A stretch of DNA of 64,000 bases from Primula veris (taxonomy: Eukaryota > Streptophyta > Magnoliopsida > Ericales > Primulaceae): assembly GCA_963682055.1 (NCBI GenBank), contig OY821751.1:6324001-6388000 (forward strand), written 5' to 3'. Positions 1-64,000 of this stretch are shown piece after piece; position 1 is the stretch's first letter, and every line of letters begins with the position of its first letter. The notes under the pieces were generated by a model that saw only the letters and a list, made by a program, of their open reading frames with translations, searched no databases and was not told the origin of the DNA. The position numbers and the translations under genes are program-made.

Positions 1-110
1 ATTCTCAAATATCAATATTTCATTGCTATTTTTGTATTAAAATTGCATTGCAATATTACAGTTAAAAATATGATATCATGTATTAAATTCAATTAGCTAA
101 TATGTTCGGA

Positions 111-675
111 CAGGGACGGAGTCAGAATTTTGGTTGAGCGGAGGCAAAATATAATAGATATATATATCTTATTTTTTTAGATATGATAAGTGTTTTGCAA
201 ATAATGTTACAAATTCTTCAATATTCTCTCCTGATTGGTTAAATTGAACGATGACAATAAAGAATCAATTGCATTTTAATAAATTCAGACCATATACTTT
301 ATTTATATTTAGTATAACTATATAGATAATAACAAAGGCAAAACTAGTGGTTTTTAATTTCAATATTTATGAAGATTTTGAGAAACTGTACAATGTTTAT
401 AGACTATATTTTTTGTAAAAATGAAAAAAAAAATATTATTATCACAACATATAATACACAGATAATAGTACAAATGTAATATTTTTATAAAAAGCCAAAA
501 TATAATAATTTATTCTTTGCATATTTGAACCAACAATCAAACTTCACATCAAAAATTCTGGTTTTAAAATTGAACTATTATGTTACATTAGATTTTGATT
601 AATAAATACATATAAAATAATAGTTTTTCAAATTGCAGCGGAGGTTATATTGGTTGTACATTGACTCTGCCTTTT
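111..675. mobile_element. hAT-like non-autonomous element (degraded)
   Basis: The left end starts CAGGGACGGAGTCAG. The reverse complement of the right end (AAAAGGCAGAGTCAA) matches it at about 10 of 15 positions. The flanking octamers tgttcgga (103-110) and tgttcagc (676-683) agree at 6 of 8 positions, as expected for an old 8-bp hAT target duplication. The interior is AT-rich and non-coding. The ends resemble those of the elements at 4924 and 7319, so the three are probably one loose family. Boundaries are inferred. Confidence 0.45.
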
Positions 676-1120
676 TGTTCAGCTAACAAAGCATTACTAT
701 TATTTTTTCTCTTTAATGTACGTATTAGATTTATGTAGATAATTTTCCATGAATAAATATAATTTTTGTAAAAATAAAGATGTTAAAAACTATAAATCTG
801 TATACACAGGAGGGGATTCAGGCTTGTACTGAAAAGTGATGGACCAACTTTCTTTCGTTAATTAATATGTAATGATATAATCGCTCCACCTGTCACAATA
901 AAATAAGAGCACATATATAGCTGTATTAAATGTGAACCCCACACATAATGATAGGGCCAATGTTTATATTTGACTATTTGTTATAAAAAGTTAGTGGAGA
1001 TCAACATCGGAAGTAGAGTACTATTATTTAACTCACAAAATCACATCTATCTACTTTCATAACTAGTCATATGGATATGACTATATATCTTACTTTACAT
1101 CGGACAAGCTGCCGGTATAC

Positions 1121-1123
<3 letters not shown>

Positions 1124-1162
<39 letters not shown>
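1124..1162. repeat. A39 homopolymer
   Basis: Thirty-nine consecutive A residues lie directly before CACTA-like sequence. It could be a retroposition tail or a replication-slippage tract. No retroposed gene is recognisable upstream. Confidence 0.9.
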
Positions 1163-1163
<1 letters not shown>

Positions 1164-1322
1164 AACGACGGAATTATTGATGGTATTTTTTTTATGAGCT
1201 TATTAGCAACGGTTTTTGTGACAGTTTAGTTAATTTGTGACAGATTTGTAACAAATTTTTAAATTAACGACAGGCTTGTGATAGCTTTTGACTCTCACTA
1301 AATCAAATATTATTTTGTAGTG
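1163..1322. mobile_element. Possible CACTA-type transposon end
   Basis: The segment ends in TATTTTGTAGTG, whose reverse complement CACTACAAAATA is the signature of a CACTA terminus. The sequence just inside contains repeated gacgg/gacag words, common in CACTA subterminal regions. No matching CACTA start was found nearby, so only one end appears to survive. Confidence 0.3.
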
Positions 1323-3860
1323 ATAAACCCAATTATATTTAGTCTACAATAATTTATTTGGTAACATATCCTTCTCAATAGCATACAATTATGTACAAAC
1401 AAATCAATATTATCTCTCATATATGACTTATATAAGATTATATAATAATTTATACAAACAAAGTTATACTAATAATATAATTTTACTATACTTTGTTTTA
1501 TTCCATCTTTTATACATATGTTCTTGGTTATTGTGTAAACCAAAAATAAATATAAAAAAAAACTGTTAGTATAAGGCTATAAAATATGTCCATATTTGGA
1601 CATAAAATCTATACATTTAGTATATTTACTAGCAATACAAGTTATTGTATAGACCGTAATTTATTTTATTTTTTTTCAATTTAGTACACGATAAGATTGG
1701 TTAAATTATAAGGATGCATGCAACTGATTTTAATAAAAGATAAATTATCATTTGATACCCCAAACCAAGAGAGGTTTCTCTGTGGAACTATTGGATTAAT
1801 AGTGGGGTCCACAGACTGTAAGATCCAATTGTGCCACAGGGAGTGTTTTCCAGACTATAGCAGGTATAGTCGGACACTCCTCCTCCCCCAAATGATAAGA
1901 AGGAAACGACAGTAACAATTATGCCTGAAGATAGATTAGATAGAATAACGCCAACTTTACATTATATTTTATTATAAACATTACAAATAAAATTTTGAGA
2001 AGTCAATACAGTAGGTAATAGTCAATACATGATTTTAATGCCCCAAGACAAAAACAAAATAATGACTAATTAATGAGTCCTTAATTTATATATGTATGTG
2101 AACACAACAAATTGCAAATTGACAAAGAACAACATAAAAAGATTAAACTAAATGTTAAGAATTGGAATAAAACTTTCGCCAACTACGTGGACCCTATGAA
2201 GAAACCAAATATGCCATTCCAAAAAAAAAATGGACCAAATCTCACTCATATTTTCTTAAAATATATTGTTATTTAGTATGTCAATGAAAATATTATTGGA
2301 ACCAAATTAAACTCGTTAACAAAGTACAGTGTTTGATTAGAAATAGTAGTACATCCGCATCCGATAGTTCAAAACATAATTTTTTTTTTAAATTTGATTA
2401 TTATATTATAAAAAATGACATGCATCAGGAGATCTATAAATTTCCTAAATTTCAGAGAACATAAAGTTTACCTTATATATAAGAAATGTATAAGATTTCT
2501 TTTGTTAATATAATAGTAATAAACTATCACGTGATCCACATTTTTGTAGTTGAAATATTGTTATGATTAATAAATGATAATAAAAAAATAAAAATAAAAA
2601 AACAATATAGAGTTATTATAAGAAAATTAATAAGCAAGCTGAAATTTTGTATAAATATAAACGGTTCCTTAAATATAAAATATGTTAGTTTTAAAAAAAT
2701 GTTTAACGTTGCTGATACGGTTGCTCTTACATACATACTCCTATATCTTTTTCTTTTTTAAATTACATTGTATTAATGATACTCCTATATCTGTCTCTAT
2801 ATATTATCATATTTCAACGATAAAATTCAACACATTAATAGTAAAGGCCCACCTCTTTGAGTACCAATCTGGTCTAAGAATATAGATAATAGTAATATTA
2901 TCTCACTTGTTATATAACATTGTTAGCTAATAGACATGTTTTCATGTTTTTAATTAATGTTGTTATAGTGACGGCTACAATAGGTAAATGGGTGAAATGA
3001 TGGCTTTGGTCCTCCTAATTTTTTGCGGACTATTTTTTTCCCTACATGTAAATTTACTAAAATGACCCCTTTCTTATTAAATAAAAATGTAAATAAATCC
3101 ACTCACTACATCCTATTTTACTGATCGGAACTATACTATTTTAGTGTGTCTAAATTTATTGTGGCACTTACTTACTAGATTACCTTTTTTTAATATATAA
3201 TCACCACTAGCAAGACATAAAGTAAAGAACAAAAGAGTCATTTATAAATCAAGACTAATAATAATCGTTTTCGATTAATATTTTTTATTTCCCGTAGTGA
3301 CTCAATAAACTGGGTAACGGCAAGAAAAAAAATTACACGGAGGTCCGGAGGTTCCCATTCGCCGGCCTAAGCATTTGCCTTTCAATATTCGTCCTGTATT
3401 TACGAGAAATTGAGGACCTTGACTTCATCATTCTCGTCTCTTTCTTTCACACGTCGTTGGTTAAACTTAATTTTACGGATTTGTTACTAGTTTTTCTCAT
3501 CAAAAAGCGAGTATTTTTATAATTTAATTTTTTTTAATTATTCTTATCTTAATGTTATTTCGCTTTTTTGTGTATAAGTGACTTTTCCTGTGTAAAATTT
3601 AAGTGGTAGACAATTTTTCTTATGCTGTTATTATACAGTGTTTACATTAAAGAAAAAATTGAGGGCCTGTTTTATTCATGCGATTTGGGTCTATAAAATG
3701 TTTGAGACGACACTATGTTGTTAACATTCTTGTTATATTTAATAACAAAGTTAACATTGTTTAGTGATTACATGACAATTTGGTTGACCAACTCATACAT
3801 AACACACTCTCTCTTTCTTTTTTATTTACAATAATATCATTCTTTATCCGAAATCAATTA

Positions 3861-4290
3861 TGTTAGGATATATTTTATAGTGTCTAATAATTCATGTTTG
3901 TTGTCATTATTTTGATAAATACACTTAGTATTTATTGTGTTATACATTCAATATGCTTATAATAATCTTTTATAAAGTTACGCTTTCAATTGTAACTGAT
4001 GTATACAACTAAAAGTTATTGACAGAGAGGTAAAAGATTCTATAGAGACGCGGTTTGTTGATCAAGAAATATATTATGCTGAAGATAAACAAACGTGGAC
4101 AATCTCAGAATATATTGTGAAGATTTGCGCAGTAAATATTCAACAAGAAAGTCAACAAGTGAAGAAAAAGATTGAGTGATCAATCAAGAGGAAGTAAACT
4201 TAGAAAGTTTATTCCATCAGTATATTGTGTTAACTTTTATGTAAGCACGATATATAAGTGCATAATAAACCTAGGGTTTGGTTATGTATT
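3861..4290 (+). repeat. Possible copia LTR remnant
   Basis: It begins TGTTAGGATATATTTTATAG, a common Ty1/copia LTR start. Near its end is 'gatatataagtgcata', which could be an LTR TATA region. No partner LTR, coding region or target duplication was found, so this is tentative. Confidence 0.22.
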
Positions 4291-4923
4291 GTAAGAACCC
4301 GTATTTTCAGAGAAAAATACCGTGGTAAACAGAAGTGAGCTATCACACATCGCATAAATATGTAGTACCTATATGATATATAAGGTAAGAGTATCCTCTT
4401 TATCACCAATGTCTTTTAAAGCCGTGCGGCCCAAGAAGCGAGGACGAAATTAGGCCAAAGCGGACAGTATTGGTGGTAGGAAGCAGATGTTGGCCGTCAC
4501 AAGGCTTCCACGCGTAACCTTCCATGTCCCACTACAAAACGAAGTCGAATACCTATCACGGTCTAGCGATCCTCTTGAGATCAAATTCTTTTTCAACCTA
4601 GAAAGATATCACACCTTGTTCAACTTCCAAACACACCCATCTGTACTTCGAATCTTCACATCACTCATACCCACAATATCTAAGGCCTCTCCGTTAGCCA
4701 AATAAACCTATTCGAATTTACCTCTCACATAACCTTCGAACAACTCACAATTCGAAATAGTATGAAATGAAGCATCCGAAACTAAGAACCAATTATCGAA
4801 ACAATCAACACCCGCATATAAAGCATCACCTCAATCATACTAGTCTTTCTTATTTGGACTGCACAATTACATGTGATTTAATACTTAGTAAAAATTACTA
4901 ATAATAATAATTGTATGAGTGCG

Positions 4924-5531
4924 CAGTGGCGAAACCAACATACAATTCTTGGAGGGGGTCGTTAATTTTTTTTTCTGTTATACAGTAACAATAAACGGTA
5001 TAAATAATCAAAAAAACCTAGAGTTTAAAATTTAGCTGATTTGTCCATTGATCTAAAATTTTAAAACGTTGAATTTTTTTTTTGTTAGTATAATAACAAT
5101 AGTATAAAAAGCCAAAAAAAAATTGGAGGTTAAAACTTAGCTGACTTGTACATTGATCTAAAAATTTCAAACGGTACAGAAAAATTGACTATAAATACGA
5201 ATTTATTAGTTTAAACTTTGTTTTAATATGACTATGAAACTAAACAAAAACATTTATTTATAAAATCTTATAATAGTATCTTAAAAATGCAATTAATTAA
5301 TGGAGAAGCCAAAAAGTAAACGGATGTTAATTAAATGAAGAGTAAAAAATAGCCAAAAGATTCAAATGAGAGAACTTTTGACACAAAAACTTTATGTTTA
5401 ACATTTGAACTACGTTACTATTTGTTCATTTGGGGGCTATTAATGTTTAAAATCTTAATTTTTGAATTTTTCTATAAAAAAAATATTTTTAAAATTTTTA
5501 GGATGATGGTGGCACCCTGATTCCGCCTCAC
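4924..5531. mobile_element. hAT-like non-autonomous element
   Basis: It is flanked by a perfect 8-bp duplication tgagtgcg (4916-4923 and 5532-5539), the hAT target-site size. The terminal inverted repeats are imperfect: left CAGTGGCGAAACCA against reverse-complemented right GTGAGGCGGAATCA, about 10 of 14 matching. The 608-bp interior is AT-rich with no transposase frame. It lies about 450 bp upstream of the aldo-keto reductase start codon. Confidence 0.72.
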
Positions 5532-5856
5532 TGAGTGCGCTGAGATTGCCATTAAACAAAATTAGCTTTACAGTTGCACAAGGCTCCAGTCTTGCTCCCC
5601 TTTCCCGGGACCGCCCCTGAATGTACGTGAGACAATAACAGGTAGGATGGTGGAGTCATGTATGGGTTGTAACTAATTATAATAACATCAATGAGGTGAA
5701 TCAATTTGGTACACATAGGATGGTGGTTGTAACTTATTTCATGTGCAAATAAGTCATCTTAAATAAACGGTTAATATTGGCCCGTTAGTTTTTATTTAAT
5801 GGAAAGGCTCTTAGTCTTAAACAAAGACATTGTAGGACATAAAATTCATGTCTTCC

Positions 5857-5924
5857 CACGTGCCACTGGAATTATTGACTCAATAATGTAGTAATTACTT
5901 ACCAAGTGGTTTTTCTTTTATAAG
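5857..5924 (+). promoter_or_regulatory. Proximal promoter of the aldo-keto reductase gene
   Basis: A G-box core CACGTG lies at 5857-5862. TGACTCA, a bZIP/GCN4-like site overlapping a W-box TTGAC core, lies at 5876-5882. A TATA box TATAAG lies at 5919-5924, 53 bp before the ATG. The order and spacing fit a plant promoter. Control by bZIP or WRKY factors is inference from the motifs only. Confidence 0.55.
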
Positions 5925-5976
5925 TAGATATCCAATCATGCAATCCCTTCACTACACATTTTCTGTTTGATCAAAA

Positions 5977-7095
5977 ATGGCTTGTGTTAAGGTTGGGAAA
6001 CTGAAGTTAGGTTCACAAGGGCTTGAAGTGTCAGCACAGGGGTTAGGATGTATGGGAATGTCCGCGTTTTATGGTCCGGCGAAGCCCGAAGATGAGATGA
6101 TAAAACTCATCCATCACGCCGTCGATTCTGGCATCACCATGCTCGACACGTCCGATGTCTACGGCCCTCACACCAACGAACTCCTACTCGCCAAGGTAAA
6201 TTTAACGTCTTATAAATAACTGACCGAATCAATACAATTGATGCTAGTTCCACTATTACAAAAAAAGTTTTAATTAGGACAGTCAAATCTGTTACTAAAT
6301 GATAATATATGTCACTAGAATCGAATTTTGTCGTCATGTCGTCCCCGATTAATGCGTTGTGAAACAAATGTGTTACTATTTCCGTCTGTCATCTGAACTT
6401 TTGTTGTAGTGTACTTTCCAGAGTTTTTGGACTAGGCACTATTTTCTTTTTTCGAGTATGATCTCTTTAAATTATTAGAAGTCCGAACATCAAACAATTT
6501 TGAAAAGCCAACGACATAATCTATCAAATACGATTATACAAAATACATAGTCTAGCAAGAAAAGGGATGTAGAGGACATGATAAAGAAAATCATGTTGCA
6601 TGCCAGTTTGTTCAGATCATCTGATGGTACGATTTTTTTCTACGCCCGATTTTCTCAATCCAATCCAATATTGCACTTAATAGTAACAAGTTATAACTCA
6701 TTGGTGCGATTTTGACCGTTGAGTTTTTTTCTTTTTTCTGACTTTTTTTTTATTTTCGTTAAAAAATTTTAAAAAAAAATAAAAAATTTGTATATTATAT
6801 AACTTAATTTTAGAAGTTAGAAACTGAGTTAAACTTTTTTTTTTAATTTATTTTGAATTTTTTAGTTTTTTTTTACTTTCATCATGTCCTTTTTTATGAT
6901 AAAATAGAAATTCAAAATTATAAAATGGGTTTTAAAGAAGAAAAACACAAAGTTTTTCACTGTAATTTATTTTTTGGCCTTTTCTAGATTTATAAGAATT
7001 TTATAAAATAAATAAATTTTAAAGAAATAATTGTAAATTCTAAATTCAATTTTATAAACCCCAAAGCTGGGTTTTGATATACTAAATAATCATTT

Positions 7096-7137
<42 letters not shown>

Positions 7138-10100
7138 CAATTTTCCATTTTCTTGATTAATAAAAAGTCTTAAAATGCCCAAAAAGTCTGATTTGAGTTA
7201 AAAAATTTAAAACCTACTTTTTAATTTAAAATACTTAGTTTTCGTAGAAGTAGCATGACATATGAGTATAACCAGTTTCTCATAATCACATGTACGGTTT
7301 ATCAAAATATCATGTACACAGGGGCTGACCCAGTGGCCGGGGTGGGGCCCGGACCGCGTTTTTTAATTTTTTTTTTATGAGTAATTTAAATTTTTTTAAT
7401 ATATATATATATATATTGATGATCTCTCTAATTAAAAAAAAAAAAATGTTTAGGTAGTGGTAAAATTCGATTTAAGTTGATGAAATACTAGGAGTTCAAA
7501 TCATTTTAGCTGTTTTTTTTCTAAAAATTTCTATTTTTTTACCTTAAAATTATCAAATTTTGTGAATGACCATTGTATTTTTCCAAACAAAATTACTAAA
7601 CAAATTATTTTATTGCCCAATACATTTTGTCTAACTTTATATTTATTTTATATTATGTTAAATATAGAAAAAATTCTTTATTTTTATATTAGACTCTGTT
7701 TATTTTATCTTCTATTCGATATATTTTTTACACACGTCAACCCTTCCAAAATCATCCTGGCCGCTCCTGCATGTACAATACAGTCATATATTTCATCTTT
7801 GTTAATAATTATAGAATGATTTTACAAACTAAATCGAGGTATTTGTTCTGCTTGGACTTTTAAAGCATTCTGACCACCTTAGAAGTAATTTATTGTTCGG
7901 ATTTGTTCAGGAAATAAATCTCCTATGGGTGGTATATATACGATGTTGAAATAGTAGAACTAAGTGATTTTGTGCAGGCCTTGAAGGGAGGTATAAGAGA
8001 AAAAGTGCAACTCGCAACAAAGTTTGGTGTTAGTTTTGCGACTGGGAAGAGAGTTGTGAGAGGTGATCCGGAATATGTGAGGGAGGCTTGTGAGGGGAGC
8101 TTGAAGAGGCTTGATATTGGCTACATCGATTTATATTACCAGCACCGAGTTGATACCAACACTCCTATTGAATTAACGGTTAGTCTCTTCCGAAGGTTAC
8201 AAATGTATCATTTAACATTTATTTAAAATTGTATGCTTAACGCAAAATAACTAGCTACTACTTCTTCTTCCCGTAGAAGTATAGATGAAACTATGAGATA
8301 GTCGGTTATGGTTCCTAAACTGCTTCAGTAAATGTGAGATTGATAAATGTACTGTATAGGTACGGTGCGATACGGGTTCAGAAATACGCTAATTTTGAAA
8401 ATTTCTTAACGATATGGGTACAGTGGGTCAGTTTATTTTCACTACCTAAGAATAAAATAGAATGGGAATAATAGAAAAAAGAACTGAGAACACACTCAAA
8501 ATATCTCATTGTTATATGTGAACTTACCTATTGAATCTATAACTAATAAGGTTAAATAATTTATTTGTATTATTGGTAAATATATAAGTGTACCCAAAGT
8601 ACCGAGTATGCAGTACGTACCGGGTACGGGTACATTGACATTTTGGAAGTAACCATGTTTCATAGCCTCCAGTAATTAATATCAAACCACTATGCTTTAT
8701 ATCACCTTTGCCTGGTCAGCGAATTTCAGTACAACTTATGTGTGTAATAGCCCCAAAAGACGATGATCGTTTTGCCAGTATTTCTAGAAATTATGATAAT
8801 TTGTTATCGAGTGGTTAATGTCCGAGAATTTTTAAGGCTTAAGCAACAAATATGTTGGTCGAAGTATCTTAAACTATCTTGATGTTTTCAACATGAACTT
8901 CTTGAATGCCAGGTAGATAAAAGCCAAACAGGCTGTCTATGTAAAAAATATATTATTGTCTTTCAAAATACTGCAATTATTTATATTCTAATTGGTTACT
9001 TACTTTCACCAGATGGGCGAACTGAAAAAACTCGTTGAAGAAGGTAAAATAAAGTATGTCGGTCTCTCCGAAGCCTCTGCTTCTACTATCAAAAGGGCAC
9101 ACGCTGTTCATCCCATTACCGCAGTACAATTGGAATGGTCCTTGTGGTCAAGAGATGTCGAAGAAGAGATAGTTCCTACCTGCAGGTGAGGAATTTACTC
9201 CGTCACAAGTTGTGCGAAGACGTTTACAACTTTGAAATTTCATACCACACTTGACAATCACATATCAGCATACCATGTCAGAAGAAAATATAGGACAAAA
9301 CAAGTGTTACGGAGTTTATTATATTTTCTCTTGAAGCCGTGGCACGTAGATTGCTGATGTGTAGAGTATAAAGCGTGGTCTAATATTTAAAATTGTTAAC
9401 ATAGGTCTACTGCTCTAGTGCTCTCGTATTTTTCGAGTTAGTAATAACTCCAGAATTTCTAACTGTCCTTTGTGGTTGTCAGAGAACTTGGCATTGGGAT
9501 TGTCGCGTACAGTCCATTAGGCAGAGGGTTCTTTTCTTCGGGTCCGAAGATTGCTGAAAATTTTCCAAATGGTGATATTCGGAAGGTTAGTCAATCAATC
9601 ATGCTCTTGACTTGTTTTTGAAAAATGAAAATAGCAACACACAGACTTGTTTCAGTGTCTCGTAGTCTTGGACTACTTGTTTTCGGGTCGGTGTATAAAA
9701 TCAAAATTTGATGATACATAAGTGTAAAGACCTGTAAATTAAAGCTTTTTTCAGACCAAGAAACACTTTAGATCGATCTAACTTAAAAGTTTTTAAGTTA
9801 TATAGTTTTTTTAAGCAAAGCATACAAAAAACACCTTAAATTTACAAAACAACAAAAATAAACTCAAAAAAAGTTTTATAGGGAAGCTTTTATCTCATGA
9901 TCTTGCAGAATTTGCCAAGGTTTCAAGAAGAGAACTTGGAGCATAACAAAAACATGTTCGAAAGGGTCAACGAAATGGCGGCTAAGAAAAATTGTACCCC
10001 GGGCCAACTGGCATTGGCGTGGGTCCACCACCAGGGAAACGACGTGTTCCCCATTCCTGGTACAACTAAGATCGAAAACTTCAACCAAAATATAGGAGCT

Positions 10101-10235
10101 TTATCAGTAAAACTATCACACCAAGAAATGCTTGAACTCGAGTCCATTGCCTCAGCTAATGCCGTTAAGGGCGATAGATATGAAGACTACACTCCCACTT
10201 GGAAGACTTCAGACACTCCACCTATGTCTTCGTGA
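5977..10235 (+). CDS. Aldo-keto reductase, five exons, complete
   Basis: This is an NADPH-dependent aldo-keto reductase of the plant perakine-reductase/auxin-induced-protein type, a cytosolic enzyme reducing aldehydes and ketones. Its natural substrate cannot be read from sequence. Exons are 5977-6195, 7978-8178, 9013-9185, 9483-9585 and 9909-10235. All introns are GT-AG and the joined frame is 340 aa, close to the usual family length. The expected tetrad is visible: Asp57 and Tyr62 in LDTSDVYG, Lys88 in ATKFG and His129 in YYQHRVD. Later family blocks are [28 protein letters not shown] and PIPGTTK. The start fits the family N-terminus and a TATA box 53 bp upstream. An AATAAA signal lies at 10298-10303. 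Intron 1 (1782 bp) holds a hAT-like and a CACTA-like insertion. Intron 2 contains imperfect inverted 'GGTAC/CGGGTAC' motifs near 8355-8630 that may mark another insertion. Nothing suggests inactivation. Confidence 0.95.
6251..6411. mobile_element. CACTA-like MITE in intron 1 of the reductase gene
   Basis: The 161-bp segment begins CACTATTACAAAAAAAG and ends CTTTTGTTGTAGTG, so both ends read CACTA inward. The flanking trinucleotides (ttc and tac) do not form a perfect 3-bp duplication, which weakens the call. No coding capacity. Confidence 0.4.
7100..7134. repeat. (AT)n microsatellite in intron 1
   Basis: An uninterrupted AT dinucleotide run within AT-rich intron 1 of the aldo-keto reductase gene. 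Confidence 0.9.
7319..7769. mobile_element. hAT-like non-autonomous element in intron 1
   Basis: It is flanked by a perfect 8-bp duplication catgtaca (7311-7318 and 7770-7777). The left end reads CAGGGGCTGACCCAG. The right end, reverse complemented, reads CAGGAGCGGCCAGGA. The interior of about 450 bp is AT-rich and has no transposase. The ends resemble those at 111 and 4924. Confidence 0.72.
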
Positions 10236-11925
10236 GAAGTGGAATCTACAGTTGTATCGTTGTATCTTTATATTGTTGATTTCTCTTTTGAGTGATAAAT
10301 AAATGAGTTGCATTGCGTCATTAGTTAAATTTAAAAGAATGTTGGATATTAATGTGAATGAATAAGATATCTATGTAAGCAAATCGGAGAATGTAAGTCT
10401 TGCAAACATGTTTGATTTTACAGCAGAAAACTGGCCTTAAATACTGATTATAGTGTATATGGATTTAATAAAAAACAATACAGATATATCTCACGCGCAG
10501 AGCTATATCACATTTGATCTTCTACCGTATTACTATTATACTTATTGCTCCTTAGAGAGAGGTCTCTCAAACTGTTAGGAATCGAGAAAACTGTTTTTAT
10601 GAAACAGTAACCTTTTTTTCAAAGTACAGAAGTGTATTTATAATATACTGTAGGGACCTAATGCACAAGAAGAATAAGACTTCTAACTCTATTTATATTG
10701 TAACTTAATTAATAAATATTATATAGTCTTAATTAATAAAAAACTAATATAATATTATCGAATTAATACTTTTATAATCATAAGATAATCTATGAGTAAA
10801 TTATATTTATTTCCATTAGAAAATATAATTGCATTCTTATTCCTTCTCAAAATAATATTTGATGGCACGTTATTAAATATTTAAATATCTCTTCACGTTA
10901 AAAGTACAGATATCGACCGAGTAAATAATTCACTGATAATTAATTTACTTGACATATTATTTTCTCGAGCTTACCACTTAACTTATTTATTGTGTCGGAT
11001 ATAATATCCACGTGCAAGATTTGACACAAACAAAACTTATAAACTTCTCGAAAGAATATCATCAATCATTATTAAATGACGTGAATTCTGTCGACTATAA
11101 ACACACCCCATATAAATAATATTACTGCTCAACGTACGAGTTTGTTAACCACAACAAATCTCACTCATTGCAAATCAAAGCAGTATACATTATAAATATG
11201 TATATCGAAAATAATATAGAGATTAAGAGTATAACTAATCATAATAATTTCTTATATATAATTATTTTATTCTGATAAGTATCATAAAACAATACCACTT
11301 TATCATGTTCAATATACTGTAAGTACAATAGCATAAAGAGTCGGAACTCAACCGTTCTCTGTAGTCAAGACAGACCTACTAAAATTATGTGCTACAACTA
11401 TACCGATGATTGTCTACTCCATCTAAAATTGTGAATGATAAAATATATATTCGGTAAGAACCAATGATTTGATATTTCGTGTGTAAGCCGTACTCTACAC
11501 ATCAAATCATTTACTATACAAAATAAAGGCATATGTATATATAAATAACATGTATAATATTGCTCAAAACTATTCTCAAATAAATCATTCATTGTTAATA
11601 AATAAATAAATAAAACAACAATAAATCATATATTTTAGTATATTATTCTAACAGTATGATCACCATATTATGAGCATTTGATCTCTGTATTCCTCAGATA
11701 TTATCCAATGTTGATGATAATCAAAGAATTAGTATATAACTTGTATTTAATTATTAAATATATAATGAATTTACTTAGTCTAATAATGAGTCAATGTCAT
11801 TGTTTAGAGCAATCTCATCAATTACTTCATAATTCTAATATAGTTTAAGTTCGTTGAATACAACTTTTTATTATTTATGAAAACATTTTGATCACCATTT
11901 TTCTTCTCTTTCTCCTCAAAATAAT
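10236..11925. other. Intergenic region downstream of the reductase gene
   Basis: No gene is seen. The first 70 bp are the 3' UTR of the reductase. A possible solo LTR (10576-11653) is listed separately, and the rest is AT-rich without recognisable features. The gypsy element begins at 11931. Confidence 0.5.
10576..11653. repeat. Possible solo copia-type LTR
   Basis: The ends are inverted TGTTAG...CTAACA. A TATAAATA box lies at 11111-11118, roughly mid-way, as in LTR promoters. The flanking pentamers (caaac and gtatg) do not match, so no target duplication supports it. Confidence 0.3.
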
Positions 11926-11930
11926 AAAAT

Positions 11931-12500
11931 TGATAGAACACAAAAATTAGACCCGAATATTCTATTCGGGTAATAATCAACCCACTTTATAAATGGGTAT
12001 CCAACGCTTAAATGGGTCGTCTCATACTTTTTATAGGAATTGAGGTGTTACTATCAAAAGCCCAAGCCCAATCAAATGGGGACTCATGTCTGAAAAACCC
12101 CTGGGATGAAGACATTTGTCAACATCCTAGAAGGCATAGTTGCCTATAAATAGCCAACTACCCCTCCTAGAAAAAGACCAGAAAATCTATCCAAAAAATA
12201 TAGAGAGAAGTTGAGAAAAGAGAGAAACTAAACAACGCACACCACTTCGAGAAATAAACCGAGAAAAGACAAAGCCGAGAACCGAATAAAAGGGGAGAAA
12301 GATCAAGACGAGAAATTAAATAGTCATATCGAGCACAATTGTAAAACCGAAATACTAATCCGAGCAAGTGTAATAGTCCGAATAAGGATAATAATCCGAG
12401 CAATAATAAAGATCAGGAAGTGTCCATTATTCACGGTTGATTTACTATTATATCATTGTTGAAAAGCCTAACGCGACCGACCAAAGTTATGGCTTTATCA
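11931..12500 (+). repeat. 5' LTR of the gypsy element
   Basis: It starts TGATAGAACAC and ends GGCTTTATCA (TG...CA). Alignment without gaps to 24044-24613 gives 7 differences, six of them transitions. It is immediately preceded by the target duplication aaaat at 11926-11930. Confidence 0.97.
12145..12152 (+). promoter_or_regulatory. LTR TATA box
   Basis: TATAAATA lies 214 bp into the 570-bp 5' LTR, a plausible U3/R promoter position. The same octamer is conserved in the 3' LTR at 24258-24265. Confidence 0.65.
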
Positions 12501-12502
12501 AA

Positions 12503-12520
12503 TGGCGCCGTCTCCGGGAA
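12503..12520 (+). other. Primer-binding site, tRNA-Asp type
   Basis: Two bases after the 5' LTR the sequence reads TGGCGCCGTCTCCGGGAA. The first nine bases and the CCGGG match the complement of the 3' end of plant tRNA-Asp, the primer used by the Tat and Athila clades of Ty3/gypsy elements. A few mismatches are present in the middle. Confidence 0.8.
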
Positions 12521-12579
12521 TCATCTAGTTCCCAACTAGTTTAGAATTCGAATACCAATACTCTGCCAGACGAGCGACA

Positions 12580-13930
12580 ATGGTTACCAATGTAGAGGAA
12601 ACCCATCCCGAGATAATAGAAACCAATAACCAAAACACGCAAATTAGCCAACAAGACCTCGACGATCTACTCGCCATCCGCGACAGATATGAAGCTATCC
12701 AATCCGGAAACCAACCAACAACCTCCTACGTCAACCAAGAACAACCGGTCGAACCAACCCGACATTTCATCGAAGGGATTGTCGACGAACACCCTTCGTC
12801 CTCGGAGGACGAACAAGACGTGCCCGTATTAAGGCGTGCACGAAGACGCTTAACCGGGTCCCAAGCAGGGCCGAGCTCAAGAGTCCCTTTGCCTATAGCC
12901 TCGGTCAACTCCGGTGCTCGTTTACAAACGGACGAAGCTCATCAGTTTGGCATGCCCGAGGATCATGTACTCGGACAGTCGCCCCGACTACCGACTAATC
13001 CTCCGAGGATGATTACACCACCCACGGTGGAGGTACAACACGTTGTTCCGTTAGCCGATGAAAGGAACTACGCCCAGCTACAAGCTCAGCTGGCGGCATG
13101 CATGACGGCCATGACAGCGGCCGGCATCGTATTGCCAGTTATCCAACCCGACAAAGACCCACGCCATGAAGTGGAAGATTCTGCCTACAGGGCCGCCCTG
13201 GAGGCAGCGGGTCGGCGACCCGATACAAGAGTCCCCCACCAAGGGGGCAATGTCCCAATAACTATCGTCCATCCGAACACTCATATGGAACGTGTCCACA
13301 CAAACACGAAGGACGGTAGATATCCCGAATACAGGATCGGGGAAGGATATGGCCCACCACCACATCAGGGAGGATACCCTCCCCCCTACCAAGTCATGGA
13401 TGACGCGTTCCAACAGGCTTGGAACGTATGCCAAGAAACCCCGTGTGCTGAACAGATCACGTGGTACCGCAATCCTATGGGGTTCGTCATCCCCGAATTC
13501 AGGCTCTATGATGGAAAGAGTTGCCCTATCGACCATCTGAGGCACTACAAGACGAAGATGAAACTGTGGAGTGATGACCATGCACTGATGTGCAAATTTT
13601 TCAAAAACAGCTTGGGTCAAGAGGCTTCGTGATGGTATCACAACTTACCACGGGGCTCCATTAGAGACTGGGCAGAATTGCTAAGAGCATACTCCACCCG
13701 ATACGCTGCTCATCGGAAAAAGAAGGTTAGTATCGAAACCCTTCTTAAAATGGCGATGATGCCAAATGAAAGGCTCAACGATTACTGCATACGTTTTATC
13801 GACGTAGCAAACCAGATTCCACGATATGCCAATAATATAGCCATCCAAAACTTTATCAATTCCATCCCTAATGGCTATTGGGCGAGAAGGAAGTTCATAG
13901 GCAAAAATCCAGTTACCGGGGACCCCACCT
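12580..13930 (+). pseudogene. gag, with nonsense codon and truncated C-terminus
   Basis: This is the capsid-precursor frame of the gypsy element. The first 350 codons are open: an acidic Asn/Gln-rich start, then a Pro-rich linker, then the retrotransposon gag domain from about 13440. A TGA at 13630-13632 interrupts it. The same frame resumes at once with WYHNLPRGSI and continues to about 13930 through RKKKVSIETLL and ERLNDYCIRF, which are typical gag blocks. The TGA follows TCG, so it fits deamination of a CGA arginine codon at a CpG. No CCHC zinc knuckle is present, because the frame runs into integrase sequence in another reading frame near 13900-13940. The start is the first ATG after the primer site. 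Confidence 0.85.
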
Positions 13931-15035
13931 ACTATGCATCCCGACCGAGCTACAACTGCCGGTCTTGGAGGAAATCCACGAAGGATCCTGCGGAGCACAC
14001 ATCAAAGGGAGATCCCTTGCAAACAAGGCAGTGACCCAAGGATATTGGTGGCCCTATATCAAGCAAGACGCCGATGCGTACGTCCAACGTTGCGACAAGT
14101 GCCAACGATTCGCCAAGATACCACGGCTCCCTTCATCTATGATGACCCCGGTGTCGGCACCATGGCCGTTCGCTCAATGGGCAATTGATTTGGTCGGTAA
14201 ACTCCCAAGAGCACCTGGGAGTGTGGAATATCTGATCGTCGCGACGGATTATTTCACCAAATGGGTCGAAGCTAAACCCCTCCGAGAAATCAAAGCCAGC
14301 AACGTCAAACAATTCATTTGGGAATACATCATAACTAGGTTCGGTATACCGTACGCTATCGTCGCCAACAACGGAACCCAGTTCAAAGATGCCAATTTAC
14401 AGCTGTGGTACGAGGAACTCGGTATCCGAAAATTCTATTCGACGCCGACATACCCACAAGGAAACGGGCAAGCCGAAGTGTCAAACCGAACAATATTAGA
14501 CGGCATCAAGACCACCCTTGAACAAGCAAAGGGGAGGTGGCCCGAGCGGCTACTCAATGTTTTATGGTCGTGCCGAACTACACCCAAGACGGGCACCAAG
14601 GAAACCCCGTTTAGCTTAGCATATGGTGTTGAGGCCATCATACCGACAGAGATCGGGCTACCCACGCTCCGAACGATGTTGGTCGAGCAGGGAAACAATG
14701 AACAAAGAATGAGAGAAGAGCTCGACATGATAGACGAGAAACGAGAGATAGCGGCCCTTACCCTAGCTAAGTACCAACAAAGCGTGAAGCAAACCTATGA
14801 CAAGAGAGTAAAAGGGTCCAAAGAATTCATGGTAGGAGAACTGGTGCTGCGACGAGTGACGGTCTATACCCGCAACGAAATACATGGCAAACTAAGCCCT
14901 ACCTGGGAAGGCCCATACGAAATCGTCAGGCAAACAAGTCCAGTCTCTTACAAAATCAAAAGCGTCCTGTTCGCCAACAGCCGAGGGGAAAAGAATTCTT
15001 GGAATGTGGCTAACCTAAAGAAGTACTACGTATAG
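13930..15035 (+). pseudogene. Integrase (C-terminal part of pol), catalytic residue lost
   Basis: It is the only surviving part of pol. The frame is open from 13878, but integrase-like sequence begins near GPHLLCIP (about 13935). It has the HHCC-type zinc region (HEGSCGAHIKG, later CDKCQRFA) and a DD35E catalytic core. Its C-terminal GPY-type module holds WEGPYEIV. Counting from the ATG at 13878, the first Asp is residue 104 (AIDLVGK) and the Glu is residue 200 (NGQAEVSN). The second catalytic position, 164, is Asn (AAC at 14367-14369) in ANNGTQF, where the family has Asp. The Asn-Glu spacing is exactly 35. Protease, reverse transcriptase and RNase H, normally upstream, are absent. The protein should be catalytically dead. 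Confidence 0.9.
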
Positions 15036-15136
15036 GCAATCCTCCGAATACAAGTACAGGTGCTACCTTACCCTTCTTGCTTAATGGCATTATCTTTCGT
15101 CTTTTGAATGAATAAAATATATTATCATGTTGTCTA

Positions 15137-15697
15137 CTAATACTATGAAATTCCCAACATGGCCGAAGTGCCTAGGAATACTATGAAATTCCGTAAATGG
15201 CGTGTTACCGAAGGAACGCCTAGGAATACTATGAAATTCCCAACATGGCCGAAGTGCCTAGGAATACTATGAAATTCCGTAAATGGCGTGTTACCGAAGG
15301 AACGCCTAGGAATACTATGAAATTCCCAACATGGCCGAAGTGCCTAGGAATACTATGAAATTCCCAACATGGCCGAAGTGCCTAGGAATACTATGAAATT
15401 CCGTAAATGGCGTGTTACCGAAGGAACGCCTAGGAATACTATGAAATTCCCAACATGGCCGAAGTGCCTAGGAATACTATGAAATTTCGTAAATGGCGTG
15501 TTACCGAAGGAACGCCTAGGAATACTATGAAATTCCCAACATGGCCGAAGTGCCTAGGAATACTATGAAATTCCCAACATGGCCGAAGTGCCTAGGAATA
15601 CTATGAAATTCCCAACATGGACGAAGTGCCTAGGAATACTATGAAATTCCCTAAATGGCGTGTTTTCAAAGGAACGCCTAGGAATACTATGAAATTC
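15137..15697. repeat. Two-unit tandem array (38-bp A and 48-bp B) after integrase
   Basis: Units share the start GGAATACTATGAAATTCC and the end CCTA, but their middles differ. A contains 'aacatggccgaag', B contains 'aaatggcgtgttaccgaagg'. The order is A B A B A A B A B A A A B, followed by a 17-bp partial unit. Thirteen units span exactly 544 bp. The array lies about 100 bp past the integrase stop. Retand elements are known to carry an amplified tandem repeat, so this fits the clade. Confidence 0.95.
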
Positions 15698-15990
15698 ATA
15701 TGCAGGTACAATGCAAGGAATTATTCAGGTCCACATTACGGCGGCGATACAATACAAATTGGCTAAAACAACGAAGGAGAATCAATCTAAACAACGAAAT
15801 ATCAACAAGAAGCATCTCCAAAACAGGAATAACGAAATAACAAATGACTTAGCAAGAAAAAATCGATCCAATCAATCAAATAGCAATACGGCAATGGAAA
15901 GGTACAAAACAGGAACAAAGAAATAACATAAATAGTCCTCGCCCGCATTACGGAGGCAACAAGAAGATCATCGACACTAAAGAGATTCAT

Positions 15991-16629
15991 TTAAGAAGAG
16001 CTACTGCAGGAGGAGCACGACGGTAATTGACCGAGCTCAATCTCTTCGTCATCCGTCATTGTGTACCCATCAGACTCCTCACCATCAATACGCTCCTCAG
16101 AAATGAGGGCATCAAAATTGGTCGTATGAGCCCCAACACAAGTCAGCGTCTGAAGCCGCGCGTTGAACACGGCTTCTTTCGCGAACTCGTGAGCATCCGA
16201 GGCCGCTTTACGGCGATCATCGTCAAAGGAGAGGTTACGGCGAGCTTCGATCATAGCTGCGGAAGCATCGTATCTGGCACGGGACAAACGGAAATACTTC
16301 ACCAACACGTTGGCCTTGGTCACAAGCAACTTTAATTTGCCGAAGTACTTGTCCTTTGCATGCCAATATCGATCCAAACGATGCTCCTGAACCTCAACAG
16401 TATGCTCGGCACGGCGAACGTATTCTCGAAAAGAGGCCGCCTGGGTTTTCAGCTTGGTCCGCAGTCGAGCACATTGGTCGGTCAATTTGACATTTTTGCC
16501 CATCAAAACAATGTAGGGCCACTTGTCAGGCACCTCACTAGCCGCACCAGATGAGACCTCGTCCCGGGCAGCACCAGTAGGTCCTAACCCCGGGTTAACT
16601 CGGCATGGAGAACCAGCCTGGTGCGACAT
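15991..16629 (-). CDS. Antisense ORF: 212-aa coiled-coil protein with acidic/Ser-rich tail
   Basis: It is antisense to the retrotransposon, with ATG at 16629. The protein begins MSHQAGSPC, then has about 130 residues of charged helical sequence rich in Arg, Lys, Glu and Ala with heptad-like spacing. It ends in an acidic segment (TMTDDEEIELGQ) and a Cys/Ser run (SCSSCSSSS). TATAAATC lies 96 bp before the ATG (16725-16732). A polypyrimidine run followed by TATAG also lies 16 bp before the ATG. It could therefore instead be a last exon of the antisense gene at 16772-19280. In frame, an exon start there would read AHASMSHQ. Function unknown; comparable extra frames occur in Tat-clade elements. 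Confidence 0.55.
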   Translation of the reverse strand: MSHQAGSPCRVNPGLGPTGAARDEVSSGAASEVPDKWPYIVLMGKNVKLTDQCARLRTKLKTQAASFREYVRRAEHTVEVQEHRLDRYWHAKDKYFGKLKLLVTKANVLVKYFRLSRARYDASAAMIEARRNLSFDDDRRKAASDAHEFAKEAVFNARLQTLTCVGAHTTNFDALISEERIDGEESDGYTMTDDEEIELGQLPSCSSCSSSS

Positions 16630-16654
16630 ACTAGCATGTGCCTATAAAAAAAAA

Positions 16655-16675
16655 GGGGGGGGGGGGGGGGGGGGG
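16655..16675. repeat. G21 homopolymer (C21 on the antisense strand)
   Basis: On the minus strand this is a C21 run followed by T-rich sequence and TATAG, just upstream of the antisense ORF start at 16629. It forms a long polypyrimidine tract and is a likely slippage site. Confidence 0.9.
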
Positions 16676-16724
16676 AGAAGAACGAGAAGAGATGAATATA
16701 CAAAAAAAGAAAAAGAAAAAAAAA

Positions 16725-16732
16725 GATTTATA
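16725..16732 (-). promoter_or_regulatory. TATA box of antisense ORF at 15991-16629
   Basis: Minus-strand TATAAATC, 96 bp before the ATG at 16629. It is one of a series of similarly placed TATA boxes in the antisense cargo. Confidence 0.45.
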
Positions 16733-16771
16733 CAAGCTACAAATAAAACGACAAAACAAGCTACTCTATTA

Positions 16772-19280
16772 TTAATCCGACAACCCCTCAACAGACGCCG
16801 AGGTCTCTACTACATCGGCAAAATGAATATCTCGCAATGAATTAATTTGCGTCCCTAAACGCTCACGAATGACCGCCTCGATTCGTTTCAAGGCAACAGT
16901 GGTTTCAGTTACCCCGGCCTTCGCATCAACCATGCGCTCTGCCCGGGACACACCACTCATTCCTTTTATATGCTCCAGCACCTCTAAAGCGCGAGCTCGG
17001 GCCCAATACGCTTTGGCAAAGGATAACAGCAGGTCCGCATCCTCGAAAACGGCCCCAAGGACCAAGATCAGGCTCGTCACACGACCTCGGGCTTCATCAC
17101 GAGAACGTCGTAGGGCACCAAGAAGTTCATTCGCTTTACCCTTATTTGCCGTATAATGGGCGGTCTTTTTACTAAATTTCTCTCCCAAATCACGTAACCG
17201 AATCGCCAAGTTGGAAATATGAATATTCAGACCCTCGATTTCCTGATAAGCACAAGTCAATTTCGCGGTAAGGGACGCCTTAGATCTTTCCAAATCTTCT
17301 ATTACGTCACCTACATTACGACTAGGCGAGGTCCAGACCACCATGGCAAGGGGGTTATTTGGTACCTGACAATATTTTGTTTTCACATCCTTCAAAATAT
17401 GACGACCATCAAAAGAAATTAACCCAAGAAAGCCCAACAGAAAGAAAACACAGCACCTATATTATCACTTCCCCAAAAGAATCTGTTTCTAGATACACAA
17501 GAGACTAAAAAAAAAAAAAAAAAAAAAAAACTATACATACTGCTAGAAAGATAGTCAAGGTTCCACCTGAGGAGATACTGGTGGGGGAACAACAGTAGCA
17601 TCCGTATACCCCATCCTTAAAGCTTGGGGCTGCTCCAGCAATTTCCCCTTGCACCGACCAATGTAACGGGTCATCGCGACCTCATCCACCAACACCTTCT
17701 CGGGTCCGTCGAGAGCCTCATCCTCGACACCCGTCACAACATCCACGGCACTCTCCTTGCCGACCTCCATTTCCACCCCCACGTCCTCCTCCAACTGATC
17801 AATCTCAGGGGCCCTATGCTCGATCTCTTCCTCAGTACGGAGGGGCGAGCAAACGGGCAAATCTATCGGATCCTCGGTAGGGATAGGCGAGATGACAGGC
17901 AAAGTCATCGTACCCTCTCCCATGTTAGTCAAGAGGTTCATATGTCCGAATATATCGTCGATCGACCCCTGAAACACAATAATACCCATAGACCGGGCAA
18001 GAGCGAGGGTAACCAATGGAGAAGTCAGTAGCTGAAACAAGATGACTAATAAAGCAAAGCACTAGCGAACAAAATGACAACAATCAAAAGACAAGAAAAT
18101 CAAAATACATGTACACATACATCGCCCGGCGCAGAGGCATCCTCGGTGGTATCCCCTTGGGAAGCAGCAAACACCCCCTCGCCCGAACCAACGTTCGCAT
18201 CCTCCTCGGTAACCGATGTATCGGTTCCCCTAGCCCTCTTCGTTGTTTCAACGACAGGGTCAGATGCACGACGCTTAGAACGAAAGGCCTTCTTCCCTAG
18301 CCGAGCAGCACTTCGAGCCCGGACCACTTTCAAGAATTCCTCCTCAGGCTCTTTGGGGATCTCGGGTGCGGGATTCCCCTTGGTCACCGACCCCATAGGG
18401 TACCCGAGCAGCATGGGAGCAGTACGACTCGCAGGATCCGGCGTCGGTCCAGGCCCCCACCATTTCCAAAGAGCTAACAGAGCCTCTACATTGGGAGCGC
18501 CGAGGTCTGGCATAGTGGGAGCATTGGTAGCCGGCCCAGGAATCTGGTGTCCCGGACAAGCCCATTCACCAGACGCAATAACAATACCAAGATTGCGCTC
18601 TTTGTTGGTATCCGGCAAACCGATAACGAGCCGACAAAAGGAACGCAAGGTTTTCAGATACGAGCTGCGACGCTCAAAGCTTAAACTATAGACTCCGAAG
18701 ACATCCTTCAGTTCAATCGGTATTCCGGACAGCTCCGATAACCTTTGGATACCATTCAGAGTACGGTAACCATTTAGGGCCAGTTGGGCCGGAGCAATCT
18801 GGACGGCCTCAAAGAACGAAGCCACCCAGTTTGTAAAAGGCAGTCGAAGACCCCCAGTGAAGAATGCCGAAGAGCGCATAGCTACCTCGCCGGCAGGAAC
18901 AAATCCCAGCACCTCCTCGTCAGAAATAGGAAGCCGAATGTGTATGTTGTCAGGTATTCCGGCAAGCTCCTTAAAATCCTTTTCTACGAATGTGCCAACT
19001 TGGGCCACACTTTGGCTCAGAATTTCCTATCCAAACATCATCAAAAGTCCATCAATATACTAACCAAATACACAAACAAGAACCACATCAATATAACGAG
19101 CGCCACCACCCCCCCCCCCCCCCCCCCACACTCACATTAACCAGATACATAAGAATCATCAGACATATATAGATAACCTGAACCATATACAAACGCCACA
19201 TCTATGACCACAACGACAAATCAAATACAACTCCTAAAAAAGGGGAAGGGGGAGAACGAAAAATCACTTACAGTAATCAT
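16772..19280 (-). CDS. Antisense multi-exon gene with PF04195-like 'gypsy type transposon' domain and coiled coil
   Basis: I read four exons on the minus strand: 19280-19272 (ATG ATT ACT, then donor GTAAGT), 19026-18121 (acceptor GGATAG, donor GTATGT), 18031-17567 (acceptor TTTCAG, weak donor GTGGAA) and 17365-16772 (acceptor TGTCAG). All junctions are phase 0 and the joined frame is about 657 aa. Exon 2 holds a block resembling PF04195: IRLPISDEE, then SSAFFTGGLRLPF and APAQLALNGYRTL. Exon 3 is acidic. Exon 4 is a long heptad-like helix. If the last intron is not used, the protein ends at 17555 after about 460 residues. Antisense frames between pol and the 3' LTR are known from Tat elements; their role is unknown. 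The exon structure is inferred from splice signals and frame continuity. Confidence 0.6.
17507..17530. repeat. A24 homopolymer (T24 antisense) in an inferred antisense intron
   Basis: On the minus strand it is a T24 run inside the inferred third intron (17366-17566), upstream of the acceptor at 17366-17367. Confidence 0.9.
19109..19127. repeat. C19 homopolymer in the first antisense intron
   Basis: Nineteen C residues inside the inferred first intron (19027-19271) of the antisense gene. On the transcribed minus strand it is a G run. Confidence 0.9.
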
Positions 19281-20016
19281 TATGAGCAAGCAAGCGCGAA
19301 CAGCAGCAAGTCTTTCAACAATACCACGAAACCCTAGATCAAGCGGCCGAACTCTTTTCCTTTTTGGCGGGAAGAATATACTTTAGAGAGAGAGACAGAT
19401 ATTTTCTTCAGCAAATTTTGTGATAAAAATAAAAAAGGATTACTTGGCACAATAGAAAGGAGTGGAGTCACAAAAAGAATAAAATAATAACCGTCCTTTC
19501 GTGTAACAGAGGTTTACCTTTTTTCCAACCATACAAAAGTCAACAACCGCTGCTATTTTTAACATATAAACGCTCCAGATTTCGCCACGTCAGCGCGTAT
19601 CTCACTACCCAAGGCAGTTCACATCATTACACCTAAATAAACGGCCAGTGGACCTTACCACGAAAAGCTTCCCTCATACGCTACCACTTTTATCACACCG
19701 AGAATGTCCCCCGATTAAAGTTCCTCGACTCCCAACCAATTCTTACCCAAAGGGCACACCGAACAAGGTGGACGAAGACCGTTTCTAGCTTGACGGCAGG
19801 GAGCATCAAGTCTAACAACGCTCTCCGGGGGGATAACCGGGCATATTGTTCGGTGTATGCTGAGAGACATCAAATGATATCAACATAAAAGAGTGAAGTA
19901 AACCAGAAATAAAATAGGACAGAATCAAGTGCAAGACAAGTTTTATTCATCCACAAAGGGGGAAACACAAACAATACAACAGAAAAAGAAAAATGTTACA
20001 AGAAAATACACCCATC
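19281..20016. other. Upstream region of the main antisense gene
   Basis: It presumably holds the leader and promoter of the antisense gene starting at 19280. A TATA-like TTTATATGTT on the minus strand lies at 19561-19570. Several frames are open but none has recognisable features. The stretch 19741-19860 is GC-richer than its surroundings and unexplained. Confidence 0.4.
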
Positions 20017-20379
20017 CTACTTTTTCGAACTATCCCCCATAGCAACATCCCTCTTCGCCAAAAGTTCCTCCAGACGCTCCTTCTCCCTAATCAAACGAGA
20101 AATCGCCATCTCAGCCTGTTTCAAGGCGTAAGACTGAGACTCGCATTTTTGCTCGGCCTTGAAACGAGCAGTGCCCTCCTCGTCCCAATATTGTTTAAAC
20201 CTCCTCACTTCAGTCCGAGCACACATGAGATCATGTTTCAGCCATGACATCTCAATTTCTTTTAGTTGAAGAAGAGTCAAATCCTCCTCCCCAAAACCAG
20301 GGGGACGAGGCAGCAAAAAAATAGGCTCCTCTTCCATAAGGGCTTTCTTTTTGGAGCCAGACCTAGTGATGGGAGCCAT
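20017..20379 (-). CDS. Antisense ORF: 120-aa coiled-coil protein
   Basis: The start is ATG at 20379 (MAPITRSGSKKK). A frame extending further upstream would begin with a non-ATG codon. A basic N-terminus is followed by a Pro-containing linker (LLPRPPGF). Then come about 80 residues of charged helix with heptad character and the end AMGDSSKK. Minus-strand TATAAATG lies 83 bp before the ATG. Function unknown. In size, layout and orientation it matches the neighbouring antisense units. Confidence 0.5.
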   Translation of the reverse strand: MAPITRSGSKKKALMEEEPIFLLPRPPGFGEEDLTLLQLKEIEMSWLKHDLMCARTEVRRFKQYWDEEGTARFKAEQKCESQSYALKQAEMAISRLIREKERLEELLAKRDVAMGDSSKK

Positions 20380-20461
20380 CTCACGCAAAAGCAAGTTAGA
20401 AGAAGCAAATTATAAAATAAGAGGGAGGAAGAATTGGTAATGAGATACAGGCAATAGGGAA

Positions 20462-20469
20462 CATTTATA
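20462..20469 (-). promoter_or_regulatory. TATA box of antisense ORF at 20017-20379
   Basis: Minus-strand TATAAATG, 83 bp before the ATG. Confidence 0.45.
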
Positions 20470-20612
20470 GAGAATCAAAAGGCACAAAGTACGAAGCGTT
20501 ACAAGGGTTCACAAGACAGGCACGAGATACGAAAAGATACAACTGATTCATCAAATACAGAAAATAAAACACAAATTGCAAAAGGGGAAATACATAAGAA
20601 AACCAGCCCAAT

Positions 20613-21059
20613 CTAAGGATCAATGGGTGGAAAAACCGAACTGCCAGACCGAGAGAAAGCAAAACGAGCAGAACAATTCAACCAAGCTTGGTAGGAATCG
20701 TTCATGGCGACCAAATTGTCATTCTCCGAGGAGAGCCAGTTGTTTTCCGTAGTAAAAACCCTGACGCGCTCCACGAGCCGAGCATTTTTTACCATTATGC
20801 TAGCTAGGCCTTGAGGAGAGTTGTCAAACTCATCTTGAGAATGGTCTCAAATCTCCTCGGCATCATACCAGGAGTTGGCCAGATGGTTTCTCTGTAACAA
20901 CAAGTGATCGAGCTGGCGACTCAATGCCGAAATCTCGGTCCACTTCACCGTCTCTTCGGGATAAGAGCCGAACAAGCTCAAGGCCAAAACGCCATACTCT
21001 TTCTCAAGCCTTGTCATCCGACGGCGGACCCGAGATACCTCAGTGTCCAAGCCCTTCAT
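20613..21059 (-). pseudogene. Antisense coiled-coil ORF with one nonsense codon
   Basis: From ATG at 21059 (MKGLDTEVSRVRRR) the frame runs 70 codons to a TGA at 20847-20849. It then continues open in the same frame to 20613, ending SVFPPIDP, which suggests one 148-codon gene with a single premature stop. Residues before and after the stop are charged and helical, with Leu spaced as in coiled coils. The TGA follows ATT (tTGAg), so it could derive from CGA. Minus-strand TATAAG lies at 21191-21196, about 132 bp upstream. The minus strand also has a TTTCCCAG acceptor-like site near 21093, so a short leader intron is possible. Function unknown. Confidence 0.45.
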
Positions 21060-21190
21060 CTGAGCGTGGTATCTCACCACAGGTCCAGATATTCTGGGAA
21101 ATTGTTATAGTACGGAAGAAAATAAAGGGCTGAGGGAGAGAAGCAAAAATAAAAATGAGAGATGATAAACTACCAAAGAAAAGAGAAGTA

Positions 21191-21196
21191 CTTATA
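21191..21196 (-). promoter_or_regulatory. TATA-like box of antisense ORF at 20613-21059
   Basis: Minus-strand TATAAG in the context GTTCTATAAGTAC, 132 bp before the ATG at 21059. Confidence 0.35.
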
Positions 21197-21430
21197 GAAC
21201 GGAGATAGCATACATATTCCTAACCTACTAAGGAGCATGCACCTATATTCGACAGTGATGGGGACATCTACTGACATCTGATACAACAGTACAGAAGGAA
21301 ATAAAGAAGAGATATACAAAGATCTAACTTCCCGACAAACAACAAACCACAGGTGCAATATAAAAAGAAGCGCAAAAATAAAGGGGCAAAAATACTTTTC
21401 ATTAATAAAGATGGGATATATCATTATTCA

Positions 21431-21578
21431 TTACATCCGAAAAGGAAATCTATTACATTCAAAAAGAAAATCTATTACATCCGAAAAGAAAATCTGTTAC
21501 ATCCGAAAAGAAAATCTGCTACATCCGAAAAGAAAATCTGTTACATCCGAAAAAAAGATCTATTACATCTGAGAAGAG
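21431..21578. repeat. 22-bp tandem repeat, 6.7 copies
   Basis: The unit is close to TTACATCCGAAAAGAAAATC plus TG/TA. Six full 22-bp units start at 21431, 21453, 21475, 21497, 21519 and 21541, followed by a 16-bp partial copy. It lies just downstream (minus strand) of the antisense ORF ending at 21610. Confidence 0.93.
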
Positions 21579-21609
21579 CTAGTACAGAAGATCAGGCAAA
21601 GAAGATCGA

Positions 21610-22191
21610 CTATATCAGCTGACCAAGTGAGCAGGAAACGCCAAAAAGAAAAAGTAAGAAGAAAGAGAAAGGAAAAGAAGAAGAGTGCAAGAGAACAAAA
21701 GGGGAAGAAAGTGGAGGGAACAGAAGTGAAAAGGACGTAAAAGAAACAAAACAAAAAGAAGAAAAAGAAAGACCTAGGAAAAGATAGTAAGAAGAAAATG
21801 GAGGATAGAGAGAAGAGAGACTGAAAGAGTATAGAAAGAAAAGAGATGGGAAAAGATGGGGAAAAACAGAGAAAAATAAAAAAAAAGAAGGGGGAAGGTT
21901 AGGGGAAAGTCGATCGGTATCGATGAGAGGGCCCGGCAGAGACATCCCTGTCCCTCTGGTCGGGTTCCCCCTTAGCATCTCATTCTCTTCGACTAGAGCC
22001 TGACGAGCACGTCGGCTATAAGCCAGTTCGGATCTTAGCCAAGTTAATTCCCGAACCATCTCGGTATGGTGATAACGCATCACCTTCAGTTCCTCCTCGG
22101 CATCCCTCAACAGCCGTTGTACATGGCTATAAGAGGCTTCAAAGGCCTTGACTTGCAAAGCCAATGCTGATGGGGTGAAAGGACCAGACAT
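21610..22191 (-). CDS. Antisense ORF: coiled-coil N-terminus fused to Phe/Ser/Leu low-complexity tail
   Basis: The start is ATG at 22191 (MSGPFTPSALAL), preferred over the upstream in-frame ATG at 22263 because TATAAATA lies 85 bp before it. Residues 1-80 are charged helix with heptad character (RDAEEELKVM, RSELAYSRR). After about residue 100 the protein is nearly all Phe, Ser, Leu and Pro, encoded by a pyrimidine tract. That part is probably non-functional sequence read through after the original end was replaced. Function unknown. Same layout as the neighbouring antisense units. Confidence 0.45.
   Translation of the reverse strand: MSGPFTPSALALQVKAFEASYSHVQRLLRDAEEELKVMRYHHTEMVRELTWLRSELAYSRRARQALVEENEMLRGNPTRGTGMSLPGPLIDTDRLSPNLPPSFFLFFSVFPHLFPSLFFLYSFSLSSLYPPFSSYYLFLGLSFSSFCFVSFTSFSLLFPPLSSPFVLLHSSSFPFSFFLLFLFGVSCSLGQLI
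21617..21900. repeat. Long purine-rich (GA) tract
   Basis: The plus strand is almost entirely A and G for about 280 bp, with scattered gaaaaga and gagaaag words but no fixed period. It encodes the low-complexity tail of the antisense ORF ending at 21610. Confidence 0.8.
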
Positions 22192-22275
22192 CTTAGGGAA
22201 ATTATAAGATGAGGGTCTATATATGGGGGAAAATAATATGATGAGAATTGTGGATGTAACCATGCTATAAGCAGG

Positions 22276-22283
22276 TATTTATA
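22276..22283 (-). promoter_or_regulatory. TATA box of antisense ORF at 21610-22191
   Basis: Minus-strand TATAAATA, 85 bp before the ATG at 22191. Confidence 0.45.
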
Positions 22284-22838
22284 GATCAATTAGATGAGGG
22301 CTGGTATTGAGAGTCGCAACCGTTCGCCAATGGGTATTCAGAAGCGACGGCACTTAAAAGAGGTGTCTGTTCAAGAAAAACGTTTGGATTCCCAAAAGAC
22401 TCTAAAAAGCGTAAGTAATTAAAAGCCACTCCTGTTCAAGAAACGCTTGGATTCTTACCAATATTTAAAGAGGGCAAGTAATAATGGAATTGAAACATGC
22501 ATCATTTCTGGGGAAAGGCATTAGGTTCAAATAAATATCTAAGATCTTTTGCACAGAGATCAAGAAAACTCTGGTGAATAAGATTTTATGCACAAGGCTC
22601 AAGAAATCCTATTGGTCCCCAGATATAAAGAGTAAGAAGGTCCAATGGATAAGGTCAAACGCTAGGCCCAAGAAAAAGCATTGATGAGGCCACAAGCGTG
22701 CGCAGTCATAAAAAATTGCATTGGGAAAGTAATTCAGATATAAACAAGAGAAAGAAGTTTTTATTGATTAATTGATACTTCGTTACAGAAGAAGCAATAA
22801 AAGGAAATACAATAAATAAATAAATAAAAACGATAAAA
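22284..22838. other. Spacer between antisense ORFs
   Basis: No coding frame is supported. A short imperfect direct repeat around 'gttcaagaaa...cgtttggattc' occurs near 22367-22392 and again near 22434-22454. The remainder presumably combines the 3' end of one antisense unit and the promoter of the next. Confidence 0.4.
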
Positions 22839-23177
22839 TCATTTCGTAGAAGGGCCCGCTTCGTCATTTGGCTTCCTTTTCGACCGAGCATACACTTCCT
22901 TAAGGGCCAGTTTGTAAGCCCTCTTGGAAGCAAGTTGCCTATCTCTGGAGGCCTCGAGCTCTTTGATCCGAGCACGAGCGCGAATACTGTCGAGCAAAGA
23001 CCTCTGGTGCTCCTTCTCCAGGGCATCCAATCGCTCGTCTAGTTCGGCGGCCCGACGAGCTTCCACCGATAGCCGGGCAACCCTCTTCTCGAGATAACGC
23101 ACCTTCTGAACTTCCTCTTCCAGACGAGCAACATATTCAGGAAGGTTGTCACCATAGTTTTCAAGAGGAGAAGCCAT
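22839..23177 (-). CDS. Antisense ORF: 112-aa coiled-coil protein (paralogue of the next unit)
   Basis: The start is ATG at 23177 (MASPLENYGDN). The rest is one continuous charged helix with clear heptads (ARLEEEVQKVRYLEKRVARL) ending in a basic tail (YARSKRKPNDEAGPSTK). The C-terminal block KRAYKLALKEVYARSK closely matches KRAYKLAFKELHARSK from the unit at 23481-23800, so the two are diverged duplicates. Minus-strand TATAAAAG lies about 50 bp before the ATG. Function unknown. This is the most intact of the small antisense units. Confidence 0.55.
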   Translation of the reverse strand: MASPLENYGDNLPEYVARLEEEVQKVRYLEKRVARLSVEARRAAELDERLDALEKEHQRSLLDSIRARARIKELEASRDRQLASKRAYKLALKEVYARSKRKPNDEAGPSTK

Positions 23178-23226
23178 TTGTTCGTTAATAAAGAATGAAT
23201 TGCATAAAGAATACAGGGACAGTCCC

Positions 23227-23234
23227 CTTTTATA
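23227..23234 (-). promoter_or_regulatory. TATA box of antisense ORF at 22839-23177
   Basis: Minus-strand TATAAAAG, part of TATAAAAGGGGAC, about 50 bp before the ATG. Confidence 0.5.
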
Positions 23235-23480
23235 AGAAGAAACAAGAAGTAGATCAAAAGTCATCTCGAAGAAATACAACCTCTTGAACTTCCCAAGAGC
23301 ATTTACGGCGAATTAACTACAGTTCCAAACCCAATTAAAGTCATCCAAAAAGATATCAAGAAGATGAACAGACAAGAACAAGGATAGGGAAATATTTTAT
23401 TAATTTCAAAAACTTCGATTACAACTGAGGAAAAGACTCCCCATTCAAAAGAAATTACAACAGAAATCGCAAAAAACTAA

Positions 23481-23800
23481 TTATTTCGAGGAAGAGCCTT
23501 CTTCATCGTCATCCGAACTCGGTTTAGACCGAGCGTGCAACTCCTTGAAGGCAAGCTTATAGGCCCTTTTTGCTGCCTTCTGCTTAGCCAGGTTAGCCTC
23601 GAGCTTCTTTATATGCTCGTAAGCCCAATCCCGATCGCCATCGTCACATGATGATCAGAATCCATGTCAGACAACCTTTTCTTGTAGTCTGAAACCTTGG
23701 CCACGAGTTTCTTATTCGCGGTACGAGATTTCTTGATTTCCATTTCTAAATATGAAATATAATTAAAGGAGCTCTCACCAGTAGAACCTGAAGAAGCCAT
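23481..23800 (-). pseudogene. Antisense coiled-coil ORF, frameshifted paralogue
   Basis: The ATG at 23800 opens MASSGSTGESSFNYIS, followed by charged helix. Near 23643 the frame breaks: the first frame soon stops, while a shifted frame carries on with WAYEHIKKLEANL and KRAYKLAFKELHARSK, then an acidic/Ser tail, to a TAA at 23481-23483. One missing base would explain this. The shifted part aligns with the C-terminus of the ORF at 22839-23177. Minus-strand TATAAAGGGG lies at 23851-23860. Confidence 0.6.
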
Positions 23801-23850
23801 TATGTCACGAGCAAATTAGTAGTAAAATGCCTAATTATGGAGGGAGCACA

Positions 23851-23860
23851 CCCCTTTATA
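23851..23860 (-). promoter_or_regulatory. TATA box of antisense ORF at 23481-23800
   Basis: Minus-strand TATAAAGGGG, about 50 bp before the ATG at 23800. It closely resembles the TATAAAAGGGG in front of the paralogue at 23177. Confidence 0.5.
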
Positions 23861-24024
23861 GGAGTTTTCCTCGAAGAAAGATATTAGGATAGGAAACATT
23901 AAATGTGCCCCCCAGGGAACCGTCATGAGTCTATTGCGTTTCTCAATGAAGCATTGGGAAAGACAAGACCGAAGTAACGTTCTCTACAAACCGAACATGA
24001 CTCCCCCGACATGGAAACCACGCC

Positions 24025-24039
24025 GAGGAAGTCAGGGAG
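24025..24039 (+). other. Possible polypurine tract
   Basis: GAGGAAGTCAGGGAG lies four bases before the 3' LTR, where the plus-strand primer should be. It is purine-rich but broken by TC, so it is tentative. Confidence 0.35.
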
Positions 24040-24043
24040 CACT

Positions 24044-24613
24044 TGATAGAACACAAAAATTAGACCCGAATATTCTATTCAGGTAATAATCAACCCACTT
24101 TATAAATGGGTATCCAACGCTTAAATGGGTCGTCTCATACTTTTTATAGGAATTGAGGTGTTACTATCAAAAGCCCAAGCCCAATCAAATGGGGACCCAT
24201 GTCTGAAAAACTCCTGGGATGAAGACATTTGTCAACATCCTAGAAGGCATAGTTGCCTATAAATAGCCAACTACCCCTCCTAGAAAAGGACCAGAAAATC
24301 TATCCAAAAAATATAGAGAGAAGTTGAGAAAAGAGAGAAACTAAACAACGCACACCACTTCGAGAAATAAACCGAGAAAAGACAAAGCCGAGAACCGAAT
24401 AAAAGGGGAGAAAGATCAAGACGAGAAATTAAATAGTCATATCGAGCACAATTGTAAAACCGAAATACTAATCCGAGCAAGTGTAATAGTCCGAACAAGG
24501 ATAATAATCCGAGCAATAATAAAGATCAGGAAGTGTCCATTATTCACGGTTGATTTACTATTATATCATTGTTGAAAAGGCTAACGCGACTGACCAAAGT
24601 TATGGCTTTATCA
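24044..24613 (+). repeat. 3' LTR of the gypsy element
   Basis: It is 570 bp, the same length as the 5' LTR, with seven substitutions and no gaps. It is followed directly by the target duplication aaaat (24614-24618). Confidence 0.97.
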
Positions 24614-24742
24614 AAAATACTCCAAAAATTTATTTTATAGGAGCGGATTATGTGGGATCATTTTTTTTTAAAAAAATTCATAACTTTTAAAAAATCAATA
24701 GCAAAGTTTGGAAAAGAAAGAAGTTGATACATTTGCTCTTAA

Positions 24743-25851
24743 GGCTCTGTTTGTTTTGTAGTAAAATATTTACGGAGGGAAAATACTTTTCGGGTAAAGT
24801 TTTACGGTGCAAACTTTTGTTTGCATTTTATTTACGGGTGTTTGGTGCGTCAAACGTTTCCCATGAAAATTCTATTGAAATTCAAAAATCTATTAGTTAT
24901 TTAAATTAGACAAATTCGATGCATAAATAAATAAACATTGTTCATACTTTAAACAAAATATTTTAAGATGAAAACATCAAAAATTAACTAAAAGTCATAA
25001 AAATTAACTAAAAGTCACAAAAATGAATAAGTTCGTGAAAGTTTAAAAACATTAGTGATTAAAATCACAATTATTTTGACGGAAAAAAAACTAAAAGTTC
25101 GTCTATTTTTCTGAAAGGAACTTCGTCAACATGTATAGGAAACTTATAATTTTTCAACATATAAACTCATAAAATTATAAGTATAGAAGATATTATTGAC
25201 TTTTTTTTAGATTTTTCAAATTTTCTTGGGTTTTTTAGATTTTTCAGAATTTTTTGTTTTATTTTTTCCATTTTTTTTGTTATTTTTTGTTATTTTTTAG
25301 ATTTTTTCCTATTTATTTATATTTTTATTGGTTAATTAGATTTTAGCTTTTTCAAATTTTCTTTGGTTTTTTAGATTTTTCGAAATTTTTTGTTTTATTT
25401 TTTTCCATTTTTTTGTTATTTTTTAGATTTTTTCCTATTTATTTATATTTTTATTGGTTAATTAGATTTTAGCTTTTTCAAATTTTCTTGGGTTTTTTAG
25501 ATTTTTCGGATTTTTTTTTTTTCCATTTTTGTTGTTTTTTAGAATTTTTCGTGTTTTTTCCTTTTTTTTATTGGTTAGTAGATAGAATTGGACTAATTAT
25601 TAAATAATTTTGAAAGAATAGACCTATAATTAATAATAGCTATAATACTAGTATTATAAAGAATATAGAGAGAGACTCCGTAAACCGTTTACAACTTTAT
25701 TTGCGGGGTAATCGTTTCACCCAATTTTACTGGATATGTGGAAAAAGTTTTCCCAAAAAAATTGTTTTACGTTAAACCAATTACCCGGAAAATTTATTTT
25801 ACCCGTAAATGTTTATTTACACCCCCATTTTATAACAAAACAAACAGACCC
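24743..25851. mobile_element. PIF/Harbinger-like non-autonomous element
   Basis: The terminal inverted repeats GGCTCTGTTTGTTTTGT and GGGTCTGTTTGTTTTGT match at 16 of 17 positions. They are flanked by TAA on both sides (24740-24742 and 25852-25854), the Harbinger target size. The interior has no transposase. At 25200-25570 a T-rich unit of about 125 bp containing 'tatttatatttttattgg' is repeated in tandem. Confidence 0.65.
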
Positions 25852-25854
25852 TAA

Positions 25855-27160
25855 TATTTAAATTATTAAAAACATAAGTAAAGTTTGGAAAAACATCCAT
25901 AACTGAAATTGATTTCCACTCGTTAAATTTAAATCTAACCGAGATAGACATAAGTAAAAATATTCAAAAAATAGCCCGACCGAACCTGAAACGTTAAAAT
26001 CCAATCCTACGGCCACAAATAAAACTTCCAACCTTTTGAAGCTAAGGTTATATATGGTATCAGATTTTTTGATAAAAAAATTGTTTTAAAAATCATTGTT
26101 TAAAAAGCTGCAATAGATCTAGTGTTTGACAATAGATATAAAAATCTAGATTTTACTAAAATCAGTGTTTTCGTTTAACTTTTTCGATTTTTGATTTTTT
26201 ATTTTTGTAATGAAAAATGACGTCAACTATCCTCATTAGAAGAATCTTTGGTCTCGTTTGAAATAAACTAATGTTATTGCTTTCAAAACAAATGACTTCC
26301 GGCGAAAGAAAGAAAAATGTCAAATTCAACCCGCTTAATTTTGGTACTTAAAAGTTATAACCAAATATAGACAACCAAAAAAATACAGAGATAAATGAAG
26401 TGTGTTATCGGCACAGAAAGAACAGATCGATTAACATATTGCTTGTAGTTACTAAGAAAACGTGACACAATTTTGAAGGAATACTAGGAGTTTTTTTTTT
26501 TTTTTTTTGAGGTTAAGTAATTTAAGAATTTCAATTGATAAACAATGGTTAAACTTACCAAAGCGAAAACATTAAAAACTAAAATTGTTTGATTTTATAA
26601 CAGTGAACAAGAACAAAAATTTAATGGTCACAAAATCTTCAACAATGCCAGAAGTTGACAAAGCACAATTTCTATTGGTGTTTTTGTCAAGAGTATTGAG
26701 TTCTTTTAACAAAAGAAATTACACTAAATCAAAGTACTACTATCCAAACACACATGTATTATTAATCTTTAAAAAATTAACCAAAAAAATACGTTAAATA
26801 AATCATTCACCGCCATCATTAAACATACGTAATTAAAAACATTTAACCCCAACTAACACCAATATCCACCTGTATACACCTCTAATCTTTCGCCACGTCC
26901 TAACTTCCTTTTTTTTTTTACTTTTCTCTTATATTCCCTACCTTATTAATAAAATACTAATAATCAATATATCCAAAACCCTAATAAAATAACCAACCTC
27001 TCCGTCTAGATAAACACTGCCGTAAATTCGTCTATTAAAATTAGGGTGTGTTATCCATTAAAAACTCAACAGTTATTAATAAATTCAAAAATAATTAATC
27101 TAAAATTAATTCAAAATACAAAGTAAAAAAATCTGATTGGTTGAAACACCCACCAAAATA
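25855..27160. other. AT-rich intergenic region
   Basis: No gene and no clear element ends are seen. The short frames are shadows of AT-rich sequence. A T20 run lies near 26491-26508. Confidence 0.5.
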
Positions 27161-28187
27161 GTAGGCCGGGTTCATATATCGGTACCGAATTTTTTGACTA
27201 CATACCGATATCATACCAAACTAGTTTGTTTTGAGAATTTTTATACCATTACCGAACCAAAAAATTCGGTATAACAAACTATTCGGTTGCTTCGGTTCGG
27301 TTTCGTTTTTATACCAAACTTTAGAATTTACAAGTGATGATTGAAAAATTGTGCGTATTGGAAAAAAAACATAGTATAAAGTTTTAAAAGTAGTATATTA
27401 AAATTATATATTTATTTATATTATTGTTACATTTTTTGTTTATTTGCATAAAATATTAAACACTACTAGACATATCTAGTAAATGCTATAAATAAAAGAA
27501 AATGTTATAAGTATTAACTAGAAAAAATAATATAATCATATTATAAAACCATCTCCAATAGTGTTGTTATCTCTATTGTTAACTAAAATAGTTAGCTAAC
27601 AATGCATTTTTTTATCTCCATTAGTTACGTTAAAGTATTTGTTATCTTTATAGATGTTAAAAAAATTATTAAAGTTAACAATGTTTTTAATGTTTGTAAC
27701 TGGTGACATGGCAAACACACAGCACAATTAACATTATTATCTCCTATAAATTCTTTCCATAAGAATAGTGACAAGTAAAATAAAAGAAAAATTGTTAATT
27801 AAAAATTATAACATTGTTAACTTGAAACTAATGTGGTTGTTAAATTTAAGATGCATATATGTCATTTAACATGTTTTTAAACGATGATGTGTCATTATTT
27901 AACATTAAAAAGTTAACAAAACTATTGTGAATGCTCTAACAATGTTAATAATTAAGTGTATATAAGTCTTTTAGTTTATTTGTCTATATAGTATATTTTA
28001 ATATTTCGATTTGAATCGGTATCATACCGAACTCACAAAACGAATAACGAAACCGAACTGACTTTCAAACATTGGTTCGGTTGTACCGTACCGTAATGTC
28101 GGTATATCAAACTTTTGGTACCGACTTGATTGGTTCGGTTCGAAAAACGGTCGGTTGGTACAAGTCGGTACAAAAAGGTCACCCCTA
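27161..28187. mobile_element. TIR element with repeated GGTTCGG/GGTACC motifs, hAT-like
   Basis: It begins GTAGG and ends CCTAC. Both flanks carry many cggta/taccg and cggttcgg words in opposite orientation, typical of a widespread plant hAT-type MITE group starting TAGGGGTG. No clear 8-bp duplication was found. A second short element appears nested near 27545-27940. Confidence 0.4.
27545..27940. mobile_element. Nested MITE
   Basis: The left end contains CATCTCCAATAGTG. The right end, reverse complemented, contains GCATTCACAATAGT. The interior is rich in gttaac/gttaa words and non-coding. Exact ends and target duplication are not resolved. Confidence 0.35.
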
Positions 28188-28485
28188 CATATAATTGTTA
28201 TCCCTTCCTCTATACACGATTACAATTTACACACATTTATATATACACACATACAAATACCCAAATCTGTTTAAAATCCATCGTATTTTGATTTTTGGTT
28301 TTTGGTTTTTGATTTTTAAAGATAAATAATCTAATAAAATTAAATACTCCATCCGTTGTTCACTATTTCTTATTTGGATGTCCCAAAATAAGTGTCCACT
28401 ATCTCAATTGATAATTAAAAAGTAACAAACTTATTATTTTACCATTTAAATAATATTAAAATAAAAAAGAGAACATAAAAAGAAA
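28188..28485. other. Short spacer with partial Stowaway-like end
   Basis: Near 28349 the sequence TACTCCATCCGTTGTTCACT resembles one terminus of a Stowaway/mariner MITE. The partner end is not seen and may have been displaced by the insertion at 28495. Confidence 0.3.
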
Positions 28486-28494
28486 TAAATATAA

Positions 28495-29497
28495 AGGGCA
28501 ATTAACAAAAACATACATTACCCCTATTATATTAACAAAAACATACTCTAATAATTTAAATTACCAAAAATATACCTATATATACTTATTATTTTTAATC
28601 TAATCTCTCTCTAACCTAACATATATCTCTCTCACCTAACATCTCTCTCTAATCACATTTATCTCTCTAACACACGATAATCGCACATCTTTCTAACATG
28701 TGCTAATCACCCATCTCTCTCTAAAAATGATTAAAAACTCACAAAATATGCATATGCTAATTATAAAACATCATATCCTAATTTTAAAACTTCATACCCT
28801 GATTTTAAAACTTTATACCCTAATTTTAAAACTTCATATCCTAATTTCAAAAACGCCATACCCTAATTTCAAAACTTCATACGCTAATTTTAAAACTTCA
28901 TATCCTAATTTTAAAACTTCATACCCTAATTTCAAAAGTTCATACCCTAATTTCAAAACTTCATACACTAATTTTAAAACTTCATACCCTACATATGAAT
29001 TTATCTCAATATTGTACATATGGATTCTTCTCTTTAAACTTAAAACCCACAATGTTTACAATAGTCTCAAAACTCAACAAATAGAAAACAATCTCACCAA
29101 TTACATATATTTTTCATATATTACGTGATATCAAATAGTGTAATATTTGTGTATTACATATGTATATATCTGTATTTATATGTATATGGATATCTATATA
29201 ATATAGATGATGTTCGGTAATTAGTGATGAGTTTTCGTGGTGGAGGAATGGAGACAGAGGGTAAGATCAGAGAGAGATAAAGAGAAAAATTGGTGAGAGA
29301 CAAGAATGAAAAGATACATAGAAGAATTGGTGAGAAAGAAGAATGGAGAAGAGAGAAAGAGTAAGATGAGAGAGATAAATAAAAGAATAAACAGCATTAA
29401 ATTTAAATTTATTTGATATGTTTTTTATAATGAAAAGTTGTAAGGGTATGTTTTTTGTAATTTAGTTTAAAAAATAGTATATTTTGTTAATTTATCC
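28495..29497. mobile_element. Mutator-like (9-bp TSD) non-autonomous element
   Basis: It is flanked by a perfect 9-bp duplication taaatataa (28486-28494 and 29498-29506). The inverted ends share AATTAACAAAA and ATAC. The interior carries a 21-bp minisatellite and no transposase. The ends resemble those of 29733-33454, so both may be mobilised by one source. Confidence 0.6.
28765..28995. repeat. 21-bp minisatellite
   Basis: About eleven degenerate copies of TTCATACCCTAATTTTAAAA plus C. Because the unit is 21 bp, one frame reads as a heptad SYPNFKT repeated. I treat that as a by-product of the repeat, not a gene. Confidence 0.85.
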
Positions 29498-30339
29498 TAA
29501 ATATAATAATGTGACATACTTACCATTCATGAGATATTCCATCACCATAAATGAATTAATTATGATTTTAATAAGACCAATATAGATAGTTTATATATAA
29601 AAATTTCAACTCTTAAAAAGTTCCAATTTTCAAGAAAGACACTTAAAAAAATGTTACCAAATAAAGTCTAAATACATAAAAAAAAAAAAAAAAACACATT
29701 ATCTCACCAAAATTAAAGGGTAAATTTTAGATGGGAAAATTACCAAAACATACAACTATTTTAAACTAAATTACCAAAAAATTATACCCCAACACTTTAT
29801 TCCCAAAACATACAACTAATTAAAATTATAAATAATAAATCATTTTTATTTTTTTTAACAGTCTATCTCTCTCTCCGTGCTCTTTCTTTTAAAAACAGAG
29901 AGATTTTTTTCTTTTTTTTTATCTTTCTTTAAAAATAGTTCAATCTTCTTCTCCGATCAGTTCACAAGTCTCTATCCGAGTTCAATCTTCTTCTCCGGTC
30001 AATTCACAGGTCTCGGTATTGTCTTCTCCAATCAGTTCATCCGTCAATTTTCGGTTATTTTGATCATTATCTTCAACAATTCACTGGGCAATATGTGTCA
30101 ATTTTCTCGTCAATAGTCATAACTTCATCCGTCAATTTTCGAGGTATTTTTTTATTTTTTAAAATTATTGTAATTAAATTTATATACTTAATAATAATTG
30201 TAATCATGGTTCATTATATACACTTTAATAATACGGTGCATAAACTAGTTGAATTACATATAAAATAATTATTGTATGAATTATCACTATTATGTATGCA
30301 TTTTTATCATTGATAGTGCTCTTTAATGCACGTATACAC

Positions 30340-32480
30340 AATACATTGTTTATACACACTCTTTAATACATGCATACAAAATACATTTTGTATTCATTGA
30401 CAATGCCCATTTGTATTTTTGTTATTATTCATACACAATATACTGTTTATACATACTTTTTAATACATGCATACACAATATACAGTTTATACATGCTTTT
30501 TAATATAGGCATACACAATACATTGTTTATCCATTTACACTTTTTGTGTGTTTTGTTTATATTGTTTTGTAGTGCAATAGGCAGCATTTTGATGATGTGC
30601 AATATAGATGTTGTCACGGTTGGTAGTTCTAAGATGTTATAATTGCAATTCAAATCGATATAAGTTTTGAAAATTTGGTGGCTAAAATTTATGATATTTG
30701 GCCGCATTTGGATAAAAGTGATGTGTTGTTGACATATTTTATTCCTCGATATGAAAAATACCGATTAACTTGTCAGTATAGTGTTTATACATGCTCTTTA
30801 ATATAGTCATACACAATACATATTGTATACATATTATTTAATACAAGTATACACAATACACAGTTTATACATGTTTTTTTAATATATGCATACACAATAC
30901 ATTATTTATACATGTTCTTTAATAGAGACATACACAATACACAGTTTATACATATTTTTTAATATGGACATACAGAATACACTATTTATACATGATTTTT
31001 AATACAGGCATATACAATACATATTTTATAAATGCTCTTTAATACAAGCATACACAATACACAGTTTATACATATTTTTTTAATACGGGCATACACAATA
31101 CATTATTTATACATGTTCTTTAATACAGACATACAGGGTACACAGTTTATACATGTATTTTAATACGGGCATACACAATACACTATTTATGCATGCTCTT
31201 TAATACAGACATACACAATACATATTTTATACATGTTTTTTAATACATGCATACACAATACATTGTTTATACACGTTCTTTAATACAGTCATACACAATA
31301 CATTATGTATCCATTGACACTGTCCATTTTTTATGTTTTTCTTATTATGCATACACAATACACTTTTTATACATGCTCTTTAATACAGGCATACACAATA
31401 CATAGTTTATACATGTTTTTTAATACGGGCATACACAATACATTATTTATACATTTTATTTAATACATGCATACACAACACATAATTTATACATGTTTTT
31501 TAATACGGGAATACGCAATACAGGCATACACAATACATTGTTATACATGTTTTTTAATACATGCATACACAATGCACTATTTATACATGCTCTTTAATAC
31601 AGTCATACATAATACATATTTTATACATGCTCTTTAATACAGGCATACACAATACACAATTTTTATACATGCTTTTTTAATACGGGCATACACAATACAT
31701 TATTTATGCATGCTTTTTAATACAGACATACACAATATACAGTTTATACATGTTTTTTAATACGGACATACACAATACACTATTTATATATGCTCTTTAA
31801 TACATGCATGCACAATACATATTTTATACATGCTATTTAATACAGGCATACACAATACACAGTTTATATATGCTTTTTAATACAGGCATACACAATACAT
31901 TATTTATGCATGCTCTTTAATACAGTCATACATAATACATTCTGTATCTATTGACACTGTCCATTTTTTTGTTTTTTTCTTATTATTCATACACAATACA
32001 CTTTTTATACATGTTCTTTAATACAGCCAAACACAATACATAATTTATACATGTTTTTTAATACGGGCATACACAATACATTATTTATACATGTTATTTA
32101 ATACATGCATACACAACACACAATTTATATATGTTTTTAATACGAAAATACGCAATACAGACATACACAATACTTTTTTTAACCATTTTTTGGGCTTTTT
32201 CGGGTTCCCGACTTTTTTGAACTTTTTTCAGTTTTTTTGTGATTTTGGATATTTCTTGGGTTTTTTTTACAATTTTTTGGGTTTTTTCGGTTACCGACTT
32301 TTTTAAAAGTTTTTTCAGCATACACAATACATAATTTATACAGGCATACATAATACATAATTTATACATATTTTTTAATACGGGCATACACAATACATTA
32401 TTTATACATGTTATTTAATACATGCATACATAACACACAATTTATACATGTTTTTTAATACGAAAATACGCAATACAGAC
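30340..32480. repeat. About 40-bp minisatellite array
   Basis: The unit resembles TTTATACATGCTCTTTAATA followed by CAGGCATACACAATACACAG. Roughly fifty degenerate copies occur, with breaks such as the 'tccatttttttgttttt' segments near 31320 and 31960. Variation concentrates at two spots, ctct/tttt and cagg/cggg/atgc. No CRISPR features are present: there is no unique spacer, and this is a plant genome. Confidence 0.85.
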
Positions 32481-33230
32481 ATACACAATACTTTTTTTAA
32501 CCATTTTTTGGGCTTTTTCGGGTTCCCGACTTTTTAAAAGGTTTTTCCAGGCTTTTTTGGATTTTTTCGGATTCTCGACTTTTTTGAACTTTTTTCATTT
32601 TTTTGTGATTTTGGATATTTTTTGGGTTTTTTTACCAATTTTTTGGGTTTTTTCGGTTACCGACTTTTTTAAAAGTTTTTTCAGCATATTTTGGGGTTTT
32701 TTTTGAATTCTCGACTTTTTAGAAATTTTTTCATTTTTTTTTTTGTAATTTTCTTGTTTTTTTTTTTGTTTTTTACCATATTTTTGGGCTATTTCGGGTT
32801 CTCGACTTTTCTGAACTTTATTTTTATATATTTTTGTGAATTTGGATTTTTCTTGGTTTTTTTTTTTGCCACTTTTTTGGAGTTTTTTTAGCTTCTCGAT
32901 TTTTGTGAACTTTTTTCATTCTTTTTGTGATTTTGAATTTTTCTTTGTTTTTTTTTTTACTTTTTTAACCTTTTTTGGGCTTTTTCGGGTTCCCGACTTT
33001 TGAAAAGGTTTTTCCATCCTTTTCTGGGTTTTTTCGGATTATCGACTTTTTTGAACTTTTTACATTTTTTTGTGAATTTGGATTTTTATTGGTTTTTTTA
33101 TTTTTTTAACATTTTTTTGGATTTTTTCGGGTTCCCGACTTTTTTAAAAGTTTTTCCAGCATTTTTTGGGTTTTTTCGGATTTTCGACTTTTTTGAACTG
33201 TTTAAATTTTTGTTGTAATTTTATTTTTTT
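32170..33230. repeat. T-rich 'TTTTTCGGGTTCCCGACTTTTT' repeats
   Basis: Many irregular copies of a T-rich unit holding the small inverted motif CGGGTTCCCG, with spacing of about 60-130 bp. Short open frames rich in Phe here arise from the repeat. Confidence 0.7.
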
Positions 33231-33463
33231 CGGTTTAGAATTCATTTTAACATTAAATAAGGTAGTATTTTGTGGGAAAAAATGATGATTTAGAAAGAGA
33301 GAGAAGAGAGATGAGAAAAAGAAATTTTTTGGTAGGTGAGGATAAATATATATATTTTTATATTTGGGTCAATTGTATATTTTGGGAATAATTTGTTTGA
33401 GTTGTATGTTTTGGTAATATTTCATAACATATTGTATGTTTTGAGAATTGACCCATTTTAGAT

Positions 33464-34907
33464 TGATACCTTATCGACAATTTAATTAAGGATTGGTTTC
33501 AAAAATTGAAACTAATTAAGGATCAGTCTGTTTTAACGAAAACCAACCAGAGCACGACATGTTGCGGAACATAGCTGTGCGCGGAGCACCAGATCACGTC
33601 CTCGGCTTCTTGGAATTACAGCGCAACCCTTGTAGTTTCAATTATTATTATTTCAGTTTCTTTAGTTGAAATATAAACAGAAAAAGTCATATGATTTGCA
33701 AATTTTATACATTAAATCCCATAATTTAACAAACGGATATAATTTTAACCCCCTATTAAATTTGAAAATCAAAAAAATACAACTATCCAAAAAACACTAT
33801 AAAATGATTAAAAACAGGGGGAAAGTAAAAAAAATATATAGAAAAAATAACTTTAAAACAAAACAAAAAAACTCTAAGAAAACATTTAAACCATTTCTAA
33901 AATAGTCTACAAGAAATATACTAGACAAATGAACTTAAAATAAACAGTCTGAGTCATTTTACTAATAGTCCGGAGCATTTTTAAAATATTCTAAGTCATT
34001 TAAAACAGTTTGACTGATTTTTAAAACAATCCGAGTCATTTTAATATACAATTTCGGTCATTTTAAAAACAGACTAAGTCATTTTATAAACAGTTCGAGA
34101 CATAATTAAAAACAAATTAAGTCATTTTAAAAATAGTATGAGTAATTTAAGTCATTTAAAAAATAGTCTGAGATAATTTAAGTCATTTTAAAAACAGTAT
34201 GAGTCATTTTAAAAAACAGTATGAGTCATTTTAAAAATAATATGAGTTAATTTAAGTTATTTTAAAAACAGTATGAGTCATTTTAAGTCATTTTAAAAAA
34301 CAGTATGAGTCATTTTAAAAACAGTATGAGTCATTTTAAAAACAGTATAAGTCCTTTTAAAAAAGTATGAGTTAATTTAAGTCATTTTAAAAACAGTATG
34401 GGTCGTTTTAAGTCATTTTAAAAAATAGTCTAAGTCAAACAGTATGAGTCATTTTAAAAAGCAGTCTGAGTCATTTTAAAAAAATAGTCTAAGTCTTTTT
34501 AAAAACAGTATAAGTCATTTTAAAAACAGTATTAGTTAATTTAAGTTATTTTAAAAATAGTCTGAGTCGTTTTAAATCATTTTAAAAAACAGTCTGAGTC
34601 GTTTTAAGTCATTTTAACAATTCTATGGACATTTGAATAGTTTTATGGTCATTTGAAAATAATCCATGATGATTTAAAGATTATTTACAGTCAATTCAAT
34701 AGACTGTTTTCAGAATGAGTTTAATGAAAATAGTCTAATATATTGTTTGTATCACTTTGATGTGAAATTATCCTTTAAAAATGACCAAATATTAGTTAGC
34801 TAAATAATTTTGTGTATCGATTTGTTAACTTCGGGACTAGAAGTATGTATGTCTATATTACTAGACCATTTTTATAATTTAATCAAACTAATACAAAATT
34901 ACAATCT
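33464..34907. other. Intergenic region with degenerate 21-bp repeats
   Basis: No gene is seen. From about 33955 to 34610 a unit close to CAGTATGAGTCATTTTAAAA plus A recurs some thirty times with variable length. The short segment 33540-33640 is GC-richer than its neighbours and unexplained. Confidence 0.65.
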
Positions 34908-35434
34908 AGTCTGTCACGCCCCAAAATCCATAAAAACGGATATCGAGGCATGACCTTTTTAAATAAAAAGAAAACGAAACCTGTTGGTATGAAATTTAAA
35001 ATTTAAAAAGAAAACATTTGCAAGCTAATGGAACAATTAAATGAATATAATAAACGGTTTGCCAAACGCGGCTACAATACAGGATTTATAAAAGCTAAAA
35101 ATAATGAACAAATGAATTTGCCCGTAGGCTACAACCTCAAAAACAATTTAAGTAAAAAGAAAGCAAAAGCCCGAACCCATGTGATGCCTTGCTAAAGCTC
35201 TAAACCATACGTTTCAACCTAAGTTGTACCTGAAATACAAAATTGTAACGGTGAGTCCCACACACATAACTAGACGGTACGGCACCACAAACACCGTCAC
35301 TCCATCCCATAAATGCAAGAGCTCACAAATTCTACAACTACGGTAATCGATGTATAAGAAGAAATATAATGACATTCTACAACGGGATAAATTAAATAAA
35401 TTAGATAACATCAACGCACATATATAGCATACAT

Positions 35435-35800
35435 GGACCTCTCACGCCACCTACCCCAGTCCGTAAGGTAGGTCATTCCCTATCCCTTCGGCCGTCTTCT
35501 ATCCCCGGAATTAGGGAGAGATAGAGACCATTGCAACATAAAAGTAGATTTATAGTGCGCACTTGGACCTCTCACGCCACTCGTCCCAGTCCGTAAGACG
35601 AGTCATTCCCTATCCCTTCGGCCGTCTTATGCCCCCAGAATTAGGGAGAGACATAGACCATTACTAACATAAAATAAATATGGTGCACACTGGGACCTCT
35701 CACGCCACCTACCCCAGTCCGTAAGGTAGGTCATTTCCTATCCCCTCGGCCGTCTTCTGTCACCGGAATTAGGGAGAGACAGAGACCATTGCCACTACAG
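35435..35800. repeat. Three tandem repeats with two conserved hairpins each
   Basis: Units start GGACCTCTCACGCCAC at 35435, 35575 and 35693. Each holds stem I around the loop CCAGTCCGTAA: arms 35451-35455/35467-35471, 35581-35585/35597-35601 and 35709-35713/35725-35729. The arms are CTACC/GGTAG, TCGTC/GACGA and CTACC/GGTAG. Four of the five pairs change between copies 1 and 2, with every change compensated. Stem II is TCTATC/GATAGA in copy 1 (35498-35503/35520-35525) and TCTGTC/GACAGA in copy 3 (35756-35761/35778-35783), one compensated pair. Copy 2 keeps a shorter TATG/CATA stem. Confidence 0.85.
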
Positions 35801-36382
35801 CTAAATCACAAGGCCTCGGCCAATAATAATAAATCATCCGATTAACACAATCTCATAAGTATATATATTAAGGCCTCGGCCAATAATATTATACTATTTA
35901 AATAACGCCATCTCATACGTCACTCAACGTAATACAACATAACACATAACCACATGTACTAAATTCACAACTAGCCAAACGCTATAAGAACATAAAATCA
36001 CTTTCAGGCATTTTAACAAACACCTTGCATGCATAAACTACAATTCACCATTATTCAACATAAATTTATCCAATTTTATCAATAATTATATAATCGCAAT
36101 AATCAACGCATAAAACATGCAACCCATCCATAATCTCATTAATCCGAAATTAATATAATTAACTCATCAAATTCTCCCATTCAAATAAGTGAATAAATCA
36201 TACAACAATTAAACCTTTAACAATTTATAAACCTAATTAAGATAAAAAGGCATAAACCCCCAATTTCTAATAAACGCAAAACCAAAACCTAACATACACC
36301 CTCGTCTAGTCGCAATGGATAACCCCCGTTACCTTAGCGTGTAGAGGAGATGATTCCGGTAATAATCCGCTAACGTGGTTTC

Positions 36383-36421
36383 TCTTCTTCTTCTTCTTCT
36401 TCTTCTTCTTCTTCTTCTTCT
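36383..36421. repeat. (CTT)n microsatellite
   Basis: About twelve CTT units inside the solo LTR. Confidence 0.9.
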
Positions 36422-36791
36422 CTTTTCTCTCTTCTTCTCTCTTGTTTTTAGGTTTACTGTTTTTGAAGAAAAGTGGGCTGATTTGGTTTAGAAAAAACTA
36501 CTTTTAGATAGTTTGTGGAAGCGAACTATTTGGTCCCCAAAGTTCTAAAAGCTAACTCTTAATCCAAAAATATTGTTTTACTACTCAAAAATAACAGAAA
36601 CAAATCTATTGGGTCCTTTTTATTAGTAAAATTAGTAACAGGTTTTTAAAATAAAGTTTTTCGGAAGAGTTTCGGTTTTTGGCTAAAAATTAGTCGAGTG
36701 ACCGGTTTTTGGTAAAATTTGAATAAAATGTTTTTGGATAAATTAATTCCTAATAAAAATTACTTATAAAAATACGGGATGTTACATAGTC

Positions 36792-36942
36792 CAATCCTTT
36801 CTTTAAACTAGAGAGAGAGAGAGGAGCGACGACGGAGTTCACACCGCTAGCCACCAACACCTCTGCCCTTCCCTCCACCCCGTCATCCTATCCTCTGACT
36901 TGTTGATATATATATATAGGCTGTATATATATATACAACATA

Positions 36943-36977
<35 letters not shown>

Positions 36978-37111
36978 TAGCGGGCCTGCCCACCCGATAA
37001 GTGTGAATCGAATAAAAAATCTGTAACCCGTTATGGTAGATAATTTGTGAGAAGAGTTAAAACGGAAGTTAATAATTAGATGGCAGTTACTATTTTGTAA
37101 TTTTGTAAATT
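36792..37111. other. Spacer with (AG)n and (AT)n tracts
   Basis: It contains a short AG run, a GC-richer segment at 36824-36898 without a clear frame, and an AT microsatellite at about 36907-36975. No gene is seen. Confidence 0.45.
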
Positions 37112-37116
37112 AATAG

Positions 37117-37243
37117 TGTTGTGAGTCTTATTAGCTCAGTATAGATATGTATATAGTAGATATAGATAGAATATAGAGAGAGACAACAAGACGGTTCTTT
37201 ATTCATTAATAAGTGATAGAGAGATACATCAAGAGACCTCTGA
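37117..37243 (-). repeat. Truncated 3' LTR of the copia element
   Basis: 127 bp align to 41333-41459 with only a few mismatches and then diverge. The segment corresponding to 41460-41558 is missing. Confidence 0.75.
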
Positions 37244-37789
37244 ACGAATTAAAAACCGGTCAACTTCCTCATATCTTGGGAAGGACGACAGACTGACGGT
37301 CGATGGCAGCGTCCTCTGCTTGGCGGGTTCGACCAAAGTAACATGTTACGACAGGAACACGACGTCTAACAGGGACGTCTATCCTTGCAAGCATTTTGCA
37401 GCAGGTATAAATGATCTCGTGACATCTCATAAAGTCATTAAATATGTTTGGCATTTAGTTAGACTTGAGGGAGTCTATGCACTTACTTATCACTAACTGA
37501 AAAATTTGGGGATCAAGCTAAGACTGAGTGGGTTATGCCACGTTACTTCACGTCGTTCCTTATCAACGGTAACGTGCAAATTTCCCTCTAACGATGGGAA
37601 GAACAGTCTTAGCGATGTCACTTTTGCATATCATGCGGTAAAGAGATCGCTTGCCAAGTTTACTCTATCAAATGATAGGCAAGGGATTCATAATCGACTT
37701 ATGTCCCATTCAGAGGTCCATATTTTGAACGCTATAGCGGCTCAATCAAAATATTAATTAAGCACTCTAAACACGCGTTAATATGAGAC

Positions 37790-38050
37790 TTATGGTGTTT
37801 GAGTGTCTATGAGCCTCATAACGGACCAATACAACAAAAAATCATAACCCCACACGGAAATATAAATCTTGGTGTGCAAGACCAAGAAGTGCGTGCAATC
37901 ATTTGCAGTCGCATCATCAAACTTTCCGTGAGTCCATTTGGGTCTGAACATAATCGACATGATGTTCAATTTCAATTTCCAAACTCAAGTAATTCAAATC
38001 GAAATTTCTATTCTTACTCTTCGGAATTATCAAGTCGACTAGACTTTTCA
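37790..38050 (-). pseudogene. Degenerate copia integrase patch
   Basis: The minus-strand reading contains RPKWTHGKF...HTKIYISVWGYDFLLY, which resembles the plant copia integrase stretch around TQNGLAE...TKLPISVWGHAILH. The catalytic Glu region is not preserved and stops are frequent. Low similarity by eye only. Confidence 0.35.
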
Positions 38051-40430
38051 GGATAATCCGGATCATGAGACATCAACTTATGATAGGGCTAAAAGTTTGG
38101 GAAATGCTGCATTTATGTGGACAACAATAATCATGTGACCTTATTATCAATGCATCAACCATAACCATTTATATTTATGGTCCATCTTATGGTTAGTAAG
38201 TCCACAATAACTCATTGAATTCTTTACAAGAATTCTACGAGTTCATTTCGTGATTTTTACACATACTAGTCTTTCAACGGAGCATTAGTGGCATGAATTT
38301 CGGATTAATCATGAAATATATCATCAAAGCGAATCCAAATGTGATGCGATGCGATTATAAATCAAACATCGTCTTTTGACCCAGGAATATCTCATCCAGT
38401 CAATGCCACAATATCAAAATGCTCTTATCAATCGATGACATGCGAATGATAGTACGTACAATCATGTCTTAGCATATAAATCATTTATCATTCGACAACA
38501 GGCGAAATGATAAGTTAACTTTAAATGCTATAAAAAATTGCTGTAGCAGCCACTTGAAAGACATTTCAACTCCTCTAAAGTACGCTTTTGGTCATATTGA
38601 ATGGATGTCATGTAAAGAAATTTTAATTCTTTCATGAACTATTAACAGATAATACTGGTTTTCTCGAATATTTTATAACTCAACAAGGTACGGCAGGACC
38701 TATATGAGCATATGGCCTCATATATGACAAATCAATTTGATTTTACCAAAGATTTCGATTTTGGAATGGCATGCCCATAATCATTGTCAATAAGTACTCT
38801 TTTAGACAAGTAGTTAGTGAAATTATGTGGTACACTGTTACCCACTATTTTCAAAAAATCAAATACCCCACAAGTATTGCCTAAAATTTTATAATTTAAA
38901 GTTTGGTCACATTTGTCAAAGGAATTTGCTCAAAACACTTTAAATTATTTTGAGAAATTTCGTAAACAGTCAAACCATAATACAAAAGTATGGTCCAAAT
39001 GGAAAAATCATAATCCAAATGGAAAACATAATCCAGATGAGCGACAAATCGTCTCAATGATTTATCAAAATCAATAAAGAAAGGTACCAAACTCATTTGA
39101 GCCACTAAATCAGGGGTCTCAAGAGTTTTCTTTCAGTTAGCTTTAACCACATTAGCATCGGTTTTTCCACCATTTAAATAGTTTTGAACTATTTAAGGAG
39201 TAGCCGGGAATGACATCGGTCATTTATAGCAGAGAATGGCTCCTTGAGCATTGTCTCTTGCTTTAGGATGACTGGCCCAATTGTTCCTTTCAAAACTGCA
39301 TATGTGCCGCATATCTTCGGTTCAGACAATTGTCTAAACCTCACTTGGTTAAGCGATTCGTCGGCATCGCGATAGTTAGAGACAAATAACACTTGTCTTG
39401 GTTCTCGATTCGTGGAAAAGAAATGTCCATGAAGAGCATTAATATCAGGCAAACAATTCGCCATTGACCCAATAGGATTAAAACTTGCTCATCGGGGCTT
39501 TTTCTCATCGACAAATAGATGGGCGATGAAGGAACATGGTGAATATAAATTCATGATACTGCTTACGAAATACAATTTCCAAGCTAGTATGTTGGTGAAA
39601 AATCGCTCCAATATGTCAATTTCAGACATTTGTTTACTATAGACGTCATCCCGTCTCAAATGTGGCGGCGGAATAAAATCAACGTCTTAGCATTCATTTC
39701 GAGGGTAACAATAAACTCATATTTTACTCATCAAAGATGGCATCCAAAAAAAATTTGGGCTTCACATTTTCACATATCAGGGTGACTAACATGTGGTGAC
39801 AGAATAAAATCAACGTTTAAACAGTCATTTCGCAAGTATGCTTTGCGATTTTTCTCATCATAGATGACATCCAACATGTGTTGGGAGTTATGGATTATTT
39901 ATCATATAAAACGACTGCTTTATATGTTTATGGTTTACACAAGCACAAACTCTTTTTTTTTCCGAAACAACAGGTTCGAAAACATTAGTTTTGCTTCTCA
40001 TGTGAATCGGTTCTCATTGATCGAACGACGAGTCGATACTGAAACACCAATTCGGCGAAACATACATCACTATATAATAACACTCGGGAAAATTATTATT
40101 TAGTCAGCCCCTTTCGGTAGCTCTACTTGAACACGACCAGGAAAGACGGTGAGGGTGGAGGGCACGAATGCCACTTAAAACCCGACCTCATTAGGATATC
40201 GACTTCCACCTATATCTTTCATAGACATCGTATCCAAATAGGTGAGCCTATTTAGGGAAGATTCATAATTTTTCCAACTTAAATGTGAAAATATGTGATT
40301 TCGTAAATTAACATATTGTAAACATGGCAGTGATAAATATCTAGATTGTACCTGTTTCATGATTAACTAACATAGTAGTACATATTTCCTTATAAGGAAA
40401 TCAAATTAATGCTACCAATCTAGATTATTA

Positions 40431-40652
40431 TTTACCAATTTTACACTAGAAAGATCTAAATTAATATTATACAAAACTATTGCTTTTATGTGTAAGTTTA
40501 ATACATAGTAACTAAATCATGCATGTTAGTAATATATTTTATTTACCAATTTTACACTAGCAAGATCTAAATTAATATTATACAAATCTATTGATTTTAT
40601 GTATAAGTTTAATACATGATAACTAAATCATGCATGTTAATAATATATTACT
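40431..40652. repeat. 111-bp tandem duplication
   Basis: Two adjacent copies start TTTACCAATTTTACACTAG at 40431 and 40542 and differ at only a few positions. Non-coding, inside the decayed copia element. Confidence 0.9.
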
Positions 40653-41332
40653 GGCCAATTTACAATATTCATGCAATTTACATTCATATGGTAATTTCCT
40701 AGTTTACGTGAGGACCAAATATATACAGATTTAAACTTATATGCAGCACTGTAAACAGGGGTAAACTACATGGATCACTACTGTAATTTATCTAACTTAT
40801 ATTCAGTTTGACATTAATTACACATGAAGTACACAAGTTTCAGAAGTTTCATATAGTCTTATATATTTCAATTTTTAACGAATTTAGTCAATCAAGGTTT
40901 AACACTTTACCCTTCAGTTTGTTAACGAAAGAAAAAACTCAAGACATATTTTGTTATAGGTGTAATTTCAATTTAAATATCAGGAAAGATACACCGTATA
41001 CTGTAGTTACCAAGCATAATACCAACTTATGACCGATCAATTATTAGACGTTTTGACTACTAGATATACATGCAGTATATGCAATTCTACCAAACTGGCA
41101 CACTGAATTTATTCTAGAGTAGCATTCAATTTTTCTAAGTTCATAAGTTATAATACTGTAGTAATTTGTGTACCGTACTCATGGTATGTTGGGAAGTCCG
41201 GTGGAAAAAAAAAACTTCAAAGTTTGACCGTATATTTATAACCGAATCATCGAAATTAAACCCTGCTATTCGAACAAATATCAGAATCTCCTATCTTTTA
41301 CTGCAATCTCCGCAAGTATCATGTTGATAACG

Positions 41333-41558
41333 TGTTGTGAGTCTTATTAGCTCACTATATATATGTATATAGTAGATATAGATAGAATATAGAGAGAGAC
41401 AACAAAGCGGTTTTTTATTCATTAATAAGTGATAGAGAGATACATCAAGAGAACTCTGACCTTCTTTATATAATAGAGGATAGGGTTACATATGCTAGGA
41501 AAGCCCAACATAGGCCCAATAGAGTAAGAACCAAGATGGCCAATAATATCATACAACA
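41333..41558 (-). repeat. 5' LTR of the minus-strand copia element
   Basis: 226 bp, ends TGTTGTGAG and CATACAACA on the plus strand, hence TGTTGTATG...CTCACAACA in element orientation. It is followed at 41559 by the duplication aatag. Confidence 0.75.
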
Positions 41559-41690
41559 AATAGTACTTTTTTTTTATAAATAATTGTTTCAAGCCTTCAT
41601 AAGGGCTATTCACATAAAGTAATAGTGTGTATATATATATATACATATATATATATACACATAGATACATATATATATATATATATATGC

Positions 41691-42034
41691 GGAAGGATAT
41701 ATGGACACCATGAAAAACACCAAAATGGACACTTTTTCGTAAAAACGCTCCAAATCAAGATTTGGTTAATGCAAATCTCCATGGTTTCACGACGGGAACA
41801 CAAATATGCATCTTGTTTTTTTTTTCTAAGATGTATAATGACATGTTTTGAATTTTTAAATTTTACCATAATTTCGAAAACATTTCATTATACATCTCGG
41901 AAAAAAAAAACAAGACGCATATTTGTGTTCCCGTCGTGAAACCATGGAGATTTGCATTAACCAAATCTTGATTTGGAGCGTTTTTACGAAAAAGTGTCCA
42001 AGTTGATGTCTAAGTTGATGTTCATATAACATTT

Positions 42035-42040
<6 letters not shown>
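41691..42040. mobile_element. Foldback MITE with near-perfect 120-bp arms
   Basis: The arms at 41726-41845 and 41881-42000 are inverted copies with about four mismatches in 120, around a 35-nt AT-rich loop. Weaker inverted similarity extends outwards to about 41691 and 42040. Both sides abut (AT)n tracts (to about 41690 and from about 42042), so insertion into TA-rich DNA is likely. The overlapping open frames on both strands mirror each other because of the palindrome and are not genes. Confidence 0.85.
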
Positions 42041-42089
<49 letters not shown>

Positions 42090-42266
42090 GTGTGCATATA
42101 CCGAGAGATAGATAGGGAGAGAGACGACTGGTAAGATAGTGTACCGGTGGCGGCAACGGTTAGCAGCAGAAAAGATAAATTATTGAGATTTTTTCTATAT
42201 TGGCCTACTGGCCCACAGAAATTCTTATTTTAGCCTACTTTATTAGTAAATTGTAAAATTGGCCTA

Positions 42267-42299
42267 CTCTATCTCGCTTTTCGGATCAGCGAGATAGAG
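42267..42299. repeat. Hairpin inside the MULE terminal repeat
   Basis: CTCTATCTCGC (42267-42277) pairs perfectly with GCGAGATAGAG (42289-42299) across an 11-nt loop. The right TIR carries the same structure with a 2-base deletion and one change, so it is a subterminal feature of the element. It may be a transposase or host-factor site (inference). Confidence 0.8.
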
Positions 42300-43571
42300 T
42301 TTAATATAATACTCTATTTTTCCTTATCTCCTACCATCTTTCACCAAACCAAACAAACTCACATACCACAACTCACAAACCTCCTACCATTCTCCCCCAA
42401 ACAAACTCACAGACCACATACTCGCAAACCACAAAGTCACAAACCCAGAAACCCACACCCACAAATCCACAAACCGAACAAACTTTAATCGGAGCGATGT
42501 ATAATAGTTTTCCTGGATTTCTCATCGGGATTGTCTTTAAATCAATTTAATCTCTTTATTTGTCCAATTATCCAAGGTAATTTTCTCATCTCTTAAATTT
42601 CGTAAGTATTGTTTATACTGGTTTTTTTTTTGGTAATTTTATTATAATAATTGATCAAAATTAAAATTCAGGGCATATAGACTAATTGTTGTGGCTTATT
42701 CTTGTTGCATTTTTTAATTAAGTTTTTTTTTCCACATATTGTTTATAATGGTTGTGGTAATTGACTTCAAAAGAGAAAAACCCACCTCTATTTCAACGAC
42801 TTATATACGCAATTAAGTTAATTTGCGAAAAACAAATATAGGGTTTGTCCAATCAGGTTAGATTTCTACCTATTGGGTATTTTTAATTTTTGTTTATGGT
42901 TTTGTGTTTGGATGATTTATTGAGATAAAGATCTGTTTTTTATTCTCTTTTTGAATCTCTGTATTTATATGTTTGGGTTCCTAAAGTGATTTTGTTTACT
43001 TCATATGTATCTTTTTTTTTATGGACAAATTTGGGGGGGGGGGGGGGGGTTAGTTAATTTTTTTGCTACTAAATGAAAAGTCACTGATGAAGGTTCTGAT
43101 AAGTTCAATAAGACAGTGATTTTTATTTTTTTATTTACTTTTGGCCAAGATGGTTTTTTTGTTTTGTTGGTATCTATGCTTAATTATGAAGCTGTTTGCT
43201 TATTAATTACTAATTAGCAGTACTGTTTTTTAATTATGGGTAATTGTTTCCTAGTGCTGAATTGATTTGTTTTAACCAGCAGATAATTTGGTTCAGCTAG
43301 TGTGTGCTGATTTGATTGATTTAGAAGTGATATATTTGAAGCTGTGTGAAAAATCTTTCCTGGTAAATTTTAGAAGTGATATATTTGAAGCTGTGTGAAA
43401 AATCTTTCCTGGTATATTTAAAGCTCTCTTAACACCACGATACTGCAATGTTTGGAGTAGGAAAAATAGATATAAAAGACTTAAAATATAAAGGTGCGAG
43501 TTCATTAAGTTACGACTATCATTACAGTCAACTTATTTAATTTTATTGTTATATAGTATACTTAGGTTGTG

Positions 43572-44159
43572 ATGAACCCGGGTCCAATTGATCCATCTGT
43601 GTTGTGGCAACAAGATTTACATAGATCGTAAAATATTTGGGAGAAAGCGGTAGAACATACTTTGCAAACCCGAAACAATGATAAAGTTTATGAAGTGGAT
43701 GCTCGTGTTGAGCGGTATTTATATTCAACTGGTTTTTACGGTATGTACCACTTAGGGTTTACTAGAATAGATAGGCCGTTAGTAACCGCCTTAGTGGAAC
43801 GGTGGCGTCCTGAGACACATACTTTTCACTTGCCCCCAGGCAAAATCACAGTAATATTACAAGATGTGGAAATATTATTAGGAGTGCCAATTGATGGAAA
43901 GCCGATAATTTCGGATGATTGCATATTTAAAAAAGATCAATGGAGAGGCATTTGTCGTCAATTGATTGGGGTGGATCCTAGGGACAATGTGGTTGGTACG
44001 AAACTTAAAATGAGTTGGCTACGTGATTGGATTGCAATTAATCCATTGCAACCGAATGCTACCGAAGAGCAGATTCGATGTTGTACTCGAGCCACAATTT
44101 TCTTATTACTTGGGGGTCAATATTTATCAGATAAAAGTGGCAACTCAAATAATGCTTGA
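43572..44159 (+). pseudogene. Plant mobile domain (PMD, MAIN-like) gene, truncated
   Basis: The frame opens MNPGPIDPSVLWQ at 43572. It meets a TAA at codon 20 and then continues in frame through YGMYHLGF, then HLPPGKITVILQDVEILLGVPIDG, which is read here as two adjoining family blocks, and RATIFLLLGGQYLSD. Conserved PMD features are the HxxPGE/K-like motif and the following ILLG block. The C-terminal half of the domain is missing after 44159. Upstream, an untranslated exon ending AAG/GTAATT near 42577 and an acceptor TACTTAG near 43565 suggest a leader intron. PMD genes are known in both host genomes and transposons. Here it lies inside a MULE, opposite to the transposase. Confidence 0.78.
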
Positions 44160-44893
44160 GTTGACAATATGCTTATTGAAAGCACGCCTGTCAATATTTA
44201 TGAACATGGTGGCTCGTCGGGATTGTGTCATAGTCGAGATGAGAGGGAACACGTGAAAGGTTGGAGGTAGTGGGTGTAATTTTAAATTTTAGTAGTGTTT
44301 ATGTACTAATATGTTAAATTGTCGTTTGATATTGTAGTACTTTAAATACGATGATGATTAAGTTATTTTGTAAAATGGTATGTCTCAAAAATGGAAAAGA
44401 GCAGTTGGTCGTCTTGTGAGTAGATGTTAATGTTTAATTTTATTTATTATTTTATTTTATGTTGAATGGTTTGTTCGAATGGTTATTTTGTTCATATTAC
44501 GTGTTAGTATTGTTGTGTTCATCATATTAAATGTTATTATTGCGGTGTTGGTGTTGTTTGTTGGTATTATATGTAAATTATTGGGTTGATCATTTTTTTA
44601 ATTTTATTTGTGGCGATGATCCATTTTTAAGCAAAACTATAGCGAATTTTTCGCTCGACATTTACTCACCAAAATTATAACATTTTATTGGTTGTTATTT
44701 GCGCAATTGTTTTAATTATAACAAAACGTATAGAAAATACATAAAGAAATTTCAATTACAAAATACACACATACCGATACATTGAAATTCCATATACATA
44801 ATAAAATACATTGATAGGAAATACACACAGAAACAAACTGAATAGAAAATACATAAATAAATTTCAATTACAAAATATGTTAGGAAAAGTTAT
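44160..44893. other. Spacer between the PMD and transposase genes in the MULE
   Basis: AT-rich. A short alternate frame to 44256 (KARLSIFMNMVARR) may be residual PMD-related sequence. No other gene is visible. It probably contains the convergent 3' ends of both genes. Confidence 0.4.
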
Positions 44894-47578
44894 CTAATAT
44901 CGTCGACGATGTGCAGATGAGTTAGGACAAGTTCTGGTATCATGTCCTTGTACTTGACAACTACTACATGTTATTTGTCTGGTTCTTGTAGAAGTATCCA
45001 TTCCGTTACGAATACGAATAGATCTAGGGCGTCCTTTTCCACGTATTCGAGAAATATCGGGTAGAAGTATCCTATCGCATTGGTCCCAGTACGCCTCATC
45101 TCGTAGAGGATAAAACTGTGGTGCATAAGTTGACTCGTACCGATCAAGCTTGTAAAATGGAGATACAAATGTTTCCCAACCAAAATGTTGAGAGGCACAT
45201 ATGGCATGTACGTGCGAGCATGGAATTTTATCACTTTGCCATTTTCCACAATCACATTCAGAAGTAAACACATTCACTACTTGTGTATTTCCTCCCCGAG
45301 AGAACCTTGAAGATGTTTTTACCGAATAATTTCCAGTGGGCATATCAAAAACTACAGTGTTGTGTCCGCTGCGAGACATACGTTTATCAATTTTCTCTTG
45401 AATTTTGGGACCAAATCTTATGCCATTGTTTCTCATCGCAACCACAAGATTTCTTCGATCGCAAAAAAGTTGCACTAACTTATAAAAAATAAGTTGTACA
45501 GCAGCTGTGATTGGTAAACAACGAGCACCTTTTAAAACATTATTAAATATTTCGACCATGTTTGTTGTCATTGTACCATGCCTTCGACCTCTATCGTGTA
45601 AATTGGTCCATTTTTTTACAGGTTCATTAAGTAACCATATGTGCGTTGCAGGGTTCATTTTTTCAATTTCGGACATAATTTTAACCCATTTTTTTTCTTG
45701 AAGCTCCCAAATAGCATCTTTTATAATTTTGTGTAAACCAGGTTCTCCTCTAAAGGCCTTTCTAAAATTTTCATAAAAATGATTTGCACAATATCGGTGA
45801 ACAAAACCAGGACCTTCCCAAACATTATTAACTGCACTTAAAATACCTGCATGACGATCTGAAACCAAACATATGTCTTCTCGGTCTTTAATCACGTAAA
45901 ACAATCCATGCTTCTGAGCTTTTCTCTTCAACGAAACCACAAGCAATAGGAAATACACGATTATCCGCATCAAAAGTCATTGCTAACAACAACTTTCCTT
46001 TGTACTTTCCATACAAGTGGGTTGCGTCAATCCCGATTACAGGTCTACAATGTTGGAAAGCCTGAATTACTTGTGGAAACGTAAAAAAAAATTTATCCAG
46101 TACCTCGTTGAGAAATTTTCCATTTGTGTCATAAGATGGCTTCGTTGCGTAATGAGCTACGGTTTCTGGATTGTATTTCTGAATTGCTAGCATAAACTTC
46201 GGTAATACACCATATGAACTTTCCCAATTACCAAATATGTTCGCTACCGCCTTTTGTTTACCTACCCATAATTTCTTGTAGGAAGCCACTGTGTTAAAAC
46301 GCCCTTCCACGATATTTTTAAGTGCCTTGAGGTTAACCGTGGGATCCTCTTCAATAGCCTTTTGAATTGTTAATGCAACAAGATTAGAATCAATTTGTGG
46401 GTGGTCGTTTGTTACAACCCTATGGACACAAGTATGAGGACCCTGTTATTTAGAAACTTCATAAAAGCCGTGATTTTTCCTATACGATCCTCGAATCCTC
46501 CATTTACAACTATTTTCTGATTCCGCAAAATATTTACATCGTACTTCCCAAAATTCTCCTTTGCTCCTGTGTGAGACAAAATGTCGATTTCGTTTGATAG
46601 ACCATAATTTCATCCCTTTTTTCATCATATCTTGGTCTCTAAAACAAAGACTAATAAATGGTTCATCAAACTCGGGATCCCAATTTCCAGGATAGATTAC
46701 AAATCGTTGTTTTTCCCACTGGTTATACATGTCAAAGGTGCCAGGTTGAGTAATGTAACTTGACATTGGTTGATGTAGTGGAATTCCATCCGGTATGTGT
46801 TCCGGCTATTCAAAACCACCAACTCTATCATTTTCATAACTCATATTCAGGGGCATTTGAAATGGGGTATCATAACTCCTAGTAGGTAAAGTATTTTGTT
46901 GTTCTTCTTCCCCTCATCGCTCTCATATCCGTCTTCTTCGTCTTCATCATCTCCTCTAAAATCAAGATCATCGTCCTCGTTTTCATCTAAATCACCCCAT
47001 ATATATTCATATGAAAAATTTTCTGTCTCCCCAATGTTATCATTTTCTGCCAATCGCCTAATTGCCTCGGAAGAAGGTGTTGTCGAAATAACATGTGATG
47101 TCTTATGAAGGGGGTTTCTCCTTCTCGAGCTACCTGTTTCATCTACGGGTGTATAAAAAAGATATGTTGTTTCGTTGGGTGCATTAGAATGTGTGGGAAT
47201 GTCAAGAGATGTATGTGTAAAAGATTCGTAATTTTGAGATGGGATATGCAATTGCTCTATTTCGACATATAACTCAACAAATGTTCTTTCATTTTGATTG
47301 GTTAAATCCAACATCGCAGTGTCATCATCTTCAATACAAAGCGGCATGTATTTGAAATGATTAAATGTGGTCGGATATGGAAAACAACAAGTTAATTTCA
47401 ACCGATTAGAATTTGAAGAGATCCCTATTTTTTCAAACAATTTTTGCAATAATTGTTCATATCTAATGTTTCTACATACGTTAAAAACTTTTCGATGAGG
47501 AATAGTAAATGATAAACCTTCTTCATTATTTTGAACCATTTCACCACCCCAAAAACAAAATAATGTAGGAACTACCAT
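44894..47578 (-). pseudogene. Mutator-like transposase (MURA family), broken
   Basis: The start is ATG at 47578, 283 bp inside the right end. Parts in order: an N-terminal PB1-like region with an acidic linker (47578-46870), the MuDR DNA-binding domain (46766-46446; CKWRIRGSYR), and the MULE catalytic domain. The catalytic domain has IDATHLYGKYKGKLL near 46020 and a second Asp in CLVSDRHAGI near 45860. A SWIM zinc finger follows (CDCGKW...PCSHVHAIC near 45200), then a CCHC knuckle (CSSCQVQGHDTRTCP near 44940). Defects: a frameshift near 46870-46910, TAG at 46807-46809, TAA at 46446-46448 where the same frame resumes with GPHTC, and a frameshift near 45905. The protein cannot be made intact. 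Confidence 0.92.
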
Positions 47579-47869
47579 GATCTAAGCAATTTGAATAAAC
47601 TAAAAACAGATTTAACGGGGTTTGTGGTTTGTGAGTATGTGGTTTATGAGTTTGTTTGGGGAAGAATGGTACGAGCTTTGTGAGTCTGTGGTATTTTGTT
47701 TGGTGGAATATGGTAGGAGATAAGGCAAAATAGGGTATTATATTAAACTCTATCGCTGATCCGAAAAACGAGATAGAGTAGGTCAATTTTACAATTTATT
47801 AATAAATTATGTTAAAATAGGAATTTTTGTGCAGCAGTAGGCCAATTTAGAAAAAATCTCTAAATTATT

Positions 47870-48525
47870 GATATGGGAAATATTTTTTCTAGAGAGAGAG
47901 TGAGATTTGAACAATTGAATTGAAAATATAAATTTAACCTCTTTTATATTTAGCCAAATTGACCATTTCTTAATTAATTTTAGAAAAAATAGACCAATTA
48001 TTAAATAAATTTAGTAGCATGACCAATGCTTAGATAATTTGGTTTTTTAAGACCAATCCTTACTTTTTCCAAAAAGGAAAATACTGTCAAATAAATATCA
48101 GAGGAAATATCTACTCTCTAAGTTTCATTTTAATTTTTTTATAACAATGTAATTTAACCTAAAAATCATATTACTTTCCTCCCACTTTATAAGTCATACG
48201 CGAAACTACGTGTAACTTTAACCAGTTTTCAACATGTAACTCAATTGTTAAAACGAAAAATTTCAAATTTTTTTACATAGTTTAAATGTTAGACTATATG
48301 ATAAAATTTTAAAAAAATAAAATTTGACAGTTTGTATAGAGCTATTTAACAATTAAATTTGGAGTTACCTAATCTATAAAATGGGACCGACACAGAGGGA
48401 TGATCACACAGAGGGAGATTCTTTTAGGTAAATAGCTCTTCCCTTTATTATTATCTCACCAAAAATAATAAAAAAATCCAAATCCCTAATCACAAAACCA
48501 ATATTCCCCAACCTACCCTCTCTCT

Positions 48526-48564
<39 letters not shown>

Positions 48565-48623
48565 TTTATATATAAATATATACACACAAATATATACAAA
48601 ATATATATAATATAGATTCAATA
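47870..48623. other. Intergenic region and CAF1 promoter
   Basis: AT-rich sequence follows the MULE. A CT-rich segment and an (CA)18 tract (48527-48562) lie within 100 bp of the CAF1 start codon. TATATAAATATATA sequence at about 48567-48580 may hold the TATA element, but the region is too AT-rich to be sure. Confidence 0.45.
48527..48562. repeat. (CA)18 microsatellite in the CAF1 promoter or 5' UTR
   Basis: Uninterrupted CA dinucleotides, ending 61 bp before the CAF1 ATG. Confidence 0.92.
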
Positions 48624-51074
48624 ATGTCCGACCCGACCCCTCATCGAAACCCGATAAAGATCCGACCCGTTTACTCATCAAACCTCGACTACGAATTCGA
48701 CCTAATACGTCACGTCATCGAAACACATTCCTTTGCCGCTATGGACACCGAGTTTCCCGGTGTCGCTTTTCGACCTGACCCGATTAAATCTGACCCGACC
48801 CGAACCCCACTCTCTCTTTACAATATCCTTAAAACAAACGTAAACGTGTTAAATTTGATACAAATAGGTCTTACTTTGGCGGATGAGAATAATAACTCTC
48901 CTTATGTTTGGGAGTTTAATTTTTGTGAGTTTGATTTGCGTCAGGATTGTTACGATGTCGACTCCATTGATCTTTTGAGGAAACAAGGGACTGATTTTGG
49001 GAATAACAGAAAGTTCGGGATCGAATTGGTTAGGTTCGCAGTTCAACTTTTTAAATTTAGTTTTCTTAGTTTAACAATTCAAACCATCAGCTGGAACTTA
49101 GTTATTTAACTTTTGTTTTTTATGTGATTTTTTTCTATAATGTTAAAAATTATTCTCTCCCTTTTTTTATATAAATGTTGAAAATTATTCTCTATGTGAT
49201 TTTTTTTTTATTATGTTAGGAATTATTTTGTGTGATTTTTTTTTATAATGTTAGAAATTATTTTGTGTGATTTTTTTATAATGTTATTTTTTTTTATTCT
49301 CCGTGATTTTGTGAATAATCAAAGTTTAGTTACCTAGTTTAACAATCACACGGTATAACAATGTGATTTAACTTCTTTTTTTCTATTTATTTATTTAATT
49401 TATAATGTTAATGATTATCTTCTGTGTATTTCTTTGTAATGTTAAAAATGAAGTATCCTCTGTGATTTTTTTTTTTAATTATTCTCTATGTGATTTGTTT
49501 TATTATGTTAAAATGGTTCTTTATAATGTTAAAAAATTATTTTCTGTCATACTATGATCTTAAAATTGTTCTCTCTGTGATTTATCTCTATAATGTTAAA
49601 AATGTATTCTCTATGTGATATTGTTTTTAATATCTTTTTTATTTTCTTGAATCACACAGGTTTGCGGAGCTTATGATGTCGTCAGGGCTGGTGATGGGTG
49701 GCGTCACCTGGGTTACTTTCCACAGTGCATATGATTTTGGGTATTTAATCAAGGCGTTAACGGGCAGGAGGCTGCCAGAGGGGCTCCCGGAGTTTTTACA
49801 GCTTGTGAAGGTGTTTTTCGGGGACAATGTGTTTGATTTAAAAGCCATGATGAGGTTTGTTTTTCTATTAATCTGGTTTTTTTTTTTTAATTTTATGTTT
49901 GTGTAGTATTGAGCTAATGAAAAATATCTACCATTTTAATTATTCTCTTTGTAACATACGATAATCTTGAATTTAAATTGCCACAGTTTATTTTTTTGTA
50001 ATTATTTGAAATTCATGATGAGGTGTGTTTGCTACTTGTTTAGTTATTTTAAGTTTTATTCCAGTTTTATTTAATAACATAGGTCCTTTTTTGAACTATT
50101 GAGAGGATTTTGATTGAATTGATAAAATAATATCTACTCCCTAACTTCCATTTTGATTATTTCTATTAAACATAAAATAATCTTGATTTTAAATGGCCAC
50201 AGTTAATTATTTTTGAAACAAATGATGAGGTTTAGTCTTTTTTATTATTATTGTAGTTTTTTGTTTTTCTATGTTTTTGTAGTGCTCATCCAAAACAAGT
50301 TTTGAACTAATAAAAAAAAAAACTATTCACTAAGTTCCATTTAAATTATTTTATATGAAACATACAGAAATTTTGTATTAAATTGCCATAGTTTTTTTTT
50401 TTTTTGTTCTTTTAGTTTTATCTGATGGTTTAATGCTAATAAAAAAAAATCCTTTTTTGAAGTACTGAAGAGGATTCTATTGACTTAATAAATAAATAAC
50501 CACAGTCAATTGCACATATCGTATAGGATAATTAAAATCGAACTGAGGGGAGTATTAAATCATGTAGTTTAACACTCTCCACCACCACCACCACCACACA
50601 CACACACACACACACACTTTGTTCAGGTCAATTTTGCACCTAATATCGTATAGGACAATTAAAATGTAAAGGAGAGAATTCAATCTAAACAATGCCATTA
50701 ATTTGTTATTTAATTTTTTCGTCAATTGAAATAGATCTTTTACAGTCAGTTTGCACGTAGTTTCGTATACAACAGTTTAAATGGAACATAGGGGTGTTTT
50801 ATTTGTATTTGTCTTCAAGGGAAAAGACACATTTTTTATTGTCTTAATGTTTTATTATTGAAATTTCAGGTATTGCGACGGTTTGTATGGGGGATTGGAT
50901 AAGGTGGCGAAGACAATGGGTGTGAATAGGGCGGTGGGTAAGACTCACCAGGCGGGGTCCGATAGCTTGCTGACGTGGCATGTGTTTGAGAAGATAAGGC
51001 AGCAGGAGTATTTTAAAAAAAAAGGTGTAGAGAAATTTGCAGGGGTTTTGTATGGGCTAGAGGAGGTCAAATGA
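48624..51074 (+). CDS. CAF1: CAF1/POP2-type poly(A) deadenylase, three exons, complete
   Basis: This is the catalytic 3'-5' exoribonuclease of the CCR4-NOT complex. It shortens mRNA poly(A) tails in the cytoplasm and P-bodies. Plant paralogues are often stress-induced. Exons are 48624-49033, 49660-49854 and 50870-51074. Both introns are GT-AG and split an Arg codon (AG|G), giving 269 aa. All DEDD-h residues are visible: Asp41 and Glu43 in AMDTEFPG, Asp in [10 protein letters not shown], and His and Asp in [13 protein letters not shown]. The family blocks NLIQIGLTL and VWEFNF are present. The start is supported by the family-like N-terminus ([13 protein letters not shown]). Intron 2 holds an (ACC)n(AC)n tract. 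In the first exon, an insertion rich in Asp-Pro ([11 protein letters not shown]) follows the catalytic motif. Probably functional. Confidence 0.95.
50580..50617. repeat. Compound (ACC)n(AC)n microsatellite in CAF1 intron 2
   Basis: About five ACC units followed by about twelve AC units. Confidence 0.9.
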
Positions 51075-52440
51075 TTTTTCTTCTTCTTGTAATTGGTTTT
51101 ATCGTGTTTTTACCGGTTATATTAGAGTAGTTGCTGGGTTGGCCTTATGCGTTGCATGGTTTGTACAATCTCTGGTTAATCAAAAGTAGTTCTTTCGTAT
51201 CCATTGCTCCGATAATTGCTATGATTATAAATGTACTGGTTTGTCTGTTTGTGTGTAGCTACATGTTTATCTATACTAATAGTTTGTGTTAGACCTCTTA
51301 TGAGGCCTTGAAACAAATAATTACCTAGAACCCCTCTAATTATACAAATAATCAAATACTAAATACACGGTTAAAGGAAATAAAACACACGTACAGAATA
51401 CAAAAATAAAACTGCTCTCTTCCCTTAACTGCCATCCCACTTTCAAACCCATTTGGCCATTCCCCGTTTCTCTGTTTTTTTACTATTCCAGGTATGGCAA
51501 CTTCCTTTTTTGCAATAATATTATTAATAATTTATGTGATTTTTTTTAATATCAATTTCGGTTTTATGGCTTTCAATTTTATATTCGGTTTGATTGATAT
51601 CGCATCGCGTGGGCACGTCCGCTAGTATGTTTTATTCATCGAGGATTTTCTAGGTTTATTAAAAAGCTGCTATAGTCTAATTTGAAGAACTGATATTGCG
51701 TCACAAGATATGAGGAGAACTCGATTGTTTTTCTTGTTAAAGGTTGTAAACCTTACACTTATACTAGGTTAGATTGACAGAGACTAAAATTTGTCTTGTG
51801 GGATAAAAATATACCATGTTTGGCTTTTTGATTGTTATTACTGCGAGTGATTTCTCGCTTTGTTGTGCAGCTAAATGTGCATATGCTCGTTAGTTTAGAT
51901 ATTTATCAAGAGAAGAAGCTCTAGAATATAGCTGTTTTCTCGTTTATATCTTCTAAAAGACACGCACCAAGAAAAGATGTCCAGCTAGTCAGTTCTTTCA
52001 GTATATGTTAATCTCTTTAAATATATATTTACTTGTATGTCTGTTTGTGTAGGTATATATTTGTTCATATGTAGTAGTATTCAGGTTCGATTGATATCAA
52101 GAGATTGCAATGTTTATATTTACATTCCGCAAAAGAGAAATTTTGCATCGAGTAAAACTTTCTAATGAACCTAGAACAGTTTAATTGGACTGAGTTTTGA
52201 GTAATTAGGTTTTCCTGTAAAACGTGTAAGCTTTATTAGTTTACATTAACTATGAGAATAATTTTTGCCTTGTGGACTGAAAATTGTACAATGTCTGGCT
52301 TTTGAATTTTGATATTCTTAAAATCAATTTTATGTTGCGTGTAAGTATGTGTATGTGCAGCTATGTTCATATGTCTGTTAGTTTTAATAAGTATATAACA
52401 CAGAAGCTCGAGGATGTAGCTCCTTTTCTCCTTGTTAGTT
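51075..52440. other. Region downstream of CAF1 with a diverged local duplication
   Basis: The first part is the CAF1 3' UTR. The segments about 51640-51990 and 52080-52440 share several diverged blocks in the same order, for example 'tttggctttttgattgt' against 'tctggcttttgaatttt' and 'tgcagctaaatgtgcatatg' against 'tgcagctatgttcatatgt'. No coding frame is supported. Confidence 0.5.
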
Positions 52441-55010
52441 GCGAATGAAGAAGCCCAAAGACAGGATTCTGCGATAAAAAATTCTATACTCCTTACGAAT
52501 TTTATTTTGACTAGAAGTCTTTTTACTTACTCAAACACAGCTATCAGAGTAGATTTTCAAAATCCTAACCCAGCTTTAAGAATGTAGGAAGTTCGTTTAG
52601 TAGGATGAATAATTCTACCAGTAGCGCCTTACTACTCCAAGGCAAAATATTTTGTAGAATAGAAAAATATTTTTCTTGTTTCAGGAAGAAGAAAGGTTGA
52701 ATTTCCAGTGCATTGTTATTTGTTAGAAGGAAGTTTTCCTCCATAGACAGTTTGGTTGTGTGTGCATCTTGTTCTATACAAACTATATGATCAAATCAGT
52801 AGTTTGTGAGTTTGAATCCTGACATTTTTTCCCTTTATTGTTTAAGATGTGTCATGTTCGATCTTCGGTTTCGTTTAAAGGTGTTTTTCTGACATTTTTC
52901 CTGAAGGGTTGAGCCTTAAAAGGGGACTAAAGTTTTATTTTTATGCGAAGTTTGTAGAAAAGTCAGTTTCATGTCACTTGAAAGCTACATTTAAACATCG
53001 TTTTCTCCATTATGAACGATGTAGTGCCTTGTTCTAGAAAGATATTAAAGTGATGGCTGAACCTTCTGTTTCTTCTCGTTGCTCTAGCCTTGAATAGTAA
53101 CAATGAGAAATTTTGGAGGGCAGCAATTTCGTGTCAGCAAAATATTTATCAATGGATGCAAACAAGAAAGGTTTTAGGGTATATAAATTCTAATCTTATC
53201 TTGTTTGTGTTTGATGTGAACAATGTATACATGATCAATAAGGGTCTAAGTTTCTTCCTGTTCTTTGCTTTATTAGGAGTCCAACTTCGTCAATTCTACA
53301 TGGATTGGTTAGCAATCTAACAAGCTGTTTAAAACCTGTCTGAGCTGTTTAGAGTTTAGGAGTCCAACTTCACTGATGAACACAATTTGTGTTAACTTTC
53401 CTATTAGAGTCGAAATGTTATTGCTTGAAGTTGGTGTAGCAGAATCTTGAAATCATTTATAGACAGACAAGAATGCTAAAACATTGAAAAGGACGAGTAT
53501 AATTTTGGAATGAACTACGTTAACTGGCTGTCTTTCGTATTTGGCTTGTTGAAAGGTTAGATCATTCTTGTTCTAACCAATCGGTTGGGTGAAGTGGTTT
53601 CTCTTTTTATCATCTTTAGGAAAAAAATATGACTAATGAATTGTGAGACTTTATTCCGGCAAGATAGATGTAGTGCTTTTGGACTTGCTTGTTTCGTTTG
53701 AAAAGATTGTTTAAAAATTCTACTTGAAAGGATTTACAATCATGGCCCTGTGCTGTAAAGAAAATATTCTGACAAGTAGTCTTTTAGCTTCATTTAATGA
53801 CCAGGTGTATAGTTTGACATGGATGTGGAAGTTACAAATGTATTAAGCTTGTTTGTAAATCTGCAAAAAAAAGGTGGAATGCAGAGATCAGATTCTGATG
53901 GAATCATGGGTCTTAGTGTGGCAATGAGCAAGCCATAACACAGGTGAGTGTCTTTTTGTAGATCAAACAAACAAAGCAAATTTAATGTTTCTAGTCTCAT
54001 CCCTGTGGCTAGCTGGTTGTACTCTTCTCTTGTCTGTGAATTTTCTTTTCTATCTTAAATTCCTCGTGAATTTTATTACTTAAAAAAAATGTGCATCAAA
54101 GTGCAAAAATTCCTTCATTTTATTATATTGGTACTAAATTTTTCGTTTTTATTCTCATTTGCCTGGGAAGGGATTGAAGCTATGTGAACATTGTTAGTTA
54201 TTGTTTGAACGAATCGTTTTAGAATACGACAACAGTGCTGGGCATGTTTCACATGCCAAGAGAGTACGTGACAAGCCAACAACTTGCATGCTAGTTTTGT
54301 AATGGAATGTAGGAATGACCTTTTCCTTGGTTGATGCGGTCTACTGAGGATTCAAATTTTTTTTCTTGATATATATATATTTCCGAAAGAGCATATAGCT
54401 GTTGGTTATTTTGTTTTCTATTAGTGGTCAATAGGAACCGTATGAAGATTTGTTGTACTGTATATCAGCTACTCGAACAATGAATCGTATAGGTGTGCTT
54501 ATAAGGTCCCTTCATCTCTGGCTAAGGGGAAAAAATTGGAATACATTAAGTCATGTGATTGTAAAGGTGAGTTTCCTTTCTCCTGAAAAATTTGTCGTTG
54601 CAAAATTAAAACTAGCAATAGATCCAGGCCTCCATGGATTTTTTCCATTTATCCTTGCCAATTTGATAAGTATATCTTCATGTTTCTAACCAATTCTGCA
54701 TATTTGGTTGGAATGGTTATCCATAATGTTTCCTCCAGATTGTTGTATACCCGTTCCCATATACTACGATAGTTCTATTTGTGTGGGTAAGCTGTTCTAG
54801 TTACAAATATTTGCTGTCTATATTAGTCTTCTGTCTTCCTTTATCTATCAAGTTTTCGTTTGAACTATCTTCGATTTTGGTTCCATTTACTGCTCTTTTA
54901 GCAACTAGATTGCTTTACATCCTACAATTCATTTGTTACCTATACTTGGTTGCATTTATATCAGGCAGTATATGGTTTCAGTTGTCTTAACACTGCAACA
55001 TATGCATTTT
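52440..55010 (+). repeat. Segmental duplication, copy A
   Basis: Blocks here recur in the same order at 57460-61880. Examples are 'tttctgacatttttcctga' (52886 and 57900), 'caaacaaacaaagca' (53966 and 58546), 'attctcatttgcctgggaag' against 'attctcatttacctgggaag' (54152 and 58736), and the 'agttac...actagtctt' block (54797 and 61530). Short frames inside show no domain and are not shared between the copies, so the segment is non-coding or a decayed gene. Confidence 0.6.
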
Positions 55011-55586
55011 TCAAATGATTTTAGATTTGCTGTCAAAATTTGCACCCATTATTTTTTTTAAACTTGTGATTTTATTTTTTTGTATCACCATGAAACATTT
55101 GTATAATTTAGATGTCAAATATTTGTAAATACCATATGTTGTAATGTGATTTTCTATGAACTATCAAATTGTGATTTTCTATGGAGGGGATTTCTATATA
55201 ACAATGAAAATACTTGATATGGGTGACGTATAGGAGGGGGACAGAAATTATCAAAAAATTCTGAAAATTATGTTTTATGTTTTGGTATTCATGCCAGTGA
55301 TGAATTTTATGCGATCTTAGTTGTATTGATACAATTTGAAACTACTGAGGTTTGTGGGGGTGTTCACTAAAACTGATTTATTTATCGCACAAGATTTCAA
55401 TTTATGGGTCTTCTGCAGACGGTGAGGAAGCCGGTATGCATGTCTGCTTACCTGAATACTTTCTGCACATAATCAATAAAGATTGAAACAACTTATAAAG
55501 TATCATTTCAGTTGCTTCTGAAATCATGAACACCATGATAATAACTTATTTTCATCTACTCCAGTTACGGTGAAATTATAGGATTA
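55011..55586. other. Spacer before the S-protein gene
   Basis: AT-rich, presumably holding the 3' UTR of the minus-strand gene. Nothing else is recognised. Confidence 0.4.
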
Positions 55587-56021
55587 TCAGTTCCATTCAT
55601 ATAACTTAGTGTAATCAACATTATTGAGGCTCACATAAAAACCATCGGATTGTGCTTTCCAGTAGCATTGGTATATATCATCGCCCAACCAACAATGAGC
55701 CTTAGCCAAGTTGTTTGTAAACACATCAAAAACAGCTTGTTTATTGCCCCAATACCAGTGGCAGAAGAACAAAGTTCTGCCCCAATAATTTCCGTTGCAC
55801 TGCCAACTGAAAGACTGACCAGTATATAAGGTTTGCATGCCAAGATTATCATCCCTTGATTTACATTGGACACGCAACGGCGAAGGAGTATTAGGAACCG
55901 CACTAATGAGTTGCATCCTAATTCTTGCTAATATATGAATAGAATCTTCTTGTATTGCTCCGGTTATCCATGGACACTCTATCAATAAGATCATGCACAA
56001 AGCAAGGAATATTAATCTCAT
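55587..56021 (-). CDS. S-protein homologue (plant S1-type secreted protein)
   Basis: This is a member of the plant self-incompatibility protein S1 family (PF05938): small, secreted, Cys-rich proteins that fold as a beta sandwich. Poppy PrsS is the known signalling member, but most homologues have no known role. The 144-aa, single-exon frame starts with a signal peptide (about residues 1-22, hydrophobic LIFLALCMILLI). Family hallmarks are VQCKSRDDNLG, FSWQC, RTLFFCHWYWG, FDVF and CYWKAQSDGFYVS, with the expected Cys residues. Minus-strand TATAAAAA (56091-56098) lies 70 bp before the ATG. Nothing looks broken. A role in self-incompatibility cannot be inferred from sequence alone. Confidence 0.9.
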   Translation of the reverse strand: MRLIFLALCMILLIECPWITGAIQEDSIHILARIRMQLISAVPNTPSPLRVQCKSRDDNLGMQTLYTGQSFSWQCNGNYWGRTLFFCHWYWGNKQAVFDVFTNNLAKAHCWLGDDIYQCYWKAQSDGFYVSLNNVDYTKLYEWN

Positions 56022-56090
56022 TCTAAGGAATAGGTAATGAAATATGCAAACCGGTCTTGTTAGAATATTTCTTCTGGTTTTAGTTTCTCC

Positions 56091-56098
56091 TTTTTATA
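56091..56098 (-). promoter_or_regulatory. TATA box of the S-protein homologue
   Basis: Minus-strand TATAAAAA, 70 bp upstream of the start codon at 56021. Confidence 0.6.
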
Positions 56099-56100
56099 AT

Positions 56101-57459
56101 ATTTTGGGCGTGTACATTGTGTAATACGTACTCTCCCTAGATTGGCGTAGTCGTTAAGATTTCTGATGGATTATAGTCATTCATTTTATGTGTAGGTGTA
56201 GTTTGTTTGTTACAATTTCTTATCTAAAACAACACAATCAGTGCTGCTAGATAGTATGGCATGAATTCTGAAACATCTTAAGGAGCAACAAGTCAATGCA
56301 CCCTTAATTCGCCCTTTACGTAAATTATGTGAATTGTAAACTCGGGGTGTTGAATAGTTGAACGAGTAAGGAAATAATCATGTTACTTTAAGTTTATCCA
56401 ATGGTTTTAAAGAATTTTTTTGCCTAATAATTCTAATATTTCAGTCAAGTCTGTTATGTCGATATGCTTGTTTATTTCGTTATTAACCCATATACAGTAT
56501 TTCTTTCTTTACAGAATGATAATTTGACATTGATTTAATTTATTCCATTATATGTTATTTTATAAAGTTATGTTATCACAGAAGTTTGCTTTTACTTAAC
56601 ACCCTTCATCGCTAAGAGTTCCTCACGTTTGTCTCCTTCCTCACACCTCAGATGCATTCCTCGGTGACCTCACACACGGTTGATATTTTATTTAAAATAT
56701 AGGCTATTAATGGGAGAATCATTGATTAGTACATAAAAACGTACTTAAGATTGTGTTGTGAGGTTTTTCATTGAGCTTACGACTCTCATTTTATAAAAAA
56801 TCAGTTACATACCCTTATAAGGAAAAATATTACTATAGAACTTTACTTACAAAGCTAAAGTATCGCAACTGGATCATTGGTCTCGCTTGTGCCGAAAGTA
56901 AAAAAAACATACTCCATTAGTCCAAAAACAACTGTTCATTTTCGTTGTAATATACCTCACTTATATCTAATAAAGGGGATACAAGATATGGGACGGAGTG
57001 AGTTGGCGCAAGTATATTGATTTCACTAATTTACCACATTCATTCATTAGCGGAGTTTTTTTCCCCAAATAAATAGCAACAGGGACTCCATTTATCGTCT
57101 ATACACAAGTATATTTCATAGAGCATTTTGTTCCATGGTAGAATAGTTCAATATAAGAACTAGTATGAATTCGGGAAACCATTAGTAGAACAAATACATT
57201 TTAAAGCAGATACACTATATCGGAGTCAACTATTGCAGATGAGGCTTTAACTTGATGTGATGTACATGTATGCGTGCGCGTTCGTACCCTTTTCCCATTT
57301 CTTGGTTTTATATGGTGATGATGATGCATGAGTGTGTCCCTTTTTAATGGTGTTATTGTGTGGTCCTGTAATTTAGGAAATGTTGCGGGGTTTTCATCAT
57401 ACTTTTTTCCAGCTTTTTTACGGTGATTCTTTCCCTTTTCTGGTTTATATCTCCTACTG
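56101..57459. other. Spacer between the S-protein gene and duplication copy B
   Basis: No further gene is seen. It contains a short Stowaway-like MITE (56911-57000). The minus-strand frame 57201-57464 is basic and His-rich but has no recognisable domain or promoter, so I do not call it a gene. Confidence 0.45.
56911..57000. mobile_element. Short Stowaway-like MITE
   Basis: It begins ACTCCATTAGTCCAAAAACA and ends GGGACGGAGTG, inverted versions of the Stowaway CTCC...GGTCC type terminus, and is preceded by TA. Only about 90 bp long. Confidence 0.4.
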
Positions 57460-58352
57460 AACAACCCAAAAGATAGGATTATATGATTTAAAATTCAATA
57501 CATTTCTTTATGAATTTTATTTTTATCGAAAAGGCTATATACTTGCTCAGACTCATAGCAATCAGAGAATAAATTCTCAGAACCTAACCCAGCCTTAAGA
57601 AAAAAGGAAAACTGTTAAATTGAATTTAAACTATTGTACTGCTAACCCTTTCAATTGCAGGGAAAATATTGAAGTGATCTGTATAGAAAAATATAATTTC
57701 TACTATTTTAAGTAAGAGGGAAGTTTAATTTTTGAGGTGTTGTTATTTGCCAGATAGTTTGGTTATGTATGCATCTTGTACTTAATCATAGATAGCCATA
57801 TGTTCATCTCAGTAGATTGTTTATTTGAGAACCCTGAAGTATTTTCCCTTGCTTGTAAAAGATGCGTAAAGTTGGATCTTCGGTTGTGCTAAAAGGTGAT
57901 TTTCTGACATTTTTCCTGAAGAGTTTGAGCCTTAAGTGGGACAAACTCAAAGTTTATGCTAACTTTATTGTAGAAAAATCAATTTCATTGTCTAGCTTGA
58001 AATCTACATCCAAACGGAATTTCGTTCATCATCTACTGCATTGACCCATGTTGTGTCTCTTTCAGTTGTTGAATTTAGTGGATCATTTACCCAGCTTAAG
58101 TTACCCATCCTTTTCTTGATCATCTTACAGTCTTACTGTCATTTTCCTGTTATGCACGATCTGGTGACCTGTTGAGGCGAGCTTTTTAACACACTAATAA
58201 TTTAACTTGTCAGTTCAAGAGAGCAATAAATTAGTACGCAAAAAATATAGAATGTAGAGTTCAAAATGTTTATAGCAAGTCAACATGATATGTGAAATAA
58301 CCTTACTGGACCTAACAATATGAACTACTTCCTCCCGAGTCTCTTTTTCTCT

Positions 58353-58531
58353 CTGTTTTAAAAAAGTGCGCTTCATAGTGAAAAAGCTTGCTTCAAAGCT
58401 CGATAAAAGCTTGATTCAAAGCTTAAAAAGCTCACTTTTCCGCTATTTAAGACGCCAACGGCCTACGCTTTTACGCTTTTAGCATATCTATACAAAAACG
58501 CTTTAGCTAAGATTTCGCTTTTTAAAACACT
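58353..58531. mobile_element. Small Mutator-like MITE
   Basis: Inverted ends (CTGTTTTAAAAAAG; right end reverse complemented AGTGTTTTAAAAAGCG) lie next to imperfect 9-mers tttttctct and gctttttct. The matching place in duplication copy A lacks this segment, supporting an insertion. The ends resemble those of the element at 59540. Confidence 0.45.
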
Positions 58532-59539
58532 GCTTTTTCTAGACCAAACAAACAAAGCAGTTATGTTTTATATCATCTACCTGCGGTATGCTGGTTCCAT
58601 TGCATTCTTTTTCTTTGGTCCATGAATATTATTCTGCCTATCTCGAATCGCACATGATTTTCTTACTTAAAAAGCTGTACATAGAACTGCAAATTTTCCT
58701 TTCTATTATGTCGGCATTTTATTCTAGTAAGTTTTATTCTCATTTACCTGGGAAGATATTGAGGTTGTGCGGAAATTACCAGTAATTGTTTGGATGATTT
58801 CTCGTTAGAGAAAATGAGAAACATGCTGGGCAGTTTTTCACACACCACGAGAGTGCATGACAAGCCAATTCAATTTGCCTGCAATTACTGTTAGACATGT
58901 TAGTTCTTTATTGGAACCTAGGAATGTCTTTTCCCTCGATAAATGTGGTCAACTCAGGACTCAATTTTTTTGCTGAGATATATCTCCTAAAGAGCAAATT
59001 TTCCCCCTCAATTGATGGGAACAATGTGAAGAGCTGTTTTATACTTTCATCAACACAAAAGTTGAATCGTATAGATGTGCTTAGAAAGGTAACATCATCT
59101 CTGTCTAAGGCAAAAAATCACCGCTCCCAGTGAGTGCAAGGTTGAGTTTCTTTTCTCCTAAAACACTTGAAAATTTAGAGCTTGCGATAAATCCAGACCT
59201 CGAGGGCTAGTTACATGTATCTTCAACTTGATAAGAATTTTTTATGTTCAAGTTTCTAACTAATTCTGCAAATTTGGCTGAAATGATTTTATGTCATGTT
59301 TCCTTCAAAAAATATACCATGCCTGGTCGCTTCTCCATGTAAGTTGGTTAGTTTTTTTGGTTACCAAAATCTTTTCCATCATATTTATTGTCTTCCAATA
59401 TGTTCGTCAAATTTTATTTCTTCTGTTTTTTCACTTCTGGCTTCATTTCTTGCTTTTCTAGCAATTGGATTCCGCTGTTATGAAACCACCTTTAAACCCT
59501 GGTAGAAGTTCAGGCCCTGTGATTTACATAGTTCTCGAC

Positions 59540-61464
59540 AGTGTTTTAAATAACGTTATCGCTACCGTAGCGTTTTTTCGAGAGAAACGCTAAAAGCGCA
59601 AATAGCATTGCTACATAGCGCTTTGCGGTGTACTTTTTTTTTGTCTAAATATATAACAATATAGCATTAGAAAACATATTTAGTACACTGTAAACAGCCA
59701 GTTATCTTAATCACTATACAATCTATGCATAACCTCAAGTAGTCAAACTAAAGAAGAATTTTAATAAGGTTTTGCTTTCTTGAGGGTTATACTAAAATCT
59801 CAAGGAAATCAAGTTGGTGAACTAGCTCAGTCGGCGATTTTACGTGCTCAAAAGATTAAGGAGCAACAAAGATTCCAAATTCTGATATTATTACTGGCAA
59901 ATATCAGTACTCAAAAGATTTATAGCAAACATGTTTGTAATGAGCAAATAAAGAACAAAAACAGGCCGAATTTGTTAAAGTTTCTCAAACAAAAAGAACA
60001 ATTAGCAGCATCTAAAAAATTGCAAGGACAGGGTCGAATACATCACAATAAAATATAAAACTGATTCACATTTTGTACCTTGTAGCTGTATGCAAATTCA
60101 TCAAAACAACTTGCAAAGAAAACCCAATCTATGGATTCTAAATCTCTGACTATGTCAAGAGAACAAAGTAACAGATAAAGGCCTTATGTATACCAAGTAT
60201 GTGCTAATTAATGCAAAATAAAACTCTCACAGTTGCACAAAATAAAATTTCAACAACTGCACCAACAATTATTTCAAAAATCAAAGACAAAGCATATACT
60301 ATTCAACTTAACACATCATCCAAGTGACAAATATTTAGAAGATGTGAATAAGAAGAAGAAAAGGGACAAAATAGCTTCCAAGTGACAAATATTTGAAAAC
60401 ACAGTAACTTACGGATTCAAAAGTGCTCCAATTGCGTTCACAACCCGATGAGTAATACCTAAAAAAATCCCCATTAAGAGAGTAAATATTAAATAATCTT
60501 CTTGTTGCTACTCTTAAGACACTGAATGTATAGCTGATTTTTACTCATCTTTCTCTTTCTGTTAAACATTAAAGAACTATTTTGTCATTAGCCTACGAAT
60601 ATTAATCAATTTCCATAGTTTTAATCTGGCCCTATAATTTCCTGTATTTAAGCTTTAAACAAATTTCAAAGCATTTTGAATTCACAAACCCTTCAAGTTC
60701 TTAAATGAGCCGAGACATATAAGTGCATAATAATATCCTAATTATAGAAATGTTTACTGACAAAATGTTAATACAAATTACAGGATATATTTACAACCAA
60801 ATCCCCAAATTTCCCAATTACAGGATTGTTTGGTTGCAGATTATAGAAAAAATGATGGATTTTTCAAGTTAAGAGGACAAAAACGGCTTTAACCATTACC
60901 TAATATTTGTGGAATAAAATTAAAAGGTAGGAGATTACAATATTCAGATCAATTGTGACTGATAAATGATAAATATTGGGATTTTATTCAAATTTGTGTA
61001 AAATAAATAGCTAATAAAAAAAGTGGGTAAATATCTCAAAACCCATTACAATATATTTATATATTATATATATATATATAGAAGAAAAAAAGAGTGACCT
61101 GCAGAGGATGACTCCTTCATGATTCAGATTAACAGTGACCGGAGAGATAAAGAGAGATGAGAGCGATGATTGTTTGGAAATTGGAATTGGGTGTACTGTA
61201 GTTTAGAACTTTAAAAAGAGGGTGAGTTTCTAAAGTTTCTGTGTTAAACGATTTAGTTTAGGTTTTTAACAGTTGCTGTTTTTTTTTTAAAAAACTTGCT
61301 ATTTACGCTATTAGCCCAATATTTTGCGATTTTTGCGCTTTTGGTCCCTATAGCGCGATTTTAGCACAATACCACCCAAAATTGTGATTTTTCGTTGCGT
61401 TTTTTACCAAAAAAACGCTATTTCGCGCTATTTCGCGCTACGTAGCGCGAATTTTAAAACAGAG
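59540..61464. mobile_element. Mutator-like element with captured gene exons (Pack-MULE-like)
   Basis: It is flanked by a perfect 9-bp duplication gttctcgac (59531-59539 and 61465-61473). The inverted ends share GTTTTAAA followed by CGCTAC/GTAGCG-rich sequence. It is absent from the same place in duplication copy A. No transposase frame is present. The interior contains a minus-strand exon pair with good splice signals (next entry). A plus-strand open frame at 59780-60058 (SQGNQVGELAQSAILRAQK), of unknown origin, is also present. Confidence 0.65.
60413..61120 (-). pseudogene. Captured gene fragment: start exon and second exon
   Basis: On the minus strand, exon 1 is 61120-61099 (ATG AAG GAG TCA TCC TCT GCA G, then GTCACT). 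Exon 2 is 60458-60413, after a TTTTTTTAG acceptor and before a GTAAGT donor. Joined, they read MKESSSAGITHRVVNAIGAL and continue LNP. Upstream of the ATG is a CT-rich leader resembling a plant 5' UTR. The source gene is not recognised. No convincing further exon was found toward 59540. Confidence 0.4.
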
Positions 61465-61880
61465 GTTCTCGACCATTCTCATGCATGTCATACAGTCATA
61501 GTTTCCACATGAATGGGTAAGTTCTTGTAGTTACGAACTATTTTTGTCTATACTAGTCTTCCTGTATGGTTACCAAGTTTTTGTTGCACTGTTTTCAATT
61601 TTGATCTTTTTATTGATCATATAGCTAGCAACTGGATGTGTTTATGCTCACAAGTTTCATTTGGTTCCTGCATCTGAGAGTTTTACCTTTTTCATCTGGC
61701 TTCAGAGTTTCAGATGTCTTTATTTACATTCTGCAACATCATTTTTTTTACTTATTCGACCACTGGAGGCAATTTTAAATCCTGTCAGGAAATGCCGGAT
61801 TATTAGCTTTTTACTATTCACTTTGAGTTTTGGCAAGTCTTTGGAAGTAGTAAATGCTATTTTTTACTTATAATGTAGCA

Positions 61881-62767
61881 TCGGTTAAGACAAACCCACA
61901 AGGCAATCTTCATGCCATATATACTTAAACATTGATGCCAAGCACTTCTTTTGAGCAATTGTATGGATACGGTTAAGATTGTTCGTTTCTATTGTGTTTC
62001 TTGATATTGGTTCTAATGTTATATCAGACATTAGTCTTTTTTTTTTCTTCTTCTTTTGTAGCAGTTTGCTTGCAGTTATTGTTTCTTCTCTTTATCATTA
62101 ACCAACTACCGATGGTATGATATTTTCTGACCATTTTTGGTCTTATTAAGGCTATAACGATCGACGGAGTAGACGATTAGGGAAAGCGTTTATCTCTACA
62201 TGCAAAACACAGCACAGCTTAATGACGCATACGGGAAAGCCTTAATCTGGTTTAAAAAAATGTGGGCTCTAGAAGCCCATAAATTTTGTGGAAACGGGCA
62301 TTATGGAAGAAAATAAAACTGTATAAAGGACAAATTCCATGGTGATTTATATTTTAATTTTCAACGTACAAAACCAAACGTACAAAGCTTTATATCATAG
62401 AAATATTATCAATCCTAAATTGGCTGCATTAACAAAGAGCTCGTATTTTCACTTCAAATGATAGTATTCGCATGTCTGTCCGGACCTATCCAGATTTAAC
62501 GAAAATGGCAACTTATCTGTTTGTTACGGTCTCAAAAAATGACTTCGATCCGGCTGTCTAAAAGTTTAGTCCAATTTGGATAAAACCATTACAGCTCCTC
62601 TTTATGCCTAAAATAATTATCTGCAATTAATACTCACAAATCAGTAGTACTCTACCCCTTTCCCTTTATCATTTACTATTTTTTGTTGGTAAAACTAACC
62701 AACTATTTGTTTTTATATGTTAATTAGAGTAATTTATTAATAACATTTCTATAATTTAAGTAAATTA
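61881..62767. other. Intergenic region before the terminal copia element
   Basis: AT-rich. No gene, repeat array or clear element end was recognised. Confidence 0.4.
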
Positions 62768-62772
62768 CTTAT

Positions 62773-62982
62773 TGTGTGACATATTAGCTCACATATATAT
62801 GTATATAGATATGAGGAGAGAATATAGAGAGAGACAATAAGAGAGACTTTATTAATCAGAATGTGTGAATACAAGTGGACACTAATCTTCTTTATATATT
62901 AGAGATTATGGTTATACAAGCTAGAAAGCCCAACTTAGGCCCACTATGAATAAGGTTCAATAGTCCAATAATAACCTACAAC
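62773..62982 (-). repeat. 3' LTR of a minus-strand copia element
   Basis: 210 bp, plus-strand ends TGTGTGACATATTAGCTCA and CCTACAACA. On the minus strand it is preceded by the polypurine tract CCAAAGGGAGAG (62983-62994). It is similar along its length to the LTR at 41333-41558. The pentamer cttat (62768-62772) would be the target duplication; its partner lies outside the window. Confidence 0.75.
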
Positions 62983-64000
62983 ACTCTCCCTTTGGACGTC
63001 TTGAATTCTTCGTCTTCATGCAGTCGATCTGAGTCGAGTTCATTCGCAGTGCTAAACACATAAAAACCTTAGGGACGGAAAACCCAGTGTGGGACAAAAC
63101 CGGTACCTAGGAGAAACTGTGTAGCCGAATGATATAGACCGAAATTCTATGTAATTAACTAACCACAAAACAGTGTGCCTCATCAAAACCTTGCCGGAGC
63201 AAACCCAATGGGAAAATCTCTGATCGAAGGAAAAAGAGTGCAACAGTGGTAGTAGTAGAGAATCAACTACAAAACAGGTGCCTCATCAAAACCTTGCTAG
63301 AGTAAACTCAGTGGGAAAAACCTCTAGTCGAAAGACAAAAGAGTACACAGTGGTAAGAAGTATACAACAGGATACTCCCCCTAATTTCGGCAATCTTAAG
63401 TGAGATATAATGGGAACGTGTCTCGCTAAAAACTTTGCCAAGGAAAACCCAGTGGGAAAAAACCTTGGTCTAAGGACAAAAAGAATACACGAGCATGCGA
63501 CTGGATGTTCCCCCTCACTTGCACACGACAGGGTGCGAGGATTTCGACTAAGTAGTAATTAGTGCAATAAGCATTCACCTGAATGCTCCCCCTCACTTGC
63601 ACATGACTGGGTGCAAGGATTTCATATTTCAAGAAAGAGTACGAGCATTCGACTGAATGCTTCATTTACTTGCACACGACTGTATGCAAGAAAATATAAC
63701 AGTGGAATAAAACGAGCATTCGACATGATGCTCTTAAACTTCATATGTGAAGATTCATTTCGATGATAAATGCTAAATAACATAATGTAGTCATGTCTCT
63801 CTTGATCGATAACAACAAGTTGTCTTCAAATAAGACAAGTGTTTTATCTGGATCGTGAGACAGAGCATATGTAATTCAAATATGGCTAATACGAGCTCGA
63901 AGCCATATACACTCTCTAGTCGTCTCATAGAGCACGAGTAGATCAGAGTGATTCGTTTGGAGTCATTCCAAGACCTCTAAGATATTGCCTTATTTCTAAT
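62983..64000 (-). mobile_element. 3' part of a Ty1/copia element, continues beyond the window
   Basis: Read on the minus strand, the stretch from 64000 down to about 63750 has scattered RNase H-like words (such as LFEDN) broken by stops. Below this lies the long non-coding 3' region of plant copia elements. It has several copies of 'ggttttgatgaggcac' and 'cccactgggttt', and two related 'gtgcaagtgagggggag' blocks near 63500 and 63590. It ends at the polypurine tract and LTR. The coding part looks degenerate. Confidence 0.6.

Follow-up and report, generated by a model that had tools for sequence, protein, structure and literature searches.

The stretch between pol and the 3' LTR of a Tat-clade retrotransposon of Primula veris carries an antisense set of genes. 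The set is read with good confidence as protein-coding: a TRP28-like gene in several pieces and, beside it, five or more short genes of one exon each (97–159 aa in sister copies), each with a promoter-like signal of its own. The element lies in the window, i.e. the whole stretch of 64,000 nucleotides analysed. The preliminary description had proposed a row of separately promoted antisense mini-genes. Judged from alignment with sister copies, the row holds as to gene order, reading frames and TATA motifs, together with the AATAAA signals of genes A2, A1 and C. By piN/piS, amino-acid constraint is clear for A1, A2, B2 and exon 2 of the TRP28-like gene, and weak for B1 and C. Long helices are predicted for A1 and C. 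The comparison suggests that at least some of the small proteins have been kept functional by selection.

Host element

The element has paired LTRs and AAAAT as a 5-bp target-site copy at both ends (11926–11930 and 24614–24618). The gag region (Table 1) has no Pfam match. A deletion point lies near 13905 in the window copy, and protease, RT and RNase H are missing there; only in sister L064 were both flanks covered, and it has about 3.46 kb extra at this point. Sister copies possess RT, RNase H, a second RNase H-like domain and integrase. Ty3/gypsy characters are the LTRs and AAAAT in the window and the order RT–RNase H–integrase in sister L063. In L063, RVT_3 sits between RNase H and Integrase_H2C2. 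According to the accessible part of Neumann 2019 (PMC6317226), the Ogre/Retand part of the Tat clade is marked by an additional RNase H-like domain that follows RNase H and precedes integrase; RVT_3 is, in our own reading, the aRH of that paper, and on this reading the family as represented by L063 has the domain. The family is Tat-clade and probably of the Retand lineage. In the family, the distance from RT to the outer edge of the 3' LTR would be about 12 kb. The pol-to-3' LTR stretch is 9.0 kb (9,007 bp) long, with the split TRP28-like gene and the row of small ORFs on its minus strand. Antisense accessory ORFs (aORF-3R) occur between pol and the 3' LTR in most of the 39 sister copies compared. 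An Rfam scan and a tRNA scan were both empty.

Table 1. Features of the element in the window (A1, A2, B1, B2, C and D, small antisense ORFs).
Feature	Position	Strand	Details
Tat-clade LTR element	11931–24613	+	
5' LTR, 570 bp	11931..12500	+	7 differences/570 vs 3' LTR
gag region	12580..13905	+	stop at 13632; assigned by position and own reading
Integrase (H2C2, rve)	13938..15035	+	Pfam, both above cut-off
Tandem repeat array adjoining pol	15139..15697	+	
D, gene or exon, 212 aa	15991..16629	-	TATA motif 16732
TRP28-like gene, in pieces	16775..19280	-	splice model; 19280–19272, 19026–18121, 18031–about 17567, 17365–16775
C, 120 aa	20017..20379	-	TATAAA 20469, AATAAA 19947
B2	20613..21092	-	TATAAG 21196; start lost and in-frame stop in window
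B1	21898..22191	-	TATAAA 22283; frameshifted in window
A1, 112 aa	22839..23177	-	TATAAA 23234, AATAAA 22765
A2	23481..23800	-	TATAAA 23860, AATAAA 23401; frameshifted in window; paralogue of A1
3' LTR	24044..24613	+	pairs with 5' LTR

Antisense genes and their signals

The comparison used thirty-nine sister copies that were selected in the same 436-Mb assembly by similarity at C. The order LTR–A2–A1–B1–B2–C is collinear in 36/39. Modal ORFs are 106 aa for A2 (33/39 copies), 112 aa for A1 (36/39), 97 aa for B1 (32/39), 159 aa for B2 (28/39) and 120 aa for C (37/39, a figure inflated by the choice of copies at C); all five occur together at modal length in 19/39. As a control, in 8 copies selected by A1, C is present in 7 and intact in 4. 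The six ORFs of the preliminary description all start where it placed them. Since A2, B1 and B2 are broken in the window, two of these ORFs had been wrongly bounded. Sister copies set the true start of B2 at the place aligned to 21092, not 21059, and the long hydrophobic tail of B1 in the window arises by a frameshift into a pyrimidine-rich stretch.

All six reported minus-strand TATA motifs are present as described. Counted from the first base of each motif, which lies upstream, the distances to the quoted ATGs (23800, 23177, 22191, 21059, 20379 and 16629) are 60, 57, 92, 137, 90 and 103 nt. TATAA stands 40–140 nt upstream of 12.2% of the 172 ATGs on the 9,007-bp strand; its presence at 6/6 ATGs by chance has a probability of about 3e-6, assuming independence. 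In a circular-shift test of TATAAA, four of the five gene starts match (P=0.004, with distance windows picked post hoc). Counted over the copies aligning at each site, the TATA motifs of the five small genes are kept in 36/37, 36/36, 37/37, 39/39 and 39/39. The conservation of frames and TATA boxes in sister copies, named in the preliminary description as a check on the proposal, is thereby borne out in the 39 copies.

The 3'-end AATAAA signals had been overlooked in that description. AATAAA occurs only three times on the minus strand of the 9,007 bp, each time 70–80 nt after the stop of A2, A1 or C (3/5 gene ends, P=0.005), and is kept in 36/37, 27/27 and 24/25 of the aligning sister copies.

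DNA homology of A1 and A2 spans TATA to AATAAA (score 135 vs at most 37 in 100 shuffles) and indicates an old duplication of the whole unit. Divergence over 85 codons is pS 0.69 and pN 0.36; the third-position excess is weaker under DNA-only alignment (P=0.02). On these comparisons A1–A2 is the sole supported paralogue pair among the small genes. Paralogy of B1 and B2 was considered and rejected: the start regions are alike (protein shuffle P 0.012–0.017), but the DNA score of 32 does not exceed the shuffle maximum of 36, and sister-protein profiles give no support (hhalign 1.9%, E=0.025).

The TRP28-like gene was assembled as a splice model, and its splice sites were examined in sisters; the stop of exon 4 is kept in 6/7. 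PF04195 matches the window gene below cut-off (E=0.018, 15.7 bits, cut-off 26.2). The protein database holds one close relative each of exon 2 (P0003, 281/302 identical; PF04195 16.2 bits vs the cut-off of 26.2), of A1 (P0001, 110/112 identical) and of C (P0002, 116/120 identical). The small ORFs match no Pfam family above cut-off. No relatives turned up in viral contigs searched with A1, TRP28 exon 2 and integrase, or in prokaryote genome contigs searched with A1.

ORF D adjoins the last recognised TRP28 exon, and may be a separate gene or a further TRP28 exon. Among 7 sisters, the ATG is present in 5, the full ORF with ATG in 2, an early stop in 3 and an upstream TATAA in 5. Its piN/piS is 0.51 (0.29–0.97; 7 copies and the window), with one other frame lower; this supersedes an estimate from three sequences alone, 1.60 (0.54–5.96), which is meaningless.

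Constraint, protein form and alternative readings

Selection is measured as piN/piS, with limits in brackets. In the 39 sister copies it is 0.22 (0.13–0.36) for A1, 0.28 (0.17–0.49) for A2 and 0.36 (0.25–0.51) for B2, with one reverse frame at 0.37–0.43 for these three. TRP28 exon 2 has 0.21. Constraint is weak for B1 (0.48; in a comparison of frames 0.44, with the nearest other frame at 0.47) and for C (0.53; in the comparison of frames 0.55, with another frame equally low at 0.52 and an upper limit above 1). Purifying selection among family copies, named in the preliminary description as something that would support genes, is clear for three of the five. Synonymous to non-synonymous counts are 81:199 for singletons vs 69:67 for shared variants (P=2e-5), so that sharing is enriched for synonymous changes. 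Indels amount to 0–0.37 per kb in the ORFs; three of four intergenic stretches are similarly low (0–0.52), and indel density was therefore not used as support.

Folding covered A1 and C. AlphaFold predicts a single long helix at residues 4–100 of A1 (mean pLDDT 90) and at residues 36–119 of C (mean 80). In a crude test, heptad periodicity reaches significance for A1 (0.010) and B1 (0.027), but not for the A2 pieces, the B2 pieces, C and the 16629 ORF. Of the charged, heptad-like helix earlier ascribed to nearly all the ORFs, the long helices of A1 and C and the periodicity of A1 and B1 remain. The PDB match of A1 to HEXIM1 (E=0.01) is read as generic coiled coil.

A single long antisense gene, be it TRP28 or a longer transcript, in which the five small ORFs would serve as exons is unlikely. 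The adjoining TRP28 gene is itself split into several exons, and a pyrimidine-rich stretch with an AG precedes D and is retained in most sisters; against this, most sisters show a separate ATG, stop and TATA motif for every one of the five, three have AATAAA shortly past the stop, and A1 and A2 are duplicated as TATA-to-AATAAA units. Retroelement antisense transcripts can have regulatory effects as RNA (PMC7264820), and the ORFs might be incidental to dsRNA or siRNA regulators. This is distinctly unlikely: A1, A2 and B2, as well as the shared variants, show a deficit of non-synonymous changes, and the A1–A2 pair preserves protein more than DNA. The built-in antisense regulator of the preliminary description is disfavoured in its purely RNA-level form for A1, A2 and B2, since constraint there falls on the amino-acid sequence.

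Captured host genes, transduced and merely carried, are a very improbable source. Gene transduction by retroelements is known (PMC7264820), and the other elements examined hold no relative of the small genes, but the order is the same in 36/39 copies, constraint acts inside the element and Pfam families above cut-off are absent. For A1 the best 150 of 2,704 candidates were scored, a depth at which a diverged host source would escape notice. Chance ORFs with chance TATA motifs in AT-rich non-coding DNA, as in any large element, are scarcely credible. Of 200 strand shuffles, 35% contain an ATG-initiated ORF of 112 aa or more, and a codon-usage test does not single out the ORF frames; yet two such ORFs occur in 4% of shuffles vs seven on the real strand, and frames and signals are conserved in 39 copies, with constraint in addition.

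Under the favoured model of separate genes, RNA polymerase II would transcribe each unit in the direction opposite to the genomic transcript, starting at a core promoter belonging to that unit. Such an antisense arrangement would allow promoters, introns and terminators to be carried along in sense genomic RNA, where antisense introns would stay unspliced and antisense polyadenylation signals unread. Backward cassettes in retroviral vectors use the same antisense principle. Less certainly, the small proteins may be trans-acting accessory factors, multimerising via their helices and perhaps partnering the TRP28 protein; candidate roles are expression, assembly, nuclear entry and targeting. Selection may act over transposition rounds, inserted copies decaying afterwards. 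HBZ of HTLV-1, a nuclear factor with a helix of zipper type, is encoded antisense and has its promoter in the 3' LTR. It offers an analogy of working only, being one gene with a 3' LTR promoter vs a row here.

Known systems and meaning

Retand elements, in the accessible part of Vicient 2025 (PMC11963269), carry antisense TRP28 (Transposase_28, PF04195) genes between pol and the 3' LTR, tandem repeats by pol and a long internal region. The present element agrees in the antisense gene position, the tandem repeats and the long internal region, and its gene has a Transposase_28-like part, with PF04195 below cut-off; in contrast, this gene is intron-split, five or more additional small antisense genes stand beside it, and the pol-to-3' LTR stretch of 9.0 kb is longer than the 2,933–6,566 bp given in that part of the survey. 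As described there, the survey counted ORFs of at least 600 bp and took 10 kb either side of RT. In the available portions of two published surveys the ORF cut-offs are 600 bp and 250 codons, and such small genes fall below them.

Grande gene23 of maize is likewise an antisense gene of the 3' internal region; it is transcribed from its own promoter and encodes a nuclear protein. It is one gene with transcript evidence (PMC7264820), whereas the row here is described from sequence. PvRetro13-type ORF2 of common bean is also antisense between pol and the 3' LTR, some members having an SMC (coiled-coil type) match; as far as the accessible text goes (PMC4093653), it is a single ORF of 211–939 aa per family vs a row of 97–159-aa ORFs. 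The portion of PMC3352295 available makes no mention of antisense ORFs. No description of a row of small antisense genes was found in the literature searched, mainly freely accessible texts.

The chances are about even that the row is a virus-like battery of accessory genes, i.e. several small genes with their own promoters and terminators, arisen partly by unit duplication and all antisense so that their signals survive in genomic RNA. Batteries of this kind may be common and unseen under the 600-bp and 250-codon cut-offs and the 10-kb RT span. In the usual view LTR retrotransposons need gag and pol, and any extra antisense ORFs number one or two at most. Annotation with shorter cut-offs is predicted to find more such genes. 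Named conserved proteins offer a handle on the role of antisense accessory genes in plant retrotransposons. If several small proteins are indeed kept through transposition rounds, these elements would encode a larger, unrecognised set of functions.

Retrotransposon and family placement

The element (listed below with its antisense genes) belongs to the Tat clade. Its first sense ORF is labelled gag solely from its position, being without a match in a Pfam search; the second encodes integrase (Pfam). A stretch after the 5' LTR resembles a tRNA-Asp primer site. Protease, reverse transcriptase (RT) and RNase H are lacking in the window copy. Sister copy L064, the sole copy with both sides of the point inside the fetched stretch, is longer by about 3.46 kb near 13905; ahead of integrase, L063 encodes RT and RNase H plus a further RNase H-like domain. 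Domains of RT and RNase H are also encoded in L065, and 3/3 sister stretches give a protease-like match that stays below cut-off. Judged by the extra sequence in L064 and these pol domains, the window copy is a deletion derivative within a family in which the other members carry pol. The domain order in L063 is a mark of Ogre and Retand elements in one survey (Neumann 2019, PMC6317226). The element is probably Retand, the assignment over Ogre hanging on a weak TRP28 (Transposase_28, PF04195) match.

Features of the element (window positions)
Feature	Position	Strand	Remarks
Element	11931-24613		
5' LTR, 570 bp	11931-12500		7 differences vs 3' LTR; AAAAT flank
Sixth ORF	15991-16629	-	
TRP28-like split gene	19280-16775	-	splice model
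TRP28 first piece		-	splice model; three codons, then GTAAGT donor
TRP28 exon 2	19026-18121	-	splice model
TRP28 exon 3	18031-about 17567	-	splice model
TRP28 exon 4	17365-16775	-	splice model
C	20017-20379	-	small gene
B2	20613-21092	-	small gene, broken in window
B1	21898-22191	-	small gene, broken in window
A1	22839-23177	-	small gene
A2	23481-23800	-	small gene, broken in window
3' LTR, 570 bp	24044-24613		7 differences vs 5' LTR; AAAAT flank

In the family, RT lies about 12 kb from the far edge of the 3' LTR. The family looks abundant in the assembly, a first look giving 1,291 candidate places for the DNA of gene C and 2,704 for the A1 protein. The 150 best of the latter were scored; all are full-length at 96% or more and 2 contain a stop, but as the top-scoring part of the candidates they are uninformative on decay.

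Outside the element, 30293-32549 holds a long tandem of repeat units of about 40 bp, many of which are 60-90% alike, and 41693-42033 an inverted repeat (157-nt arms, 90% complementary, 27 nt spacing). A Plant mobile domain ORF (+) with MULE transposase pieces (-) at 43632-46445 is probably another transposon. A CAF1-type ribonuclease exon (48576-49109) and a self-incompatibility S1-like ORF (55587-56093) are likely host genes.

Small antisense genes

Six antisense ORFs with upstream TATA motifs had been proposed in the preliminary description, and all were located as stated. TATAAA occurs seven times on the strand, four of them 57-92 nt ahead of A2, A1, B1 and C; AATAAA occurs three times, once each for A2, A1 and C, at 70-80 nt past the stop codon. 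When motifs were slid round the strand, with distance windows chosen post hoc, P was 0.004 for TATAAA at 4/5 starts and 0.005 for AATAAA at 3/5 ends. A mechanical search (first ATG per open frame) found C as the sole full unit; A1 and B1 are preceded by in-frame ATGs, and A2 carries a frameshift in the window.

The alignment of A1 with A2 runs from the TATA motif through to AATAAA (score 135; maximum of 100 shuffles 37), and their proteins match by profile (97%, E=1.7e-11, 42% identity, 96 columns). A protein-guided alignment of 85 codons, a method biased towards low pN, gives pS 0.69 and pN 0.36 (bootstrap difference 0.17-0.51); the pattern is absent in shifted frames of the C-terminal part. 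When the pair is aligned as DNA alone, the excess at third positions is weaker (36/97, 21/102, 45/102; P=0.02).

The 1,291 candidate places come from a search with 601 bp spanning gene C; the best 40 were scored, one of them being the window, and the remaining 39 sister copies were all analysed. The order LTR-A2-A1-B1-B2-C is collinear on one strand in 36/39; within the fetched stretch, two others have B1, B2 and C only and one lacks B1. Modal ORFs from the aligned start are found for A2 (106 aa) in 33/39 copies, A1 (112 aa) in 36/39, B1 (97 aa) in 32/39, B2 (159 aa) in 28/39 and C (120 aa) in 37/39. The number of copies with all five ORFs modal is 19; four, three, two and one are modal in 14, 4, 1 and 1 copies, respectively. 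Among copies aligning at the site, TATAAA is kept in 36/37 (A2), 36/36 (A1), 37/37 (B1) and 39/39 (C); B2 has TATAA in 39/39, in a stretch holding a second TATAA. AATAAA is kept in 36/37 (A2), 27/27 (A1) and 24/25 (C), counts that omit 12 poorly aligning copies for A1 and 14 for C. Since copies were chosen by similarity at C, the sample is biased for C itself and tilted towards young copies. Among 8 copies picked by A1 instead, from the scored A1 candidates, C turned up in 7, in 4 of them intact, with TATAAA upstream in 6/7 and AATAAA downstream in 2/7, three stretches being too short to judge.

B1-B2 spacing is greater in most sisters (median 1325) than in the window (1099), where 21430-21890 in this gap holds a 22-bp tandem repeat adjoining a strongly purine-rich + strand stretch.

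For modal ORFs, piN/piS is 0.28 (0.17-0.49) in A2, 0.22 (0.13-0.36) in A1, 0.36 (0.25-0.51) in B2, 0.48 (0.28-0.97) in B1 and 0.53 (0.30-1.15) in C. In the two other same-strand frames the ratio is 0.68-1.75 for A2, A1 and B2, compared with 0.59-0.87 for B1 and C; A2, A1 and B2 each have one reverse frame with a fairly low value (0.37-0.43). With broken copies included, values are 0.22 (A1), 0.38 (B2), 0.25 and 0.30 (A2 pieces), 0.44 (first 75 codons of B1) and 0.55 (C, vs 0.52 in one reverse frame). S:N is 81:199 for singletons vs 69:67 for variants in at least two copies (P=2e-5); per gene, P is 0.018 for B2 and 0.06-0.24 for the others. Together these ratios and the singleton contrast argue firmly for selection between transpositions followed by decay after insertion in A1, A2 and B2, and are suggestive of the same in B1 and C.

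TRP28-like gene and sixth ORF

Matches to Transposase_28 are below cut-off both for exon 2 (Pfam, E=0.018) and for a sister protein (E=0.013). In 6/8 sisters exon 2 keeps an open, in-frame reading; its acceptor is conserved in 8/8 and its donor in 7/8; acceptors of exons 3 and 4 are conserved in 7/7 alignable sisters. The later junctions are models, since 29 to 36 alternative splice pairs per gap also keep phase, and the end of exon 3 is uncertain because sister alignments reach only 430/465 bases. In 7/8 sister copies plus the window, piN/piS in exons 2, 3 and 4 is 0.21 (0.15-0.29), 0.52 (0.36-0.85) and 0.43 (0.22-0.76), respectively; in exon 4 one other frame is lower (0.35). Against P0003, a protein-database relative, the exon-2 ORF differs at 4/235 initial residues vs 15/62 following ones (P=3e-8). 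In sister copies L051 and L052, identity to the window is about 77% in exon 3 vs 97.6% in exon 4, which suggests recombination between subfamilies.

For the sixth ORF, among 7 sisters, 5 have the ATG, 2 are full length with it, 3 stop early and 5 have TATAA upstream. Its piN/piS is 0.51 (0.29-0.97), another frame giving 0.38. A pyrimidine-rich stretch with terminal AG ahead of it is exon-like, but the exon 4 stop is conserved in 6/7 sisters; the ORF may be a further TRP28 exon or a gene of its own.

Earlier descriptions and possible role

That antisense ORFs occur between pol and the 3' LTR is already established, and Grande gene23 is an antisense gene with its own promoter (PMC7264820). A 2025 Retand survey gives pol-3'LTR regions of 2,933-6,566 bp and counted ORFs of at least 600 bp, shorter TRP28 ORFs also being listed (PMC11963269); the cut-off in the 2019 survey is 250 codons (PMC6317226), whereas the small genes measure 294-480 bp with stop. 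A literature search for a row of small antisense genes in a retrotransposon found no description. Charged residues make up 26-42% of the small proteins or pieces, and A1 and C are each predicted as one long helix (AlphaFold, single sequences). The small proteins may be accessory factors working in trans, perhaps alongside the TRP28 protein.
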